NCBI GenBank assembly: GCA_026874595.1
Contig: CM049309.1
Coordinates: forward strand, 73,640,426 to 73,704,425
DNA from: Sipunculus nudus
Taxonomy: Eukaryota > Annelida > Sipuncula > Golfingiida > Sipunculidae
DNA: 64,000 bases
Direction of reading: 5' to 3'
Shown: positions 1 to 64,000 of the stretch, piece by piece
Layout: every line of letters begins with the position of its first letter
Numbering within the stretch: position 1 is the stretch's first letter
Made by a program: the position numbers and the translations under genes
The notes under the pieces: generated by a model
What the model was told of the DNA's origin: nothing
Seen by the model: only the letters and a program-made list of their open reading frames with translations
Database searches by the model: none

Positions 1-598
1 CATAATAGGAAGAGATAAGAAATTGTAACCTGTAATTTTAAAAGTAAAATGAACCGATTAATAAATATTACTTATCTATTACAACCTTTGACGATTTTTG
101 GATGTGTTGTATTGAAAAGGATCCAAATGTATTTAATTATACTAAACTGTAACAATCATCAATTTCATTTTTTTTGTGTTATGGGATCACTCAATCCTTA
201 CTCTTTTTCTTTTTTTTTTATTTAAACTTTTTCTTTAAGTTATATGCATGTACTAATAATGATAGCAAATATCAATATTCACATTCCTGAATAAAATTAA
301 CTTAGATAAAGAAACAGTATATTTTATGTTCAGTATTTGTGTGAATAATAGTTATTTATGACCCCCGACCTTTCATACAATTACGTTGCATAATCCCACA
401 AGTTTCAAGAAAGTGATATATACACTCCTTTCTATTTTTTCTTTTATTACAAAAACAAATGCACAGACAAATTGACCACATAGTATGCAATAATACACAT
501 ACACAACATATAAACGCCTACATTATTCTCTTAAACCTTTTCACAGTTGTCTATCTGTGTAATGACATCAATGTTTCTCCTTTCTTCTGACTTTTCAG
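1..598 (+). other. AT-rich noncoding DNA ending in a strong splice acceptor
   Basis: No coding potential is seen. The stretch ends in a pyrimidine-rich tract followed by CTTTTCAG at 591-598, a good 3' splice site. This suggests that the large ORF downstream lies in an exon starting at 599 and has one or more noncoding exons to the left, outside the window. The whole stretch may also be part of intron 1 of the AP-3 sigma gene. Confidence 0.5.
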
Positions 599-686
599 AG
601 CTTTCTTATTTCATGTGTGAAATTTAAATTTTTAATTTGTAACATAATTTAAAACAAATGTTTTTAAGTTCACATGAAGTCGCACC

Positions 687-3600
687 ATGGCACCAGGGAC
701 ACACTGTGAAGAGGCCGGAGTTTCCGAGAAGACCTGGAAGGAATGTCAAGCCGGAACATCAGGTGGTATTATTCCTTTATCTAGGTTAACTAATGGCATA
801 GTTTTAGAATTGTATGTATTAAGGGAGGAGAAGTCTTTGTTGAAGGGGCTAGGTTGTCTGTGCAGTTATGACACCAGGAGTGTAGATCTTAGTAACTTCT
901 GCAGAAAGGTCAGGAAACTTTGTGAGCAAAGGAGAACACTGCTCAAGAATAGAAAGAGGGATGCGGGCAAACAGTTGATGGCATTTGAAACTGCTTTGTT
1001 CAGTTTCACAGGTGAGACAACAGTTGACACTGGCAGTGATGACTTTGTGAGAGAGCTGCAGTCTACCATCAGGCAGCAGAGGATAGAGATCGGCAGACTG
1101 AACGATGCACTGCATAAGGTTGAAGCTGAGCGGGATACGTACTTGGCTGGTTTCAAGGAGGTTTCCTCCAAGAACCATGCACTGGAGATTGAAATTGCTC
1201 GATTGAATGAGCGCTACAGTGCATCAGAGTCAGAGATGCAAAGACTTCAGGAGAGGTTTGCCCAGTGGAAGCCTCACAATGCAATTAGGAGAGAGAAGCG
1301 TCATGTGCTGAAGACAAGTCAGCTACAGGAGCAGGTCACCACCTTGACAGGACAGTGCCAGGAACAGGCCAAGTTGGTTAACACTCTGAGTGAACGAAAG
1401 AGGTGTCTTGAAGACCAGGTTGAAGAGGAAAGAAGGAAGAAGCGGAATTTACAGAAGCGGATTTGTAAGATATCAAGCAAGTCTAGCGGAGACAGCAGCC
1501 ACCTACAGCATCGAGTGACTGAGCTGAAGAAGGAGATACAGTTCCTGGAGAATTCTCAGTGTGAGGCAGAAGACAAGTTGGCAGAACTGTTGGATGATAC
1601 CAGGCATGTGTTTAAGCATAACAGGTATGAAGATAACGTCCGGTCCTGTTACATGGAGCTTAGAGCCATGGGTGTGTCTGCGCGTAACTGTCAGGGTATT
1701 GTGCAGTGTGTACTGAACACGTTCACCGATGTTCAGGTAGACAGACTTCCAGGTGAGGCGTTTGCCCGTCGCATGAGTTTGGAATGTCGGGGTCTTGCCT
1801 TGATGCATTTACGTGAAGTGATGGAGCAGACAGACAACCTTACTCTGCATTGTGATGGTACCACCAAATATTTTCATCATTATGGTGTGTATAATATTTC
1901 ACTTCCAGATGGCAGGACTCTGACGATGGGCATGCGAGATATGTGTGGTGGAGACAGTGAGGCGTATCTGCAGACCTTGAAGACCATTGTGCATGAGGTG
2001 GCAACCATCGGAGATTCTTCAGCGGAGGACAGACCGGATGTTCACAAGATAGTTATGCATGTGAAGAACACAATGAGTGATCGGCATATTGTCAACAAGA
2101 AGTTTAATAGTCTTCTGAAGGAGTACAGGGAGGAGATATTCCAGGAGCTGGCAAGTGTATATTCAGATCTCACTACTCAAGAGAAGAAGGCAGTCCTGAA
2201 CATGAACAACTTTTTCTGTGGACTTCATTTTTTGGTAGGTCTAGCTACGGCAGCAGAATCAGCTCTGAAGGTATGGGATAGTTTGGTTTTTGGTGGACAA
2301 AAGGTAGGAGCTGCAGCCCTCCCTGGGAGCTACACCAAGGCTGAGTCAGGGACTACACGACTGATCAGGACCGTCTGTAAAGCTGTACACGAGCGAGGAT
2401 GTCAGAAGTCGGGGATTGCTGGACAGTTCAAGTGTTTTATGGAGACAGAGCTGGGACTTCACCGGCTGCCTCTTGAGCAGTTCATCGGGAATAGATTTAA
2501 CATCATATTCCGAAATGGCGCAGGTGTCTATTTTCTGTGTGATACCCTGCGAGCTTTCTTTGATGAGCACAAGCATGACAACAAGCTGTTGAGAGCTGTT
2601 CATGCTGATTTGCAGGTTGAGCAGTTCATTGCTGGAGCCAGAGCCCTTGGAGTTGTCAGCAAAGTGATTACAGAGCCATTATGGAAGGCCATTGAGGAAC
2701 CAGGTCACATCAGTGGACTGAATGCAAGGTACCAGCGCTTGGTTTCGTGCTTAGAGAAGTGGATGGACGACCCATCTCCCCTGCTTACCATGTCAGATCT
2801 TCTGTTTGAAGACATCGAAGTCAAGAAGGACCAGGTGGCAGATTCACTGAAGAGGGACCATCCACGAACTGATGTCATGACCAGGCAGATACTTGAGCTT
2901 ATGCTGTCAAGTTTTTTGGCTGTTTGTAAGAACCAGTTGGCAGCACATCTTGCTGGTGGGGAGCATGCAGTTTTTTCCAAGGAGCTCTATGAGGAGACCA
3001 TCAGTGTGAAGAAGGACAACATTGCCCCTGAGCGTGATTTTGCATCCCTGGACCACAGCATCCTTGTTCGACCATCTCTCCACACTGTGAACTTTGAGGG
3101 AATGTTGATGTACAGAAACAACAAGGTAAGTATGTGGCTGAACAGTAAGTCAGAGACTGAGCGACAGGTATTGATGGCCGCCGTGAGGAAATGCGTTGAA
3201 ACCCAGCGCCATGACAACCTAGCTAGAGCAGCAGAGCATGCTAAGTTCATTTCCCACAAAAGGAAGGTTCAATTGCAGGAGAAAGAAGATCATGAACGCC
3301 GAGCCCGCGTGATCAAGGAGGATCTCTCTGTGAAGCTTACAGATGTTGGAGGCCTCTGGACCACAGCTGAAGCACTGGAGGAGCACTTGACTAAGTTGGA
3401 CTCCGATATACAGCAGCGCCGTGCCCTAGAGGTTCAAATCAAGTACCGCCGGCAAGTGTTACAGAGTCCCAACCCAGATGGTGTGCTCAACCTGTCTGCT
3501 GGAGGGTGTCGTCTGTCTGTTAGCAAGCTGAGGACCAACCTACAGAGAGTGATCGAGGCTGCACAGACCGAACATCAGTGTGTGCAAGATGAGACAGTTG

Positions 3601-4160
3601 ATGGCGTGGATGGCTTAGTGTCAGCTCTTGCTGATGATGCTGCTCTGCAAGTGGAAAAGACCAGATTATTATGTGGGAAGAACAGGAAACAGCTCAAGTC
3701 TGGTAGGAAATCCCCCATTCCACAGATCCAGTTTGCATCTGATCTGATTGGGAAGAGAGTTCGGCATTTGTGTGAAGAAGATGGCAAGGAAGAGTGGTTC
3801 ACAGGTTGGGTGGTTAGTATGGAGACCAGTACAGCTGGGCGGTCCCGTCGTTATGTCCATCAGATCCAGTATGATTGTGAACCAGGGAAGATGTATAGTT
3901 TTCCGCTGATGAGTGACCTCAGGAAAGGGGAGCTTGAATTACTTCAGCTTGAGTCTCAGCACCTGGTTGGGAAGAGTGTTAACCATAGGTTTGAAGATGA
4001 AGAGGGCAATACATACTGGTGCTCTGGAAAAGTAATGAAGGTTGACAACAAGGATACAGACAACCCACAATTTCAAGTTCAATATGAAGATCAGGATCTT
4101 GAATGGTATGCCCTGTTTGAAGACTATGCAGCTGGGGATCTCAGAGTTATAATAACTTGA
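687..4160 (+). CDS. hAT-like transposase-derived protein with coiled coil and two Spin/Ssty modules
   Basis: This is an intact 1157-residue ORF. The ATG at 687 has a good context (caccATGG) and an in-frame TGA lies 12 bases upstream, so the start is firm for this exon. Visible parts: basic, charged coiled coil at about 120-310; HCDGTTK with D390; SDRH with D465; C511-x2-H514; GNRFN with R603-F604; and PERDFASLD with E782. This order matches the D, D, C2H, R-W, E signature of hAT transposases. From memory, the D-to-D and D-to-E spacings (75 and 317) are near those of Hermes (about 68 and 324). A second helical region spans about 840-915. Two tandem Tudor-like repeats at about 1019-1087 and 1092-1155 resemble Spin/Ssty repeats of the methyl-lysine reader spindlin. 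No BED finger and no terminal inverted repeats were found. It could be a live transposase or a domesticated gene. The domain calls come from motif reading, not a search. Confidence 0.8.
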   Translation: MAPGTHCEEAGVSEKTWKECQAGTSGGIIPLSRLTNGIVLELYVLREEKSLLKGLGCLCSYDTRSVDLSNFCRKVRKLCEQRRTLLKNRKRDAGKQLMAFETALFSFTGETTVDTGSDDFVRELQSTIRQQRIEIGRLNDALHKVEAERDTYLAGFKEVSSKNHALEIEIARLNERYSASESEMQRLQERFAQWKPHNAIRREKRHVLKTSQLQEQVTTLTGQCQEQAKLVNTLSERKRCLEDQVEEERRKKRNLQKRICKISSKSSGDSSHLQHRVTELKKEIQFLENSQCEAEDKLAELLDDTRHVFKHNRYEDNVRSCYMELRAMGVSARNCQGIVQCVLNTFTDVQVDRLPGEAFARRMSLECRGLALMHLREVMEQTDNLTLHCDGTTKYFHHYGVYNISLPDGRTLTMGMRDMCGGDSEAYLQTLKTIVHEVATIGDSSAEDRPDVHKIVMHVKNTMSDRHIVNKKFNSLLKEYREEIFQELASVYSDLTTQEKKAVLNMNNFFCGLHFLVGLATAAESALKVWDSLVFGGQKVGAAALPGSYTKAESGTTRLIRTVCKAVHERGCQKSGIAGQFKCFMETELGLHRLPLEQFIGNRFNIIFRNGAGVYFLCDTLRAFFDEHKHDNKLLRAVHADLQVEQFIAGARALGVVSKVITEPLWKAIEEPGHISGLNARYQRLVSCLEKWMDDPSPLLTMSDLLFEDIEVKKDQVADSLKRDHPRTDVMTRQILELMLSSFLAVCKNQLAAHLAGGEHAVFSKELYEETISVKKDNIAPERDFASLDHSILVRPSLHTVNFEGMLMYRNNKVSMWLNSKSETERQVLMAAVRKCVETQRHDNLARAAEHAKFISHKRKVQLQEKEDHERRARVIKEDLSVKLTDVGGLWTTAEALEEHLTKLDSDIQQRRALEVQIKYRRQVLQSPNPDGVLNLSAGGCRLSVSKLRTNLQRVIEAAQTEHQCVQDETVDGVDGLVSALADDAALQVEKTRLLCGKNRKQLKSGRKSPIPQIQFASDLIGKRVRHLCEEDGKEEWFTGWVVSMETSTAGRSRRYVHQIQYDCEPGKMYSFPLMSDLRKGELELLQLESQHLVGKSVNHRFEDEEGNTYWCSGKVMKVDNKDTDNPQFQVQYEDQDLEWYALFEDYAAGDLRVIIT

Positions 4161-4353
4161 ATTCTTTTTTTCAGGTAATTGTTACTGTTATTTATATTGT
4201 TATTTATTTATACAACTTTGTTACTGTACATACTTGTTTTTACACTTTATATTGCTTTCACTTTATACATATAATTACTGCAGAGCCATCTTCCAACCCA
4301 CTCAACCATTTTTTACATGAACAAATATTTTAATTAATTAATGCTGAGAACTA

Positions 4354-4990
4354 TTGCAAAAATGGCCACCACAACCCACTGCAACAGCCATGCTGGGATT
4401 TAAACCCAGGTCACCTGGGGAGAGAGCCAAGCTTTTTACCACTCTACTGCCGAGGCCTACAGGAAAATCAGGACCCCAGTATACCATTCTGATGGATGGG
4501 CCACTTCAACCCACTGCCACAGCCATAAGGGGAATCAAACCTATGTCACCAGGGGAAGGAGGCGAGCTTTTTACCACTCCATGGCCAAGTCCTACAGGAA
4601 CATCAGGATCTCAGAATACCATTCTGATAGAATGGCCACTACAACCCACTACCACAGCCATATGGGGAATCAAAGCCAGGTCACCAGGGGAGAGAGTCGA
4701 GCTTTTTACCACTCCATGGCCAAGTCCTACAGGAACATCAGGACCTCAGAATATCACTCTGATAGAATGGCCACTACAACCCACTACCTCAGCCATATGG
4801 GGAATCAAACCCAGGTCACCAGGGGAGAGAGCCAAGCTTTTTACCACTCCATGGCCAAGTCCTACAGGAACATCAGGACCTCAGTATACCATTCTGATAG
4901 AATGGCCACTAAAGCCCACTACCACAGCCATATGGGGAATCAAACCCAGGTCACCAGAGGAGAGTCGAGCGTTCTACCACTATCATAGAT
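4354..4990 (-). repeat. Tandem array of a 135-bp tRNA-derived SINE unit
   Basis: About 4.7 head-to-tail copies with an exact 135-bp period; the GATAG/GATGG landmark recurs at 4491, 4626, 4761 and 4896. Read on the minus strand, each unit has a pol III A-box-like block (GGAGTGGTAAAAAGC) and, about 30 bases on, a B-box-like block such as GGTTTGATTCC. This is the layout of a tRNA-derived SINE head. Because 135 is divisible by 3 the array is open in two plus-strand frames, but that is an artefact. The copies are close to one another, so the amplification looks recent. Confidence 0.8.
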
Positions 4991-6533
4991 CTTATACTCG
5001 AGATATGCTCATTTGATATAATTGGTCTTTTCTTGTTATCAAAGCACAATTTCAAACAAGATGAGTACTTTTATATTAGTTTTTTTGTAGTAACTCAGTA
5101 AGGCATAGATGATTTATCAACCAACGGATTGGCAATCACTTGGCACCAGGTTTAGAATTAAAATTATGTTTTTATTCACGTCTTGTTGTTTCTTTTCAAA
5201 GAGAGTTATGCCATGGTAGGATGCATAAGAGAATGTAGCAATACATGTACATACAGTTTACATTTCAAACAACAAAGTACAACTTACCCCAGCTGTAATA
5301 TTAAATTAACAATAACACAAAATGCAAACAAATGTAAACCAGCCCTTTGTAATCTGCCAGTACATATGAGCATCATTCTGGAATGGTTGGCATCTAAACC
5401 TGGAACTGAGGGGCTTATAATCTGAAAAAAAACCAGAAATGCCAAAAAGGAATGGAAACTACAGGAACTGAAACACGTTGACACAGAACGTCACAAGTCT
5501 GTAGAATATGTGAAACGTCACAAGTCTGTAGAATATGTGATCTCAAACTTGTTATATGTATATAACAACAACTGAACTGGAAACAAATATAAACTGATGT
5601 CTGAACTGGACACTGGGTGAATAAAAGCCATACACAAACTATAAAGAGAACTTGGAACACTGGAACTAAAAGGATTCATGGATTTCTTCAAACATTTGCA
5701 ATTTTATAGAGGAAAATTTACATGGAGTCTTGTTAGGTGCATTCAAATAGGCAATTACATGATTTTTCACTTGGATCTAAGTGATACATGTGTTTGTTAT
5801 ATAATATAATATTACTTCCTCAGTGTATTTATATTGTTTCACTAGTTATCATTGCATTGGTAATTGATATGTGTTTAACATGTTCAGCATTTTACATTTT
5901 TATTCTATATGTGTTCCATATTCAACGTGCTTGCTCACTTATCCCTAACGAGGATCTGCTCAGCAGAGTTGCCTGTTCAGGTAGTTGCTCTCTCACTGCT
6001 ATGCAGTGCTGAGGGACATGGCGGTGCCACTACCTCATGGCGAGTTTGTCTAGTCAGGTCCATGTAGGATGAGTGTAGTAAATTTAGTATTTTGTTCATC
6101 TGAAACATCCCTAGCTGTATAGTAATGATGTACTGATGATGCTCAATGAGTTAAGTTGGAAAGAAACTAAAATATTTTTTTTCTTTTCTGTTTCAGGAGA
6201 CCCAGCCGAAAGTCAGCAGCAACTTTTGTTTCAACACGTCCAGTGCCATTTAAGTTACTGTATAACCTCATGATTTAATTTTACAGTTTTGTTGTCACAG
6301 TTGTATATTTTTTTTACTTTCCTGTTTATATTTATTAGATTTCTGGAGCCAACCTTTTATTTTCTTTTTCTCCCTTTTATTATTGTTTCATTATAATGAT
6401 TTGCACCTTTCGATTTCAAGTGGTCATTGGTGCATGTAAACTCTTCATTTGCTTCAGTTGGGGTAGGGTCAGCTGTAAGGGGTGTTGGGGAGGCTGAACC
6501 CTTTTATTATTTTCTTATTTATACATTTATTTG

Positions 6534-6538
<5 letters not shown>
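4991..6538. other. Noncoding DNA with a small direct duplication
   Basis: AT-rich, no recognisable exon apart from the possible terminal exon at 6197. A 26-base direct repeat containing CGTCACAAGTCTGTAGAATA occurs twice between about 5488 and 5540. A GC-richer patch at about 5930-6070 has no assignable function. Confidence 0.5.
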
Positions 6539-6579
<41 letters not shown>

Positions 6580-6594
6580 CACATGTGTGTGTGT
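6539..6594. repeat. (AT)n and (GT)n microsatellite
   Basis: A run of about 16 AT units is followed by short CA and GT repeats. Confidence 0.9.
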
Positions 6595-6771
6595 TAAGTG
6601 ATATGCATATAAATACATCATGGTCAGTCAGTGAATGGTTCTTTTCGGCACTTGATATTCACCGCATTCCTAGAAAGGACTTTTTGCTTTAAACTGCTAT
6701 ATTATTCCATTGAATTTGTACTTTTTTGCACCATGCATGCATCCCCTAACACCTTTTTTTATTGAAATAAA

Positions 6772-7580
6772 CAGCTTATTGAAACATGAGATTGACTTTC
6801 TTCAGTTTTTAATGGTTTCGCGTGGTTTGCCAGAGCTGCCTGTGATGACCCCTCTCCGCATCTGCAAAACTGAAGCTTTATTCAAATTAGAAGCTCCTCC
6901 CATTTAGACACCAAATAATTTTTACTGTTATTAGTATAACATTGACAAAATATATTGTCTTAATGTACATTTCATAGCTCTTACAGGATTTGAAAGAATT
7001 ATCCAAGTATCTTCAAATGCAAAAAAGTTAGAGACATCTGAAATATGCGAAAAATGCCTTATTTCAAGGGCTACCGCCCAAAATTTGACTAAGTCCTGAA
7101 TTTTTTTTTAAATTTTTTTTAATCTGACCATACAAAAATTTGAAGATAAACATGTATTTATTTCACATTATAATGAAATTTTATGAAAGTTACATGGAAT
7201 AAAAGATAAATTGTAATATATTGTACATTAAATTTTCAAAATATGGGAACCACAAAACCGGCCAGAGCCAATTTGCCCATGACAGGACAGGTGTGTCTCC
7301 CGGGGCCCATTTACCTGAAAACCTTAAAATGGCCATAACTTTGTAACCAATAAAGATAGAAACAAAATTCAAACAGATTATTGTATTATTTAGAGAGCTG
7401 CATCTGGGAAGTTGAAAAAAATAAGAGATTTGTGGATTTGAAATTTTAGTGATTCCCCCTACTCCCAGTCTCACTGACTCCACTGCCCATCACTCACCAG
7501 TGATCAAAGTATATTATCATCCTGCTATATTAATTATTAGATACTTGTTCAGAATTTGGCCTGCATGTCCACTTGGTTAG
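6772..7580. other. Noncoding intronic DNA
   Basis: AT-rich sequence without a supportable gene. The GC-richer part at about 7250-7500 gives a 97-codon minus-strand ORF with no recognisable domain; it may be an old repeat. Confidence 0.5.
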
Positions 7581-7790
7581 AACGGGTGTCACATAAACTG
7601 TTGTTTCCTAACAAAGGCAGATTTATCATAGTTTCCTGAGAAATTCCCATAAGGGCCATATTACAAATTTTGGCAGAACTATAGAAACCGGGCTTCAGCC
7701 TACTGCCGGTAAAACGGGTGTCGCATAATAAATTGTTTCCTGGGAAAGGCCGATACATATCATTTTCCTCAGAATTCCCGTATTTAATTT
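7581..7790. repeat. Diverged tandem duplication, period about 130 bp
   Basis: The block starting AACGGGTGTCACATAA at about 7580 recurs as AACGGGTGTCGCATAA near 7710. In both copies it is followed by TTGTTTCCT, a purine-rich run and a TTTCCT-GA-AATTCCC-like segment. Confidence 0.65.
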
Positions 7791-7810
7791 TGCTCATAGC
7801 TGGAGTTTAT

Positions 7811-7990
7811 TATATTAGAGGGGGAGGGGTCCGGGGAACCTGGGTTCCCCGTCTGAACGGGGGTGTGGGGGCGGAGCCCCCACCTAAAGCTTAATTTTCC
7901 TGTTAAAATAGTAAATGGTTTCCCATTTTCGCGATAGATGCCTCTTCAATCGCAGATATAAATGAACAAAACTTGCTCCTGCTGGTGTCT
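7811..7990. repeat. Short GC-rich interspersed repeat, copy 1
   Basis: It starts with GGGGGAGGGGTCCGGGGAAC, contains two near-palindromes (GGGGAACCTGGGTTCCCC and GTGGGGGCGGAGCCCCCAC), then an AT-rich tail with GGTTTCCCATTTTCGCGATA. A diverged second copy lies at 8265-8890, interrupted by an insertion. The family is not identified. Confidence 0.6.
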
Positions 7991-7993
7991 AGT

Positions 7994-8160
7994 CTTCACG
8001 GCTCACTTAGTAGCGTGTAGGGCTCCTAGTCCAGAGATCGTAGGTTCGATTCCCGATTCAGGCGACTTCTGATGCTTAGTAGTTGTTTATGTTAGAAGAG
8101 TTGAGTGTAGGGACATCTACAGGGAAAAGTAGGAGTTAAAATAGGGAATGAGAGGTGACA
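7994..8160 (+). repeat. tRNA-derived SINE fragment
   Basis: The head has an A-box-like block (GGCTCACTTAGTAGCG), an anticodon-arm-like segment (GGGCTCCTAGTCCAGAG) and a perfect B box, GGTTCGATTCC, at 8043-8053. The 5' end cannot pair with the 3' end as an acceptor stem, so it is a SINE or tRNA pseudogene, not a functional tRNA. The head resembles elongator tRNA-Met/Ile. Confidence 0.7.
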
Positions 8161-8264
8161 ATTTTATTTATATGTTCCTCAATACAAGCAAAGCCAGCGT
8201 TCTATAGTGGCTCCCAAATTTTTATTTAACCGTCTCATACTTGGACTGGAGTTCTTTAATTATA

Positions 8265-8890
8265 TTACAGGAGGAGGGGTCCAGGGAACCTAAGTTCCCT
8301 CCCAACTAGCAGGGTTTGCAGGTTTACCAAACACCCATGTATAACCCATGTTTTACCTGGGTAAAACCCAAGTAAATATACATTACCTACAGGTATAAGA
8401 CATATTTTACCCAGGTATTACCTAGGATTCCTTGGTTTTACCCATTATTCCTATTAATTTGAGTGATGTACTCTGCTGCAGTGCACAGCCAAACATGAGT
8501 GTGAGTGGTGACTAGCTCCTTGTAGACAGGGGTTTGCTTACATAAATAGTTGTGGATATAGCTCCTGCTGACCAATCAAAAAGAAACCAAGCTTTGGTTA
8601 TACTAGATAAAACTAAATGAATTTGGGTGAAAGCTTGGGTAAATAACCGGGCAAAACCTAGGGTAAAACACTTTTAACCCAGGTTTTACCCATTGGCTTT
8701 GGTAAATTAGGTTTTACTTGTCTCATATGCAATTTCTGCGTCTTATCAGGGGTGTGGGGGCAGAAGCTCCCAGCTTACATTAAATTTGTCTATTAAAATG
8801 CAAAATGGTTCCCCATTTTCATGATAGATGGCACTTCACTTGGAGCTTTAAATGAAAATAAATCACCCCTCCTGGTACTCATTAAATAAC
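8265..8890. repeat. Short GC-rich repeat, copy 2, split by an insertion
   Basis: The left part (8265-8302, GGAGGGGTCCAGGGAACC) and right part (about 8740-8890, GGGGTGTGGGGGCAGAAGCT onward) together match the repeat at 7811-7990. About 435 bp lie between them. Confidence 0.6.
8303..8739. mobile_element. MITE-like insertion with degenerate terminal inverted repeats
   Basis: Its limits come from comparison with the uninterrupted repeat copy at 7811. The ends are imperfect inverted repeats (left GGTTTACCAAACACCCATG; right CATTGGCTTTGGTAAATTAG). The interior is full of TTTTACCC/GGGTAAAA motifs in both orientations. No clear target duplication and no ORF are seen. The superfamily is not assigned. 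Confidence 0.5.
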
Positions 8891-8928
8891 TAGGTGATAA
8901 ACCCGGTATACTGGGCTTTTTACATGGT

Positions 8929-8946
8929 GGGGGGGGGGGGGGGGGG
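8929..8946. repeat. poly(G) tract
   Basis: About 17 G in a row, one of several long G or C runs in the window. Confidence 0.9.
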
Positions 8947-9590
8947 AGAGATATATGAACTGAGATGTGGAATGTTGGCACATTTTTCTTATTCCAAAAG
9001 TTAAAAGGAAATATAGGTTTTTCAATGGGATACTGTCTGATTAAGATATGTATAAACATTATTTAGATTTATTTTGTGAGGCAGTGCTAGTGGCAAGAAG
9101 TTCATTTGGTATGTTTACCTTGAAGACACGACACCCTGCTAGTTTGCTAGGTCTGTTGGCTGTCCGGCAAAACAAAATGTAACAACATTTGCTCTGGATT
9201 CCTCGCCAGGCTGAACATGCTCCCATTATTATGTTATAATCTATAGTCTATAATCTAAGCGTGATAAAAAAATATTTATTACGCTTTCAGTTTTGCCAAC
9301 ACTTGGCCCATTGTCACCAAACTCTCTCCACAAATAGATTGGATTGATTTTAAATTTATGAGTTTTTGCCAGGGATGTAATTTTAATAATTAAATTAATG
9401 TGTAGACTTTGGAGAGTGGCCTTACATTTTAAGCCAGGTGTCTCATTCCTTGCAACTTTTTGTTAGTCACTACTCACAAAAAAATTATAATTAGCAAATG
9501 GTCATAATTGTGTTTTATTAAATTTTGTTACACATACTTTTGTTTTATGTCTGAAAATTTTATGTTAGACATGCCAAATTTTCATTTCAG
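8947..9590. other. Noncoding intron sequence before AP3S exon 2
   Basis: AT-rich with no recognisable repeat, ending in the acceptor TTTCATTTCAG at 9580-9590. Confidence 0.5.
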
Positions 9591-12500
9591 CCTGAAGATA
9601 TACAACAACAAATAATCAGAGAAACATTTCATCTGGTTTCAAAGAGAGATGATAATGTCTGTAACTTCCTGGAGGGTGGAACGTATGTATCATTTTGTAT
9701 AATAACATGTACTGGTATAATCATCCTAGGAAATAGTGTCTGATATTAATTAGAGTAATTATGGGTTTTGAGGATACATTTTCTCATGACACAATACATA
9801 TCATAATACTTTGTTTACAATACGCTAAATGATATTAGATAAATTTAGATTCAAAGTTAATGTTCACCCTTGTTGATTACCAGATAACCAAACGTTGTTG
9901 AATAAAATTAATTTCCAAATTATAATAAACATTTATTTACAAACAATCAGCGTTTCACTTAATAAGCCTTACAAAGCATTAGAAACTATTCATAAATGAT
10001 GGACATGGATTTTCCTAATTCAACCAGGTATTGTTGATGTATTGATACAGGAAAATATAATGATTAGGCCATGAATTGTGATGGCTCTTAGAATCAATTC
10101 AGTTATCAAATCAATTCTTATTGAAGTAGTAAATTTCAGACTTTTTAAAAACAGGCAATTTGAGCAAAAAGGATGTTAGTAAATTTCAGTTGATAAAAGA
10201 AAAATTTAGCTCTCCCTTTGTTTGTCACCGCTATATATATGTTTCTTTGCAAGTGGATTGGACCACCAGCAAAAGTTCAAAGTATATTTAGGGCACAAAC
10301 AGGGTAAAGAACTTAGTCACTGCGAACTGCTCTGTCAGATTTGAGAGCTCAAAGTGGACTTTGGGATGTTACATGCAAAAAAAATAATAATCCAAATGAA
10401 TCAATTCAGAGGTTAATGATTGATAACAATTTAATCCAGGGCTTGCATTGGTTCTTTGATGCATTGTTAAACCCCTACTTATGATACTGATATGTTATCT
10501 GACTTGGTATAGCGATATATCAATGCACTGGTTAATTGTTACATCTCTAATACAAAAATCTGCATTTATAAATATGGTCTTTGATGTGTGGAAGTGTGGT
10601 TTGTTTCATTTGGCTATTTTATTATTACAGCAAATGCATTTTGACCCTGTCATAAAAAATAGTTTAATTGAATAAAATTAATGACTAAAAACTATAGGGC
10701 AATACTTAATTTAAACTCTTAACTTGAAGTTTACTCAGGAATGCTAACTGCATTTCTGTACATTTAAGATAGAATCAAGGATGGTTAAAAGTAGCAATTT
10801 ACATAAATAAATATTCAATAAAGCTGACCCTGAAGAGTAATTATTACCTTGCATAAATACAAATCTCCAGTGATAATTCTGGATGGTAATAAACGGCCTA
10901 ACTGTTTCAGTTGGTAGACATCATTTTTTGCTCAGCTGACTGAAAGTCATCTGAGCTATAGCGATCACTCTTTGTCCGTCGTCCGTCTGTCCGTCTGTCC
11001 GTCCGTTAACCAGGCACCAATCGTAACCGCTGAACCTAGAACCTTGTAACTTGGGATTCTGAGAGGTCCATGAAAAATCTCCTTGGAAACCAGAAATTAG
11101 GTCTCTGTTACCCATATCCTTCGAGCTATGGGGGGCTCCCAATAACCCCCCAGAATAATGGAAAATTTGATAAAAACAAACTGCAACATCTCAATAACTA
11201 CAACACTGATGGTCATGATTTTTGGCATACATATTGATCAAGAGGTGTTTCATCAGTACCTGCAGACTGGTGGTGCCACCTGTATTTTTTCAAAATTTCA
11301 CAATTTTTTTTTCTCTATTTTGGAGACCTTTCAGGATGTAGTTATCTGTCAACAGGGTACAAATCGTAAGGACTGGACCTAGAATCTTCATTGTTGACAC
11401 ACAGGGAGACCCATGATAAGGCTCCATGGACACCTGAAATTAGGTCTCTGTTACCCATATTCTTTGAGCTATGGCACTCCAAAGTACAGCTCAGAATAAT
11501 GGAAAATCTGATACAAAAGCTGAAGTATCTGAACAACTAATGCAGAGATCACCATAATTGTTTTCATGGATATTGATCATGGAGTGTTTCATCAGTTTCT
11601 GCAGACTGGTGGCACCACCTGTATTTGTTCGGGTTTTTTTACGAATTTTTTCTCTATTTTTGAGACCTTTAAAGTTATGAACATCTGTTAACAGGGCACA
11701 AATCATTAAAACTGGACCTAGAATCTTCATTCTTGACACACAGGGAGACCCATGAAAAGTCTCCATGGAAACCTGAAATTAGGTCTCTGTTACCCATATT
11801 CTTTAAGCTGTATGGCTCCAAATTACCCCCGAGAATAATGGAAAATTTGATACAAAAACTGCAGTATCTCAATAACTACAACACTGATGGTCATGATTTT
11901 CGGCATACATATTGATCATGACCTGTTCCATCAGTTTCTGCAGACTGGGTGCGCCACCTCTATTTTTTTCAAATTTTTACGATTTTTTTTCTCTTTTTTT
12001 GATACCTTTAAAGATGTGGTTATCTGTCAACAGGGTACAAATCGCAACAACTGGACCTAGAATCTTCATTCTTGTCATGCAAGAAGGCCCATGAAAAGTG
12101 CCTGTGGAAACTTAAAATTAGGTCTCTGTTACCCATATCCTTCAAGCTATAAGACTCCGAAGTATCCCTCAGAATAATGGACAATTTGATACAAAAGCTG
12201 AAGTATCTGAACAACTAATGGGGAGATCACCATGATTCTTTGCATGGATATTGACCATTAAGTGTTTTTATTAGTTTCTGCAGACTAGTGGAGCCACCTG
12301 TATTTTTGTATCCTCCAAAACAAAGTTTTGTGGATACTATGTTTTTGACCGGGTTCCTCCGCCGTTGCCGCGTTCATTTCCAGAGAGCTCCTCTGGGACT
12401 TGATTTTATCAGCTTTCCAAGCTTATATCTCGGGAAAGGTTTGACTGATCAGGAAATAAAATTTATACTAATGTAGCCCTTGGATAGCTCTATAACATAC

Positions 12501-15500
12501 ACAAAAAATGGTGGCGCCACCTGTAACCATGTTTGCACAGTGTCCATCTGTTCATCTGCCTTTGGTTAAAATCACTCATATCTCTGCAGTGAATTGACTA
12601 ATTCACCTAAAGTTCGGCATGCGTATACATCCTGGATAGCTTTCTTGATTTTATGATAGGTGGCGCCACCTTCATTCTCATTCACGCTGATGACATCCAA
12701 GCTCATATTTCGGGAACTGTTTGACCGATCGGGCCAAAATTTTGCATGTATATAGATCTAACATAGCTCTTTATCATACGCTAAACTGGTGGCGCCACCT
12801 GCAACCATTTTTGCACAGCATCTGTCTGTTTGTCTGCCGTGCAATAATGTCACTCATATCTCGGCAGTGGTTTGACATATCTGCCTAAAATTTTGCAGTT
12901 TTATACATCCTGGATAGCTTTCTTGATTTTATGACAGGTGGTACCACATACATTCACGTTCACGCTGATGACATCCAAGCTCATATCTCGGGAACTGTTT
13001 GACCTATCGGGCCAAAATTTTGCATGTGTATAGATCTAACATAGCACTTTATCATACACAAAACTGGTGGCACCACCTGCAACCATTTTTGCACATTTTG
13101 CACAGCGTCTGTCTGTTGGTCTGCTGTGGCCTAAAATCACTCATTTCTCTGAAGTGGTTTGACATAACTGCCTAAAATTTTGCAGGTTTATACATCCTGG
13201 ATAGCTTTCTTGATTTTATGACAGGTGGCGCCACCTACATTCTAGTTAACGCTGCACACATCCAAGCTAATATCTCAGGAACCATTTGACCGATTGGGCC
13301 AAAATTGTGCTTGTGTTTAGATCTCACATAGGTCTTTATCATACACAAAACTGCAACCATTTTTGCACAGCGTCTGTCTGTTTGTCTGCCGTGGGCTAAA
13401 ATCACTCGTATCCATGTAGTGGTTTGACTTTTCTGCCTAAAATTTTGCATATGTATACAACTTGGACAGCTTTCTGGATTTGTGGTAGGTTGCACAACCT
13501 ACATACACATTTAGGCTGCAGACATCCATGCTTATATGCAACATACCTCACTCTGTTTCCCCTTGCCACTCAATCCATGCCTCACTTCACTCTGATTTTG
13601 GCAGATACACGTAGTCACTTGTCGGCTACCCGTATTCTAGTTTTTTAAGTTAACACATTTTTTCTCTATTTTTCAGATATATAAATACAGACTAAATCTT
13701 GGCCTGTTGGTTAATCTGTTTGATGCTTCAGTTGAATGGGTATCTACCATTCTGATGATAAAATTTCCTTTTGTGAATCTCTTCCCAGTCAGCTGAGAGT
13801 CATAACCCATGGGTCACTTGTTTTATTATGTTTACTTTAATGCTTTTCATGTTCATTGTCTGTTTTATTGTTTTCTTTATTTGAATGATAAAATAAAGAC
13901 TTGAATATGGTTAAAGCTTAACACAATTGTGTATTATGTGAGTGCTGTATGTGATATGGTATATCTCTTTGTGTTACAGGCTGATTGGTGGGTCAGATTA
14001 TAAGCTGATATACAGGCATTATGCTACATTGTACTTCGTCTTTTGTGTGGACTCCTCAGAGAGTGAACTGGGCATACTGGATTTGATTCAGGTGAGTAAA
14101 TAGATGTTAACACTACAGGAGCTGAATATTTGTATCTGTGAAAACAAAGTTTTGTGGATACTATGTTTTTGACAGGGTTCCTTCACCACTGCGTTTGTTT
14201 ATTGAGAACTTGTCCGAGACCCTTGGACCAATTTTTCTGAAACTTGGCATAATTATTTGCTCACCTATGTAGTTTTGCCTAACAAAGACTGGTGGTGCCA
14301 CCTGCAGTCCTTATTCTGCAGTTTGAATCTGGGTGTCTTTTTGATAAAGGCCCATATCTTAGGAGTGGTTCAGTGTATTGAGCTGATCTTTTGCATGTCC
14401 TAGATTGTGGATCTCTCCAATTGGTGTCATCAAGGCTGGTGGTGCCTCCTACAATGATTTTTATGTGGTGTCCATCCATGTGTTTGCAATATTTTCATTT
14501 TAGTGATTGGTTTAACATATTGGGCTGAAATTGTGCATGTCGATAGATCTTGGATACCTCCATCTTGTATCCAAGACTGGTGGAACCATCTGCAATTTTT
14601 TTTCGTGTGCCTTCCATTCGTACTTTCGCCTTAAGTGAAACTTGATGATATCTTAAGAGTGGTACAATGTATTTGGTCTGAAATTTGGCATGTCCATCCA
14701 TCTTGGAGAATTTTAGCATAGACCAGACAAGTGGTGCCACTTACTTACCCCTTTTTGTACATTAATGCCCTTTTCTCAGGAGCAATTTGCCGTATTGGCC
14801 TGAAATTGTGCCTCTCCATAGATCTTGGAAACCTCCATCTCATACTCAATGCTGGTGGCACCATCTGTAATCTTTTTTGCATGGCGTCCAGGTAAAAATT
14901 TGCTTATACGTGACAGGGTTGGGTTTTAGGCTGCCCAAAACCTGTTTTCTGCAGGGCAGAGCCTAAAACCTGCCTTTAACTGCCTAAAATAGGTTATAAC
15001 CTGCCTAAAACTGCCTTTAACTGCCTAAAACTTTTATTACCCTCACCTATGACTTGCAGTTTAACTATGTTTTATAATTACACAGCTAAATGCATTACAG
15101 AAATATGCTCAACAAATTAAAAGTGAGGAACATTTAATTCAAACTAAAAAAATAAACCAAGATACAAACAAAAGCAACAAATGAATACAACACTACTTCA
15201 GGTTTTCCAAATGACAGTTTTAGCTTGTATACCAAAATCATGTTCTAAGGTCTCCCACCTCCATTACTGCCAATTTATAAATAAATGCTAAAACTGTGAG
15301 CTTATAATCAGATTCTTTGATTGGCTTTTTGATCATAAGGGATTAAAGTTTGTGATATATGCTTAAGAAGTTTTTCCCAAGTTCAAAAATTGTTCCATTT
15401 ACACTGATGAATATAGTCCTTTATACTGTAGTCTCACTAACATAACATGTATGTTTTGAATGCCTGTAGCTTCAAATGGCAAAAAGCAAAAGATTGATTT

Positions 15501-18500
15501 TATAAATAATAAAAATCTTTTATGCTAGCCATAAACTAAAATATGATAATATGATGAATATCTTTTACATTATCTGATAATGAACAAGAATTTCCACTAA
15601 TTGTTTATTTCCTTCGCTAGGTCATCCATTGTCAAATTTTTAGATTTTGTGCACATATTTATTGTCTATATAATGATGGAAATGCTCTGTAAACTGTACG
15701 ATAAGATTGTGAAAATGGACCCTCATGAAACATTATAATTTGTATAAAACTGAAAAATGCTAAAATATATTGCAGTGAATATGTTGCAAACCACAGAATA
15801 TTCATTATCATTTTTGGGCCATGTTCAACCTAAAGGCCTGAGAAACCCACATGTCATGGTCAGGGGCCCTGACTACAATACTCTGTAAAATGTTTGACTC
15901 AAGAACAGTTTTCAGGGCAATGGCTTTCATGGCATCATCCTCGTCATGTATGAAAGTTCACATGAACATCTACTAGTACACAGTAGTAGCCTAGTAGGAC
16001 TTGACCATTGGGTCTTATTACCCCATCACCTTGATAAATAGTAATTAACCTGTCTAATCAAGCATGCCTCTCCCCCCCCCCCCTGATACCCTACCTTACA
16101 CTAAGTTACAAGAGGTATATTGGAGGCTCTGTTACATAATTCCAGGTAGCAGGGCACTCATAAGAAACCCAAAGGGTCCTGATAATAACATACATTGGCC
16201 AATGAAACTGTGCCACACAAACATGGTCTCATGCTCAAGAAACCTATACAGGCTCTTTGAAGACTGCATGATGCCAGCCAACGGGAAATCATGCATTACT
16301 TGTAATACCTGAAACCTTCCAGAAGCCCAGCAAAGCCTTGTGACTGCATCACCCCAGCCAGTTTGGTAGTTTAATAGATCTTTAAGTAAAAAAATTAATC
16401 AAATATAGGTTTTAGGCACTTTTGGTGCCTAAAACCTGCCCAAAACCTGTTTTAGGCGGGGCAGTTTTAACCAGGTAAAAACCTATGGTTAAAACCTTCC
16501 TGCCTAAAACTTGCCAACCCTGATACGTGAGGAGTGGTTCAATGTATTGGTCTGAAATATGGGATGTTTATGTGGATAGCTTTGTGGTAGACCAGACAGG
16601 TGGCGCCATCTGCTGTTCTTTTTTTATCGAATACATCTATGTTCTTTATCTCAGTAGTGGATTGGTGTCTCAGCCTGAAATCTTGCATGGTGTATTAATC
16701 TGTAGATCTGTTTTTCGTGAAAATTGCATATATATATGAGAAGTTTAATTGGCATCACTGATGCCACTCATGTCAGGAACATTCCATGCCTTACTTTACC
16801 CATGCATCTGTGATATGGCAGAAACATGTAGTGCACATAGTGCATTTATTCCTTTGCCTAGCCAAACATTGTCTTTTATTAAAGAAAATGAACTGTACAC
16901 TTGTACTCTGCTTATTTCTTTCTGCAAGCAGATAACAATAGGCATTTTCTGAGAGTGCATAGCAGGGAATCAGTTCACATATATTTTTTCCAGAATCACA
17001 TATAATGATTCAGAGTTTATCATGTCCACTTGAAAGTTACATATTGGTTAACAAGGGCTGGATAGCTAGATGGAATAAATGTGTTTACAAGAATGTCAGT
17101 GCTGAATACCACAAGAACCAAAACCATATTTTGTTCATCAGATCTTTTTGGAATTTGCACATACATTTTCTCATGTTTTGTTACTGACTGTATACCAATA
17201 CAGGGTGACTACATTGAATCATCACATCATGTTTTGATTAAAATTTTCATCCTCAGCAGTTTGTATTTTTTATGAAAGAATCTAAGGACGGTTGTTGTCT
17301 TGTACATTTGTACCATTTAAATGTTATTTTTTGTAGGTCTTTGTGGAGACTTTAGACAAGTGCTTTGAAAATGTGTGTGAGCTAGACCTTATATTCCATG
17401 TTGACAAGGTAAGTTTTCAAATGTTTTATGTGTATCTGTGGAATAAAACAAAAATGTTAAGATAAGTGAGGAAAACCTTGTTGCACATGTTCAGAATTAG
17501 TGCAGACTTTTTATCTATAAATTTCAGGGTTTATATTACATCAACCAGTTGTTGATGATAACAATAATAACAGAACTAAATTTTTCCACATACAAGGTCT
17601 AAGAAATAGCATACCATGGCAGATCATGTGCTGTATCTAGCTAGAAGGTTTTGGACCTATATTATATATATCTGTATATTGTTATTTACCAAATCAATAA
17701 AGTTTTGCATGCATCTGTTTCTCCATAATCTCATTGGATTGAAATGGTTATCCCCTCTGCCACTAGGTGGCACTTTGGTCTGTGCAATAGTGGGTCTGAT
17801 TGATGCCTCTTTATAATTGTATCATCATTTTTTAAAGTGTTATGTTCTTTTTTAACAAAGATACACAATTTTAAGTGAACTATTCTATTCACTTGGCAAC
17901 TGTCTTTTTTATATGCCCACCTTTGACGGGACGTATTATGGTATACCCATTATCATTCCATTAACTTTTAGTGTCTCCACAATGACTTATTGGGGCATTG
18001 ATGGACTCCCCATAACTACTAACCAATAGGTTATTCCACCAGAGTTCGATTATGGGCTAAATCCACACATATTTAATAAGGTCAGTATTATGCCTGCATT
18101 ACATTCTCAGCAAAATTCATGCATATTTAATGAAGTCAGAGGTCGTTTGCATCATGCAGATATGGTGTATTATGGTCTTTGTTTTTAATTGTTTTTGACT
18201 GGGTTCCGCCGCCGCAGCTGCCGCGTTCGTTTCCGGGGAACTCCTCTGAGACTACTGGACCGTTTTTTCCGAAACTTACACCAATTATCTGGTCACATGT
18301 GAACTGGTGCCTTACCATTCGGCGTTGACCTCTGACCTTTCCTCTCTCCTGTGCGTCTGTTTTGACACATTAACCTGCATATCTTCGGACTTGTTTGACC
18401 AATCAAGAAAAAATTTTTTACACAAATGTAGCCCTTGAATAGCTTTATAACATACACAAAAATTGTGGCGCCACCTGCAGCCATTTTTACACAACGTCCA

Positions 18501-20229
18501 TCTGTTCATCTGCCTTGGGTTAAAAACACTCACATCTCTGCAGTGGTTTGACTAATTCACCTGAAATTTGGCATGCCTATACATTCTGGAAAGCTTTCTT
18601 GATTCTATGACAGGTAGCGCCACCTACATTCACTTTCATGCTGCAGACATCCATACTTATAAATCTGGTTTGATGTATCTCCCTGAAAATTTGCATGTGT
18701 TTAGATCTCACATAGCTCTTTATCATACAAGAAACTGGTGGCATCACCTGCAACCATTTTTGGACAGAGTCCATCTGTTTGTGGGATAAAATCACTCATA
18801 TCTCGGCAGTGGTTTGACTTTTCCACCTGAAATTTTGCATGTGTATACATCTTGGATAGTTTCTTGTTCAAATAACAGGTGGTGCCACCTTCAGTCATGT
18901 TTATGTGGCAGACATCCATGCTGATATGTAACACATCTAACTCTATTTCCCCTTGCCACTCAATCCATGCCTCACTTCACCTGTTCTACTCTGATTTTGG
19001 CAGATACACATAGTCGCTTGTTGACTACCCGTATTCTAGTTTTCCAATTAAACTTAAGTGAATACATGAAACACTGATAAAAAGTTGTTTTGTTGCCATA
19101 ATCTGATACCTGTTGTTTATGCAATTTAAGGCATTGACTTTTATCCAAGTTAAAGTGTAACCCGTCTTTCATGTTCTAAATCTCTGGACATCAATGATTT
19201 TGTTGATTCACAAAATCAATTTCTTGAATTCTAATTTCAAATTCACATTTACATTTTTCACTGATGTGTTTCAGGTTCATTACATCCTGGCTGAGTTGTG
19301 TATGGGAGGAATGGTGCTAGAGACCAACATGACAGAAATACTCACAAGGGCTGATGAACAGAATAAACTAGAGAAACAAGAGGTAAAGTGGCACATACAT
19401 GAATCAACTAAAAGTCTGTATGTGGAGTTGAGGGAAGCAAGAATTGTCCTTTAATTTTTTAATGATCTCTAGATTACTATTAAGAATGAATGTAAACTAT
19501 TGCTTCATGTAAGAGGGAGTCAAATTTCTGGTTTAGCATACTTTACCTGCCTGTAGAGATAAAATCCCACAATAGTGCACGACTTTTCACTACTACAAAT
19601 ATAGAGGCAGTCATATTGGCGGGTAAAGACCTAAATCATGAACATTTATATCTCAGATGATGTACATTTAACCACTAAGTGTGACAAACTTAGATTTTTC
19701 TTTCCTCTAAATGTCCGTTGTCAAATTTCCTTCTCAAGACAGGGGTTGCAAATGATGGTTCTAGTGACTGGGAATGCTTATGTACATACTAAGTGCTTAT
19801 TTGACAGAATTAAGACCATTTCTCAACATTTGATTTGAAAATTTTCATCTTAGGACTTCCATGATGTGTGCACATATTATATATTTATGGAATATATGTT
19901 TGGGTTAACCTGCATGCATTTCTTTTTTACTTATTTTATTTGTGTGACATATGGCTATTTCATTGTAATAGAGCTATAAATCAGTACCAGGGGGCATCTT
20001 TATACAGGAAGGACAGAGCTATGACAAACATTTCCTGTGTTGCAGCGTAGTTTGATCAGGACCCTGGTGGAGGTTGTGGTCTCTTTCTACTTTCTAATCT
20101 TTTTTTCAGGCTGGCATCGCAGCAGCACCAGCACGTGCAGTCTCAGCAGTCAAGGAGATGAACATTCCCCAGAAAATTAAAGACATCAAACTGCCAGACT
20201 TACCATCCATCAGTACACTCAAGTTCTGA
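9591..20229 (+). CDS. AP3S: AP-3 complex subunit sigma (exons 2-6; first exon not found)
   Basis: AP-3 sigma is the small subunit of the adaptor that sorts cargo from endosomes or the trans-Golgi to lysosome-related organelles. Five exons read as a near-perfect orthologue: 9591-9682 (PEDIQQQIIRETFHLVSKRD), 13980-14091 (LIGGSDYKLIYRHYATLYFV), 17337-17408 (VFVETLDKCFENVCELDLIF), 19275-19382 (ILAELCMGGMVLETNMTEIL) and 20110-20229, ending LPSISTLKF then TGA. All junctions have AG/GT sites and compatible phases. The 167 residues, plus the usual 23 or so encoded by exon 1 (MIKAI...), give about 190, as expected for the family. No MIKAI-like exon was found between 1 and 9590, so exon 1 is probably left of the window. 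Introns 2 and 3 are swollen by nested transposons. A single gene name covering vertebrate AP3S1 and AP3S2 is used. Confidence 0.96.
9683..10929. other. AP3S intron 2, unique part
   Basis: AT-rich intronic sequence without supportable genes or repeats. Confidence 0.6.
10930..13820 (+). mobile_element. Helitron-like non-autonomous element, family B (host copy of a nested insertion)
   Basis: It starts at CTCAGCTGACTGAAAGTC, has a (GTCC/GTCT)n stretch, then four diverged units of about 340 bp; the phrase TTAGGTCTCTGTTACCCATA recurs near 11100, 11445, 11787 and 12120. It ends TCAGCTGAG, a short hairpin (ACCCATGGGT), then CACTTG before a T run. The 5' end is thus repeated inverted just inside a 3' hairpin, as in Helentron/HINE elements. 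A minus-strand relative at 46970-47830 shares both ends. No ORF is present. Bases 12308-13640 are a family A element inserted into it. Confidence 0.7.
12308..13640 (+). mobile_element. Helitron-like non-autonomous element, family A, copy 1 (nested in family B)
   Basis: It begins GTATCCTCC with a 5' hairpin (TCCAAAACAAAGTTTTGTGGA region) and ends with a hairpin (GTAGTCACTTGTCGGCTAC) followed by CCGTATTCTAG. GCAGATAC just before that hairpin is an inverted match to the 5' end. The interior is an alternating tandem satellite with the palindrome GGTGGCGCCACC or variants at 12510, 12659, 12788, 12937, 13066 and 13224 (149/129-base spacing). It is flanked by T runs on both sides, indicating insertion between two Ts. 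Confidence 0.75.
14132..16850 (+). mobile_element. Helitron-like family A, diverged copy 2, split by a hAT element
   Basis: It starts GTATCTGTGAAAACAAAGTT after a T run, just downstream of the donor of AP3S exon 3. Satellite units with GGTGGTGCCACC-like centres lie near 14285, 14437, 14580, 14731 and 14852, then again near 16600 after the hAT insertion. The 3' end is degraded: only a distant relative of the family A tail is recognisable near 16780-16845. It looks older than copy 1. Confidence 0.65.
14914..16522. mobile_element. Non-autonomous hAT element, 1609 bp
   Basis: The ends are inverted repeats (left CAGGGTTGGGTTTTAGGC; right GCCTAAAACTTGCCAACCCTG read in part as its complement). It is flanked by an exact 8-bp target duplication, ATACGTGA, at 14906-14913 and 16523-16530. 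The CAGGG start and the 8-bp duplication fit the hAT superfamily. Subterminal regions are rich in GCCTAAAAC motifs in both orientations, likely transposase-binding repeats. There is no transposase ORF. Confidence 0.9.
16851..17336. other. AP3S intron 3, unique part
   Basis: AT-rich intronic sequence ending in the acceptor TTTTTTGTAG at 17336. No other feature is supported. Confidence 0.6.
17409..17907. other. AP3S intron 4, unique part
   Basis: No gene or clear repeat is seen. Confidence 0.6.
17908..18189 (+). repeat. Fragment of another interspersed repeat
   Basis: A block beginning TATGCCCACCTTTGACGGGA abuts the truncated family A element. It resembles the 5' end of a Helitron-like family by general style, but no second copy is present in the window, so this is a weak call. 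Confidence 0.35.
18190..19039 (+). mobile_element. Helitron-like family A, copy 3, 5'-truncated
   Basis: The 5' hairpin is missing; it starts at GTTTTTGACTGGGTTCCGCC. Satellite centres lie near 18464, 18612, 18736 and 18878. The 3' end is complete: GGCAGATAC, a hairpin (GTCGCTTGTTGAC) and CCCGTATTCTAG, followed by T. It lies in AP3S intron 4. Confidence 0.75.
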
Positions 20230-22272
20230 ACAAGCTACCCTAGCTCATGCTCTCATACTGGTCTCCTCCCCAGCCTGGCTATAACACCATTCATAATGTC
20301 CAACTGATCTCCTCTACCACTGGACCTCATTGTTACCTAACCAGATCTTTTATATGATATAGTGGGTGTAAATAGTAAAATACAGGCTGGGGTTAAATGG
20401 TATGGGAAATAGAAACAAGTCTCTACCAGCCACTCTTTCACCAATGAAATGATGAATTATAATGATGAGTCTATGAATTTGAAGCCAGTGAGTCAAAGGA
20501 AGAACAGGAAAAAATATATAAAAGTTCATAATGTGTGGCACTGTCAGTGTGTCAGTCTGTGATTAAGATCCAAGTCTTTATTTCATTGACCATGGTGATT
20601 TTTCATTGTACATGTACCTCTGTGTTAAAACAGTTTTTGGAGACATTTTGCATGTAAACAGATTATAGAAAGTTTTGTAGTTGCATCTATCTTTGTGAAA
20701 TATAAAATACACAGTCACAGATCTGGAAAGGGAACATTATGTTTAAGTTGGTCTATTTTAAACAGAGTAAGAAGTACATTGATAAAGACCAAACTGGTAG
20801 ACATGGCTGTCCTGGTATATTTCCTGCCTTGTCAGCATGCTGTGACGTGATTATCATATTATCATCAGATATTTTTAAGGGACCAAAAACAAGCAGAATT
20901 TCAGTTAAATCTCACTCCCATGACCTCCTGCGAGACCAGCCAAAGTAGTCATGGTAGCGGGGCGGTCATCAGTGGTGGTTTCACTGTATGTACCAGTTTG
21001 TTAAGGGGATATCTGAGAATGGACTGATAGATTTGTGCATACTCATTTAAACCAGACACAAGGTAGATTGAATGTTGAAAGTGCACTGCCAGTGTGATTT
21101 AAAGCTAAACCTTAATTTAGATGTGTTGGTATAAAATTTGTCCTGTCAGGGAACCTTAAAAATACTTAATGCCATGCACTGTCAAGAAAAACTGGAAAAT
21201 TTGAATACTCGCAAGAGACATCTTGGTTTTTATCACTGGTAAGATTACATTAGGCCCCTTACCTGGATCTATGGTAGTTTCAGCAGTAAGATTACCAAGG
21301 AAAACTAGCATGGCAGACCAAAAGTTTCAATAATGAATATCATTATGTATTGTGATCTAAATGTATAGGTTCAAGGTATCTAGGATGATATTACTTGTTA
21401 TTCTTAATACTTTGAAGGTTAATCAATGGTGTCTGTAAAATTTGACATATCTTGTGTGCTCTACATACAGTAATATATGTGGAGTTTATTATTTTATATT
21501 AAATGGTCATTCCATTACTTGATGCTGTAAATAGACCATATAATAACCATAGGTTTCAGGTCAGAGCTTAAGGTACTTTGACAGGATAATGGTCATCTAA
21601 TGTAATGTAATATGTTTAGTATATGTGTAGGATGATGCTGTTGTAGAGTAGTATTAAGCTCCTTATCCGTATCTCCATGATCTGTTACATCATGTATTAA
21701 TACAACAGGCAGGGCTTCTCAGTTTAAAACTTGCATGTTGACAATCCCAGCAGCTGAGCACCATTTAAATGTCCATATTAAAATAATCCTAACAACAGTT
21801 AAAGGTTTACAGAAATGAGATAAGGGTTCTGGTATTGAGGTACCAGGAATGTTTATGGAGAAATTTTGAAATATGAAAACTTAGCTTACCTTGCTGTTTT
21901 GTTATTTTAGTTTGAGAAATTTCATTCCTTTTTTATTATATTACTGTTGTATCTGCCTGCTGATTTTCTGCAATGTTCATGGAATTCTACAGATTTTAAT
22001 AATACAGTTTACAAGGAAGCAGAGGTTGCCATCAAACATCTTTCATTCCATTATGTAAAATGAGGCTGAATAACAAAGACTGTTGGCAAGATTTTACAAT
22101 ATATTACATACAAATCTTCAACATCATGAATTACTCTACAGAAGTATATCATCGTCAGTTTTGTTTCCTTTGATTAGCTTTATTGTTGTATGAGGGACTT
22201 TGTATGTGATCTTAGGATCATGGACAGGGTTAATTTCATAACTGTTAATTGTAAAATGTGTATATAAATAAA
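20230..22272 (+). other. Probable 3' UTR of AP3S with poly(A) signal
   Basis: No splice or coding signal follows the AP3S stop until AATAAA at 22267-22272. A GT-rich stretch (TTGTGTTTTTGTTTG) lies 40-60 bases further, as expected for a cleavage site. A 2-kb UTR is inferred; an earlier site cannot be excluded. Confidence 0.5.
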
Positions 22273-22369
22273 TATATATATATATACCTAATTTAAAATA
22301 TATTACACTTGTGTTTTTGTTTGTTCAGTTATCTCTGCACCAGGATATGCTCTTGATGGGAATGTGGAT

Positions 22370-22384
22370 GGGGGGGGGGGGGGG
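22370..22384. repeat. poly(G) tract
   Basis: Fifteen consecutive G. Confidence 0.9.
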
Positions 22385-22394
22385 TCATGTTGAA

Positions 22395-22485
22395 AGGGTT
22401 AGGACTTGGGGCATTGGACTACCAGTACTTGAGTGGAAGGTTTCCACTTTGAGCCCCACCATTGCCTCAAAGAATAAAATTTCAG
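22395..22485. repeat. Possible SINE fragment
   Basis: A segment around GAGCCCCACCATTGCCTCAA shares its core with AACCCCACTAATACCTCAAA at about 36280. Both are preceded by tRNA-like text. This is weak evidence for a shared old tRNA-derived SINE. Confidence 0.35.
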
Positions 22486-24287
22486 TAGAATTCCAGAGAT
22501 TCCATTCGATGTTTTAACAACAGGTTATTAACAACAGGTTATTACTTCTGGTTTATTCCTTCTTCGAATGATGACCTTTATCATAGACTCACTGTGCAAC
22601 CACAAGGCCACTGACCTATCCTGAAAAAAGAAAAATATTGTGTATCCTACTTTGAAAAAATTTAATAATCATTAATGATTAATATATGCTTCCACTGTGT
22701 TAACTCTCTTAGTAAGGAAGTCACTACTCTTAGGGCAGAATTGGAAATTAACTGAGCCCACTTGAGCTGGAGACTGGCCTTTGTGGTACAGTGCATAAAT
22801 AATTAAATTATGTTAACAAATAGTGTCTCTATTCTTTATTTAGCATCAGTTATATATTTTTTGCTTCATCTAGGGACACAGAACTTTGTATGTGAAATAG
22901 GCATACAGTTTCAATCTCGGGAGGGTTTTTTGGGGAGGGATAACCCAATATTGAAGATTAAAATGAAAGCAAATTATTTAGCACCTTAACAAAACCTTAA
23001 CAAATATAGGGAATTTTAATCTTGAGATAATCTTAATTTTTTTTTTAGGGAAAAAGAGAATTGCGCCCTGGATTAGGTTGTTTGACTGAAGGAAAACATA
23101 CTGCATCTGCATGAAGAGAAATCAGAATCTTATCAGTCAAATAACATTAGCAATCACTAGAGCCCCATATTAAAAAAAAAAAAAAAAAAATTTGGATAAT
23201 AAGGGCATGGTGTATTAAATGGATTTAGTGTTGAACATGTATGTCATATAAAAATGATCCTTCCATCAGTTTGACCAGTAGACTGGATTCTTCAATCTCA
23301 GCTTCAGGCATCAGATGCTCTTAATCAGATTGATGCCTAAGCTTCACTCAGCCGAGGTGCTTGTTGCCAAGATGACACACTGCTTTTTGTCAGGGTAACA
23401 CTTGCTGCTTGTTGTCAAGTGACACTCTTAACTCGCTGCATTCTGAAAATAATGAGGCTGAAAATCGGGCATTTCTGTTTGTCAATTCAGGCAAGCCTGT
23501 GTCAAATCAAGAAAAAGTTCAAAATAACTTTTTTATCAAAACAAAACCAGTATGTGCTTTTCGTTATACCCTTGCTCAGGATTAAAATCAGTACATTAAA
23601 ATAATATGAAGTGTTACTTGTAAGCCTTTAAATGCATAAAGAAGGGATGGATAAAAATGATTTTATTTACACCTCAGTTTAACCAGCTTTTAAATTGCTT
23701 CCTCTGCAGTTAGAATATACCATAGAAACAAACAAACACAAATACAATCATATTCATTTGTTAATCATTTATTATAATAATAGGCCTATAATTGTTATGA
23801 ACCTTCATTATATCAGTTTAATCCACAATTTATAAATGTAATAGTATGACATTTTGAAACTAATTAATTTATTTAAAAAATAAATCCACTGTGTTTGTCT
23901 TGACAGATAAATATTAGTGGTGGTGAGATAACATTAATCAATCAATTAAGAATGTAAAATATTACAAATTTAAATGAGTCCTTAAATTATTAGGTTTAAA
24001 ATCTAATATAATATTAGAAATGATTAAAATGTAAAAAAATCCTATTTTTTCATCGAAATATATAAAGAGAAATGTCTTCATGTGTCTTAACGCTCATCAA
24101 GGAAGTCATGTCAAAGAATACTTTCATGCTTATGATGCTTTGCCTGGGAATCCGTGTGTGGGCTTTTCAGGAAACGCCCAGCTCAGAATAGACAAACTTA
24201 TTCAAAGCGTTCGTGAATTTAACTCACTTAGGCATCGGTGATTTCGGCTGTGAATGCATTTCTAAAAAGTGAATCACTCAACGTAAC
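22486..24287. other. Intergenic DNA between AP3S and the next gene
   Basis: AT-rich, with an A18 run near 23173. No gene is supported. Confidence 0.6.
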
Positions 24288-24769
24288 TGACGTCACGGAG
24301 GCGTTTTTTGTTTATTAATACACACATTTGAGCAAAAAAAAAACAACAACAAGTTGTATTGGGTAAATGTCACCCTTTACTTGGCATATCGGTTTTATCG
24401 TACATCTGATCAAGCGTTTAAAGTACACAGGACGAGTTATTGAGAAGAAAAGGGACTACTAGTCCTATTTAGTGGGACGAGGTGTTCTCACATAACAACA
24501 AAAGCTGTTTGATTAAAAGCGAGCAGCCATGTTCTTCTGTAATTGAGGTATGTTGATTAAATGACTGACCACGCACCTTATTAGAAATATAGACAATCGT
24601 GGTATAAACACATTTTGCTACAAGAACAAAGGTTAAGTTCACTAGGACTTGTAGTCTCATGACAGAGCACCATTTTTTGCAGCAGTACCATGGCGCCATC
24701 TAGCGAGTCTTTACCGAAACAGGGAATGTCCGGAAGTGGCCTCGGAGTGAACTGTGGTTTCTCAGTGTG
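24288..24769 (+). promoter_or_regulatory. Probable promoter and 5' UTR of the alternative-first-exon gene
   Basis: A perfect cAMP-response-element palindrome, TGACGTCA, lies at 24288-24295 in a locally GC-richer stretch, about 480 bases before the ATG at 24770. No TATA box was identified. The assignment rests on position and on the CRE match. Confidence 0.4.
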
Positions 24770-24770
24770 A
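24690..24770 (+). CDS. Upstream ORF ending on the main start codon
   Basis: ATG at 24690 in a strong context (accATGGc) opens a 26-codon frame (MAPSSESLPKQGMSGSGLGV..). Its TGA stop at 24768-24770 overlaps the ATG at 24770-24772 as TGATG. If the transcript starts upstream of 24690, this arrangement would make translation of the main frame depend on leaky scanning or on termination-reinitiation. The peptide is not recognised. Confidence 0.45.
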   Translation: MAPSSESLPKQGMSGSGLGVNCGFSV

Positions 24771-24887
24771 TGGCTTCTCCAACCCAAACAGATGATATCT
24801 CTACAGAAGCTGCAGCGCCTGACTTACACAGGCAGCGCAGTAACAGTGACCCCCAGCCGACCGTAGGCCTGATGTCAAATAATAAAG
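24770..24887 (+). CDS. First coding exon (variant 1) of an unidentified gene
   Basis: The ATG at 24770 opens 39 codons (MASPTQTDDISTEAAAPDLH..), polar and probably disordered, including QRSNSDP, a possible phosphorylation site. The exon ends AATAAAG|GTAATT, leaving one base of the next codon. That phase fits exactly the exon at 61080 (G+AC, Asp), giving ..SNNK-D-KQVNGE... The gene is not recognised. The intron would be 36 kb, or the variant may use exons not seen here. Confidence 0.6.
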
Positions 24888-25585
24888 GTAATTTTGTACC
24901 GCCAGTACAATCAAACTCGTACAATAACCACTGCGTATTATCAACCACTGTGTTATACTATTACCAGATACGCGGATTTGACAATGACTGAGTCCTGATA
25001 AAGGCCATGTATCAACACCATGCACTGCAAAAACACTGTATTACTCATGGGATACATGTTTTGGACATTAAACTTAAAGATTTTCGTTGTCTAGTTAGGG
25101 GGATCAGCATGATTGATGTCAATGGTCATAGGTCTTGTGTATTTTATCTTGTAGGATTTTCCTTCTTTGTATTTTTAAGATTTATATAATATATAATTAT
25201 TATTATATATTTGAATGAAATTTTCAGTGTCAATTTTTAGTTCATATCAGGAGAATACTGTCCCTTCCCCAGTTCCCCTTTGTTGTCTGTACTGCCTTTG
25301 GATGTCCACTGCTTGTCTTAAGATATATTTCTAATTATTATTTTGTTAAAAAGTACTGCCATTGGTGACAGTAAAAATTATTTAAATTAAAAGTTTATCA
25401 ACCACATGTTATATGCACAGATTATCAGGAAAGGAATTAAATTATTGTTTAGGTAAGGATAGAGTTATTGTGCTGTATCTTGATATACGTAAATTATGTG
25501 TCATGAGTTACCTTTTTTTTATCAGGGGAAGGTTTTGAAAAGTTTTAAAGAATGTTTATTTTTAAATAATTATTTTCCATTTAAT
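24888..25585. other. Intron sequence
   Basis: AT-rich, including a short AT-rich repeat around 25185-25212. No exon is supported. Confidence 0.6.
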
Positions 25586-25984
25586 ACTGGGATTTCTCCA
25601 TTTTTAATGTTTCGCGAGGGTTTCATTTTCGCGATCCAACCAGTCCCAGTAACAAAATCTTTGGTAAAGCCATTCCTGTGTGTATTATAAAATGAGAATA
25701 AGTCATGAGTTTGTGATATTCTTTTCATATAACGATGGGCCCGTACACACAGCAAAGGTAGTTCAGTTCAAATTTAAGGGAATGTTTTCCCTATACCTGC
25801 ATGGATGTAACTAATTATAAAATTTCTCACTGTTCTAACCTATTCCCATACAAGTATTGGCTACATTAAATAAAAAGGGCATAATCAATTGGCCAACTAT
25901 TCCCGAGGGTTTCATTTTTGCGATTATTTCCCATTTGCGAATATCGCGAAATTAAAACCCTCGCGAACTAAAAGGCAACCACAG
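25586..25984. mobile_element. Tc1/mariner-type MITE, left-truncated copy
   Basis: It is about 85-90% like the complete copy at 45297-45727 by eye. It contains TTTCGCGAGGGT, a GGGCCCGTACACACAGCA segment and the right end GGCAACCACAG followed by TA. The left terminal repeat (CTGTGGTTG) is absent. Confidence 0.75.
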
Positions 25985-25986
25985 TA

Positions 25987-27853
25987 TGTCAGCTGTGCTA
26001 TAATCTCATGCTTTGCAAACAGTAGGAATAAAAACTTCAAAATAGTGTGAGAACTTCTGAAGATTAACAGATTTACAGAAAGTTTTTAAAATTCAATAAT
26101 CATATGTATATGGTGACTGTAAAAAGTCAGGAAGTTGTTACTTTGAATAGAATATGTGTATCATTGTAAATACTTAGAATGTTATACACATGAATATCAT
26201 CTGTGGATATGTGTTTAATTCAGCTGAGCATCATGACCACATGGTCAATAATAAAAAAAAACATATAGCGATGACCCTTTGTCAGGGTCGAATGTCCAGA
26301 AAGGCAAAAAGCACGGTCTTTGTTGTCATAGTTGGTGTGAATACTTTATGTACATTATGATAAGGGTGGGTTTCAAGTGTAGAATCACTTGATATTAGTC
26401 AGAACTAAGTGCTGTGTTTATGTAGTGGTTTCATTGTGGACCAGGTCTAATCTCAGCAGTTGCCATGGTACCCCTGCCTGGTACCTGCTTCATGTTATAG
26501 GGAAGGATATGCCACACCCCATGGGGCTAACTGGGCAAGTGCTTCTTGATACTAAGGGTCACTGATAGTAATAGATGGACAAGGCTTCATTTTGCTTATT
26601 TCAGTTGCTCACCAGCTTCTATGATCCAGGGGTAGAGAAAAGTAATGAGATTGTGAGTTCATATCTCCACTGAGGCGGTGAGATTTTGCATAGTTGGCCC
26701 CTTACCTAGGCTTTATTGGTAAACAGTGCCCAACAGTCTTGTTTCACACTCAAACAAGTGTGCCTTTAGGGAGTTCCTTGGTGTTATGACCCAGCAACGG
26801 GGAAAACACACACCCAGGAATCACAGCAATTGTACACCAAGCTTCGATGACACCAGGATTATCTTATGTAAAGTCCTTGTTATGCAGTCCATAAGGGAAT
26901 CAAATTCTGCACATGTACACATTGCTTACTTAACCAAGCATTAAAGGGACATAATCAGGAGCAATATTATGTCTTTTCTTTCACACTATCAGTTCACTTT
27001 TGCTTCATACAAAAGTTTTCCAGCAAAACCATCCCAGCACAGTCTTATTACTTCGCATACGGCTGTTTAACAATGTGTTTGGGTCTGCGTGTTGGTAAAC
27101 ACGGTCCACTTGTGTCTGTTTATCATAAGAAGGCCACATGACTGTAGATGCAATGGTGAGCCACAACACACGATGTTTCAGCCAGCGGGAACATGTATTA
27201 CATATTTTTGGGCCAAGTCAGACAGGGCATCTCCTGATTGACATGGGCGGGCGGGCGATACAGGCGCTGTGTTTATGTTGACACCTGTGATCGTGCCCGG
27301 TCCACTGTTTTTAACACTCATTTACAGGAGGAAGCTTACGGTTTCAGGACAATATTTTGGCAGGTATAAATTTATTTTAAATGAAAGTAGCTATTTTTCT
27401 TGTTAATTCAACATGCTTTTTAGGTGATTGGGCCCCTTTAAAACAGGTAGAGGTGGTAATCTCCCCCAAAACATCTTTATAAAAACAATGTCCGTTGCTT
27501 GAGTTCAATTAAAACCATTCAGGGTAGTAAAATATTAAATTGATTTCCAGGAGAACTTCACTTCATTTTCAAATGAACAGCATGTTTGACACATTGCCTT
27601 CTTGAATCAAACAATTGCTTTCATGTTTCAACATGATGTTGCAGAAAGCTCCTGATAACAAGCAGAGATGCCAAGTTGGCAGGATCACAATGCTTGAGGT
27701 TTCAAACTCCTGGTTGTGGCAGTCAAGACTTCTGTTCTGGTAAAGAGGGATCGACTATTTACAGTTTGCAAGGGGACTAGTTAGTAATTGCTGTAAACAT
27801 GAGGCAAAACTTCATACAGCTGAGACATGATGTGGAAGACAGTAATAAATGAA
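25987..27853. other. Intron sequence with possible SINE remnants
   Basis: Mostly AT-rich. Around 26600-26690 a tRNA-like stretch (GTGAGTTCATATCTCCACTG) may be an old SINE. A G-rich block, GGGCGGGCGGGCGATACAGG, lies near 27246. No coding exon is supported. Confidence 0.4.
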
Positions 27854-27876
27854 CCCCCCCCCCCCCCCCCCCCCCC
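27854..27876. repeat. poly(C) tract
   Basis: Twenty-three consecutive C. The minus-strand ORFs across it encode only a glycine run and are artefacts. Confidence 0.95.
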
Positions 27877-30800
27877 AAGAATGACTCTCTCCAACAATCT
27901 GATGAATCCTGGCTGGTCCACAGGTCCTTCAGGCAAGACGCCGTAGGGTTTTCCCGAATTTTGAGCCTCTGGGCAAGATGCCACACCTTGTAAAACGAGT
28001 CAATTCACCACATTCGGCACATTTTTGTTCCATTTTCAGTCTTGAAAGAACTAATAGGATAAGTTATTCAGTTTAACTTGAAAGCTGGGGATGACCAGGC
28101 CAATAACCAGAATGTTTGAGATTTATGTCCCTAGGCATGAAAGCGTGAAACCAGGGATAAATGTGCGAGTCTCACAACCTATGCGTGAAACTTGGCATGT
28201 CTGAATAAGTCTTTAAAGGCTCTGATGTGAGGATCTTTTATATGCATCCATTCTAATATGACAATGACAGAGTCAGCAAACAACATCCAATCTAAAGTTT
28301 TCATTTTGTTTTATTTATTAATATTATGATGTGTAAAGTTGAAAATTACAACTAACTACACAGATTTTAGGACAAATGTGTCAATTAGAGAAAGTTCCCA
28401 AAACTCTACAAACTCCAGACATTTTAGACTAAAGAATCACTTGACCAAGACATTTTCCTTTTAGTCCAAGGGGGTTTGCACATATATAGAAATAATTAGG
28501 TCTACATTGGCATATGGACAAAACCCTCTGAAAAAGATTCTACATATTTCTGTGCGAGTCTGTCTTCATACTGATACTGGATTGGTTGGGTGTGAGGTCA
28601 GGTCCAGTTTGTGAGCACTTAGTGCAGTACATTCCTCACTCCTCACTGATCACTGTGCATGATGAAATAACCAGACAGTCAGCCAGCATACCCTAGTAAA
28701 CTTGAAAGCACTCAGAGACTCCATACCTCTGCCAATATTCTGGATTACCAGTGGACCTACCAGGCTGTTAATAATTATATTTCACACTGACTAAAATTTG
28801 TGAAACAAGACGTATTGCAGCATCTGGATAGCATGACAGACTCAAAAAAACTTCTTTGGTTGCTTAATCTAACAGCCTGTTAAGTGAATCAGGAAATCCC
28901 TGATATTTGCACATTAGTACCTCACTCAAGGTCTTTAAAGGAGTGGGTTATTCTCTCTCAATTGCATAAAATATACATATAACACTCTAGGTACAGAACA
29001 AATAACCTAGGCTTTACTTGTAGTTCTATCCAGTGAAAGACCCCAATATTTTTGATATTAAGAGGATACCCACAATTTAGATAAGGGTGACTCTGACCGG
29101 TAGTGCTAACAACCAACCTGCTTGTCTACTTCAGCAGTCTGTATGTCTGTAGCTGTGTTTAGTATGTGTTATATACTTGTTATACACTTCACTCCAGAGG
29201 CAAATTTCTATAACTAATCATAATAAGGTGAGAACTGTTAAACCACTGCATACCGACTTTGCCAGTCTATTTCCCCAGTTATGGAATATTACCAGGTTCT
29301 TGATCAAACTTTGCTGTGAGGTATGTGAACAAAGGAGATACAGGAGTCCAAGCCAAAAGAAATGTGTGGACATCTTCATTCGCCAACTAATCGGTTACAT
29401 CACAGGTCAGTTCTGCTTGCTAAAAGAATTTGGCTCCATTTAGGTCCCACCAGTGCACACTATCGAGATACTGTTTACTGTTCGAAGAATTGGCAGTATA
29501 GAACACGATGACAGGGCTGTATAAGGAGATACAGAATGGTCTAATGATTCCTTGTTGAACATAGCAGCCATTTTACTTGCAGGATACAAGTGTGTCCTAA
29601 ATACAGGATGCTGCTGTGTTTTGCTGTAAGAAAACTTGCAGTTCCTGTTGGCTGTTGGGACCACTGTAAGAGACTTTAAACAGAATGCCACCTCTTAGAG
29701 CACATACCTGAAACAAGAAAAAAAAAGTCTTGTTCGATCCACCAACTCAGCCAGATTTGTAATGAAACTGACCAGGTCTTCCCCTTTCATGTAGTACCCT
29801 TTATTTTTAGTGTCAGAATTACCTGACAGGTGACAGCAGTTGATAGTCAGCAAAAGTGATTTATATTAAGTTAATATTATTAACCAAACAAAACAATCCT
29901 AGATCTGCCACCTGGTGTGCATCTAGAAAAAATAATTGATGGGGGTCTTCCATGATTCATGGCCTACCCTTACACAATTAATTTTTCCTTTTGAGATCAA
30001 TTTGATAAAGTGGTTTTTGGTTAATCATGTTGAGAAACAAACCAAGAAGCTAACAGACTTGGATAAAAACATATCCTTTTTGGAAGTAATAACCATATTA
30101 AATTCCTTTGAATAGGGTTTTCCTTGCATATTTATATCAGTACTCCTAACAGGGGGCAGTAGTGACACACTGTGCAGAATCAGACTCACAAGAGTATGAT
30201 TCTGCTGGTAGGGATTATGGGCATAGAAATTCAAACCCCATAATGCACTGGGGTTACACCAGCAGCTTAGGTATAGATGTGGAAGAGAGCATTTTAGTCT
30301 CCAGCTGCTTTGGATAGAATTTTATCTCGGCAAATTACATAAACATGGGTGTTGTTGTGGTAAGGACTTCACGAAAAAGTTATATTTGTGTAAACATGCA
30401 CATGTGAAATATGAACAAAAGGTTCTTGAAATATAGTTCATATGCTATAAAGCATGAAGAGAGTACTATAAATTGTATGTGCATGGGGACAAGGGTTGCA
30501 TTTTATTTTCTTAAACTCCTTCAGACTGGTAAATAAACAGAAATAGTAAAGTCATTACTTGAAAGACTCACTGTTCAGTATTCACTGTTGGACTGCAGGT
30601 ATTAGATTTTTTGTTGTATTGTGTAACATATACCTTTTTAAAACAAAAGTGAATTAGGTCTAGAGAGCAGTATCAAAGGAAGAATAACTTTTTACTATAA
30701 TGCTTACCAGTGTAACACAGCATGTGTATTTCCATTTGCTGAAAATTGTCCTCCCAAATAATTAACAAATTTTATAAACAAAGCTAAACTTTGTTGGAAC

Positions 30801-33600
30801 AAAATAGGGAATACAATAGAAATAAAACTGGATAAAATCATGGTCAACTTTTATAATGGTGTAGAAACGCATCTTGATTCAACTTTCCACAATTTTGGCA
30901 GAATTATTAATGTATGTCTTTCATACCAGATGGCGCTGCAGTGCTTTTAGAAGCTTGGCTTGCTCATGTGAGCAGGTTGTGTGACATGTGACCATAACAA
31001 ATGGGAAGAAAGCAAAAACAAATTTTTTAGAATAAGGAAAAGGCATTTGTTTTATTTTAAATTACCTGTATAACACCTGGAGGTAAATATATTTATGACA
31101 TACAGTATTTGCAGAAGCTTAGTTTTCTATTCAGGTGTGTAGTGTTTGGTTTCCATGGTAACCCCTTTAATACAGAATGTAACACTTCTGATTACTAGAG
31201 CAAGGAGTTATAATATTGCAGGGTGGAAACCCATTAATCATTGTTATCATGTTAGTAGATCACTTCTAGATACCAGACTTATTATGTGTGTTTGTGTAAT
31301 ATACATTTGACCAGATGAATCAGGTGTTATTACCAGTCTTTCCTTTACATAAGATTATCAAGGTACAGTCTGAGGAAATCTTACACCTCATCAACATATG
31401 TAGATCTTTTTAATCATTTCTCTTTTAAATTTGATTGCATAATTAACACACATTATTTGCCAGTTATAATAAAAAAATATCTCAGGATGATATTCAGTAT
31501 GTGTATAAGCTCAGGTATTTGCATTGTGGTCCTCTTTATAACAGTTATATCAACAAATATATTAAATATTTCAACATATGTGCAAATAATTTCAGCAACA
31601 TAGGAGGGAGAACTCTTTGTAACTGTCCCATCTGAGTTTATATAATAGGCAAATTTATTTTCTTGATTTAATACACTTTAAGTAATAGGTGCCTTCTCTC
31701 AAACACCCTCTTCCACTGCTTGTTTCCTTTTCTTGTTTAGGGCATTCTTGCTTGAGGTACTGGACAGATAAAAGAGGATCTCATTTACTGCCAACTAACA
31801 GTTTAAACAAATTACTGTAGGTTCAGGCTAGAACTGAGAGATTAATGCAAACTGGGATATAGTGAGCTGCTGCATCTAATTTTGAACATCATACAAGGGC
31901 AGCGAGTTTGGGGGTTGGGGGGGGGGGGAATGTTGTGTAGAATAAGTTAACTTGAAATATTTACTGTGGCTGAGTGATGTTGACCCTTTGTATTTTAAAA
32001 TGCATGATAGAGACTCCTCCCATATGTGCTGCTTATGCATCACATTTCTTATGGTGTGTGGGGGGGGGGGAGGATTGTTGTTAAGAGTAGTGTAGTTATT
32101 ATTAAATAATTACTTACAGTGTTGCTCTGTAAAGAAGACTGGCTCTCTTCCAATAAATATTATACACATAGACGCCTCCCAAAACTCCTGCACTGTATCA
32201 CAGTTCACATGGTAATGGGCAAGTTCAGATACTGTGGTTTAGCTGTAAAACTTGCCCACTGTGAAGAAGAGTAAAAGGCAAGGGAGAGATTACAGGTGCA
32301 CCACCTCATGTCAGTGTTGAGGTTTACTTTGTCAGAAAAATATGATGAAAGCATACAGAAGTGCTTGAAAGTATGTTAATGAACATTTCACAGGTTAGGT
32401 CACCATAATCTCTTAGTATGGCTGAAAGCCAAGTATGATTGGTCATTATGGTGGTGAACAACAATATGCTGAGTGGGAGGCAGATTTATCAGGCACCTGC
32501 CATTAATCATATGGGTGGATTGACTGCTAGCATACCAGATTTAATAACCAGGGCCACCCGGTATAATAGCTACTGCCCTACTGTTTCTTCATGTTTCCTT
32601 TCTTGAGAGCAATCCATGTATGAGCCTGTTTAAATAATGCTTGATGATCACCTCATGCCAAAAACTTAAACTCAGTACCTGTTTAGGTTTTGATATTTGT
32701 TTTGAAGTTGTTTGCACTTAGGTTCAGTCCAAACATAGCCATTGTCTAAATGATAATTTCAACATCAGTTTTAATGCCAAAACCGTTGATGGTTCTACTT
32801 GAGTAAGTGCCACAATGTAGGGTGAATTTTAAACCCTTGTGGCTGATATCAGCCCTAATCAGTGCATAAATGACTTATAAACTGATCCCTGAAGGTTGCA
32901 TTTATGAAAAAACTCAAACATCTTTTGTCCGATGATTACTTGATATCTTATTTTTTTACTGACATAGAATGTATCGTGTTTATTTATGTTAGGATAAGTG
33001 CCAGGTAGGTGTAATACAACATTATTAAACACAATACTGTGTCTTTACTCTTTATGAGTCAGTTACTTTCACTTTCACAACATAAAGTAATACTTGTTTG
33101 TCCAAAGAAAAAAAATAACTACAAAGCAAAGGTCTGATGGGAGAAAAGGTATGAAGTTAGTTTGAAATAATGACATAAGAGTGTTACTCAAATACAGTTG
33201 TGAACAAGTCATTTTTTTTTGCTAAATTTGACTGGTTACTCAAGTAAATAAACTTGCAGCTGAATGTATGCGTAATAAAAGATAAAAGAAACTGAAATAC
33301 ATCTGATTCATACTATTCATGTGTTTTGACAGTAAAAGTAAAAAATGTTAGATCATTTCATTTAGCTTCAGTGCCCTAATACTCATGTTTGTATTGGGTC
33401 AAGTAGCTCTGCAGGCTCACATAGTTTAAGAAATTAAAGACCAAGTCAACAGAGTAAAGTTCATGTATGTTTATAAGTGTGTAAACACCTCACTTTTGTT
33501 GTATACCTTCTATATGCTTTGGCAAAACTGTCACATCATTTATTAAACTATAATTATTAGTTATCGTCCACTCAGAATTTGCTTAGTTTTGATTGATAAT
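27877..33600. other. Intron sequence without recognised features
   Basis: AT-rich, with G runs near 31919 and 32061. Small ORFs, for example 29177-29443 +, have no recognisable domain or splice context. Confidence 0.5.
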
Positions 33601-33778
33601 GTTGGTTGACATTTCTTCAATTTCTGTCATTACCAGTAATTGACACTCATTCATTGCCAACAAGTGGAGAAAAAGTCCAATGTGCTAAAGTTGGTTGACA
33701 TTTCTTCAATTTCTGTCATTACCAGTAATTGACACTCGTTCATTGCTAACAAGTGGAGAAAAAGTCCAATGTGCTGAA
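33601..33778. repeat. Perfect-spaced 89-bp tandem duplication
   Basis: The block starting GTTGGTTGACATTTCTTCAA at 33601 is repeated at 33690 with only a few mismatches, so it is a recent local duplication. Confidence 0.9.
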
Positions 33779-34199
33779 GTATATATTGATGCTGGCAGCA
33801 AGGAAAATGAACCTAAGTAAACCTTTGCTTGAATTTATTAGGTTAATCCCCAGATGTGCTCTCTTTTATTCCTAGTTTAAATATGTACATATGAATATCT
33901 GCCTCAGTCCCTGCAGGTTCAAGAAATCATTTTCTGGCAGGAGGCTGTATAAATATGATGTCGACTTTTTTATACTCACTGCACATAAATAGGCTGGAGG
34001 GTTACATGTTTTAGATGAGTAAATAAAGGCAGTGCTGGCAAACAATTCTGGTCAGGCTGTTGCTGGGCTGGCAGGACTGGGAGAGACTGGGGACATGATG
34101 TTTATTCTAGAAATTACTCTGCTGAAGGCAGCGTTTATTGATTAAACTCAGCTGATTGATCCGCTGTTTGCTGATTCTGGAGTATTACATCAGTACAAT
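33779..34199 (+). promoter_or_regulatory. Possible alternative promoter and 5' UTR
   Basis: This precedes a candidate first exon at 34200. The part from about 34020 is GC-richer than its surroundings (GGCAGTGCTGGCAAACAATT, GGGCTGGCAGGACTGGGAGA). No core element was identified. Confidence 0.3.
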
Positions 34200-34257
34200 A
34201 TGGATCAACTAGTTCTCTTGAAAGGACTTGCCCATCAGCATTACAACAGGCCAGCCA
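34200..34257 (+). CDS. Candidate alternative first coding exon (variant 2)
   Basis: The ATG at 34200 opens MDQLVLLKGLAHQHYNRPA. It ends GCCA|GTAAGT, a consensus donor that leaves one base of the next codon. The phase is the same as for the exons at 24770 and 38209, so it can join 61080 in frame (A+AC, Asn). The evidence is limited to the start codon, donor and phase. Confidence 0.45.
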
Positions 34258-37200
34258 GTAAGTCCAATTTCTGTACCTTTATACACACATATAAATGTAC
34301 ATTATAACTAGCACACACACCTGAAAAACTGTTGTAATCAGGGTTAAGTATTCACCTGGAAGTAGACAAGTTATTTATGTAAGTCAAGTTGCTTCAGTCA
34401 TTTCCATTTGTTTGTATCAAAGTAGGTATTTGCGTCTCCTCCAGGTAGGTTAAAATAGGCTGTTCCTTTACCTGTAATGTGTAGCGTATGGAGGCAATGT
34501 CATTCAGGTCAGTGGTTGGCCTGTGCATCTTCAAAATGATCAGCATCAAAAAAAAAAAGTGAATGCAAGACTGCAGCAATTACGGTATTTCTGTTATGTA
34601 TCTTGCAGGCATCAAAGTTATCAAGAGCCTACAGGCCAGGCACTTGTGTTTTCAGGAGCAGGCCAGTTATTTTACAGAACTTGACAGGCCTGATGTTATA
34701 CTTCCTGTAGTTGTGTAGATCTAGTGGATCTCACATATTTCATGTATTAAAATAAGGTACTTCCTGTTTAGAATCAAATTATAAATAAGTGGCTCATGCA
34801 TACACTGCTTGACTAGGATTATTTAAACAAAAATTAATGTACTGTTTGAAAAAAGTGACATCTTTAATGCATGAGGTGAGGTGGTTTTCCTTGGTAGCTG
34901 CATTCCATGGAGTGAATGAAATGCAAAATTTGGAAGCTTGAACAGCTGCTGTCTTGACCCCAGATATCATGCCATGAATATTAAGCTACCAGCACATTTT
35001 GGTTTGAGACTAATATTGATAGGTTTTATCTACCAGTGAAATAACACTGGGATCTTGTTGAAATGGAAACAATGCTTTGCAGTAAGACATATTTGGTGAA
35101 TTTCACAATTTAAGTATACACTTTACTCTTAGTAGAGTTCTGAACACCCTGACTGTTACACTTTTGGGTACAGGATAAATTATACAACTGCTTGATTTAT
35201 ATGAATAAACATGAACATATTAATATAATTAATATTACCATTATTTATGAATAATGACCAGGAAGGGAACATCAGTTAATGTTTAGGATGAAACCATTGT
35301 ATGCTTATTCCCATTACATGGTTACCAATGCTCACTTATAAAACACTAATTAATATTGACATTTCATTGTGCTCAGGCAGTTGTTGATTTTTCCATCCAG
35401 CCAAGGAAACCAGTTTGTTTACAGTGTCTTTTGGTTTCACAAAATTCCTGAACATCAGATGAGTAATATTGATGACCTCAGGTTGTTTTCATGAAAACAG
35501 ATCAAGTGCGCAGTGGTTCTGTGTGTATAGAGATGGCTTAATCAGATTTGGGGAAATCGTGAAGCCTTTTGGATGATGTATTTGCGGCTGGAGGCAAAAC
35601 ATAAAAATAGGGAGTTATGACTAATTCTGATGTCCACTGCCAGCTGAGGAGAAACACAGTTATGAATCACCAAGTGAACCATTTTGGTCGTAGTTAAATA
35701 TTGAGCATTTTCTTAGCCATTTAGCTAAGAAGACTGGGGGTGCACTACTTAATATTTATCTTCACGTTAGCCTTACCATCAGGGGAAATATTCATGTTTC
35801 ATATAAGTTGTAGGCCAGATTCATGTTTGATGAATTATAAGCAGATTATCAATTATAATCAGTGATAATAATCAATAACAAAATTTTGTACATAACTTGC
35901 CTTTTATGATGAGGAAATGTAAATCTAATTAAATTCATGAAAGCAAACTCTAGAAAACTCCATGTTTACTAATAAGTTCATAACTAAATAACCTTCAACA
36001 CACATATAGGATATAAAATTATTAATGTTTTAGCAAACTTGTATGCCTGTATATCAGTTGAGAAGATGTATAGGTTTATATATGGTCAGAAATTCTATTC
36101 TCCTACACATACTTAAATTTAATTATCGATCAGTAGAGGTCATCCCATACTTACTGATGATTGATCAAGAAATTACAACCTATTCCCAACACTACAATTG
36201 ATTATTAAACCACGAGGTGTTGGAATTTGCCTCTTTGTTAAGACGTTGGCCAATGGAGTGTATTAAGGCCCCTGTTCAAACCCCACTAATACCTCAAAGC
36301 CAAAATGTGAAATGTTGATAGAATCTGAGATATTTGCTCTAATGTTGTAATGACAGGTAAAGACTTTGGAATTATTCCTAGCCCTGTGTTAATGTAAACC
36401 TGGAATCCTGAAGGCTTAACAGTATAAAAGTATGTATTTAAATGAGTGCTTCAGATGAAAATTCAATGTTTCAAACTGTAGCTCCTGATTCCAGTCAGCT
36501 TGGCCAAAGATTTAATGTTTATGGAAACATTTACAAGGAAAGGCACTTGGAATTCAAGCAGTGAAGCAATAGTAACCCCAGACAAAACAATCTATTTTAC
36601 TGTTCATCTATCAGGGCAGCTTGTGAATACATTTTTTATCAGTTGATTGATCTATATATAAACAGTTAATGCAATTTATAATGTTTTATTTATACTACCA
36701 ATTCATCTTCTGTCTGGTGATTGGAAATGGTATGCCCCATGAAACTCACCGAGACATCATCTGCTCACAACATTGGCACACTTTTAGCTGTGTGACATGA
36801 CCCAGTGGTCAGTTGTTTTAATATTTATATTGAATATATATTGAAATAAATTTAAATGGGTTATACAGGCTTTGTATGTATGATTTTGAATGATCAAAAA
36901 TTTGTTTCTGCATAAAATCTGATGGATACTTCTTCTTTTGCATTCCTGTGATGGATACTCTTTGCCAGAATGTATGAATAACCTCAGCTCACGTTCAGTT
37001 GAAACATTCAGTTCAAAGATCAAATATATGTGCGGGTCAAGGGTAAGTTCATCAATAGGGGCATAAAAGTATTTTAAGTGTCCCACTGGTGTACTTGTGC
37101 ACCACAAGTGTTCATGCCCTGTATCCATGTAGACACACTGAGACATTGGACTGTGTGATCATAGCTGTGATTATTCTCGACCTTACCTTCTCCTGCTGAC

Positions 37201-38208
37201 CTGGTTCCTTCATCCCTTATCAGTACCATCAGCTGGTCTGAGTGTTACCTGCCAGTATTAAGTGGTGTGTTGTAATTAAATGTCAGCTGGCCTCACCTGG
37301 TGGATCACACCTACCTTTTGTCAAGCAGCCACCATTGTTGGTTCAGGCCCAGAGTACTCAACTTGAATACCAAGGTGACGGGGATCAAAAGGATGATACC
37401 ACCAGACTCCCTGGTGCATCCCCTCCTGCAGGCACCTTTATGGAAAATAACTAACCAGGACGTTCATCACTCTGGAATTATATACTCACCTCACATGACC
37501 ACTTAACGATAAATACACGAACAAACTTTCCCCTCCCTGTTATGAGAGCCAGGCACGAGTTCTGCATAACCATCAATTTTTATATATGTATATTTGTTCA
37601 GATAGTTTATAGGTTAATACATTGTGTGGCCTTATGGTTATGCATGGATAAGTAAAGATAGTAATTAGAACAAGGGCATGTTTGATAGTATCTATCCACA
37701 GCCACAGTGTGTGTAAGTGGCAGGAGCAGTTGCACTGGATAACCTTGAACTTTGCCCTCTGGTCAGGTCAGCCTTCAGGCTTGTGATTGGCCAAGTGATG
37801 GGTCACAGGGGAATATGTCTAGAATTGAAACACTAGTGCACAATTGGACCTGGAGTATGCGTATCTGTAGCTAACCAGAGCCATGTATTCTATACTGTGT
37901 ATGTAAACTAAGACGCTCTTGGGCATTGGCAGGCTAGTTTAAAGGAGGGATTACCAAAGTGTATACAAAAGCCATCTTACAACATTGGAGGAGTGTAGGA
38001 AACTACATTGTATTGGTGCCAGTGTGGGCTCTAGCAGTGTTTGTGTGTGTGTAATATGTTTGTGTTTTCACCATCACTTGGCCGGGAGGCTGCAGCTCGT
38101 AGGGGCAGCACACTCATGGATGTACTGAATCATTGCTAATTACTACATCCCTGAGCTTCAGCTGCTGATAAACAGACTGCCATAGCAACAACAGCAGCAG
38201 CAGAAGCG
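34258..38208. other. Intron sequence
   Basis: AT-rich. A possible SINE remnant at about 36225-36310 carries a B-box-like TGTTCAAACCCC. The 120-codon minus-strand ORF at 36784-37146 has no recognisable domain and was not accepted. Confidence 0.45.
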
Positions 38209-38245
38209 ATGTTGAAACTATTCAGAAGCAAGAAAAATGTAGAGG
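38209..38245 (+). CDS. Candidate alternative first coding exon (variant 3)
   Basis: The ATG at 38209 opens a short basic leader, MLKLFRSKKNVE, and the exon ends GAGG|GTAGGT with one base of the next codon. Splicing to 61080 would give MLKLFRSKKNVE-D-KQVNGE. The upstream 100 bases (GC-richer, ending in a CAGCAGCAGCAG run) look like a 5' leader. The basic, hydrophobic start could serve membrane association, but that is speculative. Confidence 0.5.
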
Positions 38246-40561
38246 GTAGGTGTAGTACTTGTTGCTTGTAGTTAGATATTGATTGATAATGCTTGAGGAA
38301 TAAGGAGGGGGGGGGGGGAGGAGCTGTCTTAGATATGCGATAGCTGAGACAGGCACCAGGACTTGATATGTGACTGTTCTACAGATGAGGGTTGGTTAAT
38401 GCCACAGTGACAGACGATGCATACATACCAACTGGTGCATGCAGTCTTGGGCACAAAAATGTGGGTCATGTGTCAGTTTGAGCTTGTTTACATTGTAAAC
38501 CAGGACCTCTGAGCATACCAATGCATTCCTTATCTGTTCATCATTGGCTCCATCTCTGTTTTCAGTGAAGGCATGTTTAATGTCCATAAGCGCATTATTT
38601 ACATGTGGTTTCTCCACCATCTGCGTAGGTTTCTATTGCATTATGGGACAATATGGACAGTTTGAGTCACCCCATACTTTAAACATCTGTAGTAATAAAT
38701 TATATGGTGTATACCTGCATCATATGGTTCTCTGATGATATGACCTGATCATATTATGCAGCCAACACTAACTCATACATAAATACATGAACTAGCCTTA
38801 TGCAGTCAAAATTCATTATTTTGGCCTTCCACTAGACATCTGAATGAAACTTTATCCTAATTTATACAATGGCAGATATTCAGGTCACATGCAGAAAAGA
38901 AAGCACTGTGTATTAAGGTAAAAATGTCAGTGGAGCCAAATAATTAAATTTAAAGAATCTTATTGCTTAAAGTGGGCTATTCACCTGCCATATCAGGAGA
39001 ATTTGTCATTTGGCTTACTCTACGTACATATTGATGGAATGTAGGTAATTTCTGCCAAGAAGGGTTATGCCTCTGGGATAGTTTTATGACTTTGTTTATC
39101 TACAAGCTGTTTGTAAACACACTACAGAAAAACCATGAAACTGTAGGTGGTTGATTGCATAAGTTTTGCAGAAGTTTAAAGGTCCCTAGTTGCAAGAAGT
39201 CATATGCAAATTTCTGGTTCATCTGACTTGCCACCATGCAGATGTCCATTTCCAATGGGTCTGGATTGTTTTGAATTGTTTCCCTCAAAGTACTATCTTC
39301 AGTTAACAGATATCAGATAATTGAAAAGGCCCCTTTAAAATAACTTTATTTAGGAAAGAGTCTTGGAACACATAACCTTGTGAGCATTATCAGTGTCACA
39401 TGAATGAATATTAAATTTAGGAATTTGGGTGATCAGGTTTTATTTTGTCATTCTGAAATGTTTTCTTTGCTATGAATGGGTGCATATTCTGGCCAAACAT
39501 CAGTTACAGATTGCTATTCAATACCACAAGATAAAACAAATTTATCTTAAGCATAACAAAGTTGGAGGCAGCATCAGGCCACAGTGAAGGCCAAGACTTC
39601 TGCTATTATTCAGGTGAGATAGCAGATCCAGAATTTGCTGTCAGATAAACCCGATGTTCAGTCAGCTCCTCAACACTAAGCCCAACTTCTTCCATGTCTT
39701 ATTGGGCAGAGATGTAGCAGGATGCTCCTGTCTCGTATTTTATATCTGTACTTGACTTTGGGTCTTTCACCGTCATTAAATCTGGATCATAATTAGACTA
39801 CATGATCAAATGGATATTACTACACAATAAAACCATTAAATTTGGCCCTGATTGGGACCTTGATAAGGTGGTTGCATTTTCTAGGTGTTCATCTGAGTGA
39901 GGTATCATATAAAGAGCAAGAAAAAATCAGGACCATGAACAAGTGATTATTATTTTGAGGTGGTCACTAAACAGAGATGGTCATTAGCAAGGGTTTACTG
40001 AATAGTAGTCACAGACAGACACTCTTGTGTCCTACAGTGTAACAAACACAAGTTTTTTGTAAGACACGCACATGTATATGTACACACTAAACTTACTGAA
40101 CTCCTGTCATACTATCTTTCAATGATATTGGTTGTGACGGAGCTAACCTGTTATATACATCGGTGAAAAATTTACGTTATTCAGTGAGTGCTCTGTTTTG
40201 ATTAAGGTCTGGGCTGTGTCACATGTACAGACTTTATACTTTCACCTGTGAATCAAGAGCTGTTCGTGTATGTGAGTTTTTTGTAGCATTTGAGAAAACA
40301 AGAGATGAGCTGTGATCAGTATTGCTGTACTGATTAATCAGTTATGTTAATTGTTGATCATTATTTTTTATAATATATAAATCAGCTGGTTTTTGTGTCA
40401 TTGTTGACTGTTTTAAATGATTATGTATGCACATCCAGAGAAGTCCTTTTACCTGTGAATAAAATCTTTTAAATTGGTCATATATGCACAGAAGGCAGAA
40501 GTCAATAATCAAGTCTGTGTATAATTACTGACAACAATTACCGTGATCTGGTAATACATTT
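38246..40561. other. Intron sequence
   Basis: AT-rich, with a G run near 38308. No further exon is supported. Confidence 0.5.
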
Positions 40562-42321
40562 CAGGGCCTGCAAGAATGAAACCCATGTTCAATAATGTGC
40601 TAGTGTATATCAGGCCCTGCAAGTATGAAACCCATGTTCAATGATGTGTTAGTGTATATCAGGGCCTGCAAGTATGAAACCCATGTACAATAATGTGCTA
40701 GTGTGTATCAGGCCCCTGTGTAAGTTTGAAACTCAACTACAATAGTGTGCTAGTGTGTATCAGGCCCTGTAGGTATGAAACATGTTCAATAGTCTGCTAG
40801 TGCTAGTGTGTATCAGGCCCTATAGGTATGAAACACATGTTCAATAGTCTGCTTGTGCTAGTGTGTATCAGGCCATGCAAGTATAAAACATGTTCAATAG
40901 TCTGCTAGTGCTAGTGTGTATCAGGCCATGCAAGTATAAAACATGTTCAGTAGTCTGCTAGTGCTAGTGTGTATCAGGTCATGCAAGTATAAAACATGTT
41001 CAATAGTTTGCTAGTGCTAGTGTGTGTCAGGCCATGCAAGTATAAAACATGTTCAATAGTCGGCTAGTGGTAGTGTGTATCAGACCATGCAAGTATAAAA
41101 CATGTTCAATAGTCTGCTAGTGCTAGTGTGTATCAGGCCATGCAAGTATAAAACATGTTCAATAGTCTTCTAGTGCTAGTGTGTATCAGGCCATGCAAGT
41201 ATAAAACATGTTCAGTAGTCTGCTAGTGTGTATCAGGCCATGCAAGTATAAAACATGTTCAATAGTCTGCTAGTTCTAGTGTGTATCAGGCCATGCAAGT
41301 ATAAAACATGTTCAATAGTCTGCTAGTGCTAGTAAGTATCAGGCCATGCAAGTATAAAAAAATGTTCAATAGTCTGCTAGAGCTAGTGTGTATCAGGCCA
41401 TGCAAGTATAAAACATGTTCAATAGTCTGCTAGTGTGTATCAGGCCATGCACGTATAAAACATGTTCAATAGTCTGCTAGTTCTAGTGTGTATAAAGGCC
41501 ATGCAAGTATAAAACATGTTCAATAGTCTGCTTGTGCTAGTGTGTATCAGGCCATGCAAGTATAAAACATGTTCAATAGTTTGCTAGTGCTAGTGTGTGT
41601 CAGGCCATGCAAGTATAAAACATGTTCAATAGTCTGCTAGACCTAGTGTGTATCAGGCCATGCAAGTATAAAACATGTTCAATAGTCTGCTAGTGCTAGT
41701 GTGTATCAGGCCATGCAAGTATAAAACATGTTCAATAGTCTGCTAGTGCTAGTGTGTATCAGGCCATGCAAGTATAAAACATGTTCAATAGTCTGCTATT
41801 TCTAGTGTGTATCAGGCCATGCAAGTATAAAACATGTTTAATAGTCTGCTAGTGCTAGGGTGTATCAGGCCATGCAAGTATAAAACATGTTCACTAGTCT
41901 GCTAGTGCTAGGGTGTAGCAGGTCCTGTAGGTATGAAAAGTGTATAAAAGGATTCTAATGCTAGTGGGCATCGCCTCCTATAAGTATGCAACACATGTTC
42001 AATAGTGTGCTAGTGCTAGTGTGTCACTTTCAGGCCTTGTAAGTGGGTAACACATGTTCTGTAGTGTGCTAGTGCAAGCGTGTATCAGTCCCTGCAAGTA
42101 TGAAACACATGTTCAATAGTATGCTAGTGTTAGTGTGTATCACAGTATCAGGCCATGTACTGTAATGTGCTAGTGTATATCAGGCCCTGTAAGTATGAAA
42201 CACATGTACAGTAATGTGCTAGTGTGTATCAGGCCATGCAAGTGTAAAACACATGGTCAGTAGTGTGCTAGTGCTAGTGGGCATCAGGCCCTGCAAGTAT
42301 GAAACACATATGATAGTGTGC
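40562..42321. repeat. 53-bp minisatellite array
   Basis: Roughly 30 copies of a unit containing TATCAGGCCATGCAAGTATA and ATGTTCAATAGTCTGCTAGT. The main period is 53 bp, with shorter 47-bp versions lacking one GTGCTA. The edges (40.5-40.8 kb and 41.9-42.3 kb) are more diverged than the centre, as expected for unequal exchange. A detached piece follows the hAT element at 44419. Confidence 0.95.
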
Positions 42322-44418
42322 CAGACATGGGGTCTATTACAGTTGTTCTATTACTATTACTATTACTATTACTTTCAATTTCTGATATTACTATTACTAT
42401 TACTATTACCACATTTTATCTTCTATTACTATTACTATTACTATTACTGGGGTATCTATTACTATTACTATTACTATTACATGTACTTAAACTGATGGTA
42501 GGATTCTAGACCTTGGGCAGCCATGAGTGCTATAAACTAGCACTACAATCACACGTTTAAATAATATTAAAAGCAACTATATCATCCACTTACCTACACA
42601 ATTTTCATATACTGTGTTTGTCATTTACAAGAAGCCTAATAATACTGGAGATCTTAATTATTTCAGCTTCTTTAATTCTGTATTTTTTTAATATTTTGAA
42701 ACCTCACTTATCGTTATTGGGGTGTTTCAAGTCGATATTATAAGATAATTGTATGAACTCATGAATACGTAATTTAAAGCAACCCATTGTAAAGGCCTTG
42801 GCATATGTAAAATATTGATTTATAATTATATGCATACTTGTACATTTTATATTATTATATATTTCACATAAATTTATTTTATAGTACATACTTCCGTTTA
42901 GATTTAATCTTCGTTCTCATAGTCAATAAATAAAGATTTTCAGTGTAACTAAAAATTGTCTCCAGAGGAATTATTCATGATTATTGCATTCATATTATTT
43001 AGTATCAAAGCTGACAATTCAATCCTTTATGTATATATCAGGAGAGGAATTTATGTAGGGCTGTGTCCTGTTTCCAAATCCTTATAATTATATATCCAAT
43101 AAAAATACTGTTTACGTCAAGATTCTGGACAGAACCAAACTAGAGACAAAATTACCCCATCTTCTCGGGTGTATATGTTCATTTGGATGTGATGCCATGT
43201 TTTATTCCATCACATAATACATCTGGAGAGTTAACAGAGAGGTGGTAAACTTTACAATAATGGAAGCAAGCATGGCTTTTATTCTTCAGGCATGCCCTTC
43301 TTCATTGCAGCAAAACAAGCGTAGGATAATTTAGGAATATTGAGAGTGATTTAAACTTACATCAATTTTACAAAACAAATAAAATATTATTTAAATCACT
43401 TTCACAATAAATTTGGTATTTAAAAATCTTGTACTTTAAATTTTGTACATGACAGGATCTAATTATTTGATATCAAAATTTCAGATATTAAATAATAAAA
43501 TATGAACAGTTACTTATATTCTCATATTATATAATCAAATAAATTAATATCATGAAAAAATGGTTCATTTAATTTTCAAAATATAAATTAACATAATTTT
43601 ATATACTGAATGAAGGTCTGCAAAATTGGTACTATGAAATAACAGACAAGTATTAAAAGAATAGTTTAAAAGAATATGTATATAAATTAACTAGATAATA
43701 CATGTGCCTGTAGAATGACTTTATCCAAGTGATTGTAGTACTGGTCTGAGTTTATAGCATTGTAGGCTTCAGTACATTATGGGTAGTGAAAACACCATTA
43801 GCTTATCATGAACATTTTGGGTCTGCACTGTATCTGGTTCCATATTATATTTTTCTTGAATGTGTGTTATTGCAATTTGTATAGTTAAAATGCAAACTGG
43901 CTTGTGAAAACAAATCTAGGTAGATTTCAGAATATGCATATGGATTGATGGATGTGAGATAAGATGTACATGTCACAATAATAAAACACTATATTTATCT
44001 GTCTCTTAACATTAAACATGCCTCTGTTTATCCATGGTTTACTAATCAAAGGTCAGATTGTGCCAGGTAACTTATTTGGCTGTGACCTACTCTGTCCAGT
44101 ACTCTTATGTAATTAGCACCAGTGGTCACCAGCAATGTGGCAGCTGGCCCATGCTTGCCTCAACAATAGGCACATCCTGGGCAGTTACTGGACAAGAGCT
44201 GAGTCTGTTCAGCATTATTTGCTGATATGCTTAATGATCAAGGGGCTCACAGGAAGTAATAGAAAGTAATATGTATTACTCTATTACTTTGCTTCCTGTT
44301 TCTATTACTATTACTATTACAGCTCAAATTTTTGAGTCTATTACTATTACTATTACATGGAAAAAGCTGTAATAGTCTATTACTATTACTATTACTTATT
44401 ACTATTACCCCATGTCTG
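42322..44418. mobile_element. Non-autonomous hAT element, 2097 bp, with (ATTACT)n subterminal arrays
   Basis: The ends are CAGACATGGGGT and ACCCCATGTCTG, exact inverted repeats of 12 bp. The 8-bp target duplication TAGTGTGC lies at 42314-42321 and 44419-44426 and is part of the minisatellite unit. Both subterminal regions carry arrays of CTATTACTATTAC (about 42350-42480, 44275-44405), likely transposase-binding repeats or grown from them. The AT-rich middle has no transposase ORF. Confidence 0.92.
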
Positions 44419-44610
44419 TAGTGTGCTAGTGTGTATCAGATTCTGTAAGCATGAAACACATCTACAATAGTTTGCCAGTGCTAGTGTGTATCATGCAGTT
44501 ATGAAAATGTAAGTATGAAACATATGAACAATAGTTTGCTGGTGCTAGTGTGTAGCAGGCCCTGTAACCAAAGTATGAAACACATGTACAATAGTGTGAT
44601 AGTGGTGTCC
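44419..44610. repeat. Right-hand remnant of the 53-bp minisatellite
   Basis: Diverged units (TAGTGTGCTAGTGTGTATCA and similar) continue the array interrupted by the hAT insertion. Confidence 0.85.
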
Positions 44611-45296
44611 TTCAGATGTTGAAAAAATAACAGCTAGAAATAGAATTCTGATTAGGTGCATGAAATAATCAGTTTTTGTTGGATCAATAGTTTTCTCTAT
44701 CAGTCATTAAACATGATTTTGACCAGTTCCTGGCACTATTAATTACAAAAAAATCATTGTCTAACTGCCAGTGCATCCCCTGTTGCTCCACTCAAGACTT
44801 TCCCAGTAAAGCACTTCCCAGTAATCTGTTCATGTATCTGTCAGCAAGACTGTGACCTTTAGCACATGATGAATAACAAATGTCACTGAAACCACTGTCA
44901 TTTGAATAAACAATAGAAGTGCAAAAGCTCCTACTGATAGTCATATTTTTTGCACATATTGTTTAATGGTTTTAATTAGTAATGTAATTACTTCATTTAT
45001 TTTATCAAGGTTATATTTAAAAAGTGGTACCTAAATATGAACTGTATGGATGTATTTAATGACATTACATTTATTACATAAATTGATATTAAACAAATTA
45101 ATCAGACCAGTGTATTGGGTAGGAATTAATATGTTTTTGGCTATTTTACATTTTTTGCTGTTCATAGAAATTGGACAAAGTGGACACTCAGACTGGTATT
45201 TAAAATTAAAGGAAAGGTCCCACTTCTAAGCATGACATTGGAACTAGACCATCCACATTGTTCTGTATAATCATGACTTTTATAATATAATTATTA
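44611..45296. other. Intron sequence
   Basis: AT-rich; nothing recognised. Confidence 0.6.
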
Positions 45297-45727
45297 CTGT
45301 GGTTGGCTTCATATTCGTGAGGCTGAAATTTCGCGATTTCTCCATTTTTAATGTTTCGCGAGGGTGTCATTTTCGCGATCTCACCAGAACCTATATCAAA
45401 TCTTTGGTGAAGCCATTGCTGTGTGTATTATAATTTGAGAATAATTCATGAGCTTGTGAAATTCTCCTCATATAAGGATGGGCCCGTACACACAGCACAG
45501 GTTCTTTAGTTCAAATTTAAGGGAATGTTTTCCCTATACCTGCATGGATGTAAATTATATTAAGATTTCTCACTGTTCTAACCTATTTCGATTCAAGGAT
45601 TGGCTACACTTAATCAGAAGGACACACTCAATTGGCCAATTATTCCCGAGGGTGTCATTTTCGCGATTATTTCCCATTCGCGAATATCGCGAAATTAAAA
45701 CCCTCGCGAACAAAAGGGCAACCACAG
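45297..45727. mobile_element. Tc1/mariner-type MITE, complete, 431 bp
   Basis: The ends are CTGTGGTTGGCTTC and GGGCAACCACAG, imperfect inverted repeats extending about 40 bp through TTCGCGAGG and ATTTCGCGAT blocks. It is flanked by TA on both sides (45295-45296, 45728-45729), the duplication typical of Tc1/mariner. There is no ORF. A truncated relative lies at 25586-25984. Confidence 0.85.
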
Positions 45728-45985
45728 TATATACCATTTGGTGATATTAACCAAACACAACAGTTGGTGTCTCCTGACTGATAACAAAATAGCATGTTGC
45801 TGTTACCTGTCACATGCAGGTCTTATTAACCTGTCTATAATATGCAGAGTTAAGGAATCACACCTGTCACAATAATGGCTGTCAACGTTCAACCTGTAAT
45901 TACTATATACTTGAGAAATCTAAAGCTTTTCCATCAGTGTTTTGTTATTGGTATTTCCAGCATACTGTTGCACCATGGTATTCTT

Positions 45986-47992
45986 CAGGGTTGGCCAAAA
46001 GCTGGCTTTTACTCGTATTGTCCCGGCCAGTGGCTATAGCCAGCTTTAGCCAGCTAATACTGGCTGTTACTGGTCAATGGCGGTTAATGTACTGATCATC
46101 TGACAAATCATTTATACAATATTCTTTATTACTCAGGCTTTTTAAGTTGCCGTGATATACTGGTCATCTGACAAACCATTCATAATGTACACTTTTTTAA
46201 ATGGGCTTTAAAGTAGTGGCTGTAATATAATTTTACTGACACAAAGCCTAACTCTGGACTAGTGCAGTGAACCATGTGGTTACTAGATGGACAGGTGGAA
46301 GCAAGACAGTTATGTGACCAAACTTAATTAGTATTCATATGATCTTAAGCCCAAAACTGGATCCTTTGTATGGCTCCCGGATAATCATTGTTTGTCTTAC
46401 AATACTGACTTGCATCATTAAAGGATGTTTAATTGTTAACCCAGAGGCTATGGGGATGGAGATAAATTAAGTGAGCAAGATCAGAGTAAGTTTTGAGTCA
46501 ATTTCAGTCTTGCCTGGACTTAAACTCATGCTAGCTTATTATTGCTGTATGTTTGATCTTAACTTTTGATCAGCAAAGACGTCCTGGTACAAAGCTTTTA
46601 ATATTGGGCCTTGGTGTGGGAAATGAACTGTAACAGTTAGTGATAGGCCGTCAAGTTCGTGGCCTTCTTAGTTTCTATCAGGCACAGAGATATTCTTATG
46701 AGACTGGCACAGTAAAGCACCTTATTTGTGACATTTATCATTGAACCTATGTCATTTGACAAGTCAACATTTGTACCAACTATAAATCTTTACAGTTAAA
46801 AGCATCCATATTACTTCTCAAAGTTTCCCCCTGAAGTATCATTACTACTTTGCTAAATTGGCATATTTGTTTTATTTGTGTCATAATCCTTGACTTTGTG
46901 TCATTTAAAATAATTTACAGTAGTATTTCCTGGCACAATGTACAGCGAACAAGCTTGTATAACAATAAACCAGTGACCAAGGGGTCATGAGGCTCAGCTG
47001 AGTAGGAAGACATTAACAAAAGGAATTTTATCACCTGAATGCCAAATTTTGTATGTGGTTTTCCGTTTCAACTGACGCATAGCTCAGAGGATATGGGTAA
47101 CAGAGAACTAATTTCAGGTTTCTAAATGATTTTTAAAAAATCGAAAAATACAGGTTGCGCCACCAGTCGGCATGAAACATTCAATTATCAATATCCATGC
47201 AAAGAATCATGGTGATCAATGCAATAGTTGTTCAGAAACTTGAGTTTTAATGTCCAATTTTCCATTATTCTGAGGGATACTTCAGGGCCCCACAGCTTGA
47301 AGGATATGGGTAACAGAGACCTAATTTCAGGTTTCCAAGTAGTTTTTTCATGGGCCTCCCTGCATGTCAAGATAGAAGATTCTAGGTTCAGTAGTTAAAA
47401 TTTTTGCCTGGTTAACAGATGACTGCATCTCAAGGTCTCAAAAATAGAGAAAAAAATTTGTAAAAAATAAAAAAATTCAGGTGGTGCCACCAATCTGCAG
47501 AAACTGATGAAACACCTCTTGATCAATATCCATGCAAAGAATCATGGTGATCAGTGCATTAGTTGTTCAGATACTTGAGCTTTTGTATCAAATTTTCAAT
47601 TATACTGGGGGGTACTTCAGAGCCCTTAGCTCAGAGGCTTTGGGTAAGAGAGAACAGATTTCTGGTTTCCAAGGAGATTTTTCATGGACCTCCCTAGATT
47701 TGAAGTAAGAAGATTCCAAAACCAGCGGTTAAGATTTGTGCCTGGTTAACAGACAGACAGACTAATGGACCGATGGACGCTGGACATAGAGTGATCACTA
47801 TAGCCCAGATGACTTTCAGTCAGCTGTGCTAAAAATTTTTAAAAATATTTTTGTTGTTGTTTATTAGGTTTGGGGATTTTTTTATTCAGTTGAGGAGTAT
47901 TAGCCAGTAATAGCCAGTATTGTCCACTTTTGAAGTATTGACTGGGCCGGCAAGTGGTTAAAGCCGGAGGTGGCTCTTACCGACCAACCAGG
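45986..47992. mobile_element. Non-autonomous hAT element, 2007 bp, carrying a family B insertion
   Basis: The left end is CAGGGTTGGCCAAAAGCTGG; the right end, GACCAACCAGG, is its diverged inverse. The exact 8-bp target duplication GTATTCTT lies at 45978-45985 and 47993-48000. Subterminal regions hold many GCCAGY motifs (TATAGCCAGCTTTAGCCAGC; ATTAGCCAGTAATAGCCAGT). There is no transposase ORF. Confidence 0.85.
46970..47830 (-). mobile_element. Helitron-like family B, shorter copy, nested in the hAT element
   Basis: Read on the minus strand it starts AGCACAGCTGACTGAAAGTC and ends CTCAGCTGAG, a short hairpin (TGACCCCTTGGTCA) and CTGG before a T run, like the copy at 10930. It has about two internal units of 340 bp and the same TTAGGTCTCTGTTACCCATA phrase. 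Confidence 0.75.
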
Positions 47993-49092
47993 GTATTCTT
48001 ATGTGTTTGTATCGTGTGTTTTACTGGTGTATCACAGTTTCTGTATCAGTTGTTGGGTCTGTAAAACATATCAGAGGTGCACTTTCAGCTCATCTTTTAA
48101 ATGAAAGGCCTGCTGTTTAGTAAATGACACTAGTTTGGTCAGCAGTGTTCTTTGTTGAGCATTAACAGGCCTTTGCTCTAACATAATATACATAGGCAAT
48201 CTGCTCACACAAAACCAATGTATGGAGAGTGTTGCCCTTGGCAACATGTTATAATTTTACGAAAATAGGTGCAATCAAACTTCGCTCTTTCCATTTTTGC
48301 CCTCTGATGGCTTTGGTTATTTGTGGTCCTTTTGTAACTGTAAATAGTTAATGACTTTTCACAGGCAGTCTGTAACTTTGCACTTTGGGACATAATGATC
48401 AATATTGTTTAGATTTTGAATGGTGCAAGCATGTTATGTATGTCAGTTGGTGTGGTTATGCCCCTTACATCACGTATAAAATTGATGGTGGTAGATGTGA
48501 CATTATATATATATGGAAGGTCTATATTTGTGTGGCTAATTTTTATAATATTTATGCAAGGTTTTGTGTATAACCAAGCTTACATTCACTGTACATTGCA
48601 GGTTTGTTTTTATCTGTATTACAGACAAAGTGTTATAACTTAAACTGAATTGAAAAAAAGCTTTGATTAATATGTACATGATTTCCCTAAGCAACAAATT
48701 TTATAGAATTAAAGAAATTAAATTGCAACATTGATAAACTGTGACAGCAATCTGTAAAAAACAACTTAAATAATGCACTGCAATGTGATCTGTGATGCCT
48801 CAAGTCAGAGACACCTCAGGGGGTTCTTCTGTCCTACAGCACAGAGCTTTTCCTTGATCAGGAGACACCCATCAGACTGGATGATTGCTGTAAGGGCGTG
48901 GTTCCTTCAATTGATGTTGTAAGATTAAAGAAAATGGTGCAGTGACTGCGCAGTCAGACTGGTCAAGAAAATGATGTTTAATGACCACACAGTCAGGAAT
49001 CACTGCATGCTGGGGAGAGGTTGGTAAAAAGTGTTATATATAAATTATAAAGCTGCCTGTATTATAAATTTTATAATAAAAATAAAGATCTT
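47993..49092. other. Intron sequence
   Basis: AT-rich; nothing recognised. Confidence 0.6.
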
Positions 49093-49775
49093 ACGCTCCC
49101 GGGCAGGGAAAATCTTGCGCTTCTAAAGAAGCAACTGATTTTCACGTTGCCAGCTTTGACCATTTATGATATATTTAGACATCAGATGGTGGTTTGTTGT
49201 CCGCTGTAAAAAAAAACGTGCGTATGATGTGACAAGCAGCCAACCAGATGCCAATAAACAAACACTCGACAGGCATCCTGGCTCCGCCCATAGCTGCGCT
49301 TCAAGCGCTGCTTGATGAGTTTATGGTCAAATTTTAATTGCTCCTTCTGCATTCACACATCATCGACCGATTCGATTATGACATTATGACTGTGTTAGCG
49401 TAGCCATGTGTCTGTTGTCTGCAGAACTGAAACCAGCCAGCGACGTGTGCACGCAGCCTTTGCTGTTACGTTTCGTTTGAATTACAGCTCACCGGCCGGG
49501 CATCCTATGTGCCCAACCCCCCCAACCATGTCTGGGGCAATTCTCTCTGAGCCTGTGACCTGTTCCGAGGCGATGAGCTGTCAATCAAAACGAAATGAAC
49601 ATGACTGGCTCCGTGTATTTCTCGCTTGGCAGTGTCTTCCAGCACAAGGTCTCACCTGATTGGACAAAAATACAGTGCTCCCCTCTGGTGTAGCAATTCA
49701 GGATACAAGGTCATAACAAACAGCGCTTACGAAATAGATACTAGGCCTATAGTTAAAGAGCTGTGTAAAGAGGGT
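49093..49775 (+). mobile_element. Unclassified 683-bp element with 11-bp target duplication, copy 1
   Basis: The block from ACGCTCCCGGGC to GTAAAGAGGGT is flanked by exact direct repeats ATAAAGATCTT at 49082-49092 and 49776-49786. It is GC-richer than its surroundings and has a small hairpin (GCTTCTAAAGAAGC) near its start. The outermost six bases are near inverse (ACGCTC, GAGGGT), but there is no long inverted repeat and no poly(A) tail. The 9-11-bp duplication suggests a Mutator-like (MULE) group; this is a guess. Confidence 0.7.
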
Positions 49776-50626
49776 ATAAAGATCTTTAACATTTTTTTAT
49801 TACAGTGGGTCAGGAGAAAACTGCACATCTCCATGAACCTATGATTATTCAGACAGTTCATAAAATTTTTATCATTGTTTCTGTTATGATTGGTTTACAT
49901 CAGGGTTGTGAATATATCCTGGAATTAGGCAAGTTTCCCATGGCATTAGGACTTCCCAGGTAATTAGCAGAAACTACCGTGAATAGCATTACAAATGGTC
50001 ACATCTTCCTGAAATATTAAAATAAAAATCCATGACAGGAAAGTAGATGAAGCAGTAGTGACAGTGTTTATTTAAAATTGTGTCTATTTAAGTGTAATTG
50101 TAGAGATTGTACAAATATTTTAAATAACTGAGTTTTGATAAAGTTTTGAATATTCTGTTTATTAGTTAAAAGAAACCTTTTTCCATGATAATAATATAAA
50201 TTTATGATAAATGTTTTTTGGTCATTTCAGTATTCATCTTCTCTTTTATTGGTGATTTTGGCTTTTTTGTTTATACCAATATTTATTTAAGCCCAAAATT
50301 CTGTGATGGAATCACACATTCACAATAATGATTGGTAGGTCCTGATATCACCTGTTGTATCTGGTCAGTAGCCAAATGAAACAATCTCAGCTGTTCAGAA
50401 TCAGTATAAACCAGTATGTTTAGTCTGTATTCCAGTGTTGATCAAGGTGGGCTTGTACCTGGTAATGAAGATTATCAGTTCTGTGTGTAGTGATGTATTG
50501 TAAGCAGGACTTGAGATGCTGAGCTTGGTGCAGCAGCTGGGAGAAGAACAAGGGGCCCAGTGATGAAGGCCTGTCACAGATGTTCAATGATTTCCTCTGT
50601 GATTACAGGGACGGATCCGCAAAGGG
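49776..50626. other. Intron sequence
   Basis: AT-rich; nothing recognised. Confidence 0.6.
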
Positions 50627-50675
50627 CCCCCCCCCCCCCCCCCCCCCCCCCGTGTGTGTGTGTGGGGGGGGGGGG
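50627..50675. repeat. Compound (C)25-(GT)6-(G)12 tract
   Basis: A C25 run, a GT repeat and a G12 run are bounded by AAAGGG and CCTTT. The C and G arms can pair as a hairpin with the GT repeat as loop. Confidence 0.9.
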
Positions 50676-52355
50676 CCTTTGGGGGTTGCAGCTGATAAGG
50701 TTTAAACCATTTCTACTTACTTTTTTAACCTTTTTTTTTGCAGTGTTTCTCTAAAATTTTAAGGATAAAGCCCCTCCTCCCTCCACTTCCTGATGCTGTT
50801 GACCTCTTTCAGGGCGTTGGTCCCTCAGTGTAACAATAAACTCCCCCCTTCCCATATCCTTGATCTGCCCCTGCTTTAAACATCATTTCACCTCTTGTGT
50901 TAGTCCATGAAGCTGAGTGTCCTAGAGTCTGAGCAGTCCTTTATTGGGGTGGCAGGCAGAGCAGAATGTAAGGCAGCCTTCCAGGTTTTAACTTGATAAA
51001 TTGTTGTGTAACAGAAATCATTGGATGTGTCATCATTCATGTTAAATAAAACCAGTGACTAAGCAACAGTTAATAGCTGCTAATGAACTAAGAATTATTA
51101 CAAAAGCTCATTGGCAATTCATTAATTCAAACCTAATGAGCAGTTGATTAGATACAAATGCTGATCAGCTACATTTCAAATGGCCATGTTGAGTTGAATA
51201 CTGTAGAACCATCAGTATTCACCAAGAGATCATTGACTTTGTTTCTTTTACCTTAATGCCAACATAAGGAAGTATTCACACAGGATTCAGTGATCAAATC
51301 TCCCCCCCCCCTGGAACTTGAGTTTAAAATTTTGTTGACTTCTATTGGCCCCAATTTTTATGAGTGTATGAACCCAAAACACTTTTCAACACTAGCTTTT
51401 CAATCTTATCAAATTCTGTCACCAGATCTATGTGCCAGTGCCAGTTCTGTGCTGGCTGACTGACATATTATGTATGGTCTGAAGCCACATCAAAGTGCAG
51501 TGCAGCCCCAAACATTTAAAATTGTTATTATTGAACCCCTACCCCATAAATTGATCTAGTGAATAAAGATGTCTTTCATTTTGTAAAGAATACTAAACTA
51601 GAAATCTACATTCTAAGGAATGCAAGCCGCAGCAATGGTCGGGTCCCTATTGTTGGATGCTCCCAAAACCATGTTAGCATTCACTTATTCAGCCCATATT
51701 CCCAGATTCATTTGTGCATAAGTGACTGTACATTAGTGAATATTCATTGATGACACTCCTGAAGCCGTTTCATGTGATGGATCCATGACAAAATCTGATA
51801 AATTCTTCTTTGTGCCATTCCCAAAATGCCCTGAAAACTTCATGAGATTCCATTCATGATTAATGAGTTATATTGTGAACAAACACACACACCAACATGA
51901 ACGGCGATGAATGTATACCCTCCTGAAAGAGGCAACAATAAATGGTCTTGAGCCAATCCAAAATTCAGAGTTGCCCTAACATTTTATCACTGTAATCATT
52001 GAACCTGTGTCAATTATATGGTAGTTAAGTTAATAATGATATATTCCAGTTGGAAAGAGTATTGAAAAATTTTCCAATCTTTCATCTTGTGTTTTATCTT
52101 CAAGGTGCAGGCTGATATCAGAATATGTCAGTGTATTTGCACCAGTGAGATGTAGGTATAAGGAAAATACTGCACTCTGTTGTGATGTGGAGTGATGTTG
52201 TCAGCATGCAGGTATTTTATGCCTGTATGCTGACTTCATTTTATGTCATGTATGTCTTTATGCAAAGCACTATATGATGATTATATACCTCTGTATATAT
52301 AGTTTTACCAGGTAACTTTTTCAGGTGATAAGCCACATGCAGGAGACTACTAATT
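50676..52355. other. Intron sequence
   Basis: No exon or family-level repeat was recognised; there is a short C run at about 51302. Confidence 0.6.
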
Positions 52356-53533
52356 GTATCCGCCAAAACAGAGTTTTGCGGATACTATGTTTTCAGCTGG
52401 CCGCCGCCGTGTAGGTGTCCGGAGAACTCCTCCGTAACTGCTGGGCAGAATTTTATGAAACCCGGGATTATGTTCGGGTCACATGTGAACTGCTGCGCCC
52501 AGATTTGGTTTTGACCTCTGACCTTTCCTCTGTGCTCTGCGTCTGTTTGTGCGTCTGTTTCCACACATAAACCCACATATCTCGGGAACCGCTTGACCGA
52601 TCTGGAAATTTTTTTTGCACAAATGTAGCCCTTGGAGAGCTTTATAACATACACAAAAAATGGTGGCGCCACCTGCAACCATGTTTGCACAGTGTCCATC
52701 TGTTCATCTGCCTTGGGTTAAAATCACTCATATCTATGCAGTGGTTTTACTAATTCACCTGAAATTCGGCATGCGTATACATCCTGGATAGCTTTTCTGA
52801 TTTTATGACAGGTGGCGCCACCTACATTCACGTTTACGCTGCAGACATCCAAGCTCATATCTCGGGAACCGTTTGACCGATTGGGGGTAAAATTTTGCAT
52901 GTGTATAGATCTCACATAGCTCTTTATCATATGCAAAACTGGTGGCGCCACCTGCAGCCATTTTTGCACAGCTCCCGTCTATTTGTCTGCCATGGGATAA
53001 AATCACTCATATCTCGGCAGTGGTTTGACATATCTGCCTAAAATTTTGCAGGTTTATACATCCCCGACAGCTGTCTTGATTTTATGACAGGTGGCGCCAC
53101 CTACATTCTAGTTTATGCAGCAGACATCCAAGCTCATATCTTGGGAACCGTTTGACCGATTGGGCCAAAGTTTTGCATGTGTATAGTTCTCACATAGCTC
53201 TTTATCATACGCAAAACTGGTGGCGCCACCTGCAACCATTTTTGCACAGCATCCATCTTTTTATCTGCCTAGGGCTAAAATCACTCGTATACATGTAGTG
53301 GTTTGACTTATCTGCCTTAAATTTTGCATATGTATACAATTACAACTTGGACGGCTTCCTGGATGTCGTGGTAGGTGGCGCAACCTACATACACAATTTG
53401 GCTGCAGACATCCATGCTAATATGCAACACTTCACTCTATTTTCCCTTGCCACTCAATCCATGCCTCACTTCACCCGTTCCACTCTGATTTAGGCGGATA
53501 CACGTAGTCGCTTGTCGACTACCCGTATTCTAG
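52356..53533 (+). mobile_element. Helitron-like family A, copy 4, 1178 bp, both ends intact
   Basis: The 5' end GTATCCGCCAAAAC forms a hairpin with GTTTTGCGGATAC. Near the 3' end GGCGGATAC (inverse of the 5' nine bases) precedes a hairpin, GTAGTCGCTTGTCGACTAC, and CCGTATTCTAG. T flanks both sides. The palindrome GGTGGCGCCACC centres satellite units at 52662, 52811, 52941, 53090 and 53219 with alternating 149/129-base spacing, plus a variant at 53374. This is the clearest copy of the family. Confidence 0.85.
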
Positions 53534-56500
53534 TTTGTGAATGACTTCAATTTCTAAAAATATTAACTTTTATTCCATTTCATGCAAAAGTTTTTTAAAT
53601 GTCCATCTTAATTGGTTATCCATCAAATTAATTCCCCTGTTCAATTTTCTGCAAAATCTGTGTAAAGTTACTTAGGTTAAAGGTCATATAACATAGTAAG
53701 CAATTATGCAATTTAGGGTTTGTTCTTCAAGTTGCCAGTTCTAACAGTTTTAAGAGTTAAATATAGTATGTAATATGATAGCATGTTATGTACCTCTGGT
53801 TACAACTTCTTAAGTGGAAAACTACATGCCCCCTTTATAAATTCAGGAATGTCCTAAAACAACAAGCTGCTTTCCATTCTCTTGGCATGGTATGTATATT
53901 TTATAATAGGACTGTTGTGTAATACAATTTTCAAATTGACTAAGAGTTATGGCTGACATTAGCAGGGAGTATATAACTTATTTGAACTTATTATCACATG
54001 GATAAAACCTGTGTACTTTGTCATTGTTCTATAATGTTGAGTGTGACTTGTAAGCAGGTGTGTCAATAAGGTGTTATTTGGATTAGAAGTGCATTTAGGT
54101 TAGTAATGTTTGTATTGTGGATTACTGCTCCTACATTTCAGATATGACATAATACATAATGATCTCTTCTGTTAAGAGAAAGGAATTAGATGGGCACAGT
54201 AAGGTCAGGTACAGTGAAAAAATATTGAAAATCTTTGTCACAGGCTTAGTTTAATCTTTAAGAAATGGCAGTTCCTTTGGTCAATATTAACTTTGCTTAC
54301 AGTGTGGATAGAGCAAGTTTGATAATATTTAACATTGGAATACCCTTTTATAGCTCTGTTGTAACCATAAACAAAAATAAAACAGTGCAGTGTTGATTGC
54401 AGCATTCAACCACCATGAACAGTTTACAGTAATAGACAAAGAGTAGACTAACACACAAAAAAAAATAACAACATATAAACATAATTGATTAATTAATTAT
54501 GCAGTCTGTGATAATAAGTGCTGTTGCCAACAAATCAAGTGCAGATTTAAAGAATAAAAATAAAAAGTTGGTAACCTCATTTCATTTCTGTTAAAGGGCG
54601 CTAATGTGTTAATCCAAGGTATGATGTCAGGTCATATGTGAAGACTTGAAATGCATACCTTTGACACAATATATTATATATGTAAATTGAGCTTTGGCAA
54701 AAAATCATCTGTCAGATAAAATATCTTCAGTATACAATGAAGAGGGCCTGCCGAGATTGTTTCAGACACATAGATTTCTTTTTATAACACCATTGGAGAA
54801 CGTTTAATGATAGGTAACAATACAGTACACTTGCTGTGGTGTTGACTACAAATAAGATGGCATCCTTTGAAACTTGTTCAGTGAGGGACCCTGTGTATGT
54901 GAGGTTCAGGGCATTCTTGCGGTGTGAAAAGATGTGATTGACCTAGATACCGGGGTGACATGCGAGCCTGTGTGTCAGGCAGTGTTCACTAAGTGATAAT
55001 AAAAACACCCACCTTGCCCAGCTTTAAATAGCCTGACACCGCATTCCATCATCCAACTCATACTTTCAGTTTGTGCATGAATTATAGAGATATTCACTAT
55101 TCTAAATCAGTGAACTGATTATAACCAGATGCTTTGCACATTTTAGTTATAATAGTTATACCTTTGTTATTAAATGCAATATTAATGTGGGCTACAGGTA
55201 TTTGACATATTTTTCCTCTGCATGTGTCATGCATGCATGGACTTGCAGTACATTTATATTATTTTCCTGATGGATAATTATTAATAATTATTTTCCTTAT
55301 TTATAATGGTGCATATGGAAACAAATGTTCTTTTTTAGTCTCAAACATTTTAATATGATGTAGATCCATATTTTCTGACACTATTACACACATATATATA
55401 TACACACTCTTCACTAATGCCTTGCCCTTCATGCTGTATTAAAGGCTGATGAAAGCAAACATTTATAGGTACACTTATACTTTATACATACCACCTATAG
55501 GCTATGGACCTACCCTTGGTAAAAATGTTTAGATAAAATGTAACGTCAATTTAACAGAATTATAACATAAGTAATTTCTGTGGGATATCGGCATGAGGAC
55601 ACAGGATGAAGTATTACAGATGGGTGTACAGATAGACTGATAGTTGATTGACAGATACAGAGATAAGAGGGTAATGATTAACTGCATGAGGTTTAGCTGA
55701 TGATAGTGGAGGAAGGGGTTAAATGGGGTGCTGATAGGATGAGGGGTAGGGGGTAAAAGGAGGAGACAGGCATCAGATGAAAGACAGTGGTAAACAAAGA
55801 TAACAGTACACTTTTTGTAGGCAAGTGGGACAGTTTATAACCCAGGGAAGGGCTGTCCAGACAGAGAGGTCAAAAAAGGTCCAAGGTCAGCAGTCACCAG
55901 AGGTTAAAGTTCATGAATGAAGGATCACAGAGAGAGATGTTCCATATAAGACATGTCTGCCCTGGTCAAACAGTGATGTATTAGCTTTGACTTGCAGCTT
56001 GACACCTGCAACACTGTGGACAAACCTGTCAAGTACAGCAGGTCACCTTTGCTGTAAGCATCACTTTACCAGCACCACTGACCTGCTTTACCTGCCACAA
56101 TGAACTGCACTTGCTGCAAGTGTCATCAGTGCTTAAAATTATGACTTAGCAGTGTACACATGACCGTCACATTCTGGATGACCAAGTGCTCTGCTATGCT
56201 GCTCTCTGGATCCTTACTTTTAATACTGTTGGATTCATAATTTATGACAAAGGATCTACTATTAGCATACAAGAGTAGAAGCTAATGTCCACAGACCTGA
56301 AAGGCGAGATTTCCTTTCATTTTAATAACTTAATTTCATTGAAATATTCAGTGTCAAAATTCATGGGGCATATGTTGCCAATTTATTAAATTTGATATGC
56401 AGGATCCATTTGATTTGTATATTTATCTTATAACAGTATCCTCCTTTGTCCATGATTCACACTGGTATCATAATTACAAAAGACTTAGGCTTTATATGAC

Positions 56501-56570
56501 AAATTCAAAAGAATCGTACTACTATTCATCAGTTTGGGTGTGGACACAGAGCATCATCTGGCTTCACCTT
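53534..56570. other. Intron sequence
   Basis: AT-rich, with a short TATA repeat near 55391. No exon is supported. Confidence 0.6.
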
Positions 56571-57267
56571 ACACTCTTTACACAGCGCTTTAACTATAGG
56601 CCTACTCCCTTTATTGTAAGCGCTGTTTGTTATGACCCTGTATCCTAAATTGCTACACCAGAGGGGAGCACTGTATTTTTGTCCAAAAAGATGAGACCTT
56701 GTGCTGAAAGACACAGCCAAGCGAGGAATACACGGAGCCAATCATGTTCATTTTGTTTTGAGTGACAGCTTATCACCCCGGTAACCGTCTGAAAAGGCCA
56801 CAGGCTCAGAGAGAATTGCCCCAGACATGGTTGGCTGAGGGCCTTGGGCACATAGAATGCCCGGCCGGTGAGTTTTAATTCAAACGAAACATAACAACAA
56901 AGGCTGCGTGCACACCTCGCTGGCTGGTTTCAGTTCTAGAGACAACAGATACATGGCTATGCTAACACAGTCATAATGTCATAATCGATTCGGTCAATGA
57001 TGGGAGAATACAGAGGGAGCAATTAAAATTTGACTGTAAACTCTCATCAAGCGGCGCTTGAAGCACAGCTATGGGTGGAGCCAGGATGCCTGTCGAGTGT
57101 TTGTTTATTGGGATCTGGTTGGCTGCTTGTCACATCAAATGCACATTTTTTTCAGCGGACAACAAACCGCCATCTGGTGTCTAAATATATCATAAATGGT
57201 CAAAGCTGGCAGCGTGAAAATCAGTTGCTTCTTTAGAAGCGCAAGATTTCCGCTGCCCCGTGAGCGT
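56571..57267 (-). mobile_element. Unclassified 697-bp element with 11-bp target duplication, copy 2 (inverted)
   Basis: The reverse complement matches 49093-49775 throughout, about 88% by eye. Flanks read on the minus strand are AAGGGGAAGCT and AAGGTGAAGCC, an 11-bp duplication with two changes. The two copies are inverted relative to each other, 6.8 kb apart. Confidence 0.7.
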
Positions 57268-60200
57268 AGCTTCCCCTTGGCCCATATGGGTTCAACCACC
57301 ACCAAACTCTCCACAGACAGATTCCTGCCTTGGTATTGTCCTCAAAGTAGCTTCTGTCATATTTCTGTTCCCTTGTCAAACCCTTGCTGGTTCCTTCAGA
57401 ATTCCTTCAGGCATACTGCAATGTGTATGATATATTTATTGGTCCTGGAGCTCATGTTTTGACTCATATATTCATGTTTATCTGTTAGATTAGGCTCTGT
57501 ATGTTTCTTGAATTTTAATTTAGCAGAATGAAGTGTGTGGAGGTTTAACAACATTATTTTACCAGACACAAGCAGCCATAAATCCTCTACAGAGGGTGGT
57601 CTCCACAAGGGGTTTGCCTCCAGGTCTGCACATGTTTTACTTAATGAGCTGGACTGTTTGGCTTCAGCGGTCCATCTCTGTGCAAATCGAGCTGTTGTAA
57701 TTAAAATGTCATGAAGTGCCAGTCTGCCTTGTCTGGGTAGCACCTGACTTCTGTAGCATCGATAAAGAAGATGACCAAAAACCTGAAATCAAGCATCCAT
57801 TTGCTCCACTAATTAAATACCAGGCACATGTCCATCAAGGGATTAGTTTTATTATAATGCAATGTGGTTAAATAATGTGGTTCTCAAAAGACTTGGAATT
57901 TATACATCTGCTGGTTGACACAAGGCTGAATGACTCAGATAAGTATAATAATGAAATCAGATATCTAATAGAAGTCTACTAAAGAACTGTATATCAACAT
58001 CTGGTACGATACTACTCTGAGCCATCATGCAAAGTTCTACCAAAGGCTGTGATATTTGATCATAATACAAGAAACTATCTAACTGCAGTATTTATATATC
58101 TTTTAATAAATGTGGCAAAAATATTTTAACCAGATATGTGGCCTGAAAACATCAAGACCTCAAACTGATTTGGTAAGTATCATATTGCAACCAGGCACAA
58201 AAACTTCAGATTTGGGATTCAAATACAACAATATAGACAGAAAGCAGAGAACTAAATCCTCCAATAATTTTGGGACCTGAACCAAGCAAATATAAGAGAG
58301 AGAGACAGTGGTGATAGGATATTCATGACCTGAGACATCGGAAGATATTCTGAGGCATTTGAGTTATGCTGCAGCACAATCAAATACCTTGATAAAATCT
58401 ATTGGACTTTGGGTCTAGTCTGATGTACTCTGTAACCTGCAGAGCAGCCCCTGCACGCTGTGATGTTCCTTCATGAAGTGTTGATACACCTGTCTTAGCA
58501 AAGTGTATGCATGTGTTCAGACTATCTGTACTTAATGATAACAATCATGATATTACCCTTGCACAGGTTAAATTGGCCATCAATAATTGATCTAAATAGC
58601 TGTTGTCTGAGACCAAGTGTTCCATTTTGATGGCCAAGGGGCTTCACTGGGCAGTTTGAATGTATGTCTGTTATTGCGAATAACGGCACACACAGTGTCT
58701 CATTGCAACTATTACATATGTCCATGGTCACAGATTTGTTTCTTGATACAGCAGATGTTAGCCCTACATTAGCTTTGTGATGTCACAAACATGATGTGTA
58801 CTTCATCTCTTCTTATTAGTATATGATCTGTTTGACAAAAATTCTACAAACATTTATATTGTATTGATTATAATTGCAGAATTTTCATATATACATAAAT
58901 GATCGTTCTTCTTGCTATTAAACCAGCAGTCACAACATCAGGCCTATTCGTCCAGCCGGCACCTGTGGTTATATGTAGAAAGCTGAATGGTAAACAAAAA
59001 TATCAGGAAGTAGTTACCAAGCAGGCAGGTTTGTCAGCTATCTGAGCCAAGTTCAGCATATTATAGCCTATAACTATGCATTTTGCCTGCAGCAGAGATA
59101 TAACACATACTTCAGGCTCAGAATACCACATGTTTACACGCAGCTTGTGTCATAATATGACTCTCTGATTATAGTTCTTCAGTCTCAGGGACATAAACAA
59201 TGATTACAATAGTTACCACTGCAGAACAGCTGTTGGATGACTGCTAACAAGCAAGCTGCATGAGTTGTCACAGACTGCTGTGGCTGTACCAGCACTGGGC
59301 TGTGCTGGGCCAGTTTGTGGCCAGGTATTCAGGTGCTTCTAGAGTCAGGTGCAGCTAAGAGCATTTGCTCACAGTGTTAGGACATTTAGATAATGGGAAT
59401 TAACCTCATGCATAGAGGCCACTGTCAAGAGCCCATCATAGCACTGTTTCCTGACTGTGAATGAACCATTCTTAACTTTGCTAAGGAGGGAATGTTTTCA
59501 CCAGTATTTGATTATTCTGTCAGAGAGGCTATGTTTGCATCAGTGTTTGATAACTGTAATTGAGGTCTTGCTTCTTTAGAGTTTATTTACTCAGTCTGGA
59601 AGGTTGTATTTTCACTAGTGTTTGTTGACTTTGTCAAAGAGGTCATGTTTTCACCAGTGTTTGTTGGCTTTCTCAAGGTTACGTTTTCAACATCTTTTGT
59701 TAACTGTCAAGAGGGATATGTTTCATTGGTGTTTGTTTGTATCTCAGCAGAATTACAAAAAATGTTACTCTTATAATAGGAAACCAGGTTTGGTAATAGG
59801 TCTTATGCAGAAGATTGTCATATTTCAGATTTGATCATGATCATTCCATAATTGTTTCCTTTTGCTTACTTCATTCATGGTAGATGGTGTGCTGACATGT
59901 CCATGATTATTCATGAAGTGGGTATAAAATCTATGATTTGACCGTGTCATTCTTTGTGATACGCAATAAGAGAAATAGTGGCACTGACTTCTGTAAAAGG
60001 ACACTAATTATTAGGAAGGCATAATTTCTAAATATAGTGCCATTCATGCTAATGAAAGTAAATATAGGACAACATTGACTAATGAATTGAAGTTTAAATA
60101 TTAGCCTCCACCTGTTGACACCATTAATATTTTACATTACAGTGTTATTGCTAGTAAAAAAAACATGGTAAAAATGACATTTTTTTAACATCATAAAGTT

Positions 60201-61079
60201 TTAAGTGTCCTGAAAAAGGAATTTGTGTTATTTGTTACATGTTGGTGATAATAGGGGACATTCAGTGCCCCTTAGCTTTCACTATCACTTGGTGCTCGTT
60301 ATATCCAGTATCAAGACATATCCCTTAATTGCATTAAATAAATCTTGAGATAAAATGTGTATAATGCTATATGAACAATATTACATGATGCATAGCAAAC
60401 AGTGCTTTATGATTTGTCATTAGTAACACAGGTATGGTGCCTCTGACATCAGGGCTGATGATGTTTAACAGGTCTGTAATACAGAATCGAGAAGTTCTTA
60501 TTCCTTAAACAGTAATGCAATCAGATGAAAAGTAAAAGATTGTGGTTCAAGGAGACCCATGTTGTGAACCATACACTTTCTGTTATTTCTAGTATCACTT
60601 TCTGTCATATCTATGTCTACCACTGCCAAACAGGTTATGTTTTCAGCTGTGTCTGTTTGTTGGTTGGTTTGTTTTGTCTTTATTATGTAAAAAAAATACT
60701 CAACAGATTCACAAAATTTGTTTGAAAGGATAGGAAAATGTGGGACATAGGGCAGGAAAACCCCATTAGATTTAGATGTAGATCAAGTTAAAAAGACAGA
60801 TCCTATAAGATTGTATAACCCTGCCCAGAGGATGGTGGTACACTGGACTGTTTGGCCTTGGCAGAGGTCTATGTGCTCCATTGAATGCCATTCTAGTTTC
60901 AGCAGACTAGAATACATCTGACATTGCTGCACTGTGTTTTCTATTACTGATGTTTCTTGCACCTCACAGTTTGCTATATTTGTAAAGTCCTTTATATATT
61001 TTGTTTTATAAATATCCAGGTATCTGTTACATTCTGCAGTTCCTGACAAATATTCAGTGTGTACCTTTTCTCGTTTCAG
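57268..61079. other. Intron sequence
   Basis: Includes a GC-richer part at 57400-57750 with a 115-codon minus-strand ORF that has no recognisable domain. The stretch ends in the acceptor TTTTCTCGTTTCAG at 61079. Confidence 0.5.
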
Positions 61080-61148
61080 ACAAACAGGTGAATGGAGAAG
61101 TCCAAAGCCAAACTCTTGGTCGACAGAAAGGAAAATCAGTGGTTGAAG
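61080..61148 (+). CDS. Shared internal exon of the alternative-first-exon gene
   Basis: A 69-base exon with acceptor TCTCGTTTCAG and donor GAAG|GTAGGA, phase 1 at both ends. It encodes (D/N)KQVNGEVQSQTLGRQKGKSV followed by VE and one base. The frame fits all three upstream candidate first exons. The sequence is polar and basic, with no recognised domain, so it is probably a disordered linker before the main body of the protein to the right of the window. Confidence 0.6.
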
Positions 61149-63760
61149 GTAGGATTCATTATACAACTCCTGTATTAAACATGGCAGTGTCTGGAAGCAA
61201 ACATCATCTGCCTGAGCTTCATGTTTTAGTCATGAATGGTTGCCAGTTAGGAATGTAAGGTGAAATCCTGGAAAACAGAGCCTGGAGTGGCCTCTGTGTA
61301 TCTTTGTGTTTCTTACATCATCAACTTAGAGTCATTATTGTCAGGTATGCTAAATTTTGCACAATGACATCCTGAATCTTGGTGAACTTGCGATATTCTC
61401 AAAAAATAAATTATCATGAAAATAAAACCTTCATGAACAAGAGTCCCCGACAAGACAAGTGGAATGCTATTACAAGCAATGTCAAACCTGTCAAATCATT
61501 TACTAATAGTGAACAGTAATTCTACTCATTCGATTGTCTCTTTGATAGCTGTCCAGTCTTTATAATTTTGTGCACATAATATTTAAACTAAATCATAAAT
61601 TGATAATACTGGATATATGCTATATGTAGATTCATGTACTGTGAGATCAGGAAACCCTAACAAAACAATGAGAAGGTGAAATTCATGAAATTTTAACCTT
61701 AGTGTCTGTTTATTTAAATGCATTCTTGTAGTTCCCATCAATGCCTTATTTCTAGGATTTCCAGGAAAACTGGTAAAATGAGTTATCCTTTTTCAAAGTC
61801 ACAGAAAGCCAGGGAGTTTGAACCAAAATGTGACAAGCGGGGAAAGTCCCAGAAGGTGCTTGGTCCGTTTGTGATGTGAAAAATCACTCATGATTTTCTA
61901 ACTGAAGTATTACCATGTGTCCATCAGGGTATATTGGTGAAAATGGCCACATGAGCGATTTTCAAGCGTAGGGTCTGCCTGAACTCAGGGATGCAGGGTA
62001 AATTGATGTCACTCTTTTTGAGGAAGACCTAGGTTTACTGTTCAAATATATGTCTCTCACACATGCTTGGAAACACAGCTGCTTTTTCACCCATATATAC
62101 ACATGGAAACACAGCGCAAGTTCCATGTCCAAACAGTATGGGACATGGTGGTTTTATGTTACACTTACAGAACACACCATGGAACATGGACTCCTAGGCT
62201 CAGTGCATAATGGTGCCAGAATTATATCATCCAGTCTGTGTATACTGGTATGGTATATTATCAAGCTATTTATAGCTTATATATCTAGTAACAGTTATAG
62301 TCCTATAGCTGTTTTCATAGCTATGTTTAGGTTAATATGTGTCACATTAAGATAAAGTGGCCATTTATATATATAGCTGTAATGTGGCATTGTGTTGCAC
62401 TTGAAAAGCGGTACATACTTCACAGAAATATCCACCTCTGCCAGTTCCTGATACTTGTGTGCAAATATGACCTGTTGGACTTATTTGAATAGTGATATTT
62501 GAATTTGTGATACTTGGTCTCACCTGTCCCTTCTACACTATCTATCCCTTTATTTGTTTAACTTATATGAAGAAGGCATGATTCAGTGTTCATTTATCAA
62601 ATGAAATGCCTGAATAACTTGCAAAAACTCTTTAAGAATATATTTAAGGATTTATATCACATAAGCCTGATCTTGTGTCTAGTGGTAGGCAGGTAACTTT
62701 GGTCAGGTAACCATTCATTGGTGCTAGCTACAAATTAGTGCTAGCATTACAAAGTAAAGGCCTTTATTTTCTCCTTGATTAACCCAACAGTAATCATCTT
62801 AAGAACTCTTTTAGCTTGCATATGAACCATTCAAAGACAAACCATCAAATTTACTTTCCAGTGTTAGGAATTATTAAGTAATTTGTAATCTCATTAACTT
62901 ATTAAGAGAGTGTTATGCCATTTTATACTTAATGTTGAAGAAATGTATTGTAGATGCATTATGGTGTTTTGTAGAGGAGAACTCCACTCACTCTCCTCCA
63001 GAGAGATCATAAAATTCCATTAATAAAAGCACCATTTGTGATTGATAATCATAATTGTTTCCTTATTTAAAATGAACCATTATTGAGAAATTTTGGCATA
63101 TCAAACTGTGTTACATAATAGAATATCTGTACAAATACAGTTTTGTCATATTTTGTGTAGTGTTTGAATGAAAATTTCAGTAAATGTTTGTATGCACATG
63201 GCTGTATATGCCAAGGAAATATTCCATAGGTGATCATGTTATCATGGTCATATGACTTATCATGTGACAGAGCCATAGATTTACCTTTCTAAGATTCTGT
63301 CTAACACTTTGCATAAGTCATATTTCATTTGATACAGTTTTAAATAAAAAAAAATAACTTTTAATTTTCCTCAAATCCTTATAACATAACATAACAAGCA
63401 AGACTAAAATAGTTTGTAAAATACACATTAAGTTTATTTTTTTTTTATCAGTTTGGAAAAGTAGCTGTATCAACAGTTTGCCATATGGTGCACCATAAAC
63501 GTTTAGGTAAATTCCTTGAATCTATTACCTGTAGTGTTCTAATTACTGTGTAATAGGACCATTTCTGCCTTAAAACATTTATTTTGGACTGTACCTGGTT
63601 ATGAATCAGACAGTATTTCTGTTCACTCTGAATCCTAAGGGTGCTGAGATAAGCAGTTTGTAAACATCATCTTCCACCGGGAATATGTGTGATAGATAAA
63701 TTGTCTGTGTTCTTCTTGTGTGTTGCTGCCTACCTGTGCTGATAATGTGTGCTGCCAGTC
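61149..63760. other. Intron sequence
   Basis: AT-rich; no further exon is recognised. Small ORFs here (for example 62050-62355 +) have no splice context or domain. Confidence 0.5.
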
Positions 63761-63806
63761 ATGAAAGAAGAACTGGTAAAGAACACTGAGCTCTCTCTGT
63801 ACCCAG
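63761..63806 (+). CDS. Candidate alternative first coding exon (variant 4)
   Basis: The ATG at 63761 opens MKEELVKNTELSLYP and the exon ends CCCAG|GTAAAA, again leaving one base of the next codon. It lies downstream of the shared exon at 61080, so this variant would skip that exon and join an exon to the right of the window. Support is start codon, donor and phase only. Confidence 0.35.
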
Positions 63807-64000
63807 GTAAAAATAAACAGGCCCAGCAGGGGTTCATTATAAAGTCCTCCAGTACCAGCATATGTGTTCTTATCTCCATTTATATTATTTTATGATTTAC
63901 CTGAACACAGTTTACCAGTGTAAGTTTATCAGTATCTCATATATGGATCTCTTTATCTTTGTATAATTTTATATATATATATAAACATAACATACCATAA
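63807..64000. other. Intron sequence at right edge
   Basis: Includes an (AT)n run near 63970. The gene continues beyond the window. Confidence 0.5.

What the first reader, a model, noticed from the sequence alone, without database searches (positions are those of the whole stretch)
687..4160. hAT-type transposase core fused to a coiled coil and paired Spin/Ssty modules in one intact ORF
The protein shows D390, D465, C511-x2-H514, R603-F604 and E782 (in PERDF) in the order and near the spacing of hAT transposases. The usual BED finger is replaced by a long coiled coil, and two Tudor-like repeats of the spindlin kind follow at the C-terminus. A methyl-lysine reader on a transposase could direct insertion to marked chromatin, or mark a domesticated chromatin protein. 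I do not recall this architecture being described.
Basis: partly seen in the sequence, partly recalled or inferred. Interest (0 to 1): 0.75.

Follow-up and report, generated by a model that had tools for sequence, protein, structure and literature searches.

The report
Possible transposase with spindlin-type chromatin reader
A single intact gene, probably of an animal, encodes a long protein with a coiled coil, a possible jumping-gene enzyme core that could not be confirmed, and two spindlin-like modules of the kind that can bind marked histones.

Summary
Heptad periodicity supports a coiled coil. The C-terminal 146 residues match spindlins (best E 4.3e-7), and each repeat matches alone.

The hAT claim is only weakly supported. 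No Pfam family passed its cut-off and none listed was hAT. No transposase appeared in the PDB by sequence. Two AlphaFold jobs without relatives failed (mean pLDDT 40.2 and 36.3). A recalled hAT consensus fits best at E782, but the D390 and D465-CxxH blocks do no better than chance, and the reversed core scores higher for three of four blocks. No relatives, second copy or convincing element ends were found, in collections without animal genomes and with 686 upstream bases.

Best reading: a probably transposase-derived protein tethered to chromatin by a double spindlin module. Whether it is mobile, domesticated or no transposase at all is undecided.

The parts
687..4160 (+). intact ORF, 1157 aa, start in the context caccATGG
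1038..1619 (+). coiled-coil region, residues about 118-311
   Evidence: heptad periodicity 118-176, 196-263, 271-311: 1, 0, 0 of 1000 shuffles; 181-263 as a whole 23 of 1000; long helices in a weak model
1854..1856 (+). D390, proposed first catalytic aspartate (LTLHCDGTT)
   Evidence: position confirmed; role inferred; hAT consensus block for this region not above chance
2079..2081 (+). D465, proposed second catalytic aspartate (KNTMSDRH); D494 is an alternative at hAT-like distance from CxxH
   Evidence: position confirmed; role inferred; consensus block not above chance and pairs with D494
2217..2228 (+). C511-x2-H514 motif (FFCGLHFL)
   Evidence: position confirmed; CxxH is shared by several transposase superfamilies (PMC4763223 passages)
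2493..2498 (+). R603-F604, proposed counterpart of the hAT RW motif
   Evidence: recalled RW consensus aligns at 585-605: 5 of 1000 shuffles of region 570-640, but 162 of 1000 shuffles of the core 310-880
3030..3032 (+). E782 (APERDFAS), proposed catalytic glutamate in a hAT-like stretch, residues about 766-812
   Evidence: recalled hAT consensus (matches PF05699 at 2.7e-23) aligns best here of the whole protein: 52 and 49 of 500 whole-protein shuffles, 50 of 1000 core shuffles, 5 of 500 and 12 of 1000 region shuffles
3717..3944 (+). Spin/Ssty-like repeat 1, residues 1011-1086
   Evidence: phmmer, best to the second repeat of Spindlin-1, E 5.5e-4
3945..4157 (+). Spin/Ssty-like repeat 2, residues 1087-1157
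   Evidence: phmmer, best to the second repeat of Spindlin-4, E 7.3e-7

Best explanation
This is most likely a transposase-derived protein of an animal. It would have an N-terminal coiled coil for self-association, a divergent DDE core of the broad hAT-like kind (D390, D465 or D494, CxxH, RF, E782), and a C-terminal pair of spindlin-type Tudor repeats that bind methylated histone H3. Shown here: the intact ORF, the coiled coil (by periodicity) and the spindlin relationship. Inferred: the animal source, the DDE core, histone binding, chromatin targeting and any catalysis. Rivals 1 and 3 below are narrower forms of this reading; rival 2 excludes it.
For: Intact 1157-aa ORF. Spindlin matches over both repeats. 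Coiled-coil periodicity. Named residues present in the stated order. The best placement of a hAT C-terminal consensus in the whole protein puts E782 on the hAT glutamate (SERVFS against PERDFA) and runs on for some 30 residues (50 of 1000 core shuffles). The four blocks chained in order score 115 in the core, reached by 5 of 200 core shuffles. Both weak models show two strands at about 400-416, after D390, as an RNase H hairpin would have (pLDDT under 50).
Against: No transposase family was listed for the core, and no transposase in the PDB at E up to 10. The D390 and D465-CxxH blocks do no better than chance, and the reversed core outscores the real one for three of four blocks. The reversed full protein scores 150 against 115 in the ordered-chain test. 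No usable fold. No element ends clearly beyond chance, no second copy in the window. In repeat 2, two of four spindlin cage positions (recalled) do not align to an aromatic residue.
Confidence: 0.5

Rival explanations
1. A domesticated, no longer mobile host gene (a narrower form of the best explanation): a former transposase that kept its fold and carries spindlin repeats, now acting as a chromatin-bound regulator.
For: One copy in 64 kb, no element ends clearly beyond chance, ORF intact, a possible splice acceptor at 596-598 upstream and a good start context.
Against: The proposed acidic residues are present, which domesticated transposases often lose (recalled). The left flank is only 686 bases, so an end may lie outside the window. 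Copy number in the genome is unknown.
Confidence: 0.25
2. An ordinary host chromatin protein never derived from a transposase: coiled coil plus spindlin repeats, with the D, D, CxxH and E residues a coincidence.
For: No transposase family or structure was matched; two of four hAT blocks are at chance and the reversed core scores higher for three of four.
Against: The hAT C-terminal consensus fits best exactly at E782, and the motif order is that of hAT.
Confidence: 0.3
3. A DDE transposase of another superfamily that shares the D, D, CxxH, aromatic, E plan (MULE, KDZ or a not yet named animal group) rather than hAT (a narrower form of the best explanation).
For: CxxH is shared by several superfamilies (PMC4763223 passages; PMC5225508 passages). 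PF05699 was not listed for this protein. D465 to H514 is 49 residues, longer than in Hermes or Muta1 (Hermes D248 recalled).
Against: The E782 region fits a hAT consensus; no other superfamily was tested in the same way, so the comparison is one-sided.
Confidence: 0.25

Closest known systems
Spindlin family (SPIN1, SPIN3, SPIN4; Pfam Spin/Ssty PF02513)
   Same: Both C-terminal repeats match spindlins, each best to the second spindlin repeat. In repeat 2, F1102 and Y1133 align to positions of the methyl-lysine cage (cage positions recalled).
   Different: Two repeats instead of three (three recalled), behind about 1010 other residues. W1111 is one column off the cage tryptophan and E1139 sits at the last cage position, beside W1140 and Y1141. 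Below Pfam's gathering score.
hAT transposases (Hermes, Kat1)
   Same: Order D, D, CxxH, R-aromatic, E; a hAT-like PERDFA stretch around E782.
   Different: PF05699 not listed and no PDB match by sequence. No BED finger listed by Pfam. Larger D465-CxxH gap.
Chromodomain or Tudor domain on retrotransposon integrase (Gypsy-10_Ec32 and chromodomain Gypsy families of Ectocarpus, PMC12477816 passages)
   Same: A C-terminal methyl-histone reader on a mobile-element protein.
SETMAR/Metnase (SET domain plus transposase; abstract start in a search listing only)
   Same: A chromatin domain joined to a transposase in one protein.
   Different: A methyltransferase (writer) rather than a reader.

Membership tests
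Spindlin / Spin-Ssty | sequence homology over Tudor-like repeats | tested here: met
   E 4.3e-7 for both repeats; 5.5e-4 and 7.3e-7 separately; Pfam PF02513 only sub-threshold (E 0.0093, 16.2 bits against 25)
Spindlin / Spin-Ssty | three tandem repeats (recalled) | tested here: not met
   two repeats up to the stop codon; the joint alignment covers chain residues 7-146 of 216
Spindlin / Spin-Ssty | aromatic cage for methyl-lysine | tested here: inconclusive
   repeat 2: F1102 and Y1133 aligned, W1111 one column off, E1139 at the fourth position (cage positions recalled)
hAT transposase | RNase H fold carrying D, D, E | tested here: inconclusive
   residues present; models show no such fold but are unusable, mean pLDDT 40.2 (whole protein) and 36.3 (residues 356-538)
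hAT transposase | C-terminal dimerisation region PF05699 | tested here: not met
   not listed by Pfam at E up to 1 (full length) or up to 10 (pieces); HMMER's filters drop most weak matches. A recalled consensus fits best at E782, 50 of 1000 core shuffles
hAT transposase | BED zinc finger near the N-terminus | tested here: not met
   no BED family listed for the full length or the N-terminal pieces (for the coiled-coil piece the best 25 of 45 families were shown)
hAT transposase | 8-bp target duplication and terminal inverted repeats | tested here: inconclusive
   no pair with an 8-bp duplication between 1-686 and 4161-9000; the left end may lie outside the window
hAT transposase | conservation of the triad in relatives; multiple copies | not testable with these tools
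   no animal genomes in the collections searched; no relatives there
KDZ, MULE | family profiles and termini | not tested
   no such family was listed for the core by Pfam; no directed comparison made

The most novel reading that the evidence does not exclude
A DNA transposon lineage of animals whose transposase carries a C-terminal double spindlin-type reader. It would be the DNA-transposon counterpart of chromodomain integrases.
Probability: 0.28. Interest if true: 0.75.

Novelty: new variant of a known kind. Interest (0 to 1): 0.45.

Why it matters
A single protein joining a transposase core to a spindlin-type reader would make reader-guided insertion of a DNA transposon directly testable. 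A 2025 study states, to its authors' knowledge, that a Tudor-bearing Gypsy element was the first TE reported with a Tudor domain (PMC12477816, passages). If the core proves not to be a transposase, what remains is an unclassified spindlin-repeat protein, of modest interest.

Tried and rejected
Relatives: peptide patterns in viral contigs gave 9 and 8 pattern matches, and in genome contigs 6 and 71; no match was confirmed as a relative by tblastn. A degenerate DNA pattern in viral contigs gave 0. The collections searched hold bacteria, archaea, viruses and plasmids, so the absence says little about animals.

Fold: the whole protein and residues 356-538 were predicted from the single sequence, both too poor for a fold search, so none was run.

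hAT consensus tests: I wrote four hAT consensus blocks from memory. The E block matches PF05699 at 2.7e-23 and Hermes at 8.4e-16. The joined D1 and D2-CxxH blocks match Hermes at 6.5e-8. In Pfam the D2-CxxH block matched only DUF659, weakly (E 0.017), and the D1 and RW blocks matched nothing; the RW block was not checked against Hermes. Against this protein, whole-length shuffles at or above the observed score were 207, 372, 181 and 49 of 500 for D1, D2-CxxH, RW and E. Core shuffles were 182, 959, 162 and 50 of 1000; shuffled consensus against the real core 216, 962, 209 and 75 of 1000. Within the predicted regions the shuffles were 72, 464, 5 and 12 of 1000. Reversed-core scores were 39, 47, 32 and 26 against 31, 21, 30 and 36. 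The best D1 placement was at 540-550, not at D390. I therefore do not claim hAT membership.

Termini: the scan (15-base ends, at least 12 matching, exact duplications of 2-10 bases; controls were 20 simple base shuffles) gave 10 pairs of 12 matches with 2-base duplications (9.8 expected), 7 with 3 bases (2.65), 1 with 5 bases (0.4), and 1 of 13 matches with 3 bases (0.2); none with 8 bases, and a separate scan for CAG/TAG...CTG/CTA ends with 8-bp duplications printed nothing. In such AT-rich flanks I regard these as chance, but the 3-base excess was not followed up.

No spindlin-type domain on a transposase appeared in the titles and abstract starts listed; the lists were capped (for example 20 of 134, 20 of 168, 12 of 1,791). 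I saw passages of PMC4763223, PMC5225508, PMC10368747 and PMC12477816, a term search without hits in PMC12062965, and the outline and abstract of PMC12730594. Two papers looked up by id were not held.

Full report
What is there. The ORF at 687-4160 on the + strand is open from ATG to TGA for 1157 codons. The chance of that many open codons is about 10^-30 even at the ORF's own composition. GC is 0.55, 0.37 and 0.51 at the three codon positions, against 0.265, 0.246 and 0.339 in three flanking stretches. A possible splice acceptor lies at 596-598, the start codon lies in caccATGG, and the first AATAAA downstream is at 5620, with ATTAAA at 5157 and 5300. So this is very likely a real gene. That the source is an animal is inferred from the spindlin relationship and the gene-poor, repeat-rich window; no whole genome is held for it.

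The C-terminus. Residues 1012-1157 match spindlin-4, -3 and -1 in the PDB (best E 4.3e-7). The two repeats match separately, best 5.5e-4 and 7.3e-7, each best to the second spindlin repeat. They also resemble each other (score 68; 0 of 1000 shuffles). Pfam lists Agenet (E 4.3e-5), a MORC2 chromo-like domain (E 0.0008), Spin-Ssty (E 0.0093) and PTM/DIR17 Tudor (E 0.0097) there, all below their cut-offs. Spindlin's second repeat reads H3K4me3 through an aromatic cage (recalled). In repeat 2, F1102 and Y1133 align with cage positions, W1111 is one column off, and E1139 stands at the fourth position beside W1140 and Y1141. Binding is plausible, not shown.

The coiled coil. Heptad periodicity is strong in 118-176, 196-263 and 271-311 (1, 0 and 0 of 1000 shuffles), weaker in 181-263 as a whole (23 of 1000) and in 896-921 (31 of 1000), and absent in 823-880 (496 of 1000). 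The bounds were taken from helices of the weak model. No BED finger was listed by Pfam.

The middle. Whether they make a transposase is the open question. Pfam named no transposase for the full length, the core or its pieces, and PDB phmmer gave only three weak hits, E 0.029 to 0.28, to eEF1 epsilon-1. Two AlphaFold jobs without relatives gave mean pLDDT 40.2 and 36.3. Both show strands at about 400-416, as expected after a first RNase H strand, and no RNase H fold otherwise, with very low confidence.

Motif tests. Whole-protein shuffles reach that score in 52 and 49 of 500, core shuffles in 50 of 1000, region shuffles in 12 of 1000. The RW consensus lands at 585-605, including R603-F604: 5 of 1000 in its region but 162 of 1000 in the core. 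The D1 block does not find D390, and the D2-CxxH block is below the average of shuffles. The ordered chain scores 115, reached by 5 of 200 core shuffles, but the reversed full protein scores 150, so I give this little weight. The gap from D465 to H514 is 49 residues, against 24 in Muta1 (PMC5225508 passages) and 20 in Hermes (H268 from the same passages, D248 recalled).

Mobility. No inverted ends with 8-bp duplications were found between 1-686 and 4161-9000; a few pairs with 3-base duplications exceed the shuffles slightly (7 against 2.65). The protein has no second copy in the window, and neither the ORF nor the left flank has DNA repeats elsewhere in it. As the window starts 686 bases before the ORF, an end could lie outside. 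No relatives were found in the collections searched, which hold no animal genomes. I have a vague memory of animal proteins with a similar NNFFCGLH stretch; this comes from no call and carries no weight here.

Judgement. The double spindlin module and coiled coil stand. The transposase core is plausible, about 0.5 to 0.6 in my estimate for any DDE kind, and hAT membership is not established. As precedent, a reader at the C-terminus of an integrase is known from chromodomain and Tudor Gypsy elements; the authors of PMC12477816 (passages) call theirs, to their knowledge, the first TE with a Tudor domain. My 9 paper searches, with capped lists, showed no spindlin-transposase fusion. If the core is confirmed this would be a new variant of a known kind.

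Noticed in passing
window 4361-4964: A 135-bp unit tandemly repeated 4.5 times just downstream of the ORF. One unit has a sub-threshold Rfam tRNA match on the reverse strand at 4393-4448 (19 bits against a gathering score of 29), other units weak SCARNA6 matches (best E 0.036, 15.5 bits against 68); ARAGORN found no tRNA in the window. A tRNA-derived repeat is possible, not shown.
   Followed up: partly
window 12416-13644, 18214-19043, 52400-53536: A repeat with a 278-279 bp unit, in tandem at 12.5 and 52.6 kb and related to a stretch at 18.2 kb (about 75-84% identical).
   Followed up: no
window 10923-12307 and 47129-47836: A 339-bp tandem repeat with related copies in inverted orientation.
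   Followed up: no
window 49092-49776 and 56570-57268: Inverted pair of about 700 bp, 89% identical: possible transposable element copies.
   Followed up: no
window 40561-42343: A 53-bp satellite array, about 26 copies or more.
   Followed up: no
window 1-64000: CpG is depleted (observed/expected 0.273; ORF 0.394), which suggests DNA methylation in the source genome.
   Followed up: no
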